Part shown: positions 1-64,000 of the stretch, piece by piece | Layout: each line of letters opens with the position of its first letter | Numbering within the stretch: position 1 is the stretch's first letter | Assembly: GCF_013344685.1 (NCBI RefSeq) | Contig: NZ_CP050137.1 | Coordinates: forward strand, 1,430,001-1,494,000 | DNA length: 64,000 nucleotides | DNA from: Sphingomonas sp. CL5.1 | Lineage (GTDB): Bacteria; Pseudomonadota; Alphaproteobacteria; Sphingomonadales; Sphingomonadaceae | Reading direction: 5' to 3' | The notes under the pieces: model-generated | Seen by the model: only the letters and a program-made list of their open reading frames with translations | What the model was told of the DNA's origin: nothing | Databases searched by the model: none | Position numbers and translations under genes: made by a program

Positions 1-1
1 T

Positions 2-133
2 GCCCCGCCGGCGGTGGGCTGCGCGGTCGTCAACTATATTGGCAACGAGGGCCATATCACCCTCGCCATCTTCGGCCTGGTCGCGGTCATCCTCTATATC
101 CTGCTGGTATTGCGGCCGAAAATCTCGTTGTGA
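2..133 (+). CDS. XrtV sorting-system accessory protein, C-terminal part (truncated by window edge)
   Basis: This is an open frame entering from the left edge and ending in TGA, 43 residues visible. It reads APPAVGCAVVNYIGNEG followed by one hydrophobic segment and a short basic tail. It aligns closely with the C-terminal half of the small protein encoded at 8838-9083 (PPAIGCAVANYFGNEG plus a membrane segment), so the two are paralogues in opposite orientation. The family appears beside exosortase V genes in sphingomonads, which I recall rather than can check. The start and promoter lie outside the window. Its role is unknown beyond the association with the sorting system. Confidence 0.7.
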   Translation, partial: APPAVGCAVVNYIGNEGHITLAIFGLVAVILYILLVLRPKISL

Positions 134-151
134 TGCCGGCGGCCAGCCGCC

Positions 152-3100
152 TCATCCGAGGATGAAGTCGGACTGGACGAGCGGGCCGGAAGCCTTGACG
201 TTGAGCGCGAAGTCGGCAACGCCGTCGCCATTGGTGTCGCCCATCACGTTCCAGTAGCCGCCGATTGAATCCACCCGCACTTCTCCCGCAGTATGCGAGA
301 AGGGCTTGTTGGCGATAAAGGTGAATGCGTCCTTCGCGATCGTATTGGTGTTGGCGTCGAACTGCGACAGATCGATCTTGTCGCCTTCGGCATGGCTGAA
401 ATCGAGGATGGTGTCGGTATTGGTGATGGTGTTGCCGAGATCGCCAGGGGCGAATACGAACCGGTCCGCCCCGGCGCCGCCGACCAGCGAATCCTTGCCC
501 GGGCCGCCGATCAGCACGTCGTTGCCGTTGCCACCGGAAAGATAGTCGTTGCCCGCGCCGCCGATGAGGATGTCATTGCCGTTGCCGCCGCTCAGTGAAT
601 CGTTGCCGTCTCCACCGTCAAGGTAGTCGTCGCCATCACCACCTTGCAGCACGTCGTCGCCACCGCCGCCCGAGAGGATGTTGTTGCCGGCATTGCCGGT
701 GATTATGTTCGCGGCGTCGTTGCCGGCACCATTGATATTGCCCGATCCACCCAGGCGGAGATTCTCAAGGTTCGCGCCGAGTGTGTAGCTGATCGAGCTG
801 ACGACCGTGTCGGTGCCGCCGCCGGGCAGTTCGACCACCACGTCGCCGGGATTGTCGACGACATAGGTGTCGTCGCCGTCGCCGCCGGCCATATAGTCGG
901 CCCCGGTTCCGCCATCGAGATAATCGTTGCCGGCGCCGCCGATCAGGGTGTCGTTGCCGTCATAGCCGTACAATTTGTTCGCGCCGAGGGTGCTGCCGGT
1001 GATGACGTTGTCTGCGGCGTTCCCTATGCCGGTGAACGTGCTTGATCCGGTAGCGGTCAGGTTTTCAAGGTTCGCGCCGAGCGCGTAGCTGCCGAGTGAA
1101 GTACGAACCTCGTCGATGCCGCCGCCGGGCAACTCGACCACCACATCGCCGGGATTGTCGACGATATAGGTATCATTGCCCGCGCCGCCGACCATGCGAT
1201 CCGCGCCTGTGCCGCCATCGAGATAATCGTTGCCGGCGCCGCCGATCAGGGTGTCGTTGCCGTCATAGCCGTACAGTTTGTTGCCGCCGTCGCCGCCAGT
1301 GATCACGTTGGCGAGATCGTTTCCGGTTCCGGTGAAGGCTCCGCTGCCGGTGTAGGTGAGGTTTTCGATATTCGCTCCCAGCGTGTAGCTGTCGAGCGAG
1401 GTGCGAACCTCGTCGGTGCCCCCGTTGGCCGCCTCGACCACCACGTCGCCGGGATTGTCGACGATATAGATGTCGTTGCCGGCTCCCCCCGTCATCGTAT
1501 CCGCGCCCGTGCCGCCATCGAGATAATCGTTACCGGCGCCGCCGATCAGGGTGTCGTTGCCGGCGCCGCCATACAGCTTGTTACCGCTGTTGCCGCCGGT
1601 GATTACATTGTCCAGATCGTTGCCGGTGCCGACGAAGCCGCTTTGGCCGATATAGCTCAGCGTCATAGCGCCGGATTCCAGCGTATAGCTGGAGGCGGCG
1701 GTGGTTATGTTTTGGGCGACCGGAGTTGGTTGATTTGCCGCCGGGAGGCCGGAAACATTATTCGCGGGGACGGGTCCAGATGCCTTGCTAGCCTCCGCCT
1801 GACCATTCACCGGCGCCGACCAGGCGGGCGATGCACTGTCGTAGATAGATTTTAGCGTGCCATACAGCCCGCCCGGACGATCAACCTGTGCATCGGTATA
1901 GGCGTTGAGCAGTGTCCCGCCAGCAGCCGAAAAGCTGTCGATCATCTGCGTATAGATAGTCGCCATTCGCGGATCGGCTTCGAGTCGCGAAAAGAAATCC
2001 ATTACGATCGGTTGATCAGCGGCCGAAAACCCTGCGGCGCTAAGATCAATGCCGCCTTCATATGCAACAAGATCAAGGCCATATTTTTTTGCGACCGTTG
2101 CCTGGTAAGCCCATTGCGCGATGATCGAAGGCAAGGATCCCCAGCCGGTCAACGTGCCGCCGTTAGCAATCTCATTGAAAGCGGCGTCCAGCCCGGCGCT
2201 GCCGCCTTTCGCCCAGCCAAGGATCGTTGCCCGATCCGCGCTGTTCTGGCCACTCAACTCGCTGCCGAAATAGGTGGTGACCGCATAACTCTGGAAAAGT
2301 GACGAGACGTCACCCAAGCCCGCCTTTGCGACGCCCTCAAAAATATACTTTTCCAGTCCGAGATTCGCCGTTTGGGTAGCGAGCACGTTGTCCAGGCGGG
2401 TAGCCGCGCCGTCCCCGAAGACATCATTTGCGATCGCCGCAATCTGGGCGGAGCGATAGCCGTAATATTGTTGCACGCCGCGCGTGACATTTGTGCCCCA
2501 GAGCTGGGTGGCCAGCTGGTTTGCGTAACGCGATTGTTGGAATCCCCAGTTCCACATTTCATTGGAATATTCGACATTGACCTTCAGCGAAGGATCAAGG
2601 TTGTCGCGCACATAGGTCAACATCTGGCGCACGTAATCGTCGTTCGCCTGCGTCGGTATGTTGAGCCACATGTTGGTGCGGCTTTCGTTCGCCAGCGCGA
2701 CCATCGCCTCGATCGGCACGCCCGTCGTGCTGCCGGTACTCGCCCAGGAAAGCGTGTCCGGCGTCGTCCGCTGCGACCACGAGGTGGCGGTGGTGATGTT
2801 GGTCTGTTCCCAGTCCATGTAGCGCAAGGTGCCGAATTGCGAGACTTGCTTTACGAACGCGGGATTGAACAACTCGCCCTGATTGAACAGCGCCATCTGA
2901 TCTTGCCGGACGACGTGCATCGCCGTCAGCGGATTGGAAGCGGCGATGCTGGTGATCATCACCGTCTGCATTGGATTGGCGCCGGTGACGGTAAAGGTGA
3001 TCTCGCCCGGTTTGGAGCTGACGATCGTGGCGCCCGGAATGCGGAAGGTGGCGGTTCCGGTATAGGTCAGGACATAGGTATTGTCGGTTCCGGCGGATGC

Positions 3101-3307
3101 CGGATCGAGTGCGATTATCGTCGAAACGCTGGTCGCACCGGTGGGAATTGTCGTGGGATAGCCGTTCTGATCCACGATTAGCGAGGAAACTGAAGTGCCT
3201 TGCACCCCCCAGGTGCCGGCGGTTTTCATCCTGTCGAGAAAGGGATATTCCGTGCTCCAATAGTTGACTGGAGACAAGTTGATCCCGACGGATGTAGTGT
3301 TCGACAT
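152..3307 (-). CDS. Type I-secreted RTX protein with N-terminal clan GH-A-like (putative glycosidase) domain
   Basis: The product has 1051 residues and no signal peptide, as expected for a type I substrate. Residues about 6-490 form a TIM-barrel-like domain. EYSNE at 246-250 fits the Asn-Glu acid/base of clan GH-A, and YEGG with E417 fits the nucleophile. Residues about 560-940 hold Ca-binding nonapeptides (GGAGNDTLIGG type) in three near-identical blocks of about 100 residues. The C-terminal 100 residues (DRFVFAPGD, ILDFSHAEGDKIDLSQF) match serralysin/RTX export domains. The gene lies downstream of the HlyD and ABC genes (122-bp gap), so it is the likely cargo. A CtrA-type box lies 70 bp upstream of the start. 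The GH-like domain recurs in the protein at 31925-33505. Substrate is unknown; cleavage or binding of the locus polysaccharide is an inference. Confidence 0.85.
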   Translation of the reverse strand: MSNTTSVGINLSPVNYWSTEYPFLDRMKTAGTWGVQGTSVSSLIVDQNGYPTTIPTGATSVSTIIALDPASAGTDNTYVLTYTGTATFRIPGATIVSSKPGEITFTVTGANPMQTVMITSIAASNPLTAMHVVRQDQMALFNQGELFNPAFVKQVSQFGTLRYMDWEQTNITTATSWSQRTTPDTLSWASTGSTTGVPIEAMVALANESRTNMWLNIPTQANDDYVRQMLTYVRDNLDPSLKVNVEYSNEMWNWGFQQSRYANQLATQLWGTNVTRGVQQYYGYRSAQIAAIANDVFGDGAATRLDNVLATQTANLGLEKYIFEGVAKAGLGDVSSLFQSYAVTTYFGSELSGQNSADRATILGWAKGGSAGLDAAFNEIANGGTLTGWGSLPSIIAQWAYQATVAKKYGLDLVAYEGGIDLSAAGFSAADQPIVMDFFSRLEADPRMATIYTQMIDSFSAAGGTLLNAYTDAQVDRPGGLYGTLKSIYDSASPAWSAPVNGQAEASKASGPVPANNVSGLPAANQPTPVAQNITTAASSYTLESGAMTLSYIGQSGFVGTGNDLDNVITGGNSGNKLYGGAGNDTLIGGAGNDYLDGGTGADTMTGGAGNDIYIVDNPGDVVVEAANGGTDEVRTSLDSYTLGANIENLTYTGSGAFTGTGNDLANVITGGDGGNKLYGYDGNDTLIGGAGNDYLDGGTGADRMVGGAGNDTYIVDNPGDVVVELPGGGIDEVRTSLGSYALGANLENLTATGSSTFTGIGNAADNVITGSTLGANKLYGYDGNDTLIGGAGNDYLDGGTGADYMAGGDGDDTYVVDNPGDVVVELPGGGTDTVVSSISYTLGANLENLRLGGSGNINGAGNDAANIITGNAGNNILSGGGGDDVLQGGDGDDYLDGGDGNDSLSGGNGNDILIGGAGNDYLSGGNGNDVLIGGPGKDSLVGGAGADRFVFAPGDLGNTITNTDTILDFSHAEGDKIDLSQFDANTNTIAKDAFTFIANKPFSHTAGEVRVDSIGGYWNVMGDTNGDGVADFALNVKASGPLVQSDFILG
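761..1660 (-). repeat. Three tandem 300-bp DNA repeats inside the RTX gene
   Basis: The connector encoding the LGANLENL-type motif recurs at about 761, 1061 and 1361. A block around the YLDGGTGAD motif recurs at about 911, 1214 and 1514. The period is therefore 300-303 bp (100-101 codons). Similarity is high at DNA level, so the copy number can change by homologous recombination or be mis-assembled from short reads. Confidence 0.85.
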
Positions 3308-3376
3308 GGATTGAGAGTTCCCTGAGTTTGTCCTGTAACTGACAGAATTCTACTCTTTCTTCCTCTATACGAACGG

Positions 3377-3391
3377 TTAATGGCTGTTTAA
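3377..3391 (-). promoter_or_regulatory. Full CtrA-type box upstream of the RTX gene
   Basis: Read on the minus strand the site is TTAA-ACAGCCA-TTAA followed by CC, a perfect match to the CtrA consensus TTAA-N7-TTAAC. It lies 70 bp upstream of the RTX start codon. At about 65 percent GC an eight-base AT-only match is expected well under once in 64 kb. A CtrA inhibitor gene (sciP) is in the same window. Confidence 0.5.
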
Positions 3392-3429
3392 TCAATATTG
3401 AACGATGAGGCGGAGTATACCGCTGCCTC

Positions 3430-4820
3430 TCACCGCTCCTTGAGCGCGTTCCCCCGCGCTTCCTCGATCGGGCTGGTGAGGTAGCTCAGGTAGCTGCGAT
3501 TGCCGGTGACGATATCGGCCACCACGGTCATCCCCGGCATCAGCGACATCAGCCGGTCGCCACGATCCACCGTGGCGCGGTCGAGCGCGACGCGGACGAT
3601 ATAGACGGTGCCGAGTTTCTCGTCGTCGATCGCGTCCGGGCTGATGCTGACCACCCGCCCCGGCACCGTGCCGTAGCGCGAGAAGGGAAAGGCATCGAGC
3701 TTCAGCGCCACCTTCTGGCCCGGCTGGACGAAGCCGGCGTCGCGGTTGAGCAGCTTCACCTCGGCGACCAGCGTATCGCCCGAAGGCACCACCGTCATGA
3801 TCGGCTTGGCCGCCTCGACCACGCCGCCCTCGGTATGCAGCGAGAGCTGGCCGACCGTGCCGTCCGCCGGCGCGCGCAGCGCCTGGAAGCCGGACCGCTG
3901 CTTCGCCTTGACCATCTCCTCCTGCCGCAGCCGCATCTCGGTGGTCGCCTTGACGAGCTGCTCGTACAGCTCGGCGCGGGCGTCGGCGCGTGACTTGGCG
4001 AGCGTGGAGGCGGCGCCCCCCGCCTGCGCCGCGGCGCGGCGGATCGCCTCGCGCGCGGCATCGCGGCTCCCGGCCTCGAGGATGCGCTGGCGGCGCATTT
4101 CCAGCACCTTGAGCCGCGAAACGAAGCCCTTCTCGAGCAATTGCTCGTTGGCGGCGATCTGCTGGTCGAGCAGCGGCAGCGACTTGTCGAGCTTCGCCAC
4201 CTCGGCGCGCGCGCTGGCGATGTCGGCGCCCGCCACGCCGCCGTTCGCGGCATTGGCGGCGATCGTCGCGCGAATGTCGGCGAGCCGCGCCCGCGCCAGC
4301 GACTCCTGCGCCGCGATCGACGCGGCGTCCGCCCCCGCCGGCGGGGTGAGGACGAGCGGCTTGCCGTCGAGCGCGTCGATCACCGCGCGGGTGCGCGCCA
4401 CTTCGAAAGCGGCGGTTTCATAGGCCTTGGCCGCCTGCGCTGCCTCCGCGCCGGATACGGTGGGATCGAGCAGGACGAGCGGCTGGCCCTTTTTCACATG
4501 GTCGCCGTCATGGACGAGGATGCGCCGCACCACGCCCGCCTCGGCCGGCTGGACGAGCTGCACCGCGCCCTTCGGCACGATCCGCCCGGTGGCGGAGGCG
4601 ATGATGTCGGTCCGCCCCAGCACCAGCCAGCCGGCGAGGAAGATGATGCCCGCCATCATCACCCGCGCGGTCAACCGCGCGGTGGGGGACACGGGGCGCT
4701 CGATCACCTCCAGCGCGGCGGGGAGGAACGCGGCGTCGTCGATACGCAGCCGCTCCGCCTCGCGCTGGCGGTCCTCGGCGAGCGCGGCCTTGACCAGCGA
4801 CCAGTTGGTGGTGAGCGCGT

Positions 4821-4824
<4 letters not shown>
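3430..4824 (-). CDS. HlyD-family type I secretion membrane fusion protein
   Basis: The 464-residue periplasmic adaptor links an inner-membrane ABC exporter to an outer-membrane channel. A cytoplasmic N-terminus of about 50 residues precedes one membrane segment (ARVMMAGIIFLAGWLVLG). A biotinyl-lipoyl-like half (EAGVVRRILVHDGDHVKKGQ) and a long alpha-hairpin region (about 120-310) follow. The C-terminal beta-barrel ends with PGMTVVADIVTGNRSYLSYL, a signature of RTX-system HlyD proteins. Its start overlaps the ABC gene stop by 4 bases, so the two are translationally coupled. The arrangement resembles atrD/atrB beside sphingan clusters. No TolC homologue is adjacent; a distant outer-membrane factor must be used. 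Confidence 0.93.
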
Positions 4825-6992
<2,168 letters not shown>

Positions 6993-7043
6993 CGCGCGGG
7001 CCTCGGCTGCATACAGACGCGCGACCTCGGTAACGGCAGATGG

Positions 7044-7058
7044 TAAACGCTGATTTAA
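7044..7058. promoter_or_regulatory. One-mismatch CtrA-like box between ABC exporter and spike-like genes
   Basis: The site reads TAAA-CGCTGAT-TTAA followed by CC, one mismatch from TTAA-N7-TTAAC. It lies in the 186-bp divergent intergenic region, about 52 bp upstream of the ABC exporter start and 120 bp upstream of the spike-like gene. It is weaker evidence than the perfect box before the RTX gene. Confidence 0.3.
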
Positions 7059-7111
7059 CCCGCGACATGATGGCGGACGATTAAATTCGCCCTGTCCTAC
7101 ATTCTTATTTA

Positions 7112-7126
7112 GAACATATCAGGAAC
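7112..7126. promoter_or_regulatory. LexA (SOS)-type box, GAAC-N7-GAAC
   Basis: GAAC-ATATCAG-GAAC is an exact match to the alphaproteobacterial LexA direct-repeat motif. It is centred about 60 bp upstream of the spike-base-like start at 7179, in the divergent intergenic region. One or two chance matches per 64 kb are expected, so position is the main support. Confidence 0.4.
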
Positions 7127-7178
7127 ATTCCTGCCGATTCGCGGTGCCGGATCGGCCTCATCCAAGGGAGATGTTCCG

Positions 7179-7448
7179 ATGCCGATCGATCCTTTCGCCC
7201 AGTTCAGCGACGCGGTTGTCGCCCCGGCCGGCGCGCCGTTCGCGGTGACGCCTAGTGACGCCACGCCGCTGCCGGTGGTGCCCAAGGCGCTCTATGTCGG
7301 CACCGCCGGCGATGTCGTGCTGCGCGGCGTCGCCGGAACGGGCGACGTGACGTTCCGCAACGTCGCCGCCGGGCAGGTGATCGACGTCCGCGCCGGTTTC
7401 GTGCGCGCGACCGGCACCACCGCCGCCGATATCGTGGCGTTGGCGTGA
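7179..7448 (+). CDS. GTA head-spike base protein-like (RCAP_Rcc01079 family)
   Basis: The 89-residue protein has no signal peptide or membrane segment. Its C-terminal two thirds (KALYVGTAGDVVLRG, VTFRNVAAGQVIDVRA, ATGTTAADIVAL) matches, from memory, the small family typified by Rhodobacter capsulatus Rcc01079 (GhsA), the base of the gene transfer agent head spike. The SD AAGGGAG precedes the ATG by 8 bases. The stop overlaps the next ATG (TGATG), so it is coupled to the lectin/SGNH gene. No other phage structural gene is in the window. An alternative is a domesticated surface protein unrelated to GTA particles. A LexA-type box lies upstream. Confidence 0.65.
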   Translation: MPIDPFAQFSDAVVAPAGAPFAVTPSDATPLPVVPKALYVGTAGDVVLRGVAGTGDVTFRNVAAGQVIDVRAGFVRATGTTAADIVALA

Positions 7449-8788
7449 TGTCGTTGGGTTTCGCGCTCGGCGCGCGGGCGCGGCGGGGAGGATTGGCGTC
7501 GCCGCCGCCGGCCGTCGCCGCCCTGCCGCAGCAGGCGGCGATCGTCGCCCGCTGGTCGGCGGACGAAATTCCGTCGCAGGCCGACAACAGCGCCCTCGCC
7601 GGCTGGACCGACAGTGTCGGTGGTCTCGTGGCGGCGCAGGCGACCGCTGCCGCGCAGCCGAAATATCGCGTCGGCGGAGCGGGCGGCAAGCCTTATGTGC
7701 TCTTCTCGGGAGCGCAATATCTCGACGCGGGGACCAGCAACGCGGTGGCAAGCGCTTGCCAATCGGCGACGAGCAGCGCGTTCGTTGTCTGCCGCAACGT
7801 GCAGGCATCCAGTTTCGGCTTCCTGTTCACCGCGTCGAACTCGACCGGCTATAACCTGTTCGCCAACGGGGCGCAGGCCGGCTTCTTCGGCAACGGGCTG
7901 GGGCGTTGCCCTTATGCCGGGAGCGGGCTGACCACGCTGGGCTATACCGCCGGGCGGCCGGAGACGACGTCCGCACGCTACTTCGTCAACAACAGTTGCG
8001 TCACCCATCTCGGCAAGCTGACGGCGGCGGCGGGGCACAATGTCGGCATCGGCGGATCGCCGGCCACCCCCGCCACCGCCGCCAAGGCCGAGATCTATGA
8101 GGTGATCGTCTGGAACCGGGCGCTGACCGCCGCCGAGATGATGCAGGTCGAGATATGGGCGCGCGGCAAATATGCCGCTCCCTTGCCATGGGCGGGCGGA
8201 CCGTTCCGCCTGTTCCACGGCGACAGCCTGACCAACGGCTACAGCATGACGGCCCCGCTCAACAGCTATCCGGCGAAGGTGGCGGCGATGAACGGCTGGA
8301 GCCTGGGTACGTGGACCAACCTCGGCCATGTCGGCATATCCATGACAGCGATGGATGCCGAGGCGGCGGCGGAGATCGATCCGATGCTGGCGCTGCTCGG
8401 TTCCACCCCGGCCCATCTCGCGGCTTGGGAATGGTATAACCAGCGCGGCCTGTCGACCGCCGTGGCCACGGCCGCGACCGAAGGTTATTTCCGTGCGCGG
8501 CGCGCGGCGGGCGTTGCGAAGCTGGTGTTGTTGACCAGCACCGACGCCGCCGATCCGTTCGACCTTCCGGCGGCGCGGGCGGCATATAATGGCTATTTCG
8601 ATGTCAACGGGCCGGATTTCTGCGACGCCTATGTCGCGCTCCATGCCGATGCGATGATCGGCGTGGAAGGAGCTTGTCCAAACGCCGCGCCTTACGGCCC
8701 CACTTTCCATAGCGACGGCATCCACCTCACCGACGCGGGCTATGCCGTGCTGGCGGGCATCGTCGCGCCGGTCATGGCGGCGCTGTGA
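7448..8788 (+). CDS. LamG-like lectin + SGNH/GDSL hydrolase, candidate spike fibre
   Basis: The 446-residue protein starts at the ATG overlapping the previous stop; a GTG one codon earlier is possible. Residues about 30-235 resemble a concanavalin/LamG jelly roll (ARWSADEIPSQAD, AEIYEVIVWNRALTAAEM). Residues about 250-446 are an SGNH hydrolase, with FHGDSLTNG (block I) and HSDGIHLTDAGY (block V Asp-His). Such domains remove acyl groups from polysaccharides, and the locus encodes several EPS acyltransferases. No signal peptide is seen, which suits a virion-like or lysis-released protein more than ordinary Sec export. In R. capsulatus the gene after ghsA encodes GhsB, the capsule-binding spike fibre; equivalence here is inferred from gene order. 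Confidence 0.75.
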   Translation: MSLGFALGARARRGGLASPPPAVAALPQQAAIVARWSADEIPSQADNSALAGWTDSVGGLVAAQATAAAQPKYRVGGAGGKPYVLFSGAQYLDAGTSNAVASACQSATSSAFVVCRNVQASSFGFLFTASNSTGYNLFANGAQAGFFGNGLGRCPYAGSGLTTLGYTAGRPETTSARYFVNNSCVTHLGKLTAAAGHNVGIGGSPATPATAAKAEIYEVIVWNRALTAAEMMQVEIWARGKYAAPLPWAGGPFRLFHGDSLTNGYSMTAPLNSYPAKVAAMNGWSLGTWTNLGHVGISMTAMDAEAAAEIDPMLALLGSTPAHLAAWEWYNQRGLSTAVATAATEGYFRARRAAGVAKLVLLTSTDAADPFDLPAARAAYNGYFDVNGPDFCDAYVALHADAMIGVEGACPNAAPYGPTFHSDGIHLTDAGYAVLAGIVAPVMAAL

Positions 8789-8837
8789 GACAGGGATGAG
8801 CCTTGGCGGCGGGGCGCGTGCCCTGCCGCCCTTCGCG

Positions 8838-9083
8838 CTATTTCCTGCGGAGGATGTCGGGCTTCAGGATGTGGAAGATATAGCCGATCACCGCGGCGAG
8901 CACGAGCACCGCGACGAGATGGTTGCCCTCGTTGCCGAAATAGTTCGCCACCGCGCAGCCGATCGCCGGCGGCAGATATTGCCAGAGCCGATCCGACGGC
9001 TCCTCATGCGATGACCGCTGTAGCAGCAGCACAACGAGGCCGGCGAAGATCGCGACGGAGATCCAGTCGTAGGCCGTCTGCAT
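8838..9083 (-). CDS. XrtV sorting-system accessory protein
   Basis: The 81-residue protein has two hydrophobic segments (ISVAIFAGLVVLLL and LVAVLVLAAVIGYIFHIL) flanking the conserved LWQYLPPAIGCAVANYFGNE. The ATG at 9083 is preceded by GGGAG and begins MQTAYDW; a longer frame upstream reads through a hairpin and looks non-coding. It lies divergent from xrtV and is the full-length paralogue of the truncated gene at 2-133. It is probably an inner-membrane partner of the exosortase. The function is uncharacterised as far as I know. Confidence 0.7.
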   Translation of the reverse strand: MQTAYDWISVAIFAGLVVLLLQRSSHEEPSDRLWQYLPPAIGCAVANYFGNEGNHLVAVLVLAAVIGYIFHILKPDILRRK

Positions 9084-9105
9084 GAATCGATTCAGCTCCC
9101 AGAAA

Positions 9106-9214
9106 GGCGAAGATGCGGGTTTCTCCGCATCTTCGCCCATTAAGCACGAAACGGTTGACGAAGAAATAAGGTGCGCGACGGTCGCTTCATCGCCTTGCCC
9201 GGGCGAAGATGCGG
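9106..9214. promoter_or_regulatory. Three-armed hairpin set upstream of the accessory gene and xrtV
   Basis: A 13-base arm (GGCGAAGATGCGG) occurs at 9106-9118, its perfect inverse at 9125-9137 with a 6-base loop, and the same arm again at 9202-9214. The middle arm can pair with either neighbour, giving mutually exclusive hairpins. The set lies in the 307-bp gap between the divergent accessory gene (start 9083) and xrtV (start 9391). No T-run follows, so it is not a simple terminator. Nothing coding is seen in this gap. Confidence 0.5.
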
Positions 9215-9304
9215 ACGATGGCGCGGCGCCGAAACATTTGCGGACATCGTTAATGTATCGGAATGGTCCAGCCACGCTTACGACCGGCGGTGCTCCTTGC
9301 TAAA

Positions 9305-9380
9305 CCAAGGGACCTCCGATAAAAAATGCCCAAGGGAAAGTCGGCGAGTATCGCGGTGATCTGCCTGTGCCCTTGGGAGG
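9305..9380 (+). promoter_or_regulatory. xrtV leader with possible SD-sequestering pairing
   Basis: The Shine-Dalgarno GGGAGG at 9375-9380 precedes a GTG start at 9391. The overlapping CCCTTGGG (9370-9377) is the inverse of CCCAAGGG at 9329-9336, and ACCTCC at 9312-9317 is a perfect anti-SD. Translation of xrtV could therefore be limited by leader folding. Confidence 0.3.
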
Positions 9381-9390
9381 TGTTTCCACC

Positions 9391-10278
9391 GTGGATTCCG
9401 GTCTGCTGGCGCAAAGATCGCAGACACCGATCGACTGGGTCCGATCCAGGCCGCTGCTGATTCTGGGACTGCTGGCGATCGTCATTCCGGTGATGATCCG
9501 GGTAGGGCAGGAAAGCTGGTCGACGGAGCAGGGCGCGCACGGGCCGATCGTGCTTGCGACGGGCCTTTGGCTGCTGAGCCGCGAGTGGGGGCGGGCGGCG
9601 GCGCTGGCCCGGCCGGGATCATGGCTGGCCGGCACGGCGCTGCTCGCCGTGCTGCTGCCGCTCTATATCTTCGCGCGGGTGACGAGCATCGTCGAGATCG
9701 AGGGCGCGGCGATGTACGCCATCGTGCTGACGGCCGCGTACCTGCTGTGGGGTGCGGCTTCGCTCCGCGTGGTGTGGTTCCCGCTCGTCTATCTGCTGTT
9801 CATGTTCCCGCCGCCCGACACGTTGTTCGCGATGCTGACCCAGCCGCTGAAGATCGCCATCTCGCAATGGGCGGTGACGATCCTGCACGCGGCCGGCTAT
9901 CCGATCGCGGGATCGGGCGTGACGATCCAGATCGGTCAATATGACATGCTGGTGGCGGCGGCCTGCGCCGGGCTGAATTCGATGATCAGCCTGACGGCGC
10001 TCGGCCTGTTCTACATCTATATCCGGCACAGCGCGAACTGGCGCTACATGCTGTTCCTGTTGGCATGCATCCTGCCGGTGGCAATCGTGGCGAACCTGAT
10101 CCGCGTGCTGATCCTGCTGCTCGTCACCTATCATTTCGGTGAGGCGGCGGGGCAGGGCTTCATTCACGAGGCGGCCGGGCTGACGATGTTCATGACGGCG
10201 CTGCTCGGTATCTTCCTGATCGACAGTCTGGCGCGGCCGCTGCGCGATCGGCTCGCGGCGCGGGGGGCGGCGGCATGA
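9391..10278 (+). CDS. xrtV: Exosortase V (XrtV)
   Basis: The 295-residue polytopic inner-membrane cysteine transpeptidase belongs to the exosortase/archaeosortase family, which cleaves C-terminal sorting signals. About eight membrane helices are seen. The catalytic triad positions are visible: C192 in AAACAGLNS, R238 in NLIRVLI and H259 in GFIHEAAGL. I chose GTG 9391 because GGGAGG sits 10 bases upstream; GTG 9367 is in frame but lacks an SD. The stop overlaps the EpsI-like start by 4 bases. The subfamily (V) is assigned from overall appearance and the adjacent accessory protein, so it is less sure than the family. No protein with a recognisable PEP-CTERM-like tail is encoded in the window. 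Confidence 0.85.
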   Translation: MDSGLLAQRSQTPIDWVRSRPLLILGLLAIVIPVMIRVGQESWSTEQGAHGPIVLATGLWLLSREWGRAAALARPGSWLAGTALLAVLLPLYIFARVTSIVEIEGAAMYAIVLTAAYLLWGAASLRVVWFPLVYLLFMFPPPDTLFAMLTQPLKIAISQWAVTILHAAGYPIAGSGVTIQIGQYDMLVAAACAGLNSMISLTALGLFYIYIRHSANWRYMLFLLACILPVAIVANLIRVLILLLVTYHFGEAAGQGFIHEAAGLTMFMTALLGIFLIDSLARPLRDRLAARGAAA

Positions 10279-11006
10279 ACGAGGAAAGCTGGCTGCGGCG
10301 CGCCGAACAACAGGGCGAGTCGCGGACGACGCGGCGCGAGATGCTGCTCGGCGGCGCGCTGCTGGCGACGGCGGCGGCGGGCTTCGCGCTGATGCCGCGC
10401 CGGGTGGAGAAGCTGCTCGGCGACGCCAAGCTCGACAAGCTGGTGCCGGAGAATTTCGCCGGCTGGCGCTATCAGGCGGCCAGCGGGTTGGTGCTGCCGC
10501 CGGCCGACCAGCTTCGCGACAAGATCTACAGCCAGTTCGTCACGCGCGCCTATACGCGCGCCGACGGCGCGGCGGTGATGCTGCTCATCGCCTATAGCGG
10601 CGCACAGGACGGCACGATCCAGGTCCATCGACCCGAAATCTGCTATCCGGCGAGTGGTTATAAGCTGACCCAGATCGCCGGGCATGAGACGCCGCTGGCG
10701 CCGGGTCTCACCATCCCCTCGCGCTATATCGTCGCGGAGGCCGACTTGCGGCGCGAGCAGCTTATCTACTGGACGCGCGTGGGCGATTATTTCCCGGCGA
10801 AATGGTCGGCGCAGCGCTTGGCGGTGATCAAGGAAAATTTTTCCGGCGTCATCCCGGACGGCGTGCTGGTGCGGATGTCGGCAGTCGGCGCGGACGATGC
10901 GCGCGGGTTGCTCGACAGCTTTGCGCGCGATCTCTACGCCGCCGTCGGCCCGCGCCTGCGTCAGGTGCTGGTCGGGTTGGACCGTGCAGGCATGCAATTG
11001 AAATGA
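10275..11006 (+). CDS. EpsI-domain exosortase-associated protein
   Basis: The 243-residue protein has a twin-arginine-like signal (TRREMLLGGALLATAAAGFA) and an EpsI domain whose hallmark HRPEICYPASGY lies at 118-129. In exosortase/EPS loci EpsI is either a separate protein, as here, or fused to the exosortase; its biochemical role is unsettled. It overlaps xrtV by ATGA, so the two are translationally coupled. The stop is 26 bases before the foldase start, consistent with one operon of xrtV, this gene and the EpsD-like gene, closed by the terminator at 11912-11947. Confidence 0.85.
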   Translation: MNEESWLRRAEQQGESRTTRREMLLGGALLATAAAGFALMPRRVEKLLGDAKLDKLVPENFAGWRYQAASGLVLPPADQLRDKIYSQFVTRAYTRADGAAVMLLIAYSGAQDGTIQVHRPEICYPASGYKLTQIAGHETPLAPGLTIPSRYIVAEADLRREQLIYWTRVGDYFPAKWSAQRLAVIKENFSGVIPDGVLVRMSAVGADDARGLLDSFARDLYAAVGPRLRQVLVGLDRAGMQLK

Positions 11007-11032
11007 ATCGGATATTTTCGTTGGGGGACAGG

Positions 11033-11890
11033 ATGAGCAAGGTGAAAATCGGTCTGGTGGTCGCCACGGCGATGATGCTGCCGCTGGTCGCGGGTTGCCA
11101 GAAGAAGGCCGAAGGGCAAGTCGTCGCCGTGGTCAACGGCCATGAGATCACCCAGCAGGAGCTGAACGCCGAACTGGGCAATGCGCAAATCCCGCCCGGC
11201 GCCGACAAGAAGGCGATCATGGCGCAGTTGCTCCAGCGCGTTATCGACCGCAAGCTGCTGGTCGGCAAGGCCAAGGCCGAAGGGCTGGATCAGTCGCCGA
11301 CCTACCTGACGCAGGTCTCGCGCGCGCAGGACGGCATCCTCATCGACCTGCTCGCCGAAAAGAGCGCCAAGGCGGTGCCGGTGCCGGATGCGGCGGCGGC
11401 GGCGAAGTTCGTCGCCGACAACCCCAGCCTGTTCGCGCAGCGCAAGCGCTACGTGCTCGATCAGATCGCCTTCCCGATGTCCAATGATCCGGCGCTGGCC
11501 GCGAAGCTCAAGGCGGCGCAGACCATGGCGGAAGTCGAGGCGGCGCTGAAGTCCTCGAACGTCCAGTACAAGCGCGGCAGCGCGACGCTCGATACGGCAT
11601 CGATACCGCCGGACGCGGCGCAGAAGATCGCGGCGCTGAAGCCGGGCGAGCCGTTCCTCGTGCCGCAGAACGGGCAGGTGATCGCCAGCGTGATCAAGAG
11701 CGTCGAAGCACAGCCCGTCGACCAGCAGCAGGCCACGCCGGTCGCGACGCAGATACTGCGCCGCAAGGGCGTCGAGGAAGCCATGAAGAAGGATCTCGAC
11801 GCCGAGCGTGCCAAGGCGAAGATCGACTATCAGCCGGGCTTCGCGCCACCGGCGGGTAAGGCCACGCCGTCGCCGGCCGCGACGAAATAA
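11033..11890 (+). CDS. EpsD-family SurA/parvulin-like peptidyl-prolyl isomerase lipoprotein
   Basis: The 285-residue protein has a lipoprotein signal with lipobox LVAGC (residues about 18-22). A SurA-N-like segment (VVAVVNGHEITQQELNAEL) and a parvulin-like C-terminal half (KRYVLDQIAFPM, ALKPGEPFLVPQNG) follow. EpsD-type foldases accompany EPS/exosortase loci and probably help outer-membrane export proteins fold in the periplasm. I chose ATG 11033 because GGGGGACAGG lies just upstream; ATG 11003, overlapping the EpsI stop, is the alternative and adds ten residues. A Pro/Ala-rich tail ends the protein. Confidence 0.85.
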   Translation: MSKVKIGLVVATAMMLPLVAGCQKKAEGQVVAVVNGHEITQQELNAELGNAQIPPGADKKAIMAQLLQRVIDRKLLVGKAKAEGLDQSPTYLTQVSRAQDGILIDLLAEKSAKAVPVPDAAAAAKFVADNPSLFAQRKRYVLDQIAFPMSNDPALAAKLKAAQTMAEVEAALKSSNVQYKRGSATLDTASIPPDAAQKIAALKPGEPFLVPQNGQVIASVIKSVEAQPVDQQQATPVATQILRRKGVEEAMKKDLDAERAKAKIDYQPGFAPPAGKATPSPAATK

Positions 11891-11911
11891 CACCAGAATT
11901 CATATCGACGG

Positions 11912-11947
11912 AAGGGAGGGAGGACGCGAAGTTCTCTCTCCCTTTTT
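11912..11947 (+). terminator. Rho-independent terminator of the xrtV operon
   Basis: GGGAGGGAG pairs with CTCTCTCCC (one G-T wobble, 11-base loop) and is followed directly by TTTTT at 11943-11947. It sits 21 bases past the EpsD-like stop and separates it from the convergent TPR gene. Confidence 0.8.
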
Positions 11948-11990
11948 ATGTGATCGGGCCGCGCCGGCCCACCGCGACTCGAAGCCGCGT

Positions 11991-13436
11991 TCAGCCCGGC
12001 CGAACTTTCGCCGCGCGCTGGCTGAGCGGGTTGGCCTTCGCGAAATCGCTGAGTGTCGCGGCGGCCTCGTCGCGGCGGCCTTCCGCGATCAGCAGGCGCG
12101 CCAGCCTGGCGGGCAGACGCGGATCGTCGTCCGCCGCGTTCATGCCGTCGCGCAGCGCCGTTTCCGCCAGCACTCTCTGGCCGTCCTGCAGGAGGAGATC
12201 GGCGAGCGTTAGCCGCGCCGCGACATTGCTCCCATCCTGCGCGACCGCGTTGCGCACATCCTCGATCGCGCCGCGCCGGTCGCCCGCGGCGGCGCGCAGC
12301 CGCCCGCGCGCGAGGAGCGCGCCGGGCTGGTCCGGGTCGGCCTGCAACACGTTCGCCAGCATCGCGTCGGCCCCGGCGCGGTCGCCACGCAGCCCGCGCG
12401 CATAAGCGAGCGCGGCGGCCGCGTTCGCCGCGTCGGGGCGCTGCATCGCGCCGGCGTCGAGCTTCTCGCCCTGAAGCAGGCGGATCGCCAGATCGGGGCG
12501 GCCGGTTTCGTTCGCGAACTGGGCATAGGCGGCCTTCATCGCCAGCGGCGCATTGGCGGCATCGGACAGCAGCCGGTCGGCCGCGATCGCGCCAGATCCC
12601 TGTTTCAGCCACAGGTTCAGCGCCCGGCCAGCCACGGCGATATCGCTCGCGCCGCCGTCCACCGCGCGGGCGATCGCCGCATTGGCGGCATCCGCATTGC
12701 CGCGATCGAACAGCAGGTCGGCATATTGGAACTGGATGTCGGGATCTTTCGGATTGGCCTGCGCGAGGCGCTCGACCGCGCGGAAAAGCCCGTCGCGATC
12801 GCCCGCGCGCTTGTAATATCCGGTCAATATGCTCAGCCGCCCGGTGGGGTTGCCGGGAGCGGCGGTGGCTCGCTCCATGACTTTGGCCGCGCCCGCATAG
12901 TCCTGCGCATCGGCCAGCAGGCGGGCCTTGACCATCAGCGCGATGGGGTCGCCCGGCTGGACGGCGAAAACCAGATCGAGGAAATGGTTGGCCTTGTCCC
13001 GGTCGCCGCGCGAGGCCGCGGCGGCGGCGCGCACGGTGTTGGGCAGGACGTCGCTGGGGTTGAGCGCCGCGAGCTGATCGGCATATTTCTCCGCCTGCCC
13101 CGCGATGTTGCCGGCGATCGCGATCTGGCACAGGCCGGTCAGCGCCTCGACATTGGCGCGATCGAGCTGGATCACGTTCTGATAGGCGTCATAGGCGCCG
13201 CTCAAGTCTTGCGCCGCGAGCGCGATATGCGCCTTGATCAGCCAGTAATCACTGATGTCGTCGCGCAGCGCCAGCGCGCGCTGGATATATTGCCGCGCGA
13301 CCGTGATCTGTCCGCGTTCGAGCGCGCCCTGGGCGATCGCGGCGTCGTTGGCGGCCTTGCGATCGCTGGACGTGCAGCCGGCGAGCAGCCCGGCGGCGAC
13401 CAGTGGAACGAGGAACGGGATCGAACGCTTCTTCAT
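11991..13436 (-). CDS. TPR-repeat lipoprotein of the EPS/exosortase locus (PrsT-like)
   Basis: The 481-residue protein has a lipoprotein signal (lipobox LLAGC, Cys about 21) followed by tandem TPR helices nearly to the end (ARQYIQRALALR, AYDAYQNVIQLD, ALLARGRLRAAAGDRRGA). Similar long TPR lipoproteins (PrsT/PEP-CTERM-associated) occur in exosortase EPS clusters, where they probably scaffold the export complex. It is transcribed alone, convergent with the xrtV operon and divergent from the Wza-type gene. The 201-bp gap between the two starts (13437-13637) has no gene and must hold the promoters; only an isolated GTTAAC is notable there. Confidence 0.8.
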   Translation of the reverse strand: MKKRSIPFLVPLVAAGLLAGCTSSDRKAANDAAIAQGALERGQITVARQYIQRALALRDDISDYWLIKAHIALAAQDLSGAYDAYQNVIQLDRANVEALTGLCQIAIAGNIAGQAEKYADQLAALNPSDVLPNTVRAAAAASRGDRDKANHFLDLVFAVQPGDPIALMVKARLLADAQDYAGAAKVMERATAAPGNPTGRLSILTGYYKRAGDRDGLFRAVERLAQANPKDPDIQFQYADLLFDRGNADAANAAIARAVDGGASDIAVAGRALNLWLKQGSGAIAADRLLSDAANAPLAMKAAYAQFANETGRPDLAIRLLQGEKLDAGAMQRPDAANAAAALAYARGLRGDRAGADAMLANVLQADPDQPGALLARGRLRAAAGDRRGAIEDVRNAVAQDGSNVAARLTLADLLLQDGQRVLAETALRDGMNAADDDPRLPARLARLLIAEGRRDEAAATLSDFAKANPLSQRAAKVRPG

Positions 13437-13637
13437 CGGTTACGAATGTCCGTATCTTGGTGCAGACAGGCAAGCATTGCCGGCGCGACGGCTGGCGTGC
13501 GTCGGGAAATCGAGGCGAGCGCATAGATGCAGGTTGTTCGGTTAACACTCTTTTGCCTAGCGATGGTGTAGGCAAGCAGGTAGAACATCAAGGCTCTCAC
13601 GAAACAATGCGTTCAACAGAACAATCAGGGGTGATGA

Positions 13638-14261
13638 ATGCGGCGTAAAGCATGGAAGATGGCTGCGGGCCTCGCTTGTGCCGGTCTGGTGCACGGGCCG
13701 GCGGCGATGGCGCAGGGAGGCGCCCCGGCCGCCTCGACGTCCACTCCCCCGGCGCAGCTTCGCGCCTATCGGATCAGTCCGGGCGACGAGCTTGAGGTCT
13801 ACGTCTGGGGCGAGGACAAGCTCCAGCGCGATATAAAGGTGCTGCCGGACGGCACCTTCTCCTTCCCGCTGGTCGGGCAGGTCAATGCCAACAACAAATT
13901 GCCGTCGGAGGTGGAGCAGGAGATCACGCGCGGGCTGCGTAGCCAGTTCCGCGATGCCGTGCCGCAGGTGACGGTGTCGGTGAAGACGCCGGTGGGCGTG
14001 CAATTCTCGGTCGCCGGCAAGGTGCGCTCGCCGGGCGCCTTCGCCACCGGCCGTTATGTCAACGTGCTGGAGGCGCTCGCGCTGGCCGGCGGTCCGGGGG
14101 ATTTCGCCGATCTCGGCAATGTCCGCATCCTGCGCAAGTCCGGCAATGGCCTGACGGTCATCAAGGTGCGCCTGACCGACATCATGAAGGGTAATCCCAG
14201 CGATCGGGATCTCGCCGGCCTGCCGCAGCTCGAGAGCGGCGATACGGTGGTCGTACCGTGA
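13638..14261 (+). CDS. Wza/EpsE-family polysaccharide export protein
   Basis: The 207-residue protein has a Sec signal ending AMAQ, a polysaccharide export domain (YRISPGDELEVYVWGEDKL) and one SLBB domain (FSVAGKVRSPGAFATGRYVNV). It forms the periplasmic/outer-membrane part of the export channel. It is much shorter than E. coli Wza (379) and has no lipobox or C-terminal amphipathic helix, as in EpsE/GelD-type proteins that rely on a separate barrel, here the next gene. AGGGG precedes the ATG. It is first in a four-gene operon, overlapping the barrel gene by GTGA. Confidence 0.9.
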   Translation: MRRKAWKMAAGLACAGLVHGPAAMAQGGAPAASTSTPPAQLRAYRISPGDELEVYVWGEDKLQRDIKVLPDGTFSFPLVGQVNANNKLPSEVEQEITRGLRSQFRDAVPQVTVSVKTPVGVQFSVAGKVRSPGAFATGRYVNVLEALALAGGPGDFADLGNVRILRKSGNGLTVIKVRLTDIMKGNPSDRDLAGLPQLESGDTVVVP

Positions 14262-15445
14262 AGCTACGCTGGTATGGCTGTGTGGCCGCGGCCGCGCTGA
14301 TCGCGCCCGGCGTCGCGCAGGCGCAGGAGGAGACTCGCGCCAGCATCGATGTTTCGCCGAACGTCGGATATTCGTCGAACCCCTTTTCAGGAACCGGCAA
14401 CGATCTGGGCAGCGGCTATGCGGCGGTCGATATCGCGCCGCAGCTTCAGCTGCTGACGGCGCGCGACATCCTCACCGTTTCGGGAATGGCCAGCATCAAG
14501 GAATATTTCCAGCATTATGCGGAAGCATCCAGCTATAACGTCAGCGCCGATTATGCCGGACGCCCGTCGGAACGGGTGAACACGCATGTGCGGATGGACC
14601 TGTCGAGCGCGATCGTCGGCGCCTATGATACCGTGGGAGACCTGCTGACGAATCCGGCCGCGGGCGTGCCGCCGCCAACCGATCTTGCGCTGTACGGCTC
14701 GCGCGATCGCCGCCGGCGCGTCTATGTCACCGGCGATTTCAATATCGCGTTGTCGGAGCATGACAAGATCAACGTCAGTTCGTTCTACGAATCGACGCGC
14801 TATCGCAGCTTTGGCGATGCGAGCAATTATGACGGCTATGGCAGCACCTTCGGCTATTCCCGTCAGATCTCGGCCGCTACCAGTGTCGGTTTGCAAGGTT
14901 CGCTGGCGCGTTACGTCTATCCGGGGCAGCGCGGCGACACGCGGGTGATCTCCACGCAGGCCACGGCATCTACCCGGCTCGGCCCGTTCTGGACGCTGGA
15001 CGGCGCGGTCGGCGTTTCGTTTGTCGACAGCAGCACCTTCGGGTCGACGCACAAGGCCTCCCTTTCCGGCAACGCGACCTTGTGCCGGAAGACCGACCGC
15101 ACGAACTTGTGCTTCGTCGCATCGCGGTCGGTGCGGCCGACCGGCTTCAATGGCACGCAATATGTGAACATGTTCGGTATCGACGGCAGCCGGAAGCTCA
15201 GCGAGCACGACACGATTTCCCTCCACGCCGCCTATACCACCGAGGCGGGATCGCGTTCCCTGGTGCTGCCGGGCCTCAACACCCGTTTCCTGCTGGTGTC
15301 GGCGATGTTCGAACGTCGTTTGTCGGAACGGCTGCGCGTCTCGGCAATGGGACAATATCGCAACATCTTTACCGATATTTATAGCCGCCCCGCCGATATC
15401 GGCGGGCGAATCGGCCTGTCTTACCGTTTCGGAGATTTGCAATGA
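14258..15445 (+). CDS. Outer-membrane beta-barrel protein of EPS export
   Basis: The 395-residue protein starts with GTG overlapping the previous stop. A signal peptide ends about AQAQ. The rest is alternating beta-strand sequence rich in aromatic-ended strands (VGYSSNPFSGTG, GYGSTFGYSRQISAA, IGLSYRFGD at the C-terminus), consistent with a 14-18-strand barrel. The SNPF motif near the start is typical of barrel proteins in exosortase EPS clusters. It probably provides the outer-membrane pore missing from the short Wza-type protein. It overlaps the chain-length gene by ATGA. Confidence 0.8.
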   Translation: MKLRWYGCVAAAALIAPGVAQAQEETRASIDVSPNVGYSSNPFSGTGNDLGSGYAAVDIAPQLQLLTARDILTVSGMASIKEYFQHYAEASSYNVSADYAGRPSERVNTHVRMDLSSAIVGAYDTVGDLLTNPAAGVPPPTDLALYGSRDRRRRVYVTGDFNIALSEHDKINVSSFYESTRYRSFGDASNYDGYGSTFGYSRQISAATSVGLQGSLARYVYPGQRGDTRVISTQATASTRLGPFWTLDGAVGVSFVDSSTFGSTHKASLSGNATLCRKTDRTNLCFVASRSVRPTGFNGTQYVNMFGIDGSRKLSEHDTISLHAAYTTEAGSRSLVLPGLNTRFLLVSAMFERRLSERLRVSAMGQYRNIFTDIYSRPADIGGRIGLSYRFGDLQ

Positions 15446-16896
15446 CCGATAGCGGGCGGACCGGCTACGACGATCAGGAAGCGGCCTCGACCGGGTTGCT
15501 CGGCAATCTGCCGATGATCCTGTGGCAGCGCCGCTGGTTCGTGATCGTGCCGGCGGTGCTGATCGCGGTCGCCGCCGTCGCGGCGGCATTCCTGCTGCCG
15601 CGCAAATATGAGTCCAAGGCCACCCTGCTGGTCGAATCGCAGGATTTGCCGGGCGCGCAGCCCGGCGCGGCGAACGACGATCCGATCGACCGCCGCATGG
15701 CCAAGATCCGCCAGCAGATCCTGGCCCGGCCTGATCTGGTCGAACTGATCCAGGCCAACGATCTCTACAACGCCTCCGCGCACAGCGAGCCACTGTCGAA
15801 ACTGGTCGACCGGATGCGCGATGCGACGACGATCAGCGCGATCGATGCCGATATCCAGCGGGGGGCGTCGTCGGGCAAGCCGGGCAGCGGGTCCATCGCC
15901 TTTTCGCTCTCCTTCTCGTATCCGCGCGCGGCGCAGGCGCAGATCGTCGCGCAGACCTTCGTCGATCGCCTGCTCAAGCTTTCGACCACCTCGACGCAAC
16001 AGGAAGCACAGACCAACGTGTCCTTCCTGGAGGATCAGGAATCGAACCTTCAGGCGCAGGTGCAGGCGATCGAATCGCAGATCAACCACATCGCCGGGAT
16101 CAATGGCGCGGCGCTGTCGGCGGCCGGGCTTGGGATGGTCGGCGCCGGCGCGTCGGTCGATTATGCCGGCCAGATCGCGGCATTGCAGCGCGAGAACGCC
16201 ACGCTCGGCGCACAGGTGCAGAGTGGCGTGGGCGTGGAACGCGATCCGGCGGTCGCCGCCGCCGAAGCCGCGCTCGCCGCCGCCAAGGCGAAATATTCCG
16301 ACGATCACCCGGATGTGAAGTCGGCGGAGCGGCTGCTCAAGGCGGCGCGCGACAATTCAAAGCAATATCAGGTCCGCGGTGTCTATAGCGTCGTGCAGCA
16401 GCAGATCGCGGCCAACAACCGGGCGATCGCCGATCTCGAGCGGCAGCGCGGCGCCGAGCAGAGCCGCGCCGCCGCGCTGGCCGCCGCGCAGGCGCGCGGG
16501 CCGCAGGTCACGCAGCAGGTGCAGCAGCTTCAGGCGCGGGCGGATATCATCCGCGCCAATCTGTCGAAGGTTTCCGCCAACCTGCTCACCGCGCGCTCGG
16601 TGGCGAAGCTGGCCGATCAGCAGCGTGGCGAACGGCTGACGCTGATCGATCCGCCGGTGACGCCGGACCATCCCACCTCGCCGAACCGGCCATTGCTGAT
16701 CGCGGGTGGCATCGCGGGCGGTCTATTGGTCGGCCTGGCGCTGGCGTTCCTGATCGAGCTGATCCTGCGGCCGATTCGCAGCGTCGGCCAGCTCACCAAT
16801 CTGCTGGGCGAGGCGCCGCTTGCGGTTGTTCCCGTCCTGTCCCGCAAGCGCAAGCGGAGCCGCTGGGTGCCGCGACGCTTTGCCCGCTCCGCTTGA
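15442..16896 (+). CDS. Wzz/GelC-type chain-length determinant protein
   Basis: The 484-residue inner-membrane polysaccharide co-polymerase has two membrane helices (FVIVPAVLIAVAAVAAAFLL near 30-50, LLIAGGIAGGLLVGLALAFL near 425-445) around a long periplasmic coiled-coil region. It has no kinase domain; the ATP-binding partner is the next gene, the split Wzc arrangement known from gellan GelC/GelE. The proline-rich segment before the second helix (DPPVTPDHPTSPNRP) is typical of Wzz. It controls chain length and couples polymerisation to export. Confidence 0.9.
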   Translation: MTDSGRTGYDDQEAASTGLLGNLPMILWQRRWFVIVPAVLIAVAAVAAAFLLPRKYESKATLLVESQDLPGAQPGAANDDPIDRRMAKIRQQILARPDLVELIQANDLYNASAHSEPLSKLVDRMRDATTISAIDADIQRGASSGKPGSGSIAFSLSFSYPRAAQAQIVAQTFVDRLLKLSTTSTQQEAQTNVSFLEDQESNLQAQVQAIESQINHIAGINGAALSAAGLGMVGAGASVDYAGQIAALQRENATLGAQVQSGVGVERDPAVAAAEAALAAAKAKYSDDHPDVKSAERLLKAARDNSKQYQVRGVYSVVQQQIAANNRAIADLERQRGAEQSRAAALAAAQARGPQVTQQVQQLQARADIIRANLSKVSANLLTARSVAKLADQQRGERLTLIDPPVTPDHPTSPNRPLLIAGGIAGGLLVGLALAFLIELILRPIRSVGQLTNLLGEAPLAVVPVLSRKRKRSRWVPRRFARSA

Positions 16897-16908
16897 GCGG
16901 TTGAGAAG

Positions 16909-17730
16909 ATGAGACCCGAATCCATGTCCAATTCGTGGAAGCTTGACGCGATCGACAGTGCCGCACCACCGCCGCGCGAGGTGCTCGGCGGCTCGCTGGC
17001 GGACGAGCGGCTGGAACTGCCCGACGCGACCCAGCGCAAATTGTTCGGCTTCAACAGCAGCGATCGCCGCTCGCGGCCGTTCAACCTGCTCCGTTCGCAG
17101 GTGCTGAAGATCGCCAAGGCGAACGGCTGGAAGATCATCGGCGTCACCTCCGCGACGCCCGATGTCGGCAAGACCTTCATCGCCAGCAATCTCGCCGCAT
17201 CGATGTCGCGCATCCCGGACCAATATACGTTGCTGTTCGATTTCGACTTGCGGCGCAGCTCGGTCGGCAAATGTTTCGGCCTGGAGGAAGGGCCGGGGAT
17301 CGGTGACTATCTTACCGGCGAAACCGATACGCTCGACGCGGTGGGCCACAATGTCGCCGGCACCGGCCTGATCGTCTTTCCGGCCGCGCAGATCGTCCGG
17401 CAATCCGCCGAGGCGCTGGCCGGCAACCGCATGAAAAGCCTGATCGAGGCAATGCGCGGGCTGGGCGAGAATTGCTTCTGCCTGTGCGATCTGCCGCCGG
17501 CCTTCGCCAATGACGATGCATCGATCGTCGTGCAGCAGATCGACGCTTACCTGTTGGTGGTGGAGGAAGGCAAGACGACCGCGCGGCAGGTGCGCGACGC
17601 GATGGAGGTGCTCAGCCCGGCGCCGTGCATCGGCACCGTGCTCAATCGCTATCACGGCGCGATCGGTGGGGACGATTACGGCTTCGGTTATTGGACGCAG
17701 CGTTATTACGACGCTTATTATCAGGAATAG
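16909..17730 (+). CDS. BY-kinase-like ATPase (GelE/CpsD type)
   Basis: The 273-residue cytoplasmic partner of the Wzz-like protein has a modified Walker A (TSATPDVGKTF, K88), Walker A' (LLFDFDLRRSS) and Walker B (CLCDLPPAF). The C-terminus is a tyrosine cluster (YGFGYWTQRYYDAYYQE, six Tyr), the autophosphorylation tail of bacterial tyrosine kinases. PDVGKT instead of the usual PGEGKS and the extra Phe in Walker A' are deviations but keep the key residues. It starts 12 bases after the Wzz-like stop; ATG 16924 is an alternative start. It is last in the export operon, its stop 3 bases from the convergent glycosyltransferase gene. Confidence 0.88.
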   Translation: MRPESMSNSWKLDAIDSAAPPPREVLGGSLADERLELPDATQRKLFGFNSSDRRSRPFNLLRSQVLKIAKANGWKIIGVTSATPDVGKTFIASNLAASMSRIPDQYTLLFDFDLRRSSVGKCFGLEEGPGIGDYLTGETDTLDAVGHNVAGTGLIVFPAAQIVRQSAEALAGNRMKSLIEAMRGLGENCFCLCDLPPAFANDDASIVVQQIDAYLLVVEEGKTTARQVRDAMEVLSPAPCIGTVLNRYHGAIGGDDYGFGYWTQRYYDAYYQE

Positions 17731-17733
17731 GGT

Positions 17734-18894
17734 TTAGCGCGCGCCCAGCGCCGCCCGCACGTCGGCGTTATAACGGGCGAGGCTGGTCGCCGGATCGAAC
17801 GTCGCGAACAGGCGCGGCGCGGCGGCGGCGATCACGGCGCGCATCTCGACGGTGCGCGCATCCAGATCGAGGATCGCGGCGGCGATCGCCTTCGCGTCAC
17901 GCGGCGGCACGGCGCGGCCCACGTCCAGCCCGTCGAGATAGCCGTCGATCGCGGTGCCGCGCGTGAACAGGATCGGCACGCCGGCGAACAACGCCTCGAC
18001 ATAGACCATGCCGAATGTCTCGTTGAGGCTCGGGAGCAGCAGCGCGCGATAATGCGGCAGGCGCGCGAGCAGTTCGGCATTGGGCAGCGGCCCGACCAGG
18101 GTGACCGCTTCCGCCAGTCCGCGCGCGGCGATCATCCGCTCGACGTGCGCGCGCGATTCCGCGCTGCCGCCGCCGATCAGGTCGAGCTTCAGGTCCGGCC
18201 GCTCGCGCCGCGCGAGCGCCAGCCCGTCGAGCAGCCAGCGCACGCCCTTGCGCTTCCACGTATCGAGCGCGAGGATCGCGACGAAGCGGTCGCCGGGCGG
18301 CTGCGGCGCGATCGCGGGCGCGATGTTGCGGACGATATTGGGGAGGTTGCGCTCCTTGTCCGGCTGCGCGGGCACGTAGCGGTGGAATTCCTCGCGGAAC
18401 CACGCGGAGACGAAATAGAGCCGTGCCGCCCCCGCCGCCACGCGCCGCAGCAGCGGGCGGAGCGTTGGCTTCATGCGGAACACCTTCGTCTCCACCTCGC
18501 CGCGCAGCGAGACGAACAGCGGCACGCCGAAATGGCGCGCGATCTCGCGCCCGGCCAGCCCCTCGAAGGTGAATTTGTGCGCGTGGACGAGATCGGGGCG
18601 GATGCCTTGCGCCTCCAGCAGCGCGATCGTGCGTTTCGCCGCGCGGCGCATCGCCGGCAGCAGGCCGATGCCGAGGCGCAAGCCGAAATAGGGGAAATGG
18701 AACAGCCGGAAGCCCTGCGCCGCGCATTCCACCGGGGCGGAAACGGGGCGCTCGCGGCGCTGATAGGCGATGACGACATTGTCGTAATCGCCCAGCTCGC
18801 GCACGAACCATTCGATCGCGTTGGTCGTCTTCGGCCGCTGCGGCGTGTTCACGTCGACGGCGAGGTGGAGGATGACGGGGCGGCGCTCGCTCAT
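17734..18894 (-). CDS. Glycosyltransferase family 4
   Basis: The 386-residue GT-B enzyme has an N-terminal domain (HLAVDVNTPQRPKTTNAIEW, DLVHAHKFTFEG) and a C-terminal nucleotide-sugar domain with LNETFGMVYVEALFAG, the retaining GT4 E-x7-E motif. The donor and acceptor cannot be read from sequence; it probably adds one sugar of the EPS repeat on the cytoplasmic face. ATG 18894 overlaps the stop of the WecG-type gene by 4 bases. It is third in a minus-strand operon (GT4, WecG-type, GT4). Confidence 0.88.
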   Translation of the reverse strand: MSERRPVILHLAVDVNTPQRPKTTNAIEWFVRELGDYDNVVIAYQRRERPVSAPVECAAQGFRLFHFPYFGLRLGIGLLPAMRRAAKRTIALLEAQGIRPDLVHAHKFTFEGLAGREIARHFGVPLFVSLRGEVETKVFRMKPTLRPLLRRVAAGAARLYFVSAWFREEFHRYVPAQPDKERNLPNIVRNIAPAIAPQPPGDRFVAILALDTWKRKGVRWLLDGLALARRERPDLKLDLIGGGSAESRAHVERMIAARGLAEAVTLVGPLPNAELLARLPHYRALLLPSLNETFGMVYVEALFAGVPILFTRGTAIDGYLDGLDVGRAVPPRDAKAIAAAILDLDARTVEMRAVIAAAAPRLFATFDPATSLARYNADVRAALGAR

Positions 18895-19631
18895 CGCCGC
18901 GCACGCCGCCAGCGCCATACCATCGGGAAGATCGCCGGCCCTTCGACCAGATAGCGGCGCGCGAGCCGGCGCGGGCTGGTGGCGAGCCGCCACGCCCATT
19001 CCATCCCCATCCGCTGCACCGCGCGGGGCGCGCGCGCCTGCCGCCCGACGAGGAAATCGACCGACGCGCCGATGCACAGGGCGGTGCCCCGCGCGCCCGC
19101 GATCGCGCCGATCTCGCGCGCCAGCATCTCCTGTTGCGGTGAGCCGACCGCGAGCAGGATCGCGCGCGCGCCCGCCGCCACCGCCGCGCGGGCCGCCGCC
19201 GCGCGGGCCGCCGCGTCGGTGCGCAGCCCCATCGGTGGCTGGTGATGAACGATATCGAGCGCGGGGTGGAGCGCGCGCAGCCGGACGGCATCCTCCGTCT
19301 CCCCGCCGATCAGGCACAACCGGTCGCCCGGCCGCAGCACATGCGCGAACAAAGCGGCGGTGAGATCGCTGCCCGGCACCACCGGCAGCGTCACCCCCGC
19401 CAGCCGCGCCAGCCGTGCCAGCACCCGGCTGTCGCACAGGCAGAGCGCCGCGTCGCGATAGGCCGCCGTCACTTCCGCCGGCGCATCGGCCAGCCGCACC
19501 ATATGATCGACGTTGGGGGTGACGACATAGCCATAGGCGCTGTCCGCATCGCGCGCCGCGAGCCATGCCACCGCCGCCCCGAACGGCAGCGGATCGAATT
19601 CGGTGCCGAGGAATTCGGTGCGCGCCGTCAT
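18891..19631 (-). CDS. WecG/TagA/CpsF-family glycosyltransferase (GT26)
   Basis: The 246-residue protein has the family core: VVTPNVDHMVRLAD (PN-D motif), ALCLCDSRVLARLA, LIGGETEDAVR and LLAVGSPQQEMLA. Members transfer ManNAc, ManNAcA or glucose-type residues to lipid-linked acceptors and often add the second sugar of a repeat. The Arg-rich C-terminal region (AWRLATSPRRLARRYL) is the membrane-association tail of this family. ATGA overlaps on both sides show tight coupling with the two GT4 genes. Confidence 0.88.
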   Translation of the reverse strand: MTARTEFLGTEFDPLPFGAAVAWLAARDADSAYGYVVTPNVDHMVRLADAPAEVTAAYRDAALCLCDSRVLARLARLAGVTLPVVPGSDLTAALFAHVLRPGDRLCLIGGETEDAVRLRALHPALDIVHHQPPMGLRTDAAARAAAARAAVAAGARAILLAVGSPQQEMLAREIGAIAGARGTALCIGASVDFLVGRQARAPRAVQRMGMEWAWRLATSPRRLARRYLVEGPAIFPMVWRWRRARR

Positions 19632-20809
19632 CCCGCCGCCGTCGCGAAGGCGCGCTCCAGCCGCGCGAGGTTCACCGCGTCGGAAAATTCCTCCGTGACG
19701 AAGACCCGGGCGGCATGGCCGAGCCGCTGGCGCTCGTCCGGGTCCGCGGTGAGGCGCGCGATCAGCGCGGCGATTGCCCCGGCGTCGTCGGGCGGGGCGA
19801 GCAGGCCGGTCTCGCCGTCGCTCACCAACTCGCGGATCGTCGGCAGGTCGCCCGCGATCACCGCGCGGCCGGCGGCCATCGCCTCCATCAGCACCACCGG
19901 GATGCCGTCGCGATCGTCGTTGGTCGCGGTGCGGCAGGGGAGGACGAACAGCCCGGCGGTAGCGATCGCCGCGAGGCAATCAGCATGCGGCCGCGCCCCA
20001 TCGAACGTCACCCGCCCACCGATGCCGAGCGCGGCGACCTGCGCCTCCAGCTTCGCCCGTTCCGGCCCGTCGCCGAGGATGCGCAGGATCCATCCCTCAG
20101 GCGCGGCGCGGTGGAAGGCGTCGATCAAGAGGTCGATGCCTTTCTTGGCGACCAGCCGCGCGACGATGACGATCTCGCGTCGCTCCGCCGCCACTTCCGG
20201 CGGGATCGCGACCGAGCAGCGCACCACCGGCAGCCGCTCCTCCCCGATCGTGGTGATCGAGCGGTAGAAGCCGCGATGCCAATGGCTGATGCACGACACG
20301 AAAGCCGCTTCGTCCAGCTTGAAGGCGAGCGCGGCGCGCTGCACGAACAGGTCGGCGGCGTGGCCGGTGAAGCTGAACGGCACGCCCAGCGTCCGCGCGA
20401 TATAGAGCGCGATCATCGCCGGCACGTTCGCCATATGCGCATGGACCGCGCCGATCCCGCGCCCGCGCAGCCGCCAGCCGGTCGCGATGCCGAAGCCGGC
20501 CTGCGCGACATGCTTCAGCCGACTCCTGAGCGAGGAATGGTCGGCCGTGAAGGCATCGCGGATCGCGCGCGCCGCCAGCAGCGGATGGCGCAGCAGCGCG
20601 ATCGGCAGCGCCAATGTGGTGGCGGGTGCATAGATCACCACCGCCTCGCGCGCGATCTTTGCCAGCAGCGGGTCGTCGGTAGCGAGTGGCCGATGGACGC
20701 TGGCGCCGATCACTTCCCGCCCGCGCGCGCGCAGCCCGAGCAATTCGCGATAGACGAACGTCTCCGAAAGCGTCGGCAGGCGGGCGGCGACATAGAGGAT
20801 GGCGGTCAT
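19628..20809 (-). CDS. Glycosyltransferase family 4 (WcaL-like)
   Basis: The 393-residue GT4 enzyme has the N-terminal RLPTLSETFVYRELLGLRARG feature of WcaL/AmsK-type transferases, FTGHAADLF and the donor motif DGIPVVLMEAMAAG. ATG 20809 is chosen; an in-frame ATG at 20830 would add seven residues and neither has a strong SD. It is first in the three-gene minus operon, and a 114-bp gap separates it from the divergent GT2 operon. It probably works on the lipid-linked EPS intermediate; sugar specificity is unknown. Confidence 0.86.
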   Translation of the reverse strand: MTAILYVAARLPTLSETFVYRELLGLRARGREVIGASVHRPLATDDPLLAKIAREAVVIYAPATTLALPIALLRHPLLAARAIRDAFTADHSSLRSRLKHVAQAGFGIATGWRLRGRGIGAVHAHMANVPAMIALYIARTLGVPFSFTGHAADLFVQRAALAFKLDEAAFVSCISHWHRGFYRSITTIGEERLPVVRCSVAIPPEVAAERREIVIVARLVAKKGIDLLIDAFHRAAPEGWILRILGDGPERAKLEAQVAALGIGGRVTFDGARPHADCLAAIATAGLFVLPCRTATNDDRDGIPVVLMEAMAAGRAVIAGDLPTIRELVSDGETGLLAPPDDAGAIAALIARLTADPDERQRLGHAARVFVTEEFSDAVNLARLERAFATAAG

Positions 20810-20923
20810 GGTCAGGCCGTCATTCACCATCGGACTGGGCCGTATCCCGGTGATTTCATTCGCGGGATCGCGGCCGGTGGGGATCGGTAGGGCTTTGACA
20901 AGGAAGTCCGTCCTAAGCAAGAG

Positions 20924-22033
20924 ATGCCCTTGCGCAACGGTTCCGACGCCACAGGGGGCGGCGGCGGTGGCGCAACCACAGCGGGGCGGGAAACGGGTGT
21001 GAACGGACTCGCGGTCATCATCGTCAACTATCGGACGCCGGACCTTTCGATTGCGTGCATCGCCGCGCTGGAGGAGGCGCGGCGGGCCTTTCCCGGCCTG
21101 CGCGTGGTGGCGGTGGACGGCGGATCGGGTGACGGATCGGCCGCGCGCATCGCCGAGGCAATCGCCACCAACGGCTGGAGCGAATGGGTGACGCCGCTGC
21201 CGCTCGAGGTGAACGGCGGCTTCGCCTTCGCCAACAATCAGGCGATCGCGCTGCTGGCGGAAGGCGGCGAGATGCCCGAGGCGATCGCGCTGATCAACCC
21301 CGACGCACGCGTCCGCCCCGGCGCGCTGGAGGCGATGGCCGACCTGCTCGATCGCGAGCCGCGCGCCGGCGCGGTGGGGGCGCTGCTGACGCATGAGGAC
21401 GGGCGGCCACAATCGTCGGCGTTCCGGTTTCCGTCGATCCGGGGCGAATTCTGCCGAGGCGCGCGCACCCGCGCGATCGAGCGGCTGCTGCGCGTGCCGC
21501 CGACCAGCATCCAGGCCGCGCAGGCCGTGGAAGTGCCGTGGGTGACCGGCGCGGCGGTGATGTTGCGCACGGCCGCGCTGCGGCAGACCGGCCTGTTCGA
21601 TGACGGCTTCTTCCTCTATTTCGAGGAGACGGACCTCATGCGGCGGCTGCGCCGGGCCGGCTGGGCGGTCTGGCACGAGCCGGCGGCGCGGGTTGTCCAT
21701 GCCGGCGGCGCGGCGACGCAAATCCGCGATCCGGGCACCGGGTTGCCGCATGCGAAGCGGATGCCGCGCTATTGGTATGAATCGCATCGCCGCTATTTCG
21801 CGCTGGCCGGTGGCTCGGGCGCGGCGATCGCGGCCGGGCTGGCTTTTTTCGCCGGTCATGCGATCTGGCGCGCGCGCCGCCTTGTCTCGCCGCGCCTCAA
21901 CGGCGGTGCGCATCGCAGCGCGCGCGATCTTCTCGCTTATGGCTGGTGGCCTAGCCGCCGCGACGTGACGCCTTCCGCGCCGCCGCTCGGCCCGGCGCGC
22001 CATGTCGCGCCATCATGGATGGATGCGCCATGA
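20924..22033 (+). CDS. Glycosyltransferase family 2 (rhamnosyltransferase-like)
   Basis: The 369-residue inverting GT-A enzyme has AVIIVNYRTPDL, the acidic DGGSGDGS, NGGFAFANNQA, the NPDARV metal motif and DDGFFLYFEETDLMRRLRRA, the ED-xR region of WbbL-type rhamnosyltransferases. An Ala/Gly-rich stretch of about 25 residues precedes the catalytic start, so GTG 20999 (VNGLAVIIV) may be the true start. It is first of a five-gene plus-strand operon, overlapping the next gene by ATGA. Confidence 0.85.
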   Translation: MPLRNGSDATGGGGGGATTAGRETGVNGLAVIIVNYRTPDLSIACIAALEEARRAFPGLRVVAVDGGSGDGSAARIAEAIATNGWSEWVTPLPLEVNGGFAFANNQAIALLAEGGEMPEAIALINPDARVRPGALEAMADLLDREPRAGAVGALLTHEDGRPQSSAFRFPSIRGEFCRGARTRAIERLLRVPPTSIQAAQAVEVPWVTGAAVMLRTAALRQTGLFDDGFFLYFEETDLMRRLRRAGWAVWHEPAARVVHAGGAATQIRDPGTGLPHAKRMPRYWYESHRRYFALAGGSGAAIAAGLAFFAGHAIWRARRLVSPRLNGGAHRSARDLLAYGWWPSRRDVTPSAPPLGPARHVAPSWMDAP

Positions 22034-23037
22034 GCGCGGCGCTGGGCATCGTGGTGATCGGCCGCAACGAAGGCGAGCGGCTGGTGCGCTGTCTGGCGTC
22101 GATCGGGCGGGATCATCCCGTTGTCTATGTCGATTCCGGCTCGACCGACGACAGCGTGGTGACGGCGACGCGCGCGGGAGCACGAATAGTGGCGCTGGAC
22201 ATGTCGACCCCGTTCACCGCCGCGCGGGCGCGCAACGCCGGGCGCGCCGCGCTGGGCGGACAGGTGACGTTGGTGCAGTTCGTCGACGGTGATTGCACGC
22301 TCGATCCGGCGTGGCTCGACCATGCCCAGGCAGCGCTGGCGGCGGATGGCGGGCTGGCGGCGGTCTTCGGCCGACGGCGCGAGATCCGGCCGGAGGCGAG
22401 CCGCTACAACTGGCTGTGTGATGTCGAATGGGCCGTGCCGCCAGGCGAGGTGCGCTATTGCGGCGGCGACGTGATGATCCGTGCCGACGCATTGGACGCG
22501 GCGGGCGGCTATCCGGACGAGATGATCGCGGGCGAGGAGCCCGACCTGTCGATCCGCATGCGCGCGTCGGGATGGCGAATCGCCTGCCTGCCTTATGAGA
22601 TGACCCGACACGACGCGGCGATCACGCGCTTCGGCCAATGGTGGCGGCGGGCGGTGCGCTCCGGCCATGCCTATGCCGAGCTTGCCGCGCGCCATCGCGG
22701 ATCGCCGTTGCAGGATTACGGCCACCGACTGCGCGGGGTGCTGTTCTGGGGCGGGCTGCTGCCGGTGGCGGCTTTTGTCCTGCTGCTGTCCGGGGCGATC
22801 CTGCGTCAATCGTTCGTGGCGCTGTGCGGTTGCGCCGTGCTGATGTTGCCCGTGCTCCAGTTTGTCCGCATCACGCGGCGGGAACGGTCGCGGCGGCCGA
22901 TGCGCGAGGCGCTGACGATCGCCGCTTTCCTGATGCTCGCCAAGCCGGCGCAGACGCTGGGAGCGTTGCGCTACGCGATCGGGCGTATCGGCGGGCGTGG
23001 CGCGCGGATCATCGAATATAAGGGAGCGGCGGCATGA
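22030..23037 (+). CDS. Membrane-associated glycosyltransferase family 2
   Basis: The 335-residue GT2 enzyme has VVIGRNEGERLVRCL, VYVDSGSTDDS and the DXD-type QFVDGDCTLD. The acceptor motif is EEPDLSIRMRASGW. Two or three C-terminal membrane helices follow (FWGGLLPVAAFVLLLSG, FVALCGCAVLMLPVL). ATG 22030 overlaps the previous stop. Such enzymes act at the inner face of the membrane on lipid-linked intermediates. Overlap with the acetyltransferase gene follows. Confidence 0.86.
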   Translation: MSAALGIVVIGRNEGERLVRCLASIGRDHPVVYVDSGSTDDSVVTATRAGARIVALDMSTPFTAARARNAGRAALGGQVTLVQFVDGDCTLDPAWLDHAQAALAADGGLAAVFGRRREIRPEASRYNWLCDVEWAVPPGEVRYCGGDVMIRADALDAAGGYPDEMIAGEEPDLSIRMRASGWRIACLPYEMTRHDAAITRFGQWWRRAVRSGHAYAELAARHRGSPLQDYGHRLRGVLFWGGLLPVAAFVLLLSGAILRQSFVALCGCAVLMLPVLQFVRITRRERSRRPMREALTIAAFLMLAKPAQTLGALRYAIGRIGGRGARIIEYKGAAA

Positions 23038-23576
23038 GCGGGCTGTGGCGGCGGATCGCCGATGACTGGCGGGCGCATGGCCGCGACTGGACCAAACCCG
23101 GCTTCCGCGCCGTGGCGGTGCATCGCTTCGGCGTGTGGCGGATGGGGATCAAGCCGAAGCTGCTGCGCGTGCCGTTCACGCTGATCTACCGCTGGCTTTT
23201 CCGGCGATGTCGCAACGTCTACGGTATCGAGCTGCCCTATACGGTCGCGCTTGGGCGCGGCGTGATCGTCGAACATCAGGGTGGTATCGTCGTCCACGGG
23301 GGATGCCGGATCGGCGACAATTGCATCATCCGCCAGAATTGCACTCTGGGCATCCGGCGGATGGATGATCTCACCGGCGCTCCCGTGCTGGAGGACGGCG
23401 TGGAACTGGGCGCGGGCGCCGTGGTCATCGGCCGCGTCACCCTGGGCCGAGGTGCCCGGGTCGGCGCCAATGCGGTGGTGCTGGACGACGTGCCGCCGGG
23501 CGCGACCGTGTGGGGAATCCCCGCAGGGCCGGGCGGCGTTCGTCGTGAACGATGCACCGATAGCCCCAAAGAGTGA
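23034..23576 (+). CDS. Hexapeptide-repeat O-acetyltransferase (CysE-like fold)
   Basis: The 180-residue left-handed beta-helix acyltransferase is related to serine acetyltransferase. Hexapeptide turns are visible (VIVEHQGGIVVHGGCRIGDN, VLEDGVELGAGAVVIG, VTLGRGARVGANAVVL) with the PGATVWGIPAGP end. The His-containing EHQGGIVVHGG fits the active site. Next to glycosyltransferases it most likely acetylates a sugar or sugar nucleotide of the EPS rather than serine. ATGA overlap with the GT2 gene; 95 bases precede the next start. Confidence 0.85.
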   Translation: MSGLWRRIADDWRAHGRDWTKPGFRAVAVHRFGVWRMGIKPKLLRVPFTLIYRWLFRRCRNVYGIELPYTVALGRGVIVEHQGGIVVHGGCRIGDNCIIRQNCTLGIRRMDDLTGAPVLEDGVELGAGAVVIGRVTLGRGARVGANAVVLDDVPPGATVWGIPAGPGGVRRERCTDSPKE

Positions 23577-23671
23577 TGGAATCGGGACAGATAGCGCATG
23601 TTGCGACGCAAAAAGAAATCGACAGTCGTGGCGGGCGGGAGCATCACGGTCCGCGCCCGGGGAGCAAGGCG

Positions 23672-24919
23672 GTGAAACTGGTGCGTAAGATCGTCATCGT
23701 CACGCCGAACATCTCCGAACAGATGGGCGGCGAGGCGATCAAGGCCTATCAATTCCTTCGGCACCTGCATCTGTCGGGTGCGGACGTGACCGTCATCACC
23801 CATCGGCGCAGCGCGCCGGTGCTGGAGAATGATTTCCCCGACGTGGACGTGCGCATCGTCGAGGATTCGCTCGATCAGGTCGCGGTGTGGAACAGTGTCG
23901 CATTGCGGCCGATTATCGCCAGCTTCTTCTTCTTCTACGCACGGCGCGTGGTGAAGGAGATACTGGCCCGCCACCCGGACGCGGTGTTCCATTATCTCTG
24001 CCCGGTCTCGCCGATCCTGCCGCGCTTTCCGGTGAAGGCGGCGACCAATGTGCTCGGCCCGCTCACCGGCAACATCTACTATCCGCCGGCCTTCCGCGAC
24101 GCGGAGCCGGCGAAGGACAAGTTCCGCCGCAGCTTCCATTATCTCGCGCAGCGCCTGTCGCGCGCGCTGGTCGGCGACAAGAAGGTGTTCTGGCGCGTGC
24201 TGGTCTCGGGCGGGGAGCGCACGCGCCGCTCGCTGTCCTGGGCCGGTTGCGCGGACGACGCGATGCAGGACGTGATCGATTCGGGCATCTCCGACGAATT
24301 CGATGCGCATCCGCTGATCCGCCACGAGGGCGTCAACACCCGTTTCATGACCAGCGGCCGACTCGTGCCGCACAAGGGCGTGCAATTGACGATCGAGGCG
24401 CTGCAACACGTGACGAAGCCGATCGTGTTCGACGTCTATGGCGACGGTTATTACGGGCCGGAACTGAAGGCGCTGGCCGAGCGGCTGGGCGTGGCGGACA
24501 AGGTGCGCTTCCTCGGCTGGATGGAGAGCCACGACGCGCTGATCGCGCGGATGGCGGACTATCGCGGCTATATGGTGCCCAGCCTCGCCGAGGCGAACGG
24601 CATCGTCGTGCAGGAGGCGATGATGGCCGGGCTGCCGGCGGTGTGCCTGAAATGGGGCGGTCCGGCGATGCTGGCCAACGATCAGGAGGCGGTGCTGATC
24701 GAGCCGCGCTCGCGCGATTATGTGGTGCGCGAGCTTGCCGCGGCGATGGATGCGCTGGCCGGGGATCCAGTGCGCGCCAACGCGATCGCCGCCAACGCCC
24801 GCCGTGTTGCGGAACGGCGCTTCACCTGGGACGATGTGGTCAGGGAATGGCAGCGCGCCTATGATCTGCTCGGCGCATCCGCGCCGGTGGAGCGGATCGC
24901 GCGCGAGGCGAGGGCGTGA
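23672..24919 (+). CDS. Glycosyltransferase family 4
   Basis: The 415-residue enzyme starts VKLVRKIVIVTPNISEQMGG. I chose GTG 23672 because GGGGAG lies 7 bases upstream; the frame stays open to 23573, overlapping the acetyltransferase stop, but those 33 codons look non-coding. The C-terminal domain has LVPHKGVQLTIEALQ, VYGDGYYGPELKALA and EANGIVVQEAMMAG (GT4 E-x7-E). It sits inside the GT2/acetyltransferase/methyltransferase operon and presumably adds an EPS sugar. Confidence 0.82.
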   Translation: MKLVRKIVIVTPNISEQMGGEAIKAYQFLRHLHLSGADVTVITHRRSAPVLENDFPDVDVRIVEDSLDQVAVWNSVALRPIIASFFFFYARRVVKEILARHPDAVFHYLCPVSPILPRFPVKAATNVLGPLTGNIYYPPAFRDAEPAKDKFRRSFHYLAQRLSRALVGDKKVFWRVLVSGGERTRRSLSWAGCADDAMQDVIDSGISDEFDAHPLIRHEGVNTRFMTSGRLVPHKGVQLTIEALQHVTKPIVFDVYGDGYYGPELKALAERLGVADKVRFLGWMESHDALIARMADYRGYMVPSLAEANGIVVQEAMMAGLPAVCLKWGGPAMLANDQEAVLIEPRSRDYVVRELAAAMDALAGDPVRANAIAANARRVAERRFTWDDVVREWQRAYDLLGASAPVERIAREARA

Positions 24920-24939
24920 TGCGAGGAGCTGGAGCAAAC

Positions 24940-25809
24940 ATGGGGGGCGACAAGCTTATGGATGCGGATCGGGTCGTCGATGAAGTGCTCGCCGAGTTGG
25001 CGAATGTCGATTTGGCAATAACGGAGGAATCCGCCGGCGCGCCTTCCGACTATCTCCGTGAGCACCGGCACGAATATGTGCGCACCGTGTACGATATCCT
25101 GAAAACGCGTCCGCCGTCGCAAGGGCCGGTGCGCGTTCTGGAAATCGGTGCTTTTTTCGGCGCCGTGTGCGTCGCGCTCAGTCGACTGGGTTATCAGGTG
25201 ACGGCGGGTGACATCCCTGAATATATCGAAATGCCGCAGCAGGTCGCGCGTTACGCGCGGCACGGCGTAAAGACGCAAGGTATCCGGCTGGAGGAATTTA
25301 TCCTGCCGTTCGCGGATGAAAGCTTTGACGTGGTGGTGATGTGCGAGGTGCTCGAACACCTCAATTTCAATCCACTGCCGCTTATCAAGGAGATCAACCG
25401 CATCCTCGTGCCGGGCGGGCTGTTCTACCTGTCATTGCCCAATTACGCACGGATGAAGAATCGCGTAAACATCCTGCGCGGAAAAGCGGCGGGCATCACG
25501 GTCGACGAATTCTTCGCGCAGCTCGATCCGAAGAACGCGCTGATCGCCAATGGCCACTGGCGCGAATATACGATGCCCGAGGTGCGCACGATGCTCGAGC
25601 AGCTCGGTTTCCGGCTCCAGGATCATTATTATTTCTCTTATGGCGAGACGATTCCGGGCGGATCGCTCAAAAAGCGGCTCGGCAAGCTGTTCTATCGCAC
25701 TTTTCCGACCTTCAAGGAAAATCAGACGGCGCTGGCGATCCGCGAGCGGCGCACGGATATCAGGTTCGATATTCCGTCCACCGTGCACAAGGAATTGCGC
25801 GCGCTCTGA
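24940..25809 (+). CDS. SAM-dependent methyltransferase (class I, possible sugar methylase)
   Basis: The 289-residue protein has motif I VLEIGAFFGAVCVALSRLGY, post-I TAGDIPEY, DVVVMCEVLEHL and a post-core LVPGGLFYLSLPN. The C-terminal part is not recognised. ATG 24940 is preceded by GGAG at 5 bases; GTG 24916 or ATG 24919 would overlap the GT4 stop. In this context it may O-methylate a sugar of the repeat or cap a chain. It is last in its operon; 17 bases separate its stop from the convergent acyltransferase. Confidence 0.82.
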   Translation: MGGDKLMDADRVVDEVLAELANVDLAITEESAGAPSDYLREHRHEYVRTVYDILKTRPPSQGPVRVLEIGAFFGAVCVALSRLGYQVTAGDIPEYIEMPQQVARYARHGVKTQGIRLEEFILPFADESFDVVVMCEVLEHLNFNPLPLIKEINRILVPGGLFYLSLPNYARMKNRVNILRGKAAGITVDEFFAQLDPKNALIANGHWREYTMPEVRTMLEQLGFRLQDHYYFSYGETIPGGSLKKRLGKLFYRTFPTFKENQTALAIRERRTDIRFDIPSTVHKELRAL

Positions 25810-25826
25810 AACGAGGGACGCAGGCG

Positions 25827-26855
25827 TCATTCGCTTACGAGCGTCAGGTGTTTCGCACGGCGCGCCTTGGCCACGCGATGGCTCCAGTCGATGAAACGCT
25901 TCTCGAAGTGGAAGGTCGACCAATGCGCGAGTGCGAAGGTGATCGCGAAGCAGAGTGGGCGCTTGGCGTATTTCTCCACCCCATGACCCGCGCCGAGCCA
26001 TCCGAACAAGGTGAAGTGATGGACGATGTAGAGCGCATAGGAGATTTGCGCGATATAGCCGGCCGCGCGCGATTCCAGCAAAGGGGATAGCGCATGGATC
26101 GGACGCATCACGGTAATGCCCACCATCGTTGCCGCGAGATAAGGGCGAAGGTAGTTCAGCCACGGCAACTCGGGGCGGGAGGATAGAAGGAAGAGCGCCA
26201 CGGTCAGCCAGAAGGGCACGCGCGCGAGCCAATGCGGTGCGCGATCGCCGAAGCTGCCGTGGATAATCAGCGCGAGGATGCCGCCCGCGAGGATCTCATC
26301 GACGCGGAACCATGTGACGATGGAGACGTCGGTTCCGGTGGCGATGCGCGCGCCGGTAACGACCAACGCGCCCAACGGCACCAGCATCAGCCCTCGCCTT
26401 CCCAGCGCGGCGACGGTCAGGGCGATCGCCACGTAGAATTGCATCTCGACGCACAGGCTCCAATAGTGCGACGACCAATTGTCGAGCCAGAAGGGCGGCA
26501 GGTTGGCGTAGAACAGGAAATTGGCCAGCCAGACCGACGTGGGCTGTCCTTTGACAAGGAAGGAGATCGCCAGCACCGTCCAGGCAAGCGGCAGGATGCG
26601 GGCGAAGCGGCGGACGAGAAAGGATATCACATCGTCATCGCGCAGCAGGATGCTGACGATCAGGAAGCCGGAAAGGGTGAAGAAGATCGCCATGCCATTG
26701 GCGGCGATTGGCCCGTTCATCGCCCAGCGCGCCGGCCCAAGCGGCAACATGTGCGCGGCCATCACCGACAGGATGCTGATCGCGCGCCAGCCGTCGAGCA
26801 TCTTCAGCCGGCGATGCACTGTTTCTCCGGCGGCCCCGGTCGGATCAGCGGACAT
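25827..26855 (-). CDS. Acyltransferase 3 (OafA-like) membrane protein
   Basis: The 342-residue protein has about ten membrane helices. It begins with the family signature LDGWRAISILSVMAAHM (catalytic His), then FFTLSGFLIVSILL, RRFARILPLAWTV and SLCVEMQFYVAIAL. Such proteins O-acylate surface sugars, usually from acetyl-CoA. It is last of four minus-strand genes (glycosylphosphotransferase, then three acyltransferases) and overlaps the preceding one by 11 bases. Confidence 0.86.
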   Translation of the reverse strand: MSADPTGAAGETVHRRLKMLDGWRAISILSVMAAHMLPLGPARWAMNGPIAANGMAIFFTLSGFLIVSILLRDDDVISFLVRRFARILPLAWTVLAISFLVKGQPTSVWLANFLFYANLPPFWLDNWSSHYWSLCVEMQFYVAIALTVAALGRRGLMLVPLGALVVTGARIATGTDVSIVTWFRVDEILAGGILALIIHGSFGDRAPHWLARVPFWLTVALFLLSSRPELPWLNYLRPYLAATMVGITVMRPIHALSPLLESRAAGYIAQISYALYIVHHFTLFGWLGAGHGVEKYAKRPLCFAITFALAHWSTFHFEKRFIDWSHRVAKARRAKHLTLVSE

Positions 26856-27966
26856 GGGAGCCGAGCCGCCGCCTGATCGCTTTCAGCGGCATTTCCAGTG
26901 CATTATAGGACACGGACGCGACGGTCAGCGAAACGACGAGCGATATCGGCAACAGGATCGGCGGGGAAATGCCGGGCCATGCCTGCTCGATCAGGCGATT
27001 GAGCAACATATGGTAGAGATAGAGGCCATAAGAGATTCGCCCGACATAGCGGATCGGCCGCCATTCCAACGCTCGCACCACATTTTTCCATCGCGGGTCG
27101 AACAGCAGGTTTGCGATTATCAGGACGATGCCGATGCCTTGCAGGGTGAAGCGCCACGTCCAGCGGAACGCCTCGTCGCGATATAACAGAGTGCCGAGGA
27201 TGATCACGAAGCCGAGTACGATCGCCGGCCGACTGATGAACCACAGCTCGCGGATCGTGCGCTCGCTATTATCGGGGCGACGCATCAGAAGCGCCAGAAG
27301 GCATCCCCAGGCGATGGAATCGATCCGCGTGTCGGTAGCAACGTAATTATATTGCGCTGGAAGTCCGAGCCAGAAATAAGTGACGAAGCGCCAAAGGAAC
27401 GGAACCGCAAGCAGCGTGACGATGAGAATCATGCGCGATCGCCATGTACGTGCGACGAACAGCATCAGGCCCGGGAAGAAGAAATAGAAATGCTCTTCGA
27501 TGGCGAGCGACCATAATTGTCGCCACGGATAGCTCACCGATTCTGGATAATGCGCGCCAAAGACATAATAATAATTCATGTAATAGAAAAGGCCGGCGAG
27601 TTTTTCCGCGGGCGTGGCCCGAAGGTCAAGCGCTGCGCCAGCGATCAGGCACAATATCACCAGCGCGATCAGCTCGGGATAGAGCCGGAGGATACGCCGC
27701 AGGTAAAAGAGCTTGAGGTTGATCGTTCCGGAACGGGCGAATTCGTTGATGAGCAGCGTCGATATCAGATAGCCGCTGATCGCGAAGAAGATGGTGACGC
27801 CGAACCCGCCCGGTACGAGCATGCCATAGCCAGCATGCGCGACCAGCACCATGCCGACCGCGATTGCGCGAAGCCCGTCGAAACCCGGGATGTAGCCGCT
27901 TGCGCCCCCGCTGGCATGGGGTGTGGAGCGCGCGGTGGACTTTTCCGCATCGGGTTGCTTGGTCAA
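26845..27966 (-). CDS. Acyltransferase 3 (OafA-like) membrane protein
   Basis: The 373-residue protein has the signature FDGLRAIAVGMVLVAHAGYG, FFAISGYLISTLL, FYLRRILRLYPELIAL and LWSLAIEEHFYFFFPGL, with about ten helices. It overlaps both neighbours, so it is co-translated with two sister acyltransferases that are only distantly similar. They therefore probably modify different positions or donate different acyl groups. AT3 proteins without a C-terminal SGNH domain, as here, generally acetylate in the membrane. Confidence 0.87.
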   Translation of the reverse strand: MTKQPDAEKSTARSTPHASGGASGYIPGFDGLRAIAVGMVLVAHAGYGMLVPGGFGVTIFFAISGYLISTLLINEFARSGTINLKLFYLRRILRLYPELIALVILCLIAGAALDLRATPAEKLAGLFYYMNYYYVFGAHYPESVSYPWRQLWSLAIEEHFYFFFPGLMLFVARTWRSRMILIVTLLAVPFLWRFVTYFWLGLPAQYNYVATDTRIDSIAWGCLLALLMRRPDNSERTIRELWFISRPAIVLGFVIILGTLLYRDEAFRWTWRFTLQGIGIVLIIANLLFDPRWKNVVRALEWRPIRYVGRISYGLYLYHMLLNRLIEQAWPGISPPILLPISLVVSLTVASVSYNALEMPLKAIRRRLGSHVR

Positions 27967-29114
27967 GATCGATATCCTCGGTCGAAATCATTCTGCCCGG
28001 CGCGGCGCGGCAATCGGCGTGGCTCATCCGGTAGCCCGATTCGTCTAGTTGAGCGTATCGCGGGCTTTTCTATCCACCGCCATGTCAGCCATGAGGCGGC
28101 CCCGGTTACCAGCAACGCCGCGAGATAGATGATGGCTAGCGCGGGGATCGGGCCGAAAGCGGCTTCCGTCATCGTGGCCAACGGATGTAGCGCCCCTAGT
28201 ATCGCGAACTGGAGGATATAAAGGCTGAAGCTGATCTCGCCGATCAGCGGCAGCAACCGCCCTTCAAGGAGGCGCGGCCGCATCGCGCCCGCCGACCAGA
28301 CGAAAAGGGTCAGCAGCGCGATCGCCACCAGCACGTTGGAATGCCCGCGCAACTGGCTGTCGACGAGAAGACCCAGGATGCTTAGGGGAAGCGCGATCCT
28401 CGCGAAGGAACGCCATCGCCCGGTGGGGGATGGGAGTGTCGCAAGCCAGCATCCGCCGATGAAGGCCGGTGCATGAACCAGCCAGAACTGGCGCGCGAAT
28501 TCGATGCCGCCGGGTGTGCTCCCCAGCAACCGGGAAAGTGTGAGATTGGCGATGCCAGCAAGGATGTAGCCGCCGAGCAGGATCGCGAGCATCCGGCGCG
28601 GATGTCGCACCGCGCGTAACAGCAGCGGGAAGACGACATAGAACATCGCCTCGGCGGCGATACTCCATCCGCCGGGCACGACGGTGTTGATGGCGCTGGG
28701 CAGCCAGCCGTGGACGAACAGGACGGTTGCGATCACGTCGATCGTCGATGCCGAATCCGTCGGTAGTGATAGCGTCGTGAGCCGGCTCAACAGCAGATAG
28801 AGGATGATGCCGAAGTAAAACATCGGCGCAATGCGGAAGTAGCGCCTCGCGGCGAAATTGACGACATGGAAAGGCCGGCTGGCATAATTGATCGTCAACG
28901 TGAGGCCGCTGACGATGAAGAACAGTTGCACGCCACGCACGCCGTAAAAAGTCAGATCGCGTACGGGTTGCGACAGGCCGGGAATCAATTGACCCGAATG
29001 GACCATTAACACCGCCAGTATCGCGACCCCTCGCAAACCGTCCAGATAGCGTAGGTGAGGGCGATCCGGTCCCTCTGTCCGCGCGGTCGTGCCCGGGCCT
29101 GTCGAGTCAGGCAT
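27963..29114 (-). CDS. Acyltransferase 3 (OafA-like) membrane protein
   Basis: The 383-residue protein has LDGLRGVAILAVLMVHSGQL, VQLFFIVSGLTLTINY, RRYFRIAPMFYFGIILY and GGWSIAAEAMFYVVFPLLL. ATG 29114 lies 29 bases past the priming transferase stop; an in-frame extension into that gene is open but less likely. The C-terminus is basic. It probably acylates EPS sugars. It is second in the minus-strand operon after the priming transferase. Confidence 0.86.
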   Translation of the reverse strand: MPDSTGPGTTARTEGPDRPHLRYLDGLRGVAILAVLMVHSGQLIPGLSQPVRDLTFYGVRGVQLFFIVSGLTLTINYASRPFHVVNFAARRYFRIAPMFYFGIILYLLLSRLTTLSLPTDSASTIDVIATVLFVHGWLPSAINTVVPGGWSIAAEAMFYVVFPLLLRAVRHPRRMLAILLGGYILAGIANLTLSRLLGSTPGGIEFARQFWLVHAPAFIGGCWLATLPSPTGRWRSFARIALPLSILGLLVDSQLRGHSNVLVAIALLTLFVWSAGAMRPRLLEGRLLPLIGEISFSLYILQFAILGALHPLATMTEAAFGPIPALAIIYLAALLVTGAASWLTWRWIEKPAIRSTRRIGLPDEPRRLPRRAGQNDFDRGYRS

Positions 29115-29143
29115 CGTCGGCGAAGCGGCGGTGGACGTCACGC

Positions 29144-30535
29144 TTAATAAGCTTTCGGATGGACGATCACGCGCAGCGTGTTGAACATGATCGTCACGTC
29201 GCGCCACAACCGCCAGCCCTCGATATATTCCAGATCGGATTGCAGACGGTTCTCCAGATCGGACTGTTCATGCGTCGCGCCACGATAGCCGCGCACCTGC
29301 GCCAACCCGGTGATGCCTGGCTTCAGCGTGTGGCGCAGCCAATATTTCTGGCTCACCTCCCAAAACAGTTTCTCGCCGGCGAGCGATCCCAGCGCATGGG
29401 GGCGCGGGCCGACGATGCTCATGTCACCCTTCAGCACATTGAATATCTGCGGTAGTTCGTCGAGGCTGGTCATGCGGAGCAGCCGTCCGACGCGCGTGAT
29501 GCGATCGTCGTCGGGGGTGGCCGATCGCGTGCCGTCCGCGTCGGTCGCCTCGACGCGCATGCTGCGGAACTTCAGGATGCGGAACGGCTTGTTGCCGCGC
29601 CCCATCCGCACCTGCGAGAACAGCACCGGTCCAGGGCTGTCGAGCTTGATCGCGATGGCGATGACAACCAGCAGCGGCAGCAGCACGACGGTGGTGATGC
29701 TCGCCAGCACCAGATCCATCGCGCGCTTCGTGATGCGGTTGCTGAGCGACATCGCGCCCACCGCGACCACCGCCGTGTCGCTGCCATGATAGCGCGACAG
29801 CGCGATCGCCCCGAGCGGGCTACCCTGATCGAGCTGGATCTCGCCGGTGATGTCATATGCCTTCAGCAGCAGCGCCCATAGATGGCGCCGTTCCGGGATA
29901 CAGGAGACGACCACGCGGTCATAAGGCTCGATCAACACCGCAAGGCGCGAGAGCGCGTCCGGATTGTTCAGATCGGGGACGAAGCCGACCGCGCCGGCAT
30001 CGAACACGTGATACGCGCCCGGCCTTGGCGGGACACCGTCGACGATTAGCAACTCGCCGACCAGCCCTCCCTTCACGGGGGAGACGAAGCAGAGGTGGAA
30101 GAATAACCGAAACAGGCAGATGAAGCCCAGCGCGCAGAGGATCGACACGCCGAACGCGACCCGCGACACCAATACGCCCAGATACTGGAAGAACATCACC
30201 AGCGTCACCACGCTGGTCGCGATGATCAGCGCCGAGATGCCGCGCCGCAGCGATTCGCTCGGCCGTTGCAGCGCCTCGCGCGAGACCGCCCCGTTGCGCA
30301 GCGCCACGAAGATGTGGATGGGAAGCAGGATCCACGCGATCTCGATCCCCAACGGCGCGAGCCAGCGCGCCGCACGCAACGAACCGCCGACCGCGAAGCC
30401 CGAGCGAATCGCCGCGCAATCGCACAGGATGACGCCGAAACAGAGCAGATACCTGATCCGGCGCTTATGGAACGAGGTGCTCAGCGCTTTCGCCTGATGC
30501 GGCGATTGGAGCGTTGCTGTGGTCGAATTTCCCAC
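29144..30535 (-). CDS. EPS priming polyprenyl glycosylphosphotransferase (GelB/WbaP-like)
   Basis: The 463-residue enzyme transfers a sugar-1-phosphate to undecaprenyl phosphate, the first committed step. Four or five N-terminal helices precede a CoA-binding-like domain (LLIVDGVPPRPG). A further helix leads into the bacterial sugar transferase domain with KLDSPGPVLFSQVRMGRGN, LKFRSMRVEA, TRVGRLLRMTSLDELPQIF and SIVGPRPHAL. The substrate is likely glucose-1-P by analogy with GelB but is not determined by sequence. It leads the acyltransferase operon. An IS element begins 102 bp upstream of its start, so its original promoter region is split from DNA farther upstream. Confidence 0.92.
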   Translation of the reverse strand: MGNSTTATLQSPHQAKALSTSFHKRRIRYLLCFGVILCDCAAIRSGFAVGGSLRAARWLAPLGIEIAWILLPIHIFVALRNGAVSREALQRPSESLRRGISALIIATSVVTLVMFFQYLGVLVSRVAFGVSILCALGFICLFRLFFHLCFVSPVKGGLVGELLIVDGVPPRPGAYHVFDAGAVGFVPDLNNPDALSRLAVLIEPYDRVVVSCIPERRHLWALLLKAYDITGEIQLDQGSPLGAIALSRYHGSDTAVVAVGAMSLSNRITKRAMDLVLASITTVVLLPLLVVIAIAIKLDSPGPVLFSQVRMGRGNKPFRILKFRSMRVEATDADGTRSATPDDDRITRVGRLLRMTSLDELPQIFNVLKGDMSIVGPRPHALGSLAGEKLFWEVSQKYWLRHTLKPGITGLAQVRGYRGATHEQSDLENRLQSDLEYIEGWRLWRDVTIMFNTLRVIVHPKAY

Positions 30536-30697
30536 TTACCCAACCTGCCCGTCCGTAGCGCCCGAAGAAAAGCCACCCGCACCCTGCCGAGCGGGAGGGG
30601 CGAGCGACGAACATCTTCGCATCCAAAACCTTACTAGGGTCAGGACCCATTGATATGAGAAGCGCGATCTGATTCAGGCTCCGTGAGGAGACTGAGA

Positions 30698-31045
30698 ATG
30701 AGCGACTTGTACTGGCTGACTGACGAGCAGATGGATCGTCTGCGCCCCTATTTTCCCAAGAGCCACGGCAAGCCGCGTGTTGACGATCGGCGGGTGTTGA
30801 GCGGCATCGTATTCGTGAACCGCAACGGGCTACGCTGGCGCGATGCGCCCAAGGAGTATGGCCCCCACAAGACGCTGTACAACCGGTGGAAGCGATGGGG
30901 CGATATGGGCGTGTTCCTTCGCATGATGGAAGGGCTGGCTGCTGAAGGCGCCGAACCAGCGACGATCATGATTGATGCGACCTATTTGAAGGCGCACCGC
31001 ACAGCTTCGAGCCTGCGGGTTAAAAAGGGGATCTCGGGCGCCTGA
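30698..31045 (+). CDS. IS5-family transposase, first frame (orfA)
   Basis: The 115-residue product is the N-terminal half of the transposase: the DUF4096-like DNA-binding part (YWLTDEQMDRLRPYFPKS, NGLRWRDAPKEYGPHKTLY) and the first DDE aspartate in MIDATYLKAHRT. It ends at a TGA after a run AAAAAGGGG (31022-31030). Slipping back one base there joins it to orfB to give VKKGDLGRLIGRTKGG, the normal family sequence. Expression therefore needs programmed -1 frameshifting, usual for this IS group. Confidence 0.9.
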   Translation: MSDLYWLTDEQMDRLRPYFPKSHGKPRVDDRRVLSGIVFVNRNGLRWRDAPKEYGPHKTLYNRWKRWGDMGVFLRMMEGLAAEGAEPATIMIDATYLKAHRTASSLRVKKGISGA

Positions 31046-31065
31046 TCGGCCGCACCAAGGGCGGC

Positions 31066-31455
31066 ATGAACACCAAGCTTCACGCCGTCACCGACGCCAA
31101 CGGCCGCCCGCTCAGCTTCTTCATGACCGCCGGGCAGATCAGCGACTACACCGGAGCTACGGCTCTGTTGGACGACCTGCCCAAAGCGAAATGGCTGCTG
31201 GGTGACCGCGGCTATGACGCCGACTGGTTCAGAGAGGCTTTGCAGGCGAAGGGCATCAAGCCCTGCATTCCGGGCCGCAAATCTCGGCTGCAGCCCGTCA
31301 AATACGACAAGCGCCGGTACAGACGCCGTAACCGCATCGAGATCATGTTCGGCCGCCTCAAGGACTGGCGGCGCGTCGCCACACGCTACGACCGGTGCCC
31401 GCGGGTGTTCTTCTCTGCCATCGCACTCGCAGCCACCGTCATCTTCTGGCTCTGA
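31066..31455 (+). CDS. IS5-family transposase, second frame (orfB)
   Basis: This is the C-terminal half of the transposase, 129 residues from its own ATG; the fused frame extends back to about 31027. It carries the second aspartate in LLGDRGYDADWF and the glutamate in RRRNRIEIMFGRLKDWRR, completing DDE. The stop codon lies within the right terminal repeat. It probably functions only as the orfA-orfB fusion. Confidence 0.9.
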   Translation: MNTKLHAVTDANGRPLSFFMTAGQISDYTGATALLDDLPKAKWLLGDRGYDADWFREALQAKGIKPCIPGRKSRLQPVKYDKRRYRRRNRIEIMFGRLKDWRRVATRYDRCPRVFFSAIALAATVIFWL

Positions 31456-31563
31456 TCAACGAGTCCTGACCCTAGGCGGTTTGTGCTGTAGTGCAACCAA
31501 AGCGCGCGGTCATATCGACGCGCGCGACGCTCGCGTTGCCGCAGGGGCCGGTGAAGGAGGAGG

Positions 31564-31854
31564 TCAGCGTATCGCGATCGCTGCGGCCGTGGCGCCGATC
31601 AGCGACCACAGGAACGCCGTCGCGCCGACAAGAATCGCGAGGCGCTGGCGACGAGAAAGCGTCTTTTCCGCCGCCGCCGCCGCCGGATACGAGAAGGATT
31701 CGAGCAGCCGATCGTGCAGTTGCCGCGCGGGCGAGGCCGTCCAGGCCAAATCCCCAGTGGCGAGCGTCACGACAACCGGCTGTGCATCGCCGGAGGCGGC
31801 GCGGCTTGCGCCGGGACGCGGCTGCGGATCGAATTGTATCGCGGGCTGTGGCAT
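31564..31854 (-). CDS. Small hypothetical protein with one C-terminal membrane helix
   Basis: The 96-residue protein is not recognised. The first 65 residues are soluble and Ala/Pro-rich (IQFDPQPRPG, QLHDRLLESFSYP). A basic LSRRQR precedes one helix (LAILVGATAFLWSLIGATAA), so the N-terminus is probably cytoplasmic. ATG 31854 has a strong GGAGG 5 bases upstream. It follows the GH-like gene in the same orientation (70-bp gap between them) and ends 93 bp before the IS. It lacks the motif-helix-basic order of an exosortase signal. Confidence 0.55.
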   Translation of the reverse strand: MPQPAIQFDPQPRPGASRAASGDAQPVVVTLATGDLAWTASPARQLHDRLLESFSYPAAAAAEKTLSRRQRLAILVGATAFLWSLIGATAAAIAIR

Positions 31855-31924
31855 CGCTACCTCCGCATGCCAGCTAGAACCCATTTCGCTAACGAAGGGT
31901 AAAGATTCGGCCGGTGTGGGCGGA

Positions 31925-33505
31925 TCAGCGTGGCCGCGATGCCGCCCGCCGCGCCAGATGCTGCTCGATCACGTTCCACGAGCCGCTATCGACGAGGCCG
32001 AAATAGCCGCCGTTGCCGGGGCCGCTGGACAGATTGTAGAGGCAGGCGAGGCTGCCGCCGGCGGCGGCGAAGGCGGCGAGGTTCGCTTCCGTCACCCGGG
32101 CTGACGCTGGCGACCTGGTAATCGCCTCGAAGAAAGGTTTCACCAGCGATTGCTGCGCGGCGAAGGTTGGGATCGGATTAAGGTGAAGGTTACCTTCATA
32201 GGCGACCAGCTTCAGCCCGTGCGCCCGCGCTATCTCGCCTTGCCGTCGATAGACTGCCGCCATCGTAGCGACGCTCATCGCGCCGGCGCCGTCGGCGTGA
32301 AGCAGATTGTCGATCGCCGCGTCGATGTCGTTGCGCGGCGCCAGCGACGCGGTCGGTCCGCGAGCGTCGGTCAGCGTGCCGGTGACATAAGCGGCGATGA
32401 TCCAGTCGGCAAAATCGCGCTCGCTGGCTCCGGCCCGGCGCACACCCTCCCACACCGCGTCCGCGCGATGCGGACTGACCGTTTGCGTGCCTATCACGAC
32501 GCGGCAACCCGAGCCGCGCGCCAGCCGGGCGATCTGACCGGCACGAAAGCCGTAGAAGATGTCGCCCGACGTGCCCGCCCCCCAGCGCGCCGCCGCCTGT
32601 CGTTGCGCGTAACGCGCCTGCTCGAAGCCGAGGTTCCAGACTTCGTTGCTATATTCGATATACGGCGTCACGCCGCCAGCGGCGCGCAGCATCTCGATCA
32701 TGCGCGTCACATAAGCGTCGGTCGCGAGATGTGGCACGCAGAGCCAGGGACGCGCGCCGATCCGCGCGGCGAGCTTTGCCATCACCTCGACCGGGACGCC
32801 GGGGGCATAGCTGCACGCCCCGACCGCCGGAAAAGTGTCGGACACCTGGCTGCCGTTGGTGCGCATCCAGTCCATGAAGCGTAGCGTGTCGAAGCCCTTG
32901 AGCTGAGCGAGGAATTCAGGAGCGAATATCTCCCCTTGGGCAAAGGCGGCCGCATCCTTCTGATGGATGAAGTGCATGAAGGTAGGCGGCTTGCGGATCG
33001 CGTCGATGATTATCTGCCGACCGCTCGGCGCCGGCCCGCGCACCTCGTAAACGACCGCGTCGCGCCGGCGCGAGACCAACGCGCCGCCCTGGAGCCGCAC
33101 GTCCATATCCCCGTCGTGCATCAGCAGATAGGTGCCCGCCTCGCAGGGCAGCATGGCGGCGACGAAAGGCAGCCCGCCCAGCCCGGTCGGATAACCGAGC
33201 GCATCGAGCGGCGCGGGCGTGCCGTGTCTGTCCCACGGCGAGGACGCCTTCAGCCGGTCGATGAAGGCTGTCGTCGTCCAATAGCTGATCGGCGTCAGGT
33301 TGATGCCGAGCGCCGGACCGTCGCCGTCTGCCGGCGCGAGCGTTCCCGCGGCGGCATCGCCGGCGCCGGATGCATCCGACGGTGTCATCGCATTCTTCAG
33401 CGCGCGGCCGCCGACCAGATGCAGGGCGCCGGCCGCGACCGCTCCCGTGCCGGCCAGCAAGAGAAGCCGGCGATTCATTCCGTTGGTCGGCAAGGATTGA
33501 TCCAT
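31925..33505 (-). CDS. Exported clan GH-A-like protein, paralogue of the RTX N-terminal domain
   Basis: The 526-residue protein has an N-terminal signal or anchor with twin Arg (MNRRLLLLAGTGAVAAGAL). A domain at about 65-520 is collinear with residues 6-490 of the RTX protein (LGINLTPISYW, FDTLRFMDWMRTN, YIEYSNEVWNLGFEQARYA, LKLVAYEGNLHL). Glu288 after Asn287 and Glu437 fit the two clan GH-A carboxylates, so hydrolase activity is possible, though the family is not named here. The start is chosen before the signal; the frame is open 82 codons farther upstream. It has no RTX repeats, so it would stay in or leave the periplasm by a different path from its paralogue. Confidence 0.75.
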   Translation of the reverse strand: MDQSLPTNGMNRRLLLLAGTGAVAAGALHLVGGRALKNAMTPSDASGAGDAAAGTLAPADGDGPALGINLTPISYWTTTAFIDRLKASSPWDRHGTPAPLDALGYPTGLGGLPFVAAMLPCEAGTYLLMHDGDMDVRLQGGALVSRRRDAVVYEVRGPAPSGRQIIIDAIRKPPTFMHFIHQKDAAAFAQGEIFAPEFLAQLKGFDTLRFMDWMRTNGSQVSDTFPAVGACSYAPGVPVEVMAKLAARIGARPWLCVPHLATDAYVTRMIEMLRAAGGVTPYIEYSNEVWNLGFEQARYAQRQAAARWGAGTSGDIFYGFRAGQIARLARGSGCRVVIGTQTVSPHRADAVWEGVRRAGASERDFADWIIAAYVTGTLTDARGPTASLAPRNDIDAAIDNLLHADGAGAMSVATMAAVYRRQGEIARAHGLKLVAYEGNLHLNPIPTFAAQQSLVKPFFEAITRSPASARVTEANLAAFAAAGGSLACLYNLSSGPGNGGYFGLVDSGSWNVIEQHLARRAASRPR

Positions 33506-33704
33506 CTTCTTCCGCTCGCTGACGTCGAGGAACGGGTAGCGCAACGCACGGCCCAATGCCATCGTCGCGTGCCCAGCCGGTGGATCGCCGTGACCACAGG
33601 CGCGACGCCGCGATATCGATTCGGGACAGGTGCTCGCCCGACGGCCGCGAATTCCTTTTCGCGCCTGCCGCAATTGGCTAGGGAGGCACGCAAGGAGATT
33701 TCGT

Positions 33705-34538
33705 ATGTCGGTGCTGACATTCGCAGGTTCGGGATACAGTCGTTTCGACAAGCAGGAATGCGAGCGCGAAGGTGAGGCCCGAGCGGAAAGTTACCGGACG
33801 GCCGCGCCGTTCCCGCATATCGTGATCGACGATTTTCTTGATAAATCGCTGCTGCGCAATGTCGCCGCGCACTATCCGCCGATCGACAAGCAGCAATTCT
33901 TCGACCGCGACCAGGAACGGTTCAAATATCAGTTCCAGCCGGCGGCGATCGACGATCCCGTGGCGCTCAATCTCCTTGCCGAGTTGAATAGCGAGGCCTT
34001 TATCTCCTTCCTGGAGAAAATGACGGGGATAGAAGGGTTGATTCCGGACCCGTATTTTGTCGGCGGCGGATTGCACCTTACGCGTAAGGGCGGCCATCTC
34101 GGTGTGCATGCGGATTTCAACCTGCACAATATCCTCAAGCTGGAACGGCGGCTCAATCTTCTTGTCTATCTGAACGATGACTGGGACGAAGCCTGGGGCG
34201 GGTCGCTCGAGCTATGGGATCGGCAAATGAAGGCGTGCGAGGTGCGCGTCGCGCCGGATCTCGGGCGGGCAGTGGTGTTCAGCACGTCGCTCGACAGCTT
34301 CCACGGCCATCCCGATCCGCTTGCATGCCCCGACCACCGTGATCGGCGATCGATCGCCACTTATTATTACACGGCGTTCGACGCACGGGAGGGAATTGTC
34401 GAGCGGACCACCAATTTTCGCGCACGTCCCGGTACGGGCGATCGTGCCGATCGCGCCGTTTCGTTCCGGCATTTCGTCAACGATTGGGTGCCGCCGCGCC
34501 TGCAACGCTATGCCAACCGATTGAATCCCTTCACTTGA
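33705..34538 (+). CDS. 2OG-Fe(II) oxygenase (prolyl-hydroxylase-like)
   Basis: The 277-residue protein has a double-stranded beta-helix core with H135-x-D137 (HLGVHADFNLH), distal His near 200-202 (SFHGHPDPL) and RRSIATYYYTAF carrying the 2-oxoglutarate Arg. AAGGAG lies 8 bases before ATG 33705. Such enzymes hydroxylate peptides, lipids or sugars. Its substrate here is unknown; similar oxygenases occur in capsule and LPS clusters. It starts 25 bases before the flippase gene and is probably co-transcribed with it. Confidence 0.82.
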   Translation: MSVLTFAGSGYSRFDKQECEREGEARAESYRTAAPFPHIVIDDFLDKSLLRNVAAHYPPIDKQQFFDRDQERFKYQFQPAAIDDPVALNLLAELNSEAFISFLEKMTGIEGLIPDPYFVGGGLHLTRKGGHLGVHADFNLHNILKLERRLNLLVYLNDDWDEAWGGSLELWDRQMKACEVRVAPDLGRAVVFSTSLDSFHGHPDPLACPDHRDRRSIATYYYTAFDAREGIVERTTNFRARPGTGDRADRAVSFRHFVNDWVPPRLQRYANRLNPFT

Positions 34539-34563
34539 GGGATTGGCGGTTTAGGGGACGAGT

Positions 34564-35928
34564 GTGGCGGTAAGGCGATTGATGGCGGCCGGGCGCCCGA
34601 TGTTGTCGCGCCGGCGGCTGATGGGGCCATCGGCGACGCTGATCGGCACCACGGTAGCGATGAACGTACTGCGCATCGGCAACACGATGGTGTTGACCCG
34701 GTTGCTGGCGCCGTCCGACTATGGCCTGATCGCGATCATCATGGCGATCTTCTTCGTGATCACCATGATCACCGATACCGGCTGCCAGGCGTTCATCGTC
34801 CGGCATGAGCGGGGGCTGGAGCGAGCGTTCCTCGATTCGGTCTGGACCATCCACGTGCTGCGCGGAGTGGCGAACGCCTTGCTGGCGATCGCGCTCGCCG
34901 TGCCGCTCGCGGCGCTGCTGGGCAAGCAGGCGCTCGCGCCGCTGATGGCGGTCGCCGCGATCAGCCTGGCGGTCGACGGCGCGGCGTCGCTGTCGTTGCT
35001 GACGGCGCTGCGACGGAAGATGGTGCGGAAATTGTCGATCGTCGATTTCGCGGCTTTCATCATTCAGCTTGTCGTAGGGTTGATCGCGGCATGGTTCCTG
35101 CGCAACGCATGGGCGATCGTCATCGCGATCATAGCCCAGAGCATCGCGCGCACGGCAGCCAGCTATCTAGTGTTCCCCGACGCGCGGCAGTCGTTCCGGC
35201 TCGACCGTCCGATATCAATTGAGTTGTGGCGGTTCTCGCGCATGATCGCGGCATCGAGCACGCTCACGCTCATCATCAGCCAGGTCGACCGGCTGGTGCT
35301 GGCGCGGCTGTTCTCGTTACAACAATTCGGCGTCTATTCGATCGCGGGTTCGCTTGCCTCGGCGCCCACCACGGTGGCGCAACTCTATGCCTCGCGAATC
35401 ATGTATCCTGCATTGGCCGATACGTGGCGGGCCGCGCCCGAGCGGCTGCGCAAGACCTTCTACGGCATACGCGGGATTGTCTTCTACGGCTATCTGTTCG
35501 CCGCCGGCGGCCTGATCGGCTCGGCTTCGCTGCTGATCCGGTTGCTATATGATCCGCGCTACGCGGGTGCGGCGAGCTATCTCCATCTGTTGGCGATCAC
35601 CACCGCGATGATCATGCTGACCAGGCCGATGAACGAGTTCCTCGTCGCGATCGGGCACGTCCGCGCGACGCTGGAAACCAATGTGGTGCGGGTCGGCTGG
35701 CTGTTGCTGGCCGCGCCGCTCGGCTATTTCGCGCTCGGCCCGATCGGAATCGTGGTCGCGCTCTCGCTGATCGAGTTTCCCGCTTACCTGTATGGGGCGT
35801 TTATGCTGGCGAAGTTGCGCCTCTATAGTCCCTCGCACGATCTGGGCGCTTTCGCGACCATCGCCGGGGGTGTGATCGCGGGCTATGCCGGCGCCACTGT
35901 TGGTCTCATGGTAATGGGAAGTCGGTAA
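34564..35928 (+). CDS. Wzx-type polysaccharide flippase
   Basis: The 454-residue polytopic protein of the MOP/PST family has about twelve helices. It opens with LMGPSATLIGTTVAMNVLRI and MVLTRLLAPSDYGLIAI, the typical start of RfbX/PST transporters. It moves the undecaprenyl-linked repeat across the inner membrane. GTG 34564 is used, with AGGGGA upstream; the internal ATG at 34582 is possible. It precedes a GT4 gene by 35 bases. No Wzy polymerase follows. Confidence 0.88.
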   Translation: MAVRRLMAAGRPMLSRRRLMGPSATLIGTTVAMNVLRIGNTMVLTRLLAPSDYGLIAIIMAIFFVITMITDTGCQAFIVRHERGLERAFLDSVWTIHVLRGVANALLAIALAVPLAALLGKQALAPLMAVAAISLAVDGAASLSLLTALRRKMVRKLSIVDFAAFIIQLVVGLIAAWFLRNAWAIVIAIIAQSIARTAASYLVFPDARQSFRLDRPISIELWRFSRMIAASSTLTLIISQVDRLVLARLFSLQQFGVYSIAGSLASAPTTVAQLYASRIMYPALADTWRAAPERLRKTFYGIRGIVFYGYLFAAGGLIGSASLLIRLLYDPRYAGAASYLHLLAITTAMIMLTRPMNEFLVAIGHVRATLETNVVRVGWLLLAAPLGYFALGPIGIVVALSLIEFPAYLYGAFMLAKLRLYSPSHDLGAFATIAGGVIAGYAGATVGLMVMGSR

Positions 35929-35963
35929 CCAGGCGAAGACCTTCTCTTTCGGAACATCGTGAA

Positions 35964-37139
35964 ATGCACATCGCGCTATATTCGCCGGAACTGCCGTCCT
36001 CCGGCTCGGCCAATGGCATCGTCACCTATACCCGCATCATGCAGGCGGCGTTGAAGGCCGCCGGGCATCGCGCCACCGTGTTCGACCGTTTCGGAATCGA
36101 GCATGATGACGGAAGCATCGAGCAACTCGGCCCCGATTCGCGCATCGCCGCACGGATCGGCCGCTTGCGCGAGAGGATCGTAGGAAGATCGCCGGTGCGA
36201 TGGCCGGTGCGGTTCCGGCATATCATCGAGCGGATTCATTCGCGCCATCCGATTGACGTGATCGAGATGGAGGAGAGCTTCGGCTTTGCGGGCCGGTTGG
36301 GCCTGGGGATACCGGTAGTTACCCGGCTGCACGGCCCGCATATATTCGGCAAGGATGAGCGCGAGCCGCCGCAAATAGCGCGTGTCAGCGCGGCCAGAAT
36401 GGAAATTGAGCGACAGGCGTTGGTCGGCGCAAGCGGCATCACGTCGCCTTCGGCGCGGTTGCTTGACGATACGCTGGGTTATTACGGAATCTCTCCCACG
36501 CGCACCGCTTTTATCCAGAACCCGATGCCGCTCAGTGGAACGCCATGGTCAGTAGAAGGGGCACGGACCAATAATTTGCTATTCATCGGGCGGTTCGATT
36601 TGAGGAAGGGCGCGGATATCACCCTACGCGCGTTCGCCCTCGCGGCCAAAAAGGTAGATGATCTTTCGATCACGATGTGTGGACCAGATCGAGGTATAAC
36701 GACTGATGATAACGAAAACATTAAATGCAAAGAATGGATTAATAAAAATATTGATAAAAAAATTGCGGGAAGAATAAAATTTCTCGGCGACATTGATCAT
36801 AATACGCTAAATGAACTAAGAAAAATACATAAATTGCAATTATCTACTTCGAGATTTGAGACGTTTTCATATAGTATCGCCGAATCTTTGGCCGTGGGGA
36901 TGCCCGTGGTGATGGCGAATACTTACGGGCTCGCTGAAGTGGTGACGGACCGAGAAAATGGCTTCGTCGCGCCGATCGGCGATGTGAACGCTTTCGCAGA
37001 CGCGGTCGTTGCTGCTCTATCCGATTGTGAGCGATTGGCTCGAATTGGTGCGGCTGGGCGGGGCTTGTGCGCGCGGCTGCTTTCGCCAGAGCGGATCGCG
37101 GCGCAGACGGTGGATTTCTATCGCACGATCTCGGGTTGA
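35964..37139 (+). CDS. Glycosyltransferase family 4 with AT-rich internal block
   Basis: The 391-residue GT4 enzyme has MHIALYSPELPSSGSANG, VVTRLHGPHIFGKDE, LLFIGRFDLRKGADI and the catalytic region RFETFSYSIAESLAVGMPVV. The frame is intact. Its middle, residues about 233-292, is encoded by DNA of about 31 percent GC (36661-36840) and is rich in Lys, Asn and Ile, whereas both flanks have the usual high GC. The gene thus appears mosaic. It probably adds an EPS sugar. Confidence 0.87.
   Translation: MHIALYSPELPSSGSANGIVTYTRIMQAALKAAGHRATVFDRFGIEHDDGSIEQLGPDSRIAARIGRLRERIVGRSPVRWPVRFRHIIERIHSRHPIDVIEMEESFGFAGRLGLGIPVVTRLHGPHIFGKDEREPPQIARVSAARMEIERQALVGASGITSPSARLLDDTLGYYGISPTRTAFIQNPMPLSGTPWSVEGARTNNLLFIGRFDLRKGADITLRAFALAAKKVDDLSITMCGPDRGITTDDNENIKCKEWINKNIDKKIAGRIKFLGDIDHNTLNELRKIHKLQLSTSRFETFSYSIAESLAVGMPVVMANTYGLAEVVTDRENGFVAPIGDVNAFADAVVAALSDCERLARIGAAGRGLCARLLSPERIAAQTVDFYRTISG
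36661..36840. other. AT-rich block inside a GC-rich glycosyltransferase gene
   Basis: By direct count, G+C is 25/60, 12/60 and 18/60 in the three successive 60-base lines, 55/180 or about 31 percent. The next line (36841-36900) is 26/60. Most of the window is about 65 percent. The reading frame is uninterrupted. This fits a segment acquired by recombination from an AT-rich donor. Confidence 0.9.
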
Positions 37140-37200
37140 AACCGACTGTATCCAGCCGGAGCCGGGGACGCCGGCCAGGAAAAGAAGGCTCGACTCCGGT

Positions 37201-38357
37201 ATGATGAAGACGGAAGATCGCCCCATGCCGCTCCTCATCCCGGCCGATGAACAGGCGCAGCGCGCCAATAATTTCGATGCGATCCGGCTGGCGATGGCGT
37301 TGCTGGTGGTGTGGTCGCATTCGTTTGCCTTATGGTATCATACCGAAGCGAATGAATGGATTTCGCTGGCGATGGCCGGGACGTACAATGCCGGCAATCT
37401 CGGCGTGCTTGCCTTCTTTGCGATCAGTGGCTTTCTGATCACCGCGAGCTGGCAGCGCTCGCGCTCGTGGCGAAGTTACCTCAAGCGCCGTGTGGCCCGC
37501 ATCTATCCGGGCTATCTCGTCGCCGTGACCTTATGCTCGCTGGTGATCGTGCCGGCCTTCTCCTCGCGCGCGTTCGGCGAACTCGGGCGCGGGGAGGTGG
37601 GGGGCTGTTCTCCAACCTGCTGCTGAAGAATTACATCGTTGCGTCGGATGCTTTCGGCGGCGGCGCGGTGAACGGGTCGCTGTGGAGCATTCCCTATGAG
37701 TTCTGGTGCTATCTGGGGGTGATGGCGCTGGGCATCGCCGGCCTGCTGGGCCGGCGGCCGGTCTATCCGCTGATCGCGGTCGGGGTGATGGCGGTGCGCG
37801 CGTGGCTCGACATGACGGGTCGCCACCCGGCCGGCGGCTGGTTGCAGCCGATCATCGGCGTCGCCTATTTCTGGTTCAACGTCCTGCCGCCCTTCGTGCT
37901 GGGCGGCGCGGCCTATATCTGGCGTGACCGGATTCCGCGCAGCGGCTGGCTGCTGGCGGGGCTCGTCGCGGCGACATTGATCGCGGCGCACCTGCCGCTG
38001 GCCGATCCGCCGCGTCTGGTGCTGACGCGGCTGCTGCTGCCACCGACACTGGTCTATGGCGTCCTCTACCTGGCCTTTCACCCCCGTTTGCATATGGGAG
38101 ATGCCGCGCGTTACGGGGATTTCTCATACGGCACTTACCTTTACGCCTTCCCGATCCAGCAGATGCTGGCGGTGCTGTTGCGCGGGAAAGTGGCATTTCC
38201 GGTATATCTGGGGGCGGCGATGGTCTGCTCGCTCGCGGCGGGCGTGGCGAGCTGGTATCTGGTCGAGCGCTGGTTCCTGCCCAGGATCCGTTCGGGGCCA
38301 CGGCATGAGAAGGACGCGCGCCCGCTCGCCGAGGAAGCGACGCTCGTCGCGCCCTGA
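37201..38357 (+). pseudogene. Acyltransferase 3 gene split by a -1 frameshift in a G-tract
   Basis: The first frame encodes FDAIRLAMALLVVWSHSFAL (family His motif), FFAISGFLITASW and RRVARIYPGYLVAV, then stops at 37626 after an unrelated tail. The continuation (LFSNLLLKNYIVASDAFGGG, SLWSIPYEFWCYLGVM, FSYGTYLYAFPIQQM) lies in another frame to 38357. The join is a run of six G at 37599-37604; one more G restores a single frame of about 385 codons. It may be a true pseudogene, a phase-variable tract or a sequencing error. The start is ATG 37201 with a weak SD. Confidence 0.8.
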
Positions 38358-38431
38358 GCGGTGGCGCCGACTGGCTAACGCCGCGCGATGTTGCTACCGG
38401 CGGCCAACGTCCCCGGCTTCGAGGTTCCCGC

Positions 38432-39613
38432 ATGTCAGCATTCTCCGCGCCCGATCGGGTGGACGTCGCGGCGACGCGGGGAACGGAAGGGGCGGTGCCG
38501 CAGCTATCGATCATCTCCCCGGCCTATCACGAGCGCGCCAATATCCGTCCGCTCGTCACGGCGATCGCGGCGGCGATGGGGGAGGCGCGCTGGGAGCTGA
38601 TCGTCGTCGACGACGACAGCGGCGACGGCACGGTCGAGGAGGTGTTCGCCGTCGCGCATGAAGGCTATCCGGTGCGCTGCATCCGCCGCATCGGCCGGCG
38701 CGGCCTCGCCTCCGCGGTGGTGGAGGGCGCGCTGGCGGCAAGCGCGCCGGTGATCGCGGTGATCGACGCCGACGGCCAGCATGACGAGCGCCTGCTGCCG
38801 CGGATGCTCGCGTTGATCGCGGAGGGCGGCAGCGATCTGGTCGTCGGCAGCCGGCATGTCGAGGGCGGCGGCGTCGGCGACTGGTCGAAGGACCGCCAGG
38901 CGATGAGCGGTTTCGCCACCTGGTGCGCGAACCTCGTGCTCGGCACCGGGATCAGCGATCCGATGAGCGGCTTCTTCGCGATCCGGCGCGACGTGTTCCA
39001 CGCCTGCGTCCACGATCTGTCGCAGCAGGGCTACAAGATCCTGCTCGACATCATCAGCTCCGCCCCGCGCGAGCTGAAGATCACCGAAATCCCCTATGTC
39101 TTCCGCAACCGCACGCAGGGGGAGAGCAAGGTCGACCTGATGATCATGCTGGAATTCCTGTTCCTGCTGATCGAGAAGGTGACGCGCGGGCTGATCCCCC
39201 CGCGCTTCGTGCTGTTCTCGGCCGTGGGCGGGCTGGGCCTGCTGTTCCACCTTGCCATATTGCAGACGCTGAAGGTGTTCGGCAGCACCTTCCTGTTCGC
39301 GCAGACGGTGGCGACGGTGGCGGCGATGACGCTCAACTATGTCGTCAACAATTCGGTGACCTATCGCTCGCAGCGGCTGCGCGGCGCGCGCTTCGTCGGG
39401 GGGTATTTCGTCTTCTGCCTGGTCTGCTCGATCGGCGGCATCGCCAATATCGGCGTGGCGGACCTCGTGCTGGCGGGCGAGGGCAACTGGGCGCTCGCCG
39501 GCATCGCGGGGGCGCTGATGAGCGCGGTGTTCAACTTCGGCGTGGCGACCCAGTTCGTCTGGACGCAGCGGCGGCGGACGCGGCGGCCGAAGGTGATCCG
39601 CCCCGCCGGCTAG
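38432..39613 (+). CDS. Dolichol-phosphate-mannose synthase-like GT2 fused to GtrA domain
   Basis: In this 393-residue protein, residues about 24-245 are a DPM1-like GT2 (LSIISPAYHERANI, VVDDDSGDGTVEEVF, VIDADGQHDERLLPRM). Residues about 260-380 hold four helices of a GtrA domain (FVLFSAVGGLGLLFHLAI, TLNYVVNNSVTYRSQ). The GT2 part makes a polyprenyl-phosphate sugar and the GtrA part may flip it, so side-chain glycosylation in the periplasm is plausible. The stop overlaps that of the convergent transporter gene (shared CTAG). Confidence 0.9.
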   Translation: MSAFSAPDRVDVAATRGTEGAVPQLSIISPAYHERANIRPLVTAIAAAMGEARWELIVVDDDSGDGTVEEVFAVAHEGYPVRCIRRIGRRGLASAVVEGALAASAPVIAVIDADGQHDERLLPRMLALIAEGGSDLVVGSRHVEGGGVGDWSKDRQAMSGFATWCANLVLGTGISDPMSGFFAIRRDVFHACVHDLSQQGYKILLDIISSAPRELKITEIPYVFRNRTQGESKVDLMIMLEFLFLLIEKVTRGLIPPRFVLFSAVGGLGLLFHLAILQTLKVFGSTFLFAQTVATVAAMTLNYVVNNSVTYRSQRLRGARFVGGYFVFCLVCSIGGIANIGVADLVLAGEGNWALAGIAGALMSAVFNFGVATQFVWTQRRRTRRPKVIRPAG

Positions 39614-40941
39614 CCGAGCAGCAAGCCCGCCAGCGCCGCCGACATCAGGTTGGCGAGGCTGCCGGCCAGCAGCGCGCGGATGCCGAGCTTCGCGATCATC
39701 GGGCGCTGGTTGGGGGCGAGGCTGCCCGTCACCGCCATCTGGATCGCGATCGACGAGAAATTGGCGAAGCCGCACAGCGCGAAGGTGACGATCGCCACGG
39801 TGCGCTGGCTCAATTGCGCCTGCTGCTCGCCGAGCGAGATATAGGCGACGAACTCGTTGAGCACGATCTTCTGCCCGAACAGCCCGCCGGCGATCCCCGC
39901 CTCGTGCCACGGCACGTTGAGCAGGAACATCACCGGCGCGAAGACATAGCCGAGCAGCCCCTGGAAGCTCAGGCCGGGGAAGCCGAACCATGATCCGATG
40001 CCGCCGAGGATGCCGTTGGCGAGCGCGACCAGCGCGACGAACGCCAGCACCATCGCGCCGACCGCCACCGCGAGCCTGACGCCGGTCTGCGCGCCCTGCG
40101 CGGCGGCCATGATGATGTTGGCGGGTTTTTCCTCGTCATGCGTCGCCTGCGGCATCGGCTCGCCCGGCGTGCCTTCGGGGAGCAGCGCGGCCGGCCCCTT
40201 GCCGCTGATCCGCGCCTCGGCGAGCGCGATCTGGCGATCCTCCTCGCTCATGTCGCCGAGCGGCAATTCGCCCGCCGCCGGCTCGGGGCGGTCGGGCATG
40301 ATGATCTTCGCCATCAGGATGCCGCCCGGCGCGGCCATGAACGAGGCGGCGAGGAGATATTCGATCCTGATCCCCATCGAGGCATAGGCCGCGAGGATCG
40401 TCCCCGCCACGCCGGCCATGCCGCTGGTCATCACGGTGAAGAGCTGCGCCGGCGTCAGCCCCGCGAGATAGGGGCGCACCACCAGCGGCGATTCGGACTG
40501 GCCGACGAAGATGTTCGCCGCCGCGCACAGGCTCTCCACCTTGCTGGTGCCGATCACCTTCTCGATCGCGCCGCCGATCCAGCGCACGATGAGCTGCATG
40601 ATGCCGAGATAATAGAGGATCGAGACGAGCGCGGCGAAGAAGATGATGACCGGCAGCGCCTGGATCGCGAAATTCTTGCCGAGCGGATCGTCGGCCAGCT
40701 TGCCGAACAGGAAGGCGGTGCCGGCATTGGCATAGGAGAGCAGGTTCGCCACGCCGCCCGACAGGATCGAGAGCATCCCGCGCCCCCACGGCACGTAGAG
40801 CACCAGCACCGCGATCCCCGCCTGGAGCGCGAAGGCCGCGCCGACGACGCGCGGGCGGATCGCGCGGCGGTCCGCCGACAGCGCGAACGCGATCAGCAGG
40901 ATCACGACGATGCCGGCGATGCCGATGAGGAGACGTTGCAT
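39610..40941 (-). CDS. Concentrative nucleoside transporter (CNT/NupC family)
   Basis: The 443-residue proton- or sodium-coupled nucleoside importer has [37 protein letters not shown] (core GQ-E motif), [19 protein letters not shown] and [11 protein letters not shown] with [12 protein letters not shown]. An insert of about 70 hydrophilic residues in mid-protein ([18 protein letters not shown]) is longer than in E. coli NupC. ATG 40941 is used. It is monocistronic, outside the EPS genes. Confidence 0.93.
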
Positions 40942-41060
40942 GGATACCCGCGTTACTGAGGGCGCGGCCCCCCGCGCGACCGCCAACCCTTACACGCCCG
41001 CCAACCCTTCGCCACCACGATTCTCCCTGTCAGGCGAAGGATGGACGCCGCCCATTCTTC

Positions 41061-41144
41061 CGTCATGCCGGGCTTGACCCGGCATCCAGAGCCGCGAACG
41101 TCATCGCCCGTTACCCTGGATGCCGGGTCAAGCCCGGCATGACG
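41061..41144. repeat. Perfect 29-bp inverted repeat (REP/MITE-like or terminator)
   Basis: The arm beginning CGTCATGCCGGGCTTGACCC (41061-41089) is repeated exactly in inverse at 41116-41144, with a 26-base spacer. It lies between the CNT start and the dienelactone hydrolase stop. Elements with this core recur in intergenic DNA of many alphaproteobacteria, as far as I recall. It could terminate the hydrolase transcript. Confidence 0.8.
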
Positions 41145-41159
41145 GGAAGTGCGCCTGGC

Positions 41160-41888
41160 CTAGACGAACAGTTCGGCGAGGAAATCCTGCATCGCCTTCC
41201 AGCTCCGCCGGTCGGCGCGCTCCTCGTAGGTGACGCCGGGATGCGGCATCTTCCCCTTCAGCTCGATATCGGTGAAGGCATGGCCGGCATTGCCGTAAGC
41301 GTGGATCTGCCAGTCCGCGCCGCTGTCGGTCAGCTCCCTGCCCAGCGCGACCATCGCGTCGGGCGGGGCGATCGGGTCCTCCCAGCCGTGGCAGACCAGC
41401 ACCTTCGCCGCGATCGGCGAGACATTGGCATAGTCCGGCCGGTCATAGACGCCGTGGAAGCTCACCACGCCCAGCACGTCCAGCCCGGCGCGCGCCATGT
41501 CCAGCGCGCACTTGCCGCCGAAGCAATAGCCCACCGCCGCCGTCCGCGCCGCATCGACATGGCCGAAGCCCTTGAGCACGCCGAGCGAGGCGGCGAGCCG
41601 ATCGCGCAGCAGCGCGCGGTCGGCGTTCAGCTCGTTCATATATTCGGACGAATTCTCAGACTCGCGCGTCTTGCGCCGGCCCTGCCCGAACAGGTCGCAG
41701 GCGAAGCCGACATAACCGAGCTTGGCGAGATTCTCGGCATGGACATTGTCCGCCTCCTTCTGGCCGAGCACGTTGGGGATGACGAGCACGCCGGGGCGCG
41801 GCGTCTCCACCTCGTCCTCATAGGCGATCACGCCCTCGAACGGGCCGCCGGGACCGTCGTAAACCAGTGTCTGCCGGACGATCGCCAT
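41160..41888 (-). CDS. Dienelactone hydrolase-family protein
   Basis: The 242-residue alpha/beta hydrolase has the nucleophile elbow [14 protein letters not shown] (Cys nucleophile as in true dienelactone hydrolases), the acid in [11 protein letters not shown] and the His in [10 protein letters not shown]. The physiological ester or lactone is unknown; many sphingomonads carry several such genes. ATG 41888 has GGAG 8 bases upstream. It is divergent from gpmA. Confidence 0.9.
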
Positions 41889-41972
41889 CGCATTTCTCCA
41901 AGGTTGCCGGCCAAGGTTGCCGGATGTGCGGAAAGCGCTACAGACCGGCCGCAGCCATCGCAAGGAGAGCCA

Positions 41973-42659
41973 ATGCCCCGCCTCGTCCTGATCCGCCACG
42001 GCCAGTCGGCGTGGAACCTCGAGAACCGCTTCACCGGCTGGTGGGACGTTGACGTGACCGAAAAGGGCGCCGCCGAGGCGCGTGCGGCCGGCGAGCTGAT
42101 GGCGGCGAAGGGCCTCGATTTCGACATGACCTTCACCTCGCTCCAGACGCGGGCGATCAAGACGCTCAACATCGCGCTGGAGGCGATGGGCCGGCTGTGG
42201 CTGCCGACCGAGAAGAACTGGCGGCTCAACGAGCGGCATTACGGCGGCCTCACCGGGCTGGACAAGGCGGAGACGGCGGCGAAGCACGGCGACGCGCAGG
42301 TGCATATCTGGCGCCGCAGCTTCGACGTTCCCCCGCCGCCGCTGGAGGCGGGCAGCCCCTATGACCTTGCGAACGACCGCCGCTATGCCGGGATCGACGT
42401 GCCCGCGACCGAGAGCCTCAAGGACACGATCGCGCGCGTGCTGCCTTATTGGGAGGAGCGGATCGCCCCGGCGCTGCGCGACGGCCAGCGCGTGCTGATC
42501 TCGGCCCACGGCAATTCGCTGCGCGCGCTGGTCAAGCATCTCAGCAATATCCCGGACGACGAGATCACCGGGCTGGAAATCCCGACCGGCCAGCCGATCG
42601 TCTATGAGCTGGACGACGCGCTCAACGCGACCGATCGCTATTACCTGAGCGAACGCTGA
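41973..42659 (+). CDS. gpmA: 2,3-bisphosphoglycerate-dependent phosphoglycerate mutase
   Basis: The 228-residue cytosolic enzyme interconverts 3- and 2-phosphoglycerate in glycolysis. It has the RHG motif [20 protein letters not shown] with the phospho-His, the [12 protein letters not shown] loop and the second His in [22 protein letters not shown] precedes ATG 41973. The length is slightly short of E. coli GpmA (250), as in other alphaproteobacteria. It is transcribed alone or with purEK 98 bases downstream. Confidence 0.95.
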
Positions 42660-42757
42660 TCCCGGCGCTCCGTCACCCCGGCACAACATCGGGGTGACGG
42701 GAGCGCGCGATACAACGCGCACTTGCCCTCATGCCTATGCCTCGCTAACCGCCCGCA

Positions 42758-43234
42758 ATGGCGCACGTCGGCATCATCATGGGCTCCACCTCCGACTGGG
42801 AGACGATGCGGCACGCCGCCGACGTGCTGGACGCGCTGGGCGTCGACCACGAGACCCGCGTCGTTTCCGCGCATCGCACGCCGCAGCGGCTCTACGATTA
42901 CGCCAGCGGCGCGGCGGCGCGCGGCATCCGTGTCATCATCGCGGGCGCGGGCGGGGCGGCGCACCTGCCGGGCATGGCGGCGTCGATGACGCATCTGCCG
43001 GTGCTGGGCGTGCCGGTCGAATCCAAGGCGTTGAACGGCATGGATAGCCTGCTGTCGATCGTGCAGATGCCGGGCGGCATCCCGGTCGGCACGCTCGCGA
43101 TCGGCAAGGCGGGGGCGACCAACGCGGGGCTGCTCGCCGCCGCGATCCTCGCGCTCGGCGACGCCGGGCTGGAGGCGCGGCTCAAGGCGTGGCGGCAGGC
43201 GCAGACCGACGGCGTGGCCGACGCGCCGCAATGA
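42758..43234 (+). CDS. purE: N5-carboxyaminoimidazole ribonucleotide mutase
   Basis: The 158-residue class I PurE converts N5-CAIR to CAIR in purine synthesis. Motifs [42 protein letters not shown] and [12 protein letters not shown] include the catalytic His of the SAHRTP loop. It overlaps purK by 4 bases, the usual purEK arrangement. Confidence 0.96.
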
Positions 43235-44298
43235 GGACGCTGCCTCCCGGCGCCACCATCGGCATCCTCGGCGGCGGGCAGCTCGGGCGGATGCTGGCGT
43301 CGGCGGCCGCCGAGCTTGGTTATCGCACCCATGTCCTCGCGCCGGATCGGGAGAGCGTCGCGGCGCAGACCGCCTCCTCGCTGACCCGCGCCGATTACCA
43401 CAACCGCATCGTGCTGGCCGATTTCGCCGCGCAATGCGACGTGGTGACCTACGAGTTCGAGAATATCGCGGTCGAGCCGGTCGAATGGCTGGCGGAGAAG
43501 GTGCCGGTGCATCCCTCGCCCGCCTCGCTGCGCGTCGCGCAGGAGCGGATCGCCGAAAAGAGCTTCGTCGCGGGGCTGGGCGGCCGCCCGGCGGCGTTCG
43601 CGGCGGTGGGCAGCCGCGCGGAACTGGACGCGGCGATCGCCGAAGTCGGCACGCCAGCCGTGCTCAAGACGACGCGCATGGGCTATGACGGCAAGGGGCA
43701 GGCGCGGCTCCGCTCGCCCGCCGACGCCGATGCGGCATGGGAGGCGATCGGCGGCCCGGCGGTGCTCGAGGCGTTCGTCACCTTCGCCCACGAATTCTCG
43801 ATCGTGCTGGTGCGCGGGGCGGACGGCGCGATGGTGAGCTATCCCCCGCCGTGGAACGTGCATGAGGACGGCATCCTCGCCCGCTCGACCCTGCCCGCGC
43901 CGGCGGAAGTGGCGGCGCAATGGACCGAGGCGGCGGCGCTGACCGGGCGGATCGCCGAGACGCTCGGCCATGTCGGCGTGCTGACCTGCGAGTATTTCGC
44001 CACCGCCGACGGCCCGGTGTTCAACGAGATGGCGCCGCGCGTCCACAATTCCGGCCACTGGACGATCGAGGGCGCGGTCACCTCGCAATTCGAGAACCAC
44101 ATCCGCGCGATCTGCGGCCTGCCGCTCGGCGACACGGGGCTGACCGCGCCGGGGATCGAGATGGAGAATTTGATCGGCGATGCGTGGGAACGCTGGTCCG
44201 AGGTGCTGGCCGAGCCGGGCGCGCACCTCCACCTCTACGGCAAGCGCGAGGCGCGGCCGGGGCGCAAGATGGGGCATGTCACGCGGATCAGGCGGTAA
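43231..44298 (+). CDS. purK: 5-(carboxyamino)imidazole ribonucleotide synthase
   Basis: The 355-residue ATP-grasp enzyme makes N5-CAIR from AIR, bicarbonate and ATP, feeding PurE. Motifs are [64 protein letters not shown] and [17 protein letters not shown]. The ATG overlaps the purE stop. Its stop lies 6 bases from that of the convergent unknown gene. Confidence 0.96.
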
Positions 44299-44304
44299 GC
44301 GTCG

Positions 44305-45327
44305 TCAGGCGTTGCGCTTCGCGTAACTGGCTAGCGACCAGGTGTCGCTTCCCGCCCATTGCCACAGTCCCGCGATCCTGATCGGGGAATAGCGCCGCTC
44401 GGCGGCGGCTCCTTCCAGCGAGACGCGCGCGACGGTGAGCAGATGGCGGGCGCGATCAAGCCGGTTGGCCGTGCCGGGCTGAAGCGAGGCTTGCGCGTCG
44501 CGCGTCGCGATCCGGGCCTGTCCGGTTCCGCGCAGCGGCACGGCGCGCGCATTCGCCGCGGCGCGTGCATTCGTCGCGGCGTCGCGCGGTGACAGGCGCC
44601 CGGCCGCCGCCATCCGCGACGGCCCCGCGATCCGATCCGCCGCCATGCTCCGCCGCCCGTGCGCGGATCGGCTGGCGGCGAGCGGCGGTTGGGCCGCGAT
44701 CGGATGGTGTTTCCGCGCCACCACCTGTCGCGACGGCGCGCTGGCGATCGTGGCGCCCGCCGTTTCCGGCCCATCGCCGCACGCGGAGACGCGGCCGCGC
44801 GGGTCGCAGCCGCGCGGCGGTTCGTCCAGCGCGATCCGCGCCAGGGCCAGCTTGCGCGCCGCCTCCGCGCGTTTCAGGCGGAGGGAAAGATCGCGAAGCT
44901 GCGCGGCCGCTGCCGTGCCGCCGCCCGGCTTCAGACTGTCGATCCGCTCGCGCAGCACCGCGATCCGCGCCTCGTGCGCGGCGACCACCGCGTCGTCAAG
45001 CTCGCCCCGCTCGCTGATCGCCGACCCATCGCCGGCCGAAAAATCCTGCTGCGTCAGCGTGCCCGCTTCGGGCCGGGAGGGCGCATAATCCTCGCGGCTG
45101 CGCTTCAATCCCTCGGCGATGGCATTGCCGAGCGATCGCCTGTTCAACCCGCCGTCGAGTTTCGGCACATCGAGGATGACATAACCGTGAGCCGGCTGCG
45201 CGTTCGACCCGGCTTCCGGGCTGGCGATGTTCATCGCGCTGGTCTGATCCGCCGGGAGGATCGCCGGATGATTGCCCGCCGCGAGCGTGGTGGCGAGATA
45301 GACGACGTTTGATCCAATGCCCCCCAT
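44305..45327 (-). CDS. Hypothetical coiled-coil, Ala/Arg-rich protein
   Basis: The 340-residue protein is unrecognised. The middle (DAVVAAHEARIAVLRERIDS, AQLRDLSLRLKRAEAARKLA) predicts a coiled coil. The second half is low complexity, and the last 60 residues (RARHLLTVARVSLEGAAAER, WQWAGSDTWSLASYAKRNA) look folded. ATG 45327 is used, but its SD region is occupied by a palindrome; ATG 45234 or a TTG at 45363 are alternatives. Protein-like composition supports coding; function unknown. Confidence 0.5.
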   Translation of the reverse strand: MGGIGSNVVYLATTLAAGNHPAILPADQTSAMNIASPEAGSNAQPAHGYVILDVPKLDGGLNRRSLGNAIAEGLKRSREDYAPSRPEAGTLTQQDFSAGDGSAISERGELDDAVVAAHEARIAVLRERIDSLKPGGGTAAAAQLRDLSLRLKRAEAARKLALARIALDEPPRGCDPRGRVSACGDGPETAGATIASAPSRQVVARKHHPIAAQPPLAASRSAHGRRSMAADRIAGPSRMAAAGRLSPRDAATNARAAANARAVPLRGTGQARIATRDAQASLQPGTANRLDRARHLLTVARVSLEGAAAERRYSPIRIAGLWQWAGSDTWSLASYAKRNA

Positions 45328-45342
45328 GAGACGAATCGTCTC
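45328..45342. promoter_or_regulatory. 15-bp palindrome abutting the start of the coiled-coil gene
   Basis: GAGACGA-A-TCGTCTC has perfect 7-bp arms and lies immediately upstream of ATG 45327. It is compact like a repressor operator and would block the ribosome site of that gene if bound or folded. Confidence 0.35.
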
Positions 45343-45470
45343 AAAAAGGAACAAGTCCGTCAATGGCGGATTTGTCGGCCGGCGGCTCGCGGGCGCGAGA
45401 ACGGCGGGGCCGACATTCCCGCTCCGCCCGGCGGATCAGGCGGCGCGCGCCCCGTCACGCCACGCGGCCT

Positions 45471-46661
45471 TCACAGCACGCGCACCGGCATTTCGTGATT
45501 GCCCTTGAACATCAGCCCGTCGCGCGGCGTCGGCTCGCGCGCCAGCTCGATCGTGGTGATCCGGCGCATCAGCATTTCGAAGGCGATGCGCCCTTCCAGC
45601 CGGGCCACGGCCTGACCAAGGCACAAGTGGAAGCCGGCGCCGAAGGCAAGATGCTGCCTGGCGTTCTCACGCGTGATGTCGAGGCGATCGGGGTCGGCGA
45701 AGACGGACGGATCGCGATTGGCGGCCGCGAGCGACAGGATCAGGAAGGTGCCCCTGGGAACGGCGGTCGCGCCGAACGTCACGTCGCGCGACGTTTCCCG
45801 GAACAGCACGTAAACCGACGGATCGTAGCGCAGGAATTCCTCCACGGCGTTGACGGTCAGGTCCGGCCGCTCGCGCAGCAGGCGCATCTGGCCGGGATCG
45901 CGGATCAGCGCGAGCATGCCGTTGCCGAGCAGATGGGTGGTGGTCTCATGGCCGGCGACGAGCAGGGTGATGGCCCCCCAGATCACCTCCTGCGCGCTGA
46001 TCTTCTCCTCATTGGCCGCCTCGATCAGCGTCGAGATCAGATCCTCGCCAGGATGCCTCCGCCGTTCCGCCGCTATCCCGTCCAGATAGTCGTACAGGTT
46101 CGCGGTCGCGGTTTCCGCCCGCTCCGCTTCGCCGGGATCGGCGGACAGCTCGAGGCCCGCGAGCAGCGCCGCCGACCAGTGCTCGAACAGATGCTGGTCG
46201 GCCAGCGGGATGTCCAGCATCCGGCAGATGATCGCCACCGGCAGCGGCAGGGCGAAATCATGGATGAAATCGCATTCGCGGCTTTCGATCATCCGGTCGA
46301 TCAGCGCGTCGCAGCTTTTCCGCATGTCGGGGGCGAGCTGCTCGACCCGCCTGGGCGCGAAGGCTCGCGCCATCGCGCGCCGAAACCGGGTATTGTCGGG
46401 CGGGTTGAGGCCGATCATGTTGTTGCGCGCGAACGCCTCGGACATGCTGCCCGGCCTGCGGCGCGCGACCGACGCCTCGGTCGGGCGGCGAAAGGATTCG
46501 AGATCGGTGAGCGCCCGTTTGACATCGTGATAGCCGCACAACAGGTAGCGGCCGTCATCCAGCGCGGTGACGGGCTGGGTTCGCAGAAGGTGCCGATAGA
46601 TCGCGATGCTGTCGCGACGGAACTCGCGCGATGTCGGATCGATCCGGACGGGCGTGTTCAT
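45471..46661 (-). CDS. Cytochrome P450
   Basis: The 396-residue soluble class I bacterial P450 has I-helix VAGHETT (236-241), E275-x-x-R278 in VEEFLRYDP and heme-binding FGAGFHLCLGQAVARLEG with Cys347. It needs ferredoxin and reductase partners not encoded nearby. The substrate is unknown. ATG 46661 follows a G-rich SD; the frame is open another 34 codons upstream without support. It stands alone. Confidence 0.94.
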   Translation of the reverse strand: MNTPVRIDPTSREFRRDSIAIYRHLLRTQPVTALDDGRYLLCGYHDVKRALTDLESFRRPTEASVARRRPGSMSEAFARNNMIGLNPPDNTRFRRAMARAFAPRRVEQLAPDMRKSCDALIDRMIESRECDFIHDFALPLPVAIICRMLDIPLADQHLFEHWSAALLAGLELSADPGEAERAETATANLYDYLDGIAAERRRHPGEDLISTLIEAANEEKISAQEVIWGAITLLVAGHETTTHLLGNGMLALIRDPGQMRLLRERPDLTVNAVEEFLRYDPSVYVLFRETSRDVTFGATAVPRGTFLILSLAAANRDPSVFADPDRLDITRENARQHLAFGAGFHLCLGQAVARLEGRIAFEMLMRRITTIELAREPTPRDGLMFKGNHEMPVRVL

Positions 46662-46764
46662 CAGCCCCTCTCCCGCTATTTGCTTAGCTAGCGAATGATA
46701 TGATTGCCCGACCGGACTGTCAAATATCCACGTCGCCACGGATGCAAGCCGCTGTTCGCACACG

Positions 46765-46801
46765 AAAAACGGCCGCGCCGGGCGGTCCCCGGCGCGGCCG
46801 T
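46765..46801 (-). terminator. Rho-independent terminator of the M16 peptidase operon
   Basis: A perfect 14-bp stem (46769-46782 with 46788-46801, 5-base loop) reads on the minus strand into TTTTCG. It lies just past the stop of the small protein at 46824, ending the M16/small-protein transcript. Confidence 0.85.
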
Positions 46802-46823
46802 GCTTCGCCGGCTCCGTGCGCGC

Positions 46824-47120
46824 TTACGCCGAGCGCGTGCCGTTCATCGGGAAGCTGCCGAACGCGCCCGCGCCGACCGTGCCGGTCAGCGTGTCGCCGT
46901 CGATCGTCGCCTTCATGTCCAGCGTCATCGGCATCGGCACGGTCATCTGCTGCTTCCAGGTCAGCGTGTTGCCGTCGACCTCGCCCGAAATGTCGGACGA
47001 GCCCATCGCGCCGGCGGCGGTGCCGGTGAAGGCCGCGCCGTCGCTCTTCACGGTGAGGGTGGTCTTCTGATCGCCCAGCGGGGATTTCACGGTGACGTCG
47101 TAGGTGCCATCAACGGCCAT
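46824..47120 (-). CDS. Small beta-rich hypothetical protein downstream of M16 peptidase
   Basis: The 98-residue protein consists of short alternating strands (GTYDVTVKSPLGDQKTTLTV, GEVDGNTLTWKQQMTVPMPM, IDGDTLTGTVGAG) and resembles a small lipocalin- or streptavidin-like barrel. No signal peptide is seen. ATG 47120 has AGGAG 8 bases upstream and overlaps the M16 gene by 11 bases. Function unknown. Confidence 0.75.
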   Translation of the reverse strand: MAVDGTYDVTVKSPLGDQKTTLTVKSDGAAFTGTAAGAMGSSDISGEVDGNTLTWKQQMTVPMPMTLDMKATIDGDTLTGTVGAGAFGSFPMNGTRSA

Positions 47121-49941
47121 TGGCGCTCTCCTGCTTCTCGTCCGTGATGGACGTCGCGGTGATGACCTCGACCGGCAGGCCGAGCGAGTCAAGCTGCGGC
47201 CGGACGATCTTCGCATCGCCCGCGACGATCCACACGAAGCGATCGGGCACGATCACCCGCCTTGCCGTAGCGTCCAGCTCGTCGCGGGTCAGCGCGCGAT
47301 ATTTCCGCGTGATCGTCGCGTAATAATCGTCCGGCCGGCGATAGAGATCGTTCGCCTGCATCGCGCCGAGCACCGCGCTCGATGTTTCGAAATTGCCGGC
47401 GAGCGAGCGAGTCGCGTCGGCGACGGTGCGGTCGAACTCCGCCTGCGTCAGCGGCTTCGTGGTGACGAAGGCGGAAAGGTCGGCGCGCAGCGCGGCGATC
47501 GACGCCCCGGTCTTGTCCGCCTGCACCGGCGCGCTGACGACATAAGGCGCGGCGAAGGCGTTGCGCATGAAATTGCCCGAGACGCCATAGGACCAGTGCT
47601 TGTCCTCGCGCAGGTCCATATTGAGCCGGCCGAGGAAATCGCCGCCCAGCGCGTCGTTCATGGTGATCGCGGGGAGCAGGTCGTCGGTGCCGCGCAGCCC
47701 GGTGCGCAGCCCGCCCGAGATCAGCGATTGCGGCGAATCCGGCCGGTCGATCAGGATGATGCGCGGCGCCGGCAGGCTGCGGTCCTCGCGGAACAGCTTC
47801 TCGCCGGCCGCGCCGTCCATCCGCCAGTCGCCGAAGGCATGGTCGAGCACCGCCTTCACCTCGGCGAGCGGGCGATCGCTGACGACGAAGATCTTCGCCT
47901 TGTCCGGGCGCAGCCACGCCTGGCGGAAGGCGACGAGGTCGGTGCGGGTCAGCGTCACGACCGCCCTGGCGTCGCCGCTGCCGCGTCCCTTCGCGTAGGG
48001 ACTGCCCGCGCCATAGAGGATCGGCGGCAGCACGCGGCGGGTGAGGCCGGCCGGGTCGGTCAGCTCTTGCGCGATGCCGGCGAGGAGCTGGCCCTTGACG
48101 CGCGGCAGCTCGCTTTCGGGGAAGGCGGGCGCGCGGGCGATATCCGCCCATAGCGCCACCGCCGGGGCGAGATTGGCGCTCGGCGCGCGGAAGCTGATCG
48201 TCGTGCGATCCGCCGACGAGCCGGTCGCGATATCCAGCCCGAGCCGCTCCCCCGCCTCGGCGAGATGGATCGAATCGAGCGCCTTCGTGCCCTCGTCGAT
48301 CATCGCCAGCGTCAGCGTCTGGGTGCCGAGCTTGTCGGCGACGTCGGCGGCGGTGCCCGCGTCGAAGCTCAGCACGCCGCGCGTGATCGGCACGGTGGTG
48401 CGGTTGGCGTAGATCAGCTCGATCCCGTTGGCGAGCCGCGTGCGCTCCACCTGGGGGAAGGCGAGGTCCGCCACCGCGCCGGCCGGCGGGATCGGGCCGC
48501 GCGTGCCCTTGACCGGCGGCGTGGCGGCGGCGGGCGGCGGCGCTTTCGCCTCCGCCTCGGCATAATGATCGCGCTCGCCGGGCAGGACGGTCAGCGTATA
48601 GGCGGGGCGCCTGAGCCATTTGCGCGCCGCGTCGCGCACGGTTTGCGGCGTCTGCGCGGCAAGCGCCGCGAGCTGCTTCTTGTAGAAGCCCGGATCGTTC
48701 GAATAGAGTTCGCCCTCGGCCAGCGCCACGGCCTTGCCGCCGAAGCCGCCGACCTTCTCCAGCCCGCTGATGCGTCGCGAGACGGCGGTTGTCAGCACGC
48801 GCTGCACCTCGTCGGCGGTGGGGCCGTTCTTCGCGAGGTCCGCGACGATCTCGTCGAGCCGCTTCGACACCAATGCCGGATCGACGCCGGGGCTGACGAT
48901 CGCGTTGACGGTGAACATGCCGACCTGGGCGAAGGCGTCAGAATCCGCGCCGACGTCGACCGCGAGCTTCTCTTGCTTGACCAGCACGTTCTGCAACCGC
49001 GAGCTGGCGAGGCCGCCGAGCACCGCCGCCGCCACGTCGAGCGGGACGGAATCGGGGTCGTTCAGGCCGGGCACCGCCCATGCCTTGATGACCAGCGGCG
49101 CGGCCACGCGATCCTTGATTGTCTCCGATTTCGGGGCGGGGAGCGTCGGCACCTCGACCTTCGGCGGCACGCTTTTCGGGCCGGCGGGGATGGCGCCGAA
49201 ATATTTCTCGACCAGCGGCTTCGCGGTCGCGACGTCGATGTCGCCGGCAAGGACCAGCACCGCGTTGTTCGGCCCGTAATGATCGTGGAACCAGCCCTTC
49301 ACGTCGGCGAGGCTGGCCGCGTCGAGATCGGCCATCGAGCCGATCGTCGTATGGCCATAGGGATTGTCCGGCGGGAACAGCCCCTCGGTCAATTTGTAGC
49401 GGACGAGGCCATAGGGGCGGTTGTCGCCCTGCCTCTTCTCGTTCTGGACGACGCCGCGCTGCCTGTCGAGCACCGATTGCGTGATCGCGCCGGTCAGCCA
49501 GCCCATCCGGTCGCTTTCGAGGAACAGCGCGCGGTCCAGCGCCGATTTCGGCACCGTCTCGAAATAATTGGTGCGGTCGAAATAGGTGGTGCCGTTGAGA
49601 TCGGTCGCGCCTGCCTGTTTCAGCGGCTCGAAGAAATCGCCCGGCGCGTTCTCGCTGCCGTTGAACATCAGATGCTCGAACAGGTGCGCGAAGCCGGTCT
49701 TGCCCTTCGGCTCGTGCTTCGATCCGACGTCGTACCAGATGCTAACCGCGACCACCGGCGCCTTGCGATCGGTGTGGACCACCACGCGCAGGCCGTTCTT
49801 CAGCGTGAATTGCTGATAGGGAATGTCGATCGCGCGGACCAACTCGGAAACCGGCGCGGCCTTGCCGGCATCGGCCTGCGCGAAGGCGGCGGGGGAGATG
49901 AGCGCCAGCGCGATGGCGGCGCCGAGGGGCATGAAACGCAA
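47110..49941 (-). CDS. M16-family zinc metallopeptidase, two-domain, exported
   Basis: The protein has a signal peptide (PLGAAIALALISPAAFAQA) and two M16 halves. The first carries the inverted zinc motif H-x-x-E-H in FAHLFEHLMFNGS, with a downstream ligand Glu expected near 150. The second half lacks it and is structural. It is similar to PqqL/pitrilysin-like processing peptidases and should act in the periplasm. TTG 49941 is preferred because AGGAG lies 7 bases upstream; ATG 49932 is three codons downstream with poor spacing (943 or 940 residues). The next gene is cotranscribed. Confidence 0.9.
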   Translation of the reverse strand: MRFMPLGAAIALALISPAAFAQADAGKAAPVSELVRAIDIPYQQFTLKNGLRVVVHTDRKAPVVAVSIWYDVGSKHEPKGKTGFAHLFEHLMFNGSENAPGDFFEPLKQAGATDLNGTTYFDRTNYFETVPKSALDRALFLESDRMGWLTGAITQSVLDRQRGVVQNEKRQGDNRPYGLVRYKLTEGLFPPDNPYGHTTIGSMADLDAASLADVKGWFHDHYGPNNAVLVLAGDIDVATAKPLVEKYFGAIPAGPKSVPPKVEVPTLPAPKSETIKDRVAAPLVIKAWAVPGLNDPDSVPLDVAAAVLGGLASSRLQNVLVKQEKLAVDVGADSDAFAQVGMFTVNAIVSPGVDPALVSKRLDEIVADLAKNGPTADEVQRVLTTAVSRRISGLEKVGGFGGKAVALAEGELYSNDPGFYKKQLAALAAQTPQTVRDAARKWLRRPAYTLTVLPGERDHYAEAEAKAPPPAAATPPVKGTRGPIPPAGAVADLAFPQVERTRLANGIELIYANRTTVPITRGVLSFDAGTAADVADKLGTQTLTLAMIDEGTKALDSIHLAEAGERLGLDIATGSSADRTTISFRAPSANLAPAVALWADIARAPAFPESELPRVKGQLLAGIAQELTDPAGLTRRVLPPILYGAGSPYAKGRGSGDARAVVTLTRTDLVAFRQAWLRPDKAKIFVVSDRPLAEVKAVLDHAFGDWRMDGAAGEKLFREDRSLPAPRIILIDRPDSPQSLISGGLRTGLRGTDDLLPAITMNDALGGDFLGRLNMDLREDKHWSYGVSGNFMRNAFAAPYVVSAPVQADKTGASIAALRADLSAFVTTKPLTQAEFDRTVADATRSLAGNFETSSAVLGAMQANDLYRRPDDYYATITRKYRALTRDELDATARRVIVPDRFVWIVAGDAKIVRPQLDSLGLPVEVITATSITDEKQESANGR

Positions 49942-50017
49942 GCGGGAACTCCTGTGGATCGCTGCGAACGCTAGGGCCGCGACGAAGCGACGTAAAGCCG
50001 GCGAAAGAGCAGTTGAC

Positions 50018-50043
50018 TGCCACGGCAATGATTGCCAAGGCAA
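50018..50043. promoter_or_regulatory. Twin palindromes before the MarR gene, probable operator
   Basis: TGCCACGGCA (50018-50027) and TTGCCAAGGCAA (50032-50043) are two dyads with the same TGCC/GGCA half-sites. They directly follow a TTGACT hexamer and end 4 bases before the MarR start codon. This is the layout of an autoregulatory MarR operator. Confidence 0.55.
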
Positions 50044-50047
50044 CCAA

Positions 50048-50512
50048 ATGCACCCGTTCAACGAATCCAATTTCATTCCCGATTCGTCGCCGGGCTATCT
50101 TGTGCGGCTGATCAACCAGATGAGCATGGCCGGGCTGGAGCGGGCGCTGGCGGGGGAGGGGCTGAACGCCTCGCAGTGGATGGCGATGGTCTCGCTGCAC
50201 TTCCATTTCGCCGACACCTGCGCCGAGCTTGCCCGCCAACTCGCCCACGACAAGGGCGCGATGACGCGGCTGATCGACGCGCTGGAGGAGCGCGGCTGGG
50301 TGGAGCGGACGCGGGCGGAGGACGATCGCCGCATCGTCCGCCTCGCGCTGACGCCGGAGGGCTATGAAGTCGCGATGCGCGGGCGGCGCAAGGTGATCGA
50401 ATGCTGGAACCACTGGCTCGGCGACTGGAACGAGTCGGAGGTCGAGGCGCTGTTGGCGATGCTGCGACGGCTCAGGACATCGATGGAGAAGGCCGGGCCA
50501 TGCAACGCCTGA
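50048..50512 (+). CDS. MarR-family transcriptional regulator
   Basis: The 154-residue winged-helix protein has a recognition helix region (ELARQLAHDKGAMTRLIDAL) and wing (RGWVERTRAEDDRRIVRLAL, the family D-x-R-x motif). It probably represses the efflux operon that follows and is released by a drug-like ligand. Twin palindromes lie just upstream. It overlaps the outer-membrane factor gene by 13 bases and is divergent from the M16 gene. Confidence 0.92.
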   Translation: MHPFNESNFIPDSSPGYLVRLINQMSMAGLERALAGEGLNASQWMAMVSLHFHFADTCAELARQLAHDKGAMTRLIDALEERGWVERTRAEDDRRIVRLALTPEGYEVAMRGRRKVIECWNHWLGDWNESEVEALLAMLRRLRTSMEKAGPCNA

Positions 50513-51924
50513 CGACCATGAGGACGATTGGCGCGATGCTGATGGCCGGCGCCGCGCTGGCGGGTTGCACCCCGCCCGACACGCGCCCGGCGGTGAACGC
50601 GAAGGCGCCGGCCGATCTCGGCCTAGTCGGTGCGGCCGCCCCGGCGGTCGACGCGCAATGGTGGCGCGCGTTGGGCGACCGGCAGCTCGATCGCATCCTC
50701 GCCGACGCGCTCGCCGGCAATCCGACGCTCGACGCGGCGGCGGCACGGGTGCGGCAGGCGCAGGCGGCGCTTGCCTCGCGCCGGGCGGAGGATGGGCCGA
50801 ACGTGGCGTTCGACGCCAACGGCATGGAGCAGCGCCTGTCCGGCACCTATATCTATCCGCCGCCCTATGGCGGGACGGTGCGCTTCCTCGGCAACGTACA
50901 GGCCGGGCTGGCGTGGAACCTCGACCTGTTCGGGCGGCAGAAGGCGGCGATCGAAAGCGCGCGTGCCTCGACGCGCGCGGCGGCGCTGGACGCGGACGCG
51001 GCGCGTCTGATGTTGCAGGGCGCGATCGTCTCGACCTATCTGGAGGTGGTGCGCGCCGAACGGCAGGCGGCGCTGGCCGAGCGCACGATCGCGGCGCGCA
51101 ACCAGTCGCTGAAGCTGATCGACGTGCGCATCCGCAGCAACCTCGCCAGCAAGCTCGATCGCGAGGCGGCGAACACGCTGCTCGCGCAGGCCGAGCTGGC
51201 GCTGACCCGCGCCCATGCCGCGCGCGCGCTGGCGGTGAACGCGCTGGCGGCGCTGGCCGGGCGCGGGGCGGATTATCCGGCGACGATCGGGGCGACCAGC
51301 GTCGTGGCGGATACCGCGCTGCCGCTGCCCGCGACGATTCCTGCCGATCTGCTCGCCCGCCGCGCCGACATCGCGGCGGCGCAGGCGCGGATCGCGGCGG
51401 CGGCGGCGGGGCGGCAGGTCGCGCGGCGCGCTTTCTATCCGAACGTCAACATCTCCGCGCTTGCCGGGCTTCAGGCGCTCGGCCTCGGCAACATGTTCGA
51501 CATGGATTCGGGCGTGGCCGGGGGCGGGGCGGCGATCCATTTGCCGATCTTCGACAACGGGCGGCTCAAGGCCGATCTCGCCGGCGCCACCGCCGGGCTG
51601 GACCTCGCCGTCGCCGATTATAATGCGAAGGTGGTCGGCGCGGTGCGCGAGGCGGCGGACGCGGTGGCGAAGATCCGCGCCGCCGATGCCGAGCGCGCCA
51701 GGCAGGGCGATGTCGTGCGCGGCTATGCGGAGACGGCACGGCTCAACGGCATCCGCGTGTCGAGCGGCCTCGCCTCGCGGCTCGACCTGATCGACACCGA
51801 CGTGCGGCTGCTCGACGCGCAACTCGCCGAAACCAATCTCGCCATCGACGCGCTCGCCGCGCGCGCGCAGCTCGCCGAGGCGCTCGGCGGCGGCTTCGAT
51901 CCTTCACGGGACACCCAGCAATGA
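50500..51924 (+). CDS. NodT-family outer-membrane efflux lipoprotein
   Basis: The 474-residue TolC-fold channel has lipobox ALAGC (Cys about 25) and the NodT start DAQWWRALGDRQLDRIL. Two OEP repeats follow (NPTLDAAAARVRQAQAAL, AWNLDLFGRQKAAIESARAS, GRQVARRAFYPNVNISALAG). It forms the outer-membrane duct of a tripartite EmrAB-type pump. ATG 50500 lies inside the end of the MarR gene; ATG 50518 is also possible. ATGA overlap with the adaptor gene. Confidence 0.92.
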   Translation: MQRLTTMRTIGAMLMAGAALAGCTPPDTRPAVNAKAPADLGLVGAAAPAVDAQWWRALGDRQLDRILADALAGNPTLDAAAARVRQAQAALASRRAEDGPNVAFDANGMEQRLSGTYIYPPPYGGTVRFLGNVQAGLAWNLDLFGRQKAAIESARASTRAAALDADAARLMLQGAIVSTYLEVVRAERQAALAERTIAARNQSLKLIDVRIRSNLASKLDREAANTLLAQAELALTRAHAARALAVNALAALAGRGADYPATIGATSVVADTALPLPATIPADLLARRADIAAAQARIAAAAAGRQVARRAFYPNVNISALAGLQALGLGNMFDMDSGVAGGGAAIHLPIFDNGRLKADLAGATAGLDLAVADYNAKVVGAVREAADAVAKIRAADAERARQGDVVRGYAETARLNGIRVSSGLASRLDLIDTDVRLLDAQLAETNLAIDALAARAQLAEALGGGFDPSRDTQQ

Positions 51925-53114
51925 CCGACGCAGAGACTCCCGCTTCCACGAACGGCGCGCCGCCCGCCGCTGCCGATATCCCCAACGGCGGCAAGGCACG
52001 CACCCGCAAACGCCTGCTGACCGCGCTCGCGGTGATCGTGGCGTTCGCCGGGCTGGGCTGGCTGATCTTCGGCGTGCTGCTCGCACCGCCGTCGGAGGAG
52101 ACCGACGACGCCTATGTCGCGGGCGACGTGGTGGCGATCACCGCGCGCGACGCGGGCACGGTCGTCTCGCTGCACGCCGACAACACGCAGGCGGTGAAGG
52201 CCGGCGAGCCGCTGATCGACCTCGATCCGGCGACCGCCGACGTCAACCTCGCTTCGGCCGAGGCGGAGCTGGCCCGCGCGGTGCGCGCCACCCGCGCCGA
52301 TTTCTCCAAGGTCGGCGCGTCGGGCGCGGCGGTGATCCAGGCGGAGGCGCAGCTTTCGGCGGCGCAGGCGGATTATGGCCGCCGCAAGGCCGCCGCCGGC
52401 GCGGGCGCGATTTCCGGCGAGGAGCTGAGCCACGCGGCGGACGCGGTGAAGGTCGCCAGCGCGACGCTCAACCTCGCCCGCGCGCAGGAAGCGCAGGCGC
52501 AGAGCGCGGTGGCGGGCACCGCCGTCAACACCAATCCGGCGGTGATGACGGCGATCGCGGCCTATCGCCGCGCGGCGATCACGCGCAGTCACATGCACAT
52601 CGTCGCGCCGATCGATGGCGTGGTGGCGCAGCGTACCGTGCAGGTCGGCCAGCAGATCCAGGCCGGCACACCGCTGATGGCCGTGGTGCCGCTCAACCGC
52701 GTGTGGATCGACGCCAATTTCCGCGAGACGCAGCTGCGCGATCTGCGCATCGGCCAGCCGGTCAAGGTCGTGTCGGACATGTACGGCGGCAAGATCGTCT
52801 ACCACGGCCGCGTCGTCGGGCTGGGCGCGGGCAGCGGCAACGCCTTCGCGCTGCTGCCGCCGCAGAACGCCAGCGGCAACTGGATCAAGATCGTGCAGCG
52901 CGTGCCGGTGCGCATCGCGCTCGATCCGAAGGAGCTGGAGAAGAACCCGCTGCGCGTCGGCCTGTCGGTGACGACCACCGTGGACACCGCCGACCGTTCC
53001 GGCGCGCGGCTCGCGCAGCAGGCGGCGGCGCCCTATCGCGGCGACGTGGCGACCGACGCGAGCGATCCCGCCGTCGAGGCGCGCATCCGCCAGATCATCG
53101 CGGCGAACCGTTGA
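51921..53114 (+). CDS. EmrA-type HlyD-family efflux adaptor
   Basis: The 397-residue protein has a single N-terminal membrane helix (LLTALAVIVAFAGLGWLIFG). A lipoyl-like domain (DDAYVAGDVVAITARDAGTV) is split by a coiled-coil hairpin, then HMHIVAPIDGVVAQRTVQVG and the EmrA motif VWIDANFRETQLRDLRIGQP. It bridges the MFS pump and the NodT-type channel. Overlaps the channel gene by ATGA; 27 bases precede the pump gene. Confidence 0.93.
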   Translation: MTDAETPASTNGAPPAAADIPNGGKARTRKRLLTALAVIVAFAGLGWLIFGVLLAPPSEETDDAYVAGDVVAITARDAGTVVSLHADNTQAVKAGEPLIDLDPATADVNLASAEAELARAVRATRADFSKVGASGAAVIQAEAQLSAAQADYGRRKAAAGAGAISGEELSHAADAVKVASATLNLARAQEAQAQSAVAGTAVNTNPAVMTAIAAYRRAAITRSHMHIVAPIDGVVAQRTVQVGQQIQAGTPLMAVVPLNRVWIDANFRETQLRDLRIGQPVKVVSDMYGGKIVYHGRVVGLGAGSGNAFALLPPQNASGNWIKIVQRVPVRIALDPKELEKNPLRVGLSVTTTVDTADRSGARLAQQAAAPYRGDVATDASDPAVEARIRQIIAANR

Positions 53115-53141
53115 GCCGGCGCGGGTAAGGGGCCGATCGCC

Positions 53142-54692
53142 ATGGCAGACGCCGCCGCCGCTCCCGCCGGCCCGCCGCCGCTCCACGGCGCGCGGCTGGC
53201 GCTCGTCGCGATCGGGCTGGCGATGGGCACCTTCATGATGGTGCTCGACAGCACGATCGCCAACGTCTCGCTGCCGACGATCGCCGGCAACCTCGGCGTG
53301 TCGAGCGACAATTCGACATGGATCATCACCGCGTTCGCGGTCGCCAACGGCATCTCGGTGCCGCTGACGGGGTGGCTGATGCGGCGGTTCGGGGTGGTGC
53401 GGACCTTCTGCGTCTCCCTCGCGCTGTTCACGATCGCCTCGTTCCTGTGCGGCATCGCGTGGAGCCTGCCGTCGCTGATCGTCTTCCGCGTGCTGCAGGG
53501 CGCGGTGTCCGGGCCGATGATGCCGGGCAGCCAGGCGCTGCTCATTTCGGTCTTTCCGTCGCACAAACGCTCGCAGGCGCTCGGCATCTGGTCGATGACG
53601 ACGCTGGTCGCGCCGATCATGGGGCCGATCCTCGGCGGCTATATCTCCGACAATTACCACTGGAGCTGGATCTTCCTGATCAACGTGCCGATCGGCTTCG
53701 TCGTCGTCGGCATCTGCTGGCCGAACCTCGCGAAGCGCGAGACGCCGACCGTCAAGGCGCCGATCGACACGGTCGGGCTGGGGCTGCTGGTGGCGTGGGT
53801 CGGTTCGCTCCAGATCATGCTCGACCTCGGCAAGAACGCCGATTGGTTCAACGACCCGACGATCGTCGTGCTGGCCGTCGTCGCCGCGATCAGCTTCGTC
53901 GCGTGGCTGATCTGGGAGCTGACCGACGATCACCCGACGGTCGACCTGTCGCTGTTCGCCAACTGGAATTTCGCGATCGGCACGCTCGCCTTTTGCCTCG
54001 GCTATGCGGTGTTCTTCGCCAACATCCTGCTGATGCCGCTGTGGATGCAGACGCAACTCGGCTATACCGCGACCTGGGCCGGGCTGGTCGCCGCGCCGAG
54101 CGGGGTGGTGGCGGTGGTGCTGACGCCGTTCGTGGCGCGCGCGGCCGGGAAGGTCGATGCGCGCATCCTCGCGACGATCGCCTTCGTCGGCTTCGCGATC
54201 AGCTACTGGATGCGCTCCGGCTATACGACGACGGCGAGCTTCTGGGACTTCATGCTGCCGCTGCTGGTGCAGGGCGTGTCGATGGCGACCTTCTTCCTGT
54301 CGATGGTGACGATCTCGCTCGATCGCATCCCGCCGGAGAAGATCCCCTCGGCGACCGGCATCTCGAACTTCGCGCGCATCGTGGCGGGCGCCTTCGCCGC
54401 GTCGATCATCACGACCGCGTGGGACCGGCGCGAGGCGCTGCACCAGAGCCGGCTCGCCGAGGCGGTCGGCGACAACATGCCCTATCGCCTGTCGGTGGAG
54501 GGGCTGGCGCACATGGGCCTCGACGCGACGCAGGCCGCGGCGGCGGTGACGCGGCAGATGGTGGGGCAGGCGTATCTGCTTGCCTCGACCGACCTGTTCC
54601 GGCTCTCGGCATGGCTGTCTGCGGCGATGATCGTGGTGGTGTGGTTCACCCGCAAGCCCGCGCCGCACGACGGGCCGATCGCGGCGGACTAG
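53142..54692 (+). CDS. EmrB-type MFS drug efflux permease (DHA2 family)
   Basis: The 516-residue protein has fourteen predicted helices. DHA2 motifs are LMVLDSTIANVSLPTIAGNL (motif D1), WLMRRFGVVRTFCVSLALF (motif A-like) and RVLQGAVSGPMMPGSQALL. It exports hydrophobic drugs by proton antiport. It is last of the MarR-NodT-EmrA-EmrB operon, its stop 29 bases from that of convergent mnmA. Confidence 0.93.
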   Translation: MADAAAAPAGPPPLHGARLALVAIGLAMGTFMMVLDSTIANVSLPTIAGNLGVSSDNSTWIITAFAVANGISVPLTGWLMRRFGVVRTFCVSLALFTIASFLCGIAWSLPSLIVFRVLQGAVSGPMMPGSQALLISVFPSHKRSQALGIWSMTTLVAPIMGPILGGYISDNYHWSWIFLINVPIGFVVVGICWPNLAKRETPTVKAPIDTVGLGLLVAWVGSLQIMLDLGKNADWFNDPTIVVLAVVAAISFVAWLIWELTDDHPTVDLSLFANWNFAIGTLAFCLGYAVFFANILLMPLWMQTQLGYTATWAGLVAAPSGVVAVVLTPFVARAAGKVDARILATIAFVGFAISYWMRSGYTTTASFWDFMLPLLVQGVSMATFFLSMVTISLDRIPPEKIPSATGISNFARIVAGAFAASIITTAWDRREALHQSRLAEAVGDNMPYRLSVEGLAHMGLDATQAAAAVTRQMVGQAYLLASTDLFRLSAWLSAAMIVVVWFTRKPAPHDGPIAAD

Positions 54693-54721
54693 GGGCCGTC
54701 AGAACTGGATGTTGATCGGCC

Positions 54722-55825
54722 CTAGGCCGCCAGCGCTGCCGCCTCCGTCGCGGCGATCCAGCCGCCGCCGAGCACGCGGTCGCCGTCATAGAGCACCGCC
54801 GCCTGCCCCGGCGCGACGCCATATTCCGGCGCGTCGAACAGCAGGCGGTCGCCCGACAGCCGCGCCGGCACCGGCTTGGCCATCGAGCGCACCTTGGCGC
54901 TGAGCGGGCGATCGAGCGGGCCGAGGGTGTTGATCCCCTCCAGCCGCGCCGCGCCGACCGCCAGCGCGGCGCGCGGGCCGACCACCACCTTCTTCTCGGC
55001 CGCGTCGACGCGCACGACATAGAGCGGCTCGGGCGTGCCGCCGATCTCCAGCCCGCGCCGCTGGCCGACGGTGAAATGGATGATGCCGCGATGCCGGCCG
55101 AGCGTGCGCCCCTCCAGATCGACGATCTCGCCCGCCGTGTCCGCCTCGGGCCTGAGCTTGCGGACGAGGCCGGCATAATCGCGGTCGGGGACGAAGCAGA
55201 TGTCCTGACTGTCGGGCTTGGCCGCGACGCCGAGGCCAAGCGCGGCCGCGATCTCGCGCACCCGCGCCTTGGGCAGCGCGCCGAGCGGGAAGCGCAGGAA
55301 ATCGAGCTGCGCCCGTGTCGTCGCGAACAGGAAATAGCTCTGGTCGCGCGCCGGATCGAGGCCGCGATGCAGTTCGGGGCCGTCCGTGCCGATCATGCGA
55401 CGAACGTAATGGCCGGTCGCGAGGCAATCCGCGCCGAGATCGCGGGCCAGCGCGAACAGGTCGGTGAACTTCGGCCCCATGTTGCACTGGACGCAGGGGA
55501 TCGGGGTGCGCCCGGCGAGATATTCGTCGGCGAACCGGTCCACCACCGTCTCGCGGAAACGCGATTCATGGTCGAACACGTAATGCGCGATGCCCAGCCG
55601 GTCGCACACCGCGCGCGCGTCGCGGATGTCGCGGCCGGCGCAGCACGAGCCGGCGCGCCCCACCGCCTCGCCGTGATCGTAGAGCTGGAGCGTCACGCCG
55701 ATCGTCTCCGCGCCGGTCGTATGAGCGAGCGCGGCCACCACCGAGCTGTCGACCCCGCCCGACATGGCGACGACGATGCGCTTGCCCGAAAGGCTTTCGC
55801 CGAGCTGGAAATCCACCTGATCCAT
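54722..55825 (-). CDS. mnmA: tRNA-specific 2-thiouridylase
   Basis: The 367-residue enzyme thiolates U34 of Lys, Glu and Gln tRNAs. The PP-loop is [15 protein letters not shown]. Catalytic cysteines lie in [15 protein letters not shown] and PDSQDICFV, and the C-terminal barrel starts after [17 protein letters not shown] 55825 is used. GSCCAGRD in the N-terminal domain is a normal alphaproteobacterial feature. Monocistronic. Confidence 0.96.
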
Positions 55826-55974
55826 CGTCCGCGCCGATACAGGAGAGCGCGCGCGCACGCAAAGTAACCTTGGTGAACGAAGCGTTTCCGCCGCCTTTAC
55901 GGGACCTTCAGCATAGCCGCGTAGAACCGCATCCGCGCCTGCCGGGTAAGGCGTGCAATGCGAAAAGGGCCGCG

Positions 55975-56211
55975 ATGGATTTGAGTTTCGGCAGATTCGA
56001 CACCGCCGCCGCCGCCGCCGCGGCGGTGCTGTTGCCGGTCGATCTGGCCGTCCTGCTGGTGCGGATCGCGGCGCGGCAGGCCGCCTCGCCGACCGCGATC
56101 GCTCACGCGCGGATGACGAGCCGCGCGGTCGCGGAGGATCGGTTCATGCCTGCCGACGGGGCGTTCAACGGCGGCATGGCGCGTGCGCTGACCGATTGGA
56201 AAGATGCATGA
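55975..56211 (+). CDS. Small hypothetical protein
   Basis: The 78-residue protein is unrecognised. A hydrophobic stretch ([19 protein letters not shown]) sits near the N-terminus, then a polar tail ([19 protein letters not shown]). AAGGG lies 5 bases before ATG 55975. The frame opens earlier but without an SD. Coding status is probable, not certain. Confidence 0.45.
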
Positions 56212-56319
56212 ATTTCCCGTTTACCGTGCCGCTTAGGCAGGGGGCAACGGCCTGCCCGCTAAGCCAAGGGTCTCGTAGTTGGAGAGGGGGCCCCCCGCCC
56301 CGAACCGAAGGTTAGAGTA

Positions 56320-56619
56320 ATGATCGAGAACCAGAAAATTCGACCCGCACGGGTCATCGGGCCGCTTGGTGAACCGCTCACGCTGGACACGCTGCCGCCA
56401 CCCGAAACGACGCGCTGGGTGGTGCGTCGCAAGGCCGAGGTCGTCGCCGCCGTCAATGGCGGGCTGCTGACGGTCGACGAGGTGTGCGAGCGTTACGGGC
56501 TGAGCGTCGAGGAGTTCGCCGGCTGGCAGCGCGCGATCGACCGGTCCGGCATGCCCGGCCTGCGCGTGACGCGCATCCAGCACTACAAGTCGCTGTACGA
56601 GCGCCAGCAGAAATATTGA
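56320..56619 (+). CDS. sciP: CtrA inhibitor SciP (DUF1153)
   Basis: The 99-residue helix-turn-helix protein matches the conserved family (TRWVVRRKAEVVAAVNGGLL, TVDEVCERYGLSVEEFAGWQ, ALRVTRIQ-type end VTRIQHYKSLYE). In Caulobacter SciP binds CtrA and blocks transcription from CtrA promoters in swarmer cells. Its presence shows that this organism has the CtrA cell-cycle circuit, relevant to the CtrA-type boxes at 3377 and 7044. Transcribed alone; GC-rich hairpin follows. Confidence 0.88.
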   Translation: MIENQKIRPARVIGPLGEPLTLDTLPPPETTRWVVRRKAEVVAAVNGGLLTVDEVCERYGLSVEEFAGWQRAIDRSGMPGLRVTRIQHYKSLYERQQKY

Positions 56620-56628
56620 GATCGTACC

Positions 56629-56647
56629 GGCCCGGCATCGCCGGGCC
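56629..56647 (+). terminator. Hairpin after sciP, no T-run
   Basis: GGCCCGGC-ATC-GCCGGGCC is a perfect 8-bp stem with a 3-base loop, 10 bases after the sciP stop. No T-run follows, so termination would need another factor. The 213 bases from here to the next gene hold nothing else recognised. Confidence 0.4.
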
Positions 56648-56860
56648 GCCGACGGCGCCGGTGCCCGCGCCATCCCTTCCCGCATCCGGACAACAGCGGG
56701 GGAGGATGGCGCGCCGCACCGGCGCCTTTTCCATGTCGGTTTCCCGTGGCGCCGCGCCGCGTTCGCCGCCCTGTCGTCGCGCAACCGGAACAAAAGCGGG
56801 TCTCGGCGTTTATCCCCTTACGCGGCCCGGAGATGCCGGGTGACCGCAGGGGAGAACGTC

Positions 56861-57118
56861 ATGGGTATCATTCTTTGGCTCATCATCGGCGGCGTCATCG
56901 GTTGGCTCGCCAGCATCATCATGCGGACCGACGCGCAGCAGGGGATTTTCCTGAACATCATCGTCGGGATCGTCGGCGCCTTCATCGGCGGCCTGATCTT
57001 CTCGGGCGGCAATTTCGGGCAGACCGGCCTGTCGGTCTATTCCTTCCTCGTCTCGCTGCTCGGCGCGGTCGTCCTGCTGGCGATCGTCAATCTGGTCCGT
57101 CGCGGCTCGGTACGCTGA
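56861..57118 (+). CDS. GlsB/YeaQ/YmgE-family stress membrane protein
   Basis: The 85-residue inner-membrane protein has three helices and the family start MGIILWLIIGGVIGWLASII, then NIIVGIVGAFIGGLIFSGG. Transglycosylase-associated family; expression elsewhere is linked to stress, but the molecular role is unknown. AGGGGAG precedes ATG 56861 by 7 bases. Confidence 0.9.
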   Translation: MGIILWLIIGGVIGWLASIIMRTDAQQGIFLNIIVGIVGAFIGGLIFSGGNFGQTGLSVYSFLVSLLGAVVLLAIVNLVRRGSVR

Positions 57119-57134
57119 CGGCGACGTAAGGCGA

Positions 57135-57164
57135 GACGGTCGCCCGGCACTCCGGGCGACCGTC
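57135..57164. terminator. Perfect 13-bp hairpin between convergent genes
   Basis: GACGGTCGCCCGG-CACT-CCGGGCGACCGTC lies between the stops of the GlsB-like and SIMPL genes. There is no T-run on either side, but position and stability suit a bidirectional terminator. Confidence 0.6.
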
Positions 57165-57174
57165 CGTCCGCGCG

Positions 57175-57888
57175 TTATTGCAGCAGGAAGCGCACCACGA
57201 CGCTGATCGAAAGATCGGTCTCGCCGGGCATCACCTGCGTATCGGCGGCCGGCGCGGCGGCCGCCCGCGCATACATCATCGGCACCGGGCGCGGCGGGTT
57301 GCCGCCGTTCTCGCCATTCTCGTTGATCGACACGATGCGCACGACGCGCAGCCCGGCCGCCCTGGCGTATAGTTCGGCGCGGGCGCGGGCGATGCGCACC
57401 GCGTCGGCGCGCGCCTCGTCAAACGCGCTTTCGGGATTCTCGATCGACATTGACGGGCCGTCGATCTGGTTCGCGCCCGCCTTCACCAGGGCATCGAGCG
57501 CCGCGCCGCTGCGGCCGATATCGCGGAACTTCACCGAAACGGTGTTGCTCGCCTGATAGCCGGTGATCACCGGCGCCTCGTTCTGCTGGTAGCGATATTG
57601 CGGCGAGAGGCCGACGTTGCTGGTCGCGATGTCGCGTTCGGCGATGCCGGCCGCCTTCAGCGTCTGGATCACCCGCGCCATGCGGGTCGCATTCTCCGAC
57701 AGTGCCGCCCCGGCGGTCGCGGCCTGGGTGACGACGCCCGCGCGGATCGTCGCGATATCGGGCGTGCGCGTCACCTTGCCGGTCGCGGTGACGTCCAGCG
57801 TGGTGCCCTCGGGGATCGCGGAATCCGCGAAGGCCGGCAGCGAAGCCAGCGCGGCGCCGGCGGCGGCGATAGAGACGATCAAGCGCAT
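57175..57888 (-). CDS. SIMPL-domain (DUF541) periplasmic protein
   Basis: The 237-residue protein has a Sec signal (MRLIVSIAAAGAALASLPAFA) and a SIMPL domain (TTLDVTATGKVTRTPDIATI, GYQASNTVSVKFRDIGRSGA). Bacterial members (BP26, YggE) form periplasmic or envelope oligomers of unclear function, linked to oxidative stress. ATG 57888 has GGGAG at 8 bases; ATG 57897 is too close to it. Confidence 0.9.
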   Translation of the reverse strand: MRLIVSIAAAGAALASLPAFADSAIPEGTTLDVTATGKVTRTPDIATIRAGVVTQAATAGAALSENATRMARVIQTLKAAGIAERDIATSNVGLSPQYRYQQNEAPVITGYQASNTVSVKFRDIGRSGAALDALVKAGANQIDGPSMSIENPESAFDEARADAVRIARARAELYARAAGLRVVRIVSINENGENGGNPPRPVPMMYARAAAAPAADTQVMPGETDLSISVVVRFLLQ

Positions 57889-58087
57889 GATATCCATTAC
57901 TCCCGTGTGAATGATTGCGGCGGGTTGTGGCAGGGCGTCGATCAACCGAAGATGAACGAAAAATCGGGAATGGCGGGTTCTTGCCTTGCCGCATCGCACC
58001 CCCTTGAGGGAAGTGATTTATTTCTATAATACACGACATATTCGAACAAACGCGGCGGGAAAGCGCCGGGACGGGGAAGTGGACCGC

Positions 58088-59260
58088 ATGAATTACGAGG
58101 CCGGCAGTCTTGGGGGAGAGCCGCTGGCGATCGAGGGCCCGGCGCGCGACGCGCGTCGCCGCCGCCGCTGGATCGTGATCGTCGCGGTCGCGGCGGTGCT
58201 GGCGATCGCCGCCTACGCCTGGGCGAAGCGCGGCGGCGATCCGGCGCATGTGTCGCCGGCCGACCAGGCTCCCACCGTCACCGTCATCGTGCCGGGCGAC
58301 GCGCCGGTCGGCCGCGTCATCAACGCCACCGGCTCGCTCGCCGCGAAGCGCGACATGCCGGTCGGCGTCGCGGGCGAGGGCGGCATGGTGACGCGCGTGC
58401 TGGTCGAGCCGGGCCAGTGGGTGAAGCAGGGCCAGGTGCTGGCGACGGTCGACCGCTCGGTGCAGGTGCAGACCGCCGCGAGCATGGAGGCGCAGATCGG
58501 CGTGGCGAAATCCGATCTCGTGCTCGCCCAGCAGGAGCTTGAGCGCGCGCAGCAGCTCGTCGGGCGCGGCTTCATCAGCCAGGCCGACGTGCAGCGCCGC
58601 ATCGCCACGCGCGACGCCGCCGCCGCGCGGCTGAAGGTGGCGCAGGCCGGCGCGGCCGAGCAGGGCGCGCGCAACCGTCGGCTCGATATCCGCGCGCCGG
58701 AACCGGGGCTGATCCTCACGCGACAGGTGGAGGCGGGGCAGATCATCAGCTCCGGCTCGGGCACGCTGTTCCGCATGGCGAAGAACGGCGAGATGGAGAT
58801 GCAGGCGCAGCTTGCCGAGGGCGATCTCGCCAAGATCCATGTCGGCGACAGCGCCACCGTTACCCCCGTGGGCGAGTCGCGCTCCTTCGCCGGCCATGTG
58901 TGGCAGGTGTCGCCGGTGATCGATCCCAAGACGCGGCAGGGCATCGTGCGCGTCCAGCTTTCCTATGACCCCGCGCTTCGCCCCGGCGGCTTCGCCTCGG
59001 TCACCCTCGTCGGGGGCACGAGCAACGAGCCGCAACTCCCGCAATCGGCGATCATGAGCGACGATCGTGGCAATTTCGTCTATATCGTCGGGCCGGACAA
59101 CAAGGTGTCGCGGCGCGACGTGCGGCTGGGCACGGTGACTGACCAAAACGTCGCCATCGCCGCCGGCCTCACCGGGCGCGAGCATGTCGTGCGCTCGGCG
59201 GGCGCGTTCCTCAATCCGGGCCAGCGGGTCGTGCCGGTGCTGGAAAAGAGCGGGGGCTGA
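58088..59260 (+). CDS. RND efflux periplasmic adaptor
   Basis: The 390-residue protein has an N-terminal membrane helix (WIVIVAVAAVLAIAAYAWAK), a lipoyl-like half (MVTRVLVEPGQWVKQGQVLA), a short coiled-coil hairpin, then LDIRAPEPGLILTRQVEAGQ and a beta-barrel domain with IDPKTRQGIVRVQL. It couples the RND pump 8 bases downstream to an outer-membrane factor not encoded nearby. No lipobox is present; the helix anchors it. Confidence 0.92.
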   Translation: MNYEAGSLGGEPLAIEGPARDARRRRRWIVIVAVAAVLAIAAYAWAKRGGDPAHVSPADQAPTVTVIVPGDAPVGRVINATGSLAAKRDMPVGVAGEGGMVTRVLVEPGQWVKQGQVLATVDRSVQVQTAASMEAQIGVAKSDLVLAQQELERAQQLVGRGFISQADVQRRIATRDAAAARLKVAQAGAAEQGARNRRLDIRAPEPGLILTRQVEAGQIISSGSGTLFRMAKNGEMEMQAQLAEGDLAKIHVGDSATVTPVGESRSFAGHVWQVSPVIDPKTRQGIVRVQLSYDPALRPGGFASVTLVGGTSNEPQLPQSAIMSDDRGNFVYIVGPDNKVSRRDVRLGTVTDQNVAIAAGLTGREHVVRSAGAFLNPGQRVVPVLEKSGG

Positions 59261-59268
59261 ACGGCGCC

Positions 59269-62200
59269 ATGAGCTTTCGCAACATCTCCGCCTGGTCGAT
59301 CCGCAACCCGATCCCGGCGATCGTCCTGTTCACGATGCTGACGGTCGCGGGGATCATCAGTTTCGCCCGCATGGACATCAACGACGACCCGGACATCGAT
59401 TTCCCGGCGGTGACGGTGGAGATCACGCAGCCGGGCGCCGCGCCGACCGAGCTGGAGACGCAGGTCACCCAGCGCGTCGAGGCGGCGGTGCGATCGGTGG
59501 AGGGGATCGACGAGATCCAGTCCTTCGTCAGCGAGGGAAGCTCTGTCACCTTTGTCCAGCTCGACATCGGCACGCCGATCGATCGCGCGGTGAACGAGGT
59601 GCGCGACGCGATCACGCAGATCCGCTCCAACCTGCCCGAAGGCATCCTGGAGCCGCAGATCAGCCGCGTGAAGGCGAACGACAACGATGTCGGCAGCTAT
59701 TCCGCGATCGCCACCAACATGACGATCGAGCAGCTTTCCTGGTACATCGACAACACGGTCGCCAAGGAGCTGATGTCGATCCCCGGCATGGGGAAGATCG
59801 AGCGCAACGGCGGCGTCGACCGCGAGATCCGCGTGATCCTCGATCCGGCGAAGATCGCGGCCTATGGCCTCACCGCGACGCAGATCAACCAGCAGCTCCG
59901 GCAGGTGAACCTCAACGCCGCCGGCGGCCGCTCCCAGATCGCCGGGGCGGAACAGTCGTTGCGCGTGCTGGGCAACGCGCGCGATGCCTATGAACTCGGC
60001 CAGACGCAGATCGCGCTGGGCGACGGGCGCACGGTGAAGCTGTCCGACGTCGCCACGGTGCGCGATCTCTATGCCGAGCAGCGCAGCGCCGCCGCAGTGG
60101 ACGGCCGCCCGGTGCTGAGCTTCGATTTCAAGCGCGCCAAGGGCTATTCCGACGTCACCGTCTTCCGCGAGGCGCAGAAGAAACTCGCCGCGCTGGAGCA
60201 GCGCAACCCGCAAGTGCATTTCGCGCTGCGCTACGACGGGTCGAAATACCCGATGGAGCAGTACAAGAGCGCGATCCACGCGATGATCGAGGGCGCGGTG
60301 CTCGCCGTGTTCGTGGTGTTCCTGTTCCTGCGCGATGCGCGCGCGACGGTGATCTCCGCGCTGGCGATCCCGCTTTCCGCGATCCCCGCCTTCTGGTTCA
60401 TGAACCTGCTGGGCTTCACCCTCAACGGCATGACGCTGCTCGCGCTCAGCCTGGTGGCGGGCGTGCTGGTGGACGACGCGATCGTCGAGATCGAGAACAT
60501 CGTGCGCCACATGCGCATGGGCAAGACGGCCTATCAGGCGGCGATCGACGCGGCGGACGAGATCGGCCTCGCGGTGCTGGCGACGACGATGGCGATCGTC
60601 GCGGTGTTCCTGCCGGTCGGCCTGATGCCGGGCATCTCGGGCCAGTTCTTCAAGAATTTCGGCCTCACCGTGGTGGTCGCGGTGCTGATGAGCCTCGCGG
60701 TGGCGCGGCTCATCACCCCGATGATCGCGGCCTATTTCCTGCGCTCCTTCGGCCATGCCTCGCACGGCGAGGGGCGGCTCATGGACATGTACATGAGCGT
60801 GCTGCACTGGACGCTGGACACCGGAAAAGCGCCGATGATCCGCGCGCGCGGCGGCTTCCACCGCGTCACCGGCTATTTCCGCGATCATCGCATATGGGTG
60901 GTGGGCGTCGGCGCGCTGGCGTTCGTGCTGACGATCCTGTGCTTCATGGCGCTGCCGATGCAGTTCCAGCCGGCCAACGATTCCGATCGCTCGTCGGTGA
61001 CGATCACGATGCCGCCGGGCACGACGCTCCAGCAGACGCAGGTGACGGTGGACAGGGTGGTCGCCTTGCTGCGCAAGCAACCGGATGTGGAAAGCGTCTA
61101 TAGCCGCACGCAGGTCGGCACGGCGCGGGTGAGCGCGCAGTTCAAGGACCACAAGTCCATGAAGTCGACCGAGTTCGAGCGCAAGCTGGCGCCCGAGCTG
61201 GCGAAGTTCGCCGACGCGCGCGTCAATTTCGCCTCGCAGTTCGGCTGGGGCGACAACAACCGCGACGTCTCGATCACGCTCGGCGGGGACGATCCGGTCA
61301 AGCTGCGGGAGACGGCGGACCGGCTCGTCGCGCAGATGATGCATGTGCCGGGGCTGATCGCCCCGCGCATCGCGGGCGACCTCAACCGGCCCGAGATCGT
61401 CATCAAGCCGCGGCTCGACCTCGCCGCCAACGTCGGCGTGACGACCAGCGCGCTGTCGAACGCGATCCGCATCGCGACGATCGGCGACATCGACCAGAAC
61501 AGCGCGAAATTCTCGCTTTCCGATCGACAAGTGCCGATCCGCGTCGCGCTCGACCAGTCCGCGCGCACCGAGATCTCGACGATCCAGAACCTGCCGGTGC
61601 AGACGCAGAGCGGCGGATCGGTGCCGCTGTCGCTGGTCGCCGACATCGGCTTCGGCTCCGGCCCGACCAAGATCAACCGCCTCAACCAGCAGCGCCAGCT
61701 CACCATCGGCGCCGACCTCGCCTCCGGCGTGGTGCTGAGCGACGCGATGAAGAAGGTCGATGCGCTGCCCGCGATGCGGAACCTGCCGCTCGGCATCCAG
61801 CGGATGACGGTCGGCAACGCCAAATGGCAGGGCGAGATGCTGGTCAATTTCCAGTTCGCGGTGCTGGCCGGTATCTTCCTGATCTTCTCGGTGCTAGTGC
61901 TGCTCTATCGCCGCCTGCTGCCGCCGCTGGTCAACATGGGGTCGCTGCTGCTGGCGCCGCTCGGCGGGCTGGTCGCGCTGCTGGTGACGGGCAATCCCTT
62001 GTCGCTGCCGGTGTTCATCGGGCTGCTGATGCTGCTCGGCATCGTCGCCAAGAACTCGATCCTGCTGATCGACTTCGCGCTGGAGGAGATGGCCAAGGGC
62101 GTGCCGACGCACGAGGCGATCATCGACGCCGGGCACAAGCGCGCCCAGCCGATCGTGATGACCACCGTGGCGATGGTCGCCGGCATGGTGCCGACCGCGC

Positions 62201-62484
62201 TGTCGCTGGCCGGCGACGCCTCGTGGCGCGCGCCGATGGGCGTGGTGGTGATCGGCGGCCTCACGCTCTCCACGTTGCTGACGCTGCTGATCGTGCCGGC
62301 GTCGTTCAGCCTGGCGATCGGCATCGAGCGGCGGATCGGCCCGTGGCTCGGCCACCGGCTGCTCACCTATCGCCCCGGCGACGAGGGAATTCCGGCGATC
62401 GACCACGTCCCCGGCGGCGGGCCGCTGCCGGCCCCGCGCGGGCGGATCGGCTATGGGGACGGCGGCTCGCAACCGGCGGAATGA
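59269..62484 (+). CDS. RND-family efflux permease (HAE/MdtB-like)
   Basis: The 1071-residue protein has twelve helices and two large periplasmic loops. Motifs are [20 protein letters not shown] at the N-terminus, [20 protein letters not shown] with the helix-4 acidic pair for proton relay, [20 protein letters not shown] and [20 protein letters not shown]. Drug or envelope-stress substrates are likely; sequence does not decide. The C-terminal tail is Gly/Pro-rich. Confidence 0.93.
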
Positions 62485-62562
62485 CCCCGGCGCGGAAACG
62501 CGGCGGCACGCTTTCCGCGACGCGGACTTGAACAAAGCGGGCAGTTGGGGATTGTTTCGGCA

Positions 62563-63828
62563 ATGAACCTGATCGTCCGCCGGCGCCCGCCCCACGAACG
62601 ACCGCCCGCGGGGCTGGTGCGGATGCGGGTGATCGCGACGGCGATGCTGGTCGCGATGGCGGCGGCCTTCGCGCTGGCGCGGGCGCTGGAGCCGGCGCAT
62701 GCCGCCTGGGGCTTCGTCCGCGCCTTCGCAGAAGCGGCGATGGTCGGCGGGCTGGCCGACTGGTTCGCGGTCACGGCGCTGTTCCGCCACCCGCTCGGCC
62801 TGCCGATCCCGCACACCGCGATCATCCCGCGCAACAAGGACCGGATCGGCGACCAGCTCGCGCTGTTCCTGCGCGACAATTTCCTGATCCCCGGCGTGGT
62901 CGCGCGGCGGATGCGGCGGATGGACCTCGCCAGCGCCGCCGGCCGCTGGCTGACCAACCCCGCCGCCGGCGGATCGCGGCTGACGCGCGGCGTCTCGCGC
63001 CTCGCGGTGGAGGTGCTCCAGGCGCTCGATCAGGAGCGGCTGGGCGGCATGGTGCGCGGTGCGATGGTGCAGCAGGTGCGTGTGCTGGAACTGTCGCCGA
63101 TGCTGGGCCGCGCGCTCGCCGCCGCGATCAGCGAGGATCGCCACCTGCCGGTGCTCGACGGCATCGTGCGCTGGGCGGGGCGCGTACTGGAGGCGAACGA
63201 GCCGCTGGTCCGCGCGATGGTCCATGAGCGCGCCGGCTCGATCCTGCGCTGGACCGGGCTGGACGAGACGCTCGCCAACAAGATCATCGACGGCCTTCAC
63301 AAGATGCTGACCGACATGGCCGAGGACCGCGACCACCCTCTGCGCGGCAAGGCGGAGGAGGGGCTGGTGCAGCTTGCCCATGATCTTCAGCACGATCCGG
63401 CGATGATCGCCCGTGTCGAGCAGGTGAAGCTGGAATTGCTGGAGAATCCGGCGATGCAGGGCTGGATCAACGGCCTGTGGGAACAGGCACGCGCCGCGAT
63501 GCTGCGTGTCGCGCGCGATCCCGAGGCGCTGCTCGCCGGGCGGCTGCGCGAGGCGTTCAACCAGTTGGGCGAGACGCTGCAACAGGACGTGCGCCTGCAA
63601 CGCACGCTCAACCGCTTCGCGCGCCGCGCGGCGGTGGGGACGGCGGCCGACTATGGCGATTCGATCGTCCGGCTGGTGTCGGAGACGGTGCGTGGCTGGG
63701 ATGCGCGCACGATCACGCGGCGGCTGGAGAACGCGGTGGGCAAGGATCTCCAGTTCATCCGCATCAACGGCACGCTGGTCGGCGGGATGGTCGGGCTGGT
63801 GATCCACGCGGTGGATGTCGCGCTATGA
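62563..63828 (+). CDS. DUF445 membrane protein
   Basis: The 421-residue protein has an N-terminal helix (IATAMLVAMAAAFALARAL) and the conserved GGLADWFAVTALFRHPLGLP with IPHTAIIPRNKDRIGD. A long helical middle and a C-terminal NGTLVGGMVGLVIHAVDV complete it. The family (YjiN-like) is an inner-membrane protein of unknown function. ATG 62563 has no clear SD. Confidence 0.9.
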   Translation: MNLIVRRRPPHERPPAGLVRMRVIATAMLVAMAAAFALARALEPAHAAWGFVRAFAEAAMVGGLADWFAVTALFRHPLGLPIPHTAIIPRNKDRIGDQLALFLRDNFLIPGVVARRMRRMDLASAAGRWLTNPAAGGSRLTRGVSRLAVEVLQALDQERLGGMVRGAMVQQVRVLELSPMLGRALAAAISEDRHLPVLDGIVRWAGRVLEANEPLVRAMVHERAGSILRWTGLDETLANKIIDGLHKMLTDMAEDRDHPLRGKAEEGLVQLAHDLQHDPAMIARVEQVKLELLENPAMQGWINGLWEQARAAMLRVARDPEALLAGRLREAFNQLGETLQQDVRLQRTLNRFARRAAVGTAADYGDSIVRLVSETVRGWDARTITRRLENAVGKDLQFIRINGTLVGGMVGLVIHAVDVAL

Positions 63829-63880
63829 GGAACCGGCGCGAACTGCTTGCCGTTATGGGAAGTTTCCCGCAAGGAAGCGG

Positions 63881-64000
63881 ATGATGGGCGCGGCGGCGGA
63901 TTTCAGCGAGGACGGCGACACCCTGCGCTTCACCGGCGACCTGTCGCTGGCGAAGCTCGGCGACCTGCCGCAGCGGCTGCGCGAGCGCGACGGCGAGGTG
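63881..64000 (+). CDS. MlaE-like lipid ABC permease, N-terminal part (cut by window edge)
   Basis: Forty residues are visible (ADFSEDGDTLRFTGDLSLAK, LGDLPQRLRERDGEV), matching the STAS-like N-terminal extension of alphaproteobacterial MlaE-type permeases. AAGGA lies 5-8 bases before tandem ATGs. The permease domain would follow outside the window. The assignment rests on this short segment. Confidence 0.55.
   Translation, partial: MMGAAADFSEDGDTLRFTGDLSLAKLGDLPQRLRERDGEV

Follow-up and report, generated by a model that had tools for sequence, protein, structure and literature searches.

The head-spike base gene (7179..7448, plus strand) and the head-spike fibre gene (7448..8788, plus strand) of Sphingomonas sp. 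CL5.1 probably represent the head-spike module of the genome's own gene transfer agent (GTA) of the Rhodobacter capsulatus type (RcGTA), which is kept outside the GTA cluster in an exopolysaccharide (EPS) locus. Coordinates given without a handle refer to the window, the whole stretch of 64,000 nucleotides analysed here. The pair is almost certainly a GTA spike, because it fits RcGTA in the family and fold of the base, in the order of the two genes, and in the start of the fibre. This reading had been put forward in the first-pass annotation, and it is strengthened by an RcGTA-like base and fibre start, by a GTA cluster in the same genome, and by a megatron match in 43 of the 47 genomes where the spike lies outside the GTA cluster.

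Spike Base and Fibre Proteins

The base gene encodes an 89-aa protein, the only spike base in the whole genome. It matches the NCBIfam model NF048002, an equivalog named “spike base protein, RCAP_Rcc01079 family”, at 101.3 bits (cut-off 28) over model positions 1–84 of 85, and contains both ALYVGTAGD and ATGTTAADIVAL, as described earlier for this product. Its best PDB sequence match is the RcGTA base Rcc01079 (6tb9, E 1e-10), which is also the top PDB match of the predicted structure in Foldseek (E 2.5e-6, TM 0.79/0.84); the model (pLDDT 80.7) matches the beta-sandwich/jellyroll fold of the solved base. The second Foldseek match is 8cjz, a phage capsid chain. Comparison with the RcGTA spike structure had been proposed in the first-pass annotation, whose idea would have suffered from the lack of a structural match to spike proteins; for the base, the sequence and structure searches both give 6tb9 first. 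By homology and fold, the protein belongs to the capsid-bound base family.

The base stop codon TGA (7446–7448) overlaps the fibre ATG at 7448 by 1 nt (TGATG, 7446–7450), and both this stop-start coupling and the gene end at 8788 are as first described. The fibre protein (446 aa) starts with MSLGFALGA; its model (pLDDT 88.7) has disordered residues 1–20, followed by a lectin-like (LamG/ConA) beta domain and an SGNH hydrolase domain. This LamG-like plus SGNH architecture, previously read from the translation, is upheld by fold prediction and Foldseek, while both Pfam matches are below the curated cut-offs. Since the PF13472 score is sub-threshold (18.9 bits, cut-off 32.9), the SGNH assignment is based on the Foldseek match. 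The SGNH motifs are GDSL (258–261), N331, and DGIH (423–426); in an alignment of 18 homologue rows, G258, D259, S260, D423, and H426 are invariant and N331 is nearly so. Residues 37–254 match a “virion structural protein” PHROG (E 1.2e-6), and a PDB sequence search with the fibre gave no significant match to any chain.

The residues SLGFALGA at fibre positions 2–9 form an alternating hydrophobic/Gly pattern, comparable to IALGLGLGL, the hydrophobic/Gly-alternating N-terminal anchor of the Rcc01080 fibre given in PMC7296036. Judging by this sequence pattern, the fibre N-terminus appears similar to the Gly/hydrophobic stretch which, in RcGTA, runs through five pockets of the pentameric base. Patterns of this anchor type were found in 54 of 78 fibres vs. 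116 of 1465 other proteins, and 24 of the 78 fibres have none; this count leaves out 12 loci in which the fibre was duplicate, split, or doubtful. Two of the patterns, SG..GG and FGN, are present in 14/78 and 5/78 fibres, respectively, and in none of the 1465 other proteins.

GTA Cluster of the Same Genome

A search of the same genome for a GTA capsid cluster, suggested in the first-pass annotation, revealed one PF05065 capsid, sited in an RcGTA-type cluster which is roughly 0.82 Mb away from the pair; the search covered the PF05065 family alone. In this cluster (L003), genes for terminase, portal, capsid, tail, short tape measure, hub, and megatron proteins follow in this order, and it also contains adaptor, tail tube, and distal tail genes. 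The megatron match of 391 bits is under the 800-bit cut-off, which is reached in 0/149 genomes of the family, the megatron being matched in 115/149. The genome's own megatron (L003:4987-10558) has 709 aa vs. 1299 model positions, and its two matched pieces skip the middle of the model. In the distal tail protein of the same cluster (751 aa), the TIGR02217 domain is C-terminal and preceded by a long N-terminal part. Domain exchange may have occurred between these two genes.

EPS Locus around the Pair

As previously noted, the pair is placed between type I secretion genes and xrtV, and profile matches of the flanking proteins confirm this. The HlyD and HlyB genes of the type I secretion system (T1SS; 3430..6992, minus strand; TIGR01843, TIGR01846) are divergent from the pair, and behind them a gene (152..3307, minus strand) encodes a 1051-aa RTX calcium-binding repeat protein (PF00353, 2.7e-46), which is the probable T1SS cargo. 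On the other side there are genes for an XrtV sorting-system accessory protein (8838..9083, minus strand; NF045607, 119.6 bits, cut-off 35, scanned with a longer start) and for the exosortase XrtV with an EpsI-type DUF3485 protein (9367..11006, plus strand; NF035943, 374 bits; PF11984). The EPS genes assigned by Pfam run downstream of the pair to about 38 kb on mixed strands. They encode a Wza-type export protein, Wzz/Wzc, glycosyltransferases, WecG, and a hexapeptide transferase (13659..24919), followed by four acyltransferase-3 proteins, a priming sugar transferase, and a Wzx-type flippase (25827..38357). The four acyltransferase-3 genes make an acylated polymer plausible. The statement that the pair has no other phage genes beside it also stood, as a scan of five flanking proteins revealed no phage protein.

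This arrangement permits another interpretation: the pair could be an EPS-tailoring system without a GTA role, in which the SGNH protein would be exported, e.g., by the adjacent T1SS, and would edit the polymer, the base being a phage-derived carrier. The location of the pair between the T1SS genes and the EPS locus agrees with this, as do the conserved SGNH catalytic residues and the EPS-placed spikes in three genomes without a megatron match (G041, G079, and G383; the match in G287 is weak and partial). However, PF00353 RTX repeats gave no match in the fibre, the adjoining RTX protein is the likelier T1SS cargo, a crude check for export signals found no long hydrophobic N-terminal stretch in base or fibre, and the partner protein falls into a capsid-bound base family by both sequence and fold. 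We regard EPS tailoring as improbable, and the pair is treated below as a GTA spike module.

Several further observations concern this locus. The RTX protein adjoins the spike pair, and a homologue of an RTX-like protein was reported to repress RcGTA expression (PMC10218006). A transposase-like gene appears by eye to be split over two ORFs within the EPS locus (30698–31455). Linkage to xrtV as a general rule was rejected: among the 12 genomes with spike base and XrtV both above cut-off, the two are at most 10 kb apart in one, the present genome, and on different contigs in six. Within the genus (11 genomes), Sphingomonas sp. CL5.1 alone has an above-cut-off XrtV, and weaker relatives occur in G311 (219 bits, EPS-placed spike) and G335 (122 bits, no spike match).

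Placement of Spike Genes across the Family

In the family survey of 397 genomes, the spike base was matched in 73 and exceeded the cut-off in 67. Placement, scored by the position of the base relative to megatron and Wza matches, was counted in the 59 genomes with a base of at least 70 bits (the eight others of the 67 are all below 70 bits). The base lies at most 15 kb from a Wza gene in 38 genomes, inside the GTA cluster in 12, and elsewhere in nine, so the survey of EPS loci proposed in the first-pass annotation gave a positive answer. Regions no more than 15 kb from a Wza gene make up 2.8% of the 59 genomes, hence 2.8% is the expectation, and the 38 Wza-near bases span 16 genus codes. The enrichment of spikes near Wza is large, although the loci are related to one another and a binomial probability can therefore not be taken as a true p-value. 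Among the nine genomes placed “elsewhere”, G227 has its base 15.6 kb from Wza, while the spikes of G048 and G316 are surrounded by EPS-type genes.

Gene calls point in the same direction. At least two EPS genes were detected in 36/70 non-GTA spike loci, in 0/40 control windows, and in 0/18 GTA capsid/portal loci, and at least one in 50/70 non-GTA loci and 2/40 controls. These loci extend up to 20 kb, the controls are evenly spaced windows from 10 genomes, and genes of the window served as seeds for the EPS profiles; nine non-GTA loci with fewer than eight called genes were left out. Four duplicate loci (L109, L110, L115, and L152) were removed from these counts as well as from the LexA and tree counts.

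A megatron match is present in 43 of the 47 genomes with a spike outside the GTA cluster vs. 92 of the 123 genomes in which no spike exceeds the cut-off, the latter coming from a 149-genome sample (Fisher p 0.019, kinship ignored). The first-pass annotation had held that its idea would fail if the pair were found mainly in genomes lacking GTA or phage genes and carried Sec signals; the 43/47 share and the export check, crude as it is, point the other way. Within the genus, the spike of G205 is GTA-internal, and those of G000 and G311 are EPS-placed.

Some loci show other settings. The genome G046, which has no megatron match, resembles a prophage locus by eye. In L070, L074, L146, L158, and L161, the spike cassette is neither in an EPS nor in a GTA setting, and several of them have small lysis-like ORFs behind it (holin/spanin-like by eye); L070 and L074 have a nearby gene which we take to be dapB-like. 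In L078:6022-12392, the pair is between a 653-aa and a 740-aa ORF, both large, whose N-termini resemble each other. The Sphingomonas phyllosphaerae/endophytica-type loci L112, L136, L144, L148, and L162 share an uncharacterised conserved neighbourhood 3' of the pair, with ORFs of about 541, 321, 440, and 290–322 aa; L112, L144, and L148 have a LexA box.

Fibre Diversity and Co-Inheritance with the Coat

The fibre ORFs behind the bases are extremely diverse: mean column identity across 63 sequences is 8%, and the clearest part of their majority consensus is the MxxxGFGxG start. The family search covered these 63 of the 90 listed fibres, with L063 and L151 represented by the second ORF behind the base. 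At E 0.01, the Pfam matches were Lipase_GDSL_2 (20), Lipase_GDSL (9), SASA (4), Laminin_G_3 (4), SGNH (3), and arabinofuranosidase (3), and family members can overlap. SGNH-like motifs were found in 26/63 non-GTA fibres, 5/16 GTA fibres, and 54/828 background proteins. Acyltransferases in the 10-kb flanks occur at 2/26 SGNH-fibre loci vs. 3/37 others, five in all being too few for a comparison.

According to the first-pass annotation, capsule synthesis and receptor recognition would travel as one unit. The evidence on this claim is mixed. Fibre similarity tracks shared flanking genes (rho 0.47 over 1596 locus pairs), and 32 of the 49 fibre-similar pairs share at least three of them. On the other side, fibres are unrelated in 53 of the 91 pairs sharing at least three flanking genes, e.g., L085/L092 with bases about 90% identical. 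Since fibres differ while flanks and base stay alike, the fibre is swapped on a conserved base. The flank comparison is limited to 10 kb, which misses most specificity genes.

These data also bear on the possibility that the pair is a true GTA spike module for which the EPS locus is merely a landing site, variable and insert-tolerant, with synthesis and recognition functionally unlinked. The 53 pairs with unrelated fibres in shared flanks fit this possibility, as do the 17 fibre-similar pairs with fewer than three shared flanking genes and the non-conserved linkage to xrtV. In contrast, the recurrence of Wza adjacency in 38/59 genomes across 16 genus codes, and the adjacency with co-regulation of spike and capsule genes described for R. 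capsulatus (PMC10218006), speak for a functional connection. We treat the landing site as a serious alternative, although not a probable one, and favour a spike module linked to its EPS locus.

LexA Box Upstream of the Pair

The putative LexA/SOS box GAAC-N7-GAAC (GTTC-N7-GTTC on the minus strand) is found at 7112..7126, 52 bp upstream of the base start, with the sequence GAACATATCAGGAAC. GTTC-N7-GTTC is supported as the sphingomonad LexA box because it precedes recA in 22/22 sphingomonad genomes, its distance to the P-loop codons being 316 to 338 bp. Alphaproteobacterial LexA sites are sorted into GTTC and GAAC consensus motifs in PMC6473078. Since 1.37 exact boxes are expected in a shuffled 64-kb window, the lone box is weak evidence, and its recurrence across loci carries the argument. 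The exact box is present within 100 bp upstream of 24/71 non-GTA-internal spikes, 0/17 GTA-internal spikes, and 9/1378 other genes, the enrichment at non-GTA-internal spikes having an odds ratio of 78 (p 1.6e-26). With one mismatch allowed over the same distance, the respective values are 32/71, 1/17, and 87/1378, and 4/15 for TerS. The spike gene was uncalled in 9/101 loci, which are absent from the LexA and tree counts.

No exact box was detected within 400 bp upstream of the genome's own GTA cluster start or in the cluster region, nor in 16 other TerS upstream regions (300 bp, one duplicate). In Dinoroseobacter shibae, LexA sites at GTA genes were predicted in silico (PMC6473078). The narrower pattern GAACATANNNNGAAC has three sites in the genome, recA not being among them; by eye, the other two are near an ATPase-like ORF (G000:C1:444380) and just upstream of an RmuC-like gene (3049307). 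SOS control of the spike pair appears rather plausible from these sequence patterns.

Base Phylogeny and Phage Relatives

In the base tree, the GTA-internal bases form a group from which most EPS-placed ones are separate. With weak support (71), the window's base and that of L083 are placed on the GTA side next to L084, a prophage-like locus; the tree is built on 89 columns, 45 of its 85 inner branches are unresolved, and its root was not inferred. The EPS label requires five changes against all other groups, and EPS-placed spikes do not form one clean lineage. The idea that spikes jumped repeatedly and recently between the GTA cluster and EPS loci is not supported, as the EPS vs. GTA label needs one change on this poorly resolved, unrooted tree. 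Considering the megatron-less genomes, the kinship-blind association, and the tree split, we infer rather than observe that EPS-placed spikes belong to the GTA particle.

The base family is also present in phages, and the second-nearest tree row is the prophage-like L084, which is compatible with a prophage remnant or “moron”, i.e., leftover phage spike genes now idle or serving other phages. Yet both ORFs are open with the fibre active site conserved, the genome has no PF05065 capsid beyond the GTA cluster (PF05065 being the only family searched), and L083, with 87% base identity, keeps the order T1SS-spike-fibre-XrtV-Wza (it was found among the best 80 of 116 matches). Such a remnant is very improbable.

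Among relatives, the base is located directly behind the GTA capsid in L063–L067, L232, L239, and L240, and in IMG/VR directly behind a GTA-type capsid in 57 of the best 80 of 118 contigs. Of these best 80 “viral” contigs (L252–L331), 64 look like GTA clusters and not viruses, namely the 57 capsid-adjacent ones and seven with at least three GTA genes. The phage-like contigs L254 and L262 have two spike-base genes side by side. The window's base is matched at E ≤ 1e-3 by five of 50,697 phage records. If the base originated beside the capsid, this would agree with the phage-like contigs in which it follows head genes.

Proposed Role of the Spike

The transfer of genes by GTAs is believed to take place between kin, but to our knowledge, what decides the recipients is poorly known outside Rhodobacter. 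We suggest that base pentamers would sit on the capsid vertices when the GTA is made, each holding one fibre, and that the lectin-like domain would grip the surface polysaccharide of kin cells. The target of the spike is probably the polymer which this locus or kin cells produce. The SGNH domain could de-acylate this polymer, a step which we hold slightly more doubtful than probable; stripping of acyl groups would allow the particle to bind reversibly or to move through the coat. Through the LexA box, SOS induction would raise the spike supply upon DNA damage. The data suggest that the particle's recognition tool is stored beside the coat which it probably recognises.

A wider generalisation, which is speculative and rather unlikely, is that many sphingomonad spikes reside outside the GTA cluster in polysaccharide loci under SOS control, that recombination can exchange spike and coat jointly, and that transfer is thereby kept within a coat type in a “greenbeard”-like manner, with enzymatic fibres editing the coat. 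The coat-locus spikes of 38/59 genomes suggest a testable rule, that coat type sets the gene-transfer partners. Moreover, the variable fibres, many of which carry SGNH hydrolase motifs, provide candidates for proteins that bind or de-acylate polysaccharides, and the LexA box would tie the receptor-binding equipment of GTA to DNA damage.

Comparison with Known Systems

A search on sphingomonad GTA or head spikes together with capsule, receptor, or exopolysaccharide revealed no report within the literature searched, and the words “spike” and “polysaccharide” are absent from PMC9765227, which treats Sphingomonadales GTA genes. In outline, the idea is not new: the capsule genes of R. capsulatus adjoin the head-spike genes and are co-regulated with them, and the RcGTA head-spike fibre binds the capsule, according to PMC10218006. 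The additions to the Rhodobacter arrangement, unfound in the literature searched, are the family-wide EPS recurrence, the hydrolase fibres, and the LexA box.

The window's pair and Rcc01079/Rcc01080 have in common the base family and fold, the base-fibre pairing, the Gly/hydrophobic fibre N-terminus, and a location outside the main GTA cluster beside polysaccharide genes. They differ in the fibre, which in the window has 446 aa with an SGNH hydrolase domain vs. 325 aa in RcGTA (PMC7296036), and in the neighbours, the window's pair being flanked by T1SS genes and by an EPS locus that includes XrtV. Directly upstream of the window's pair there is a LexA box.

GTA-internal sphingomonad spikes (e.g., L063–L067 and L232) have the same base family as the window, with a variable fibre behind it in most; they are located between the capsid and the head-tail adaptor, lack the exact LexA box (0/17), and form one tree group.

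Phage head or tail spikes with carbohydrate-active tips have a conserved anchor on which the tip, catalytic or lectin-like, can be exchanged. The window's module resembles them in having a conserved anchor and a swappable tip, but differs from them in that it is located in an EPS locus of the host, where the scan of flanking proteins revealed no phage gene.
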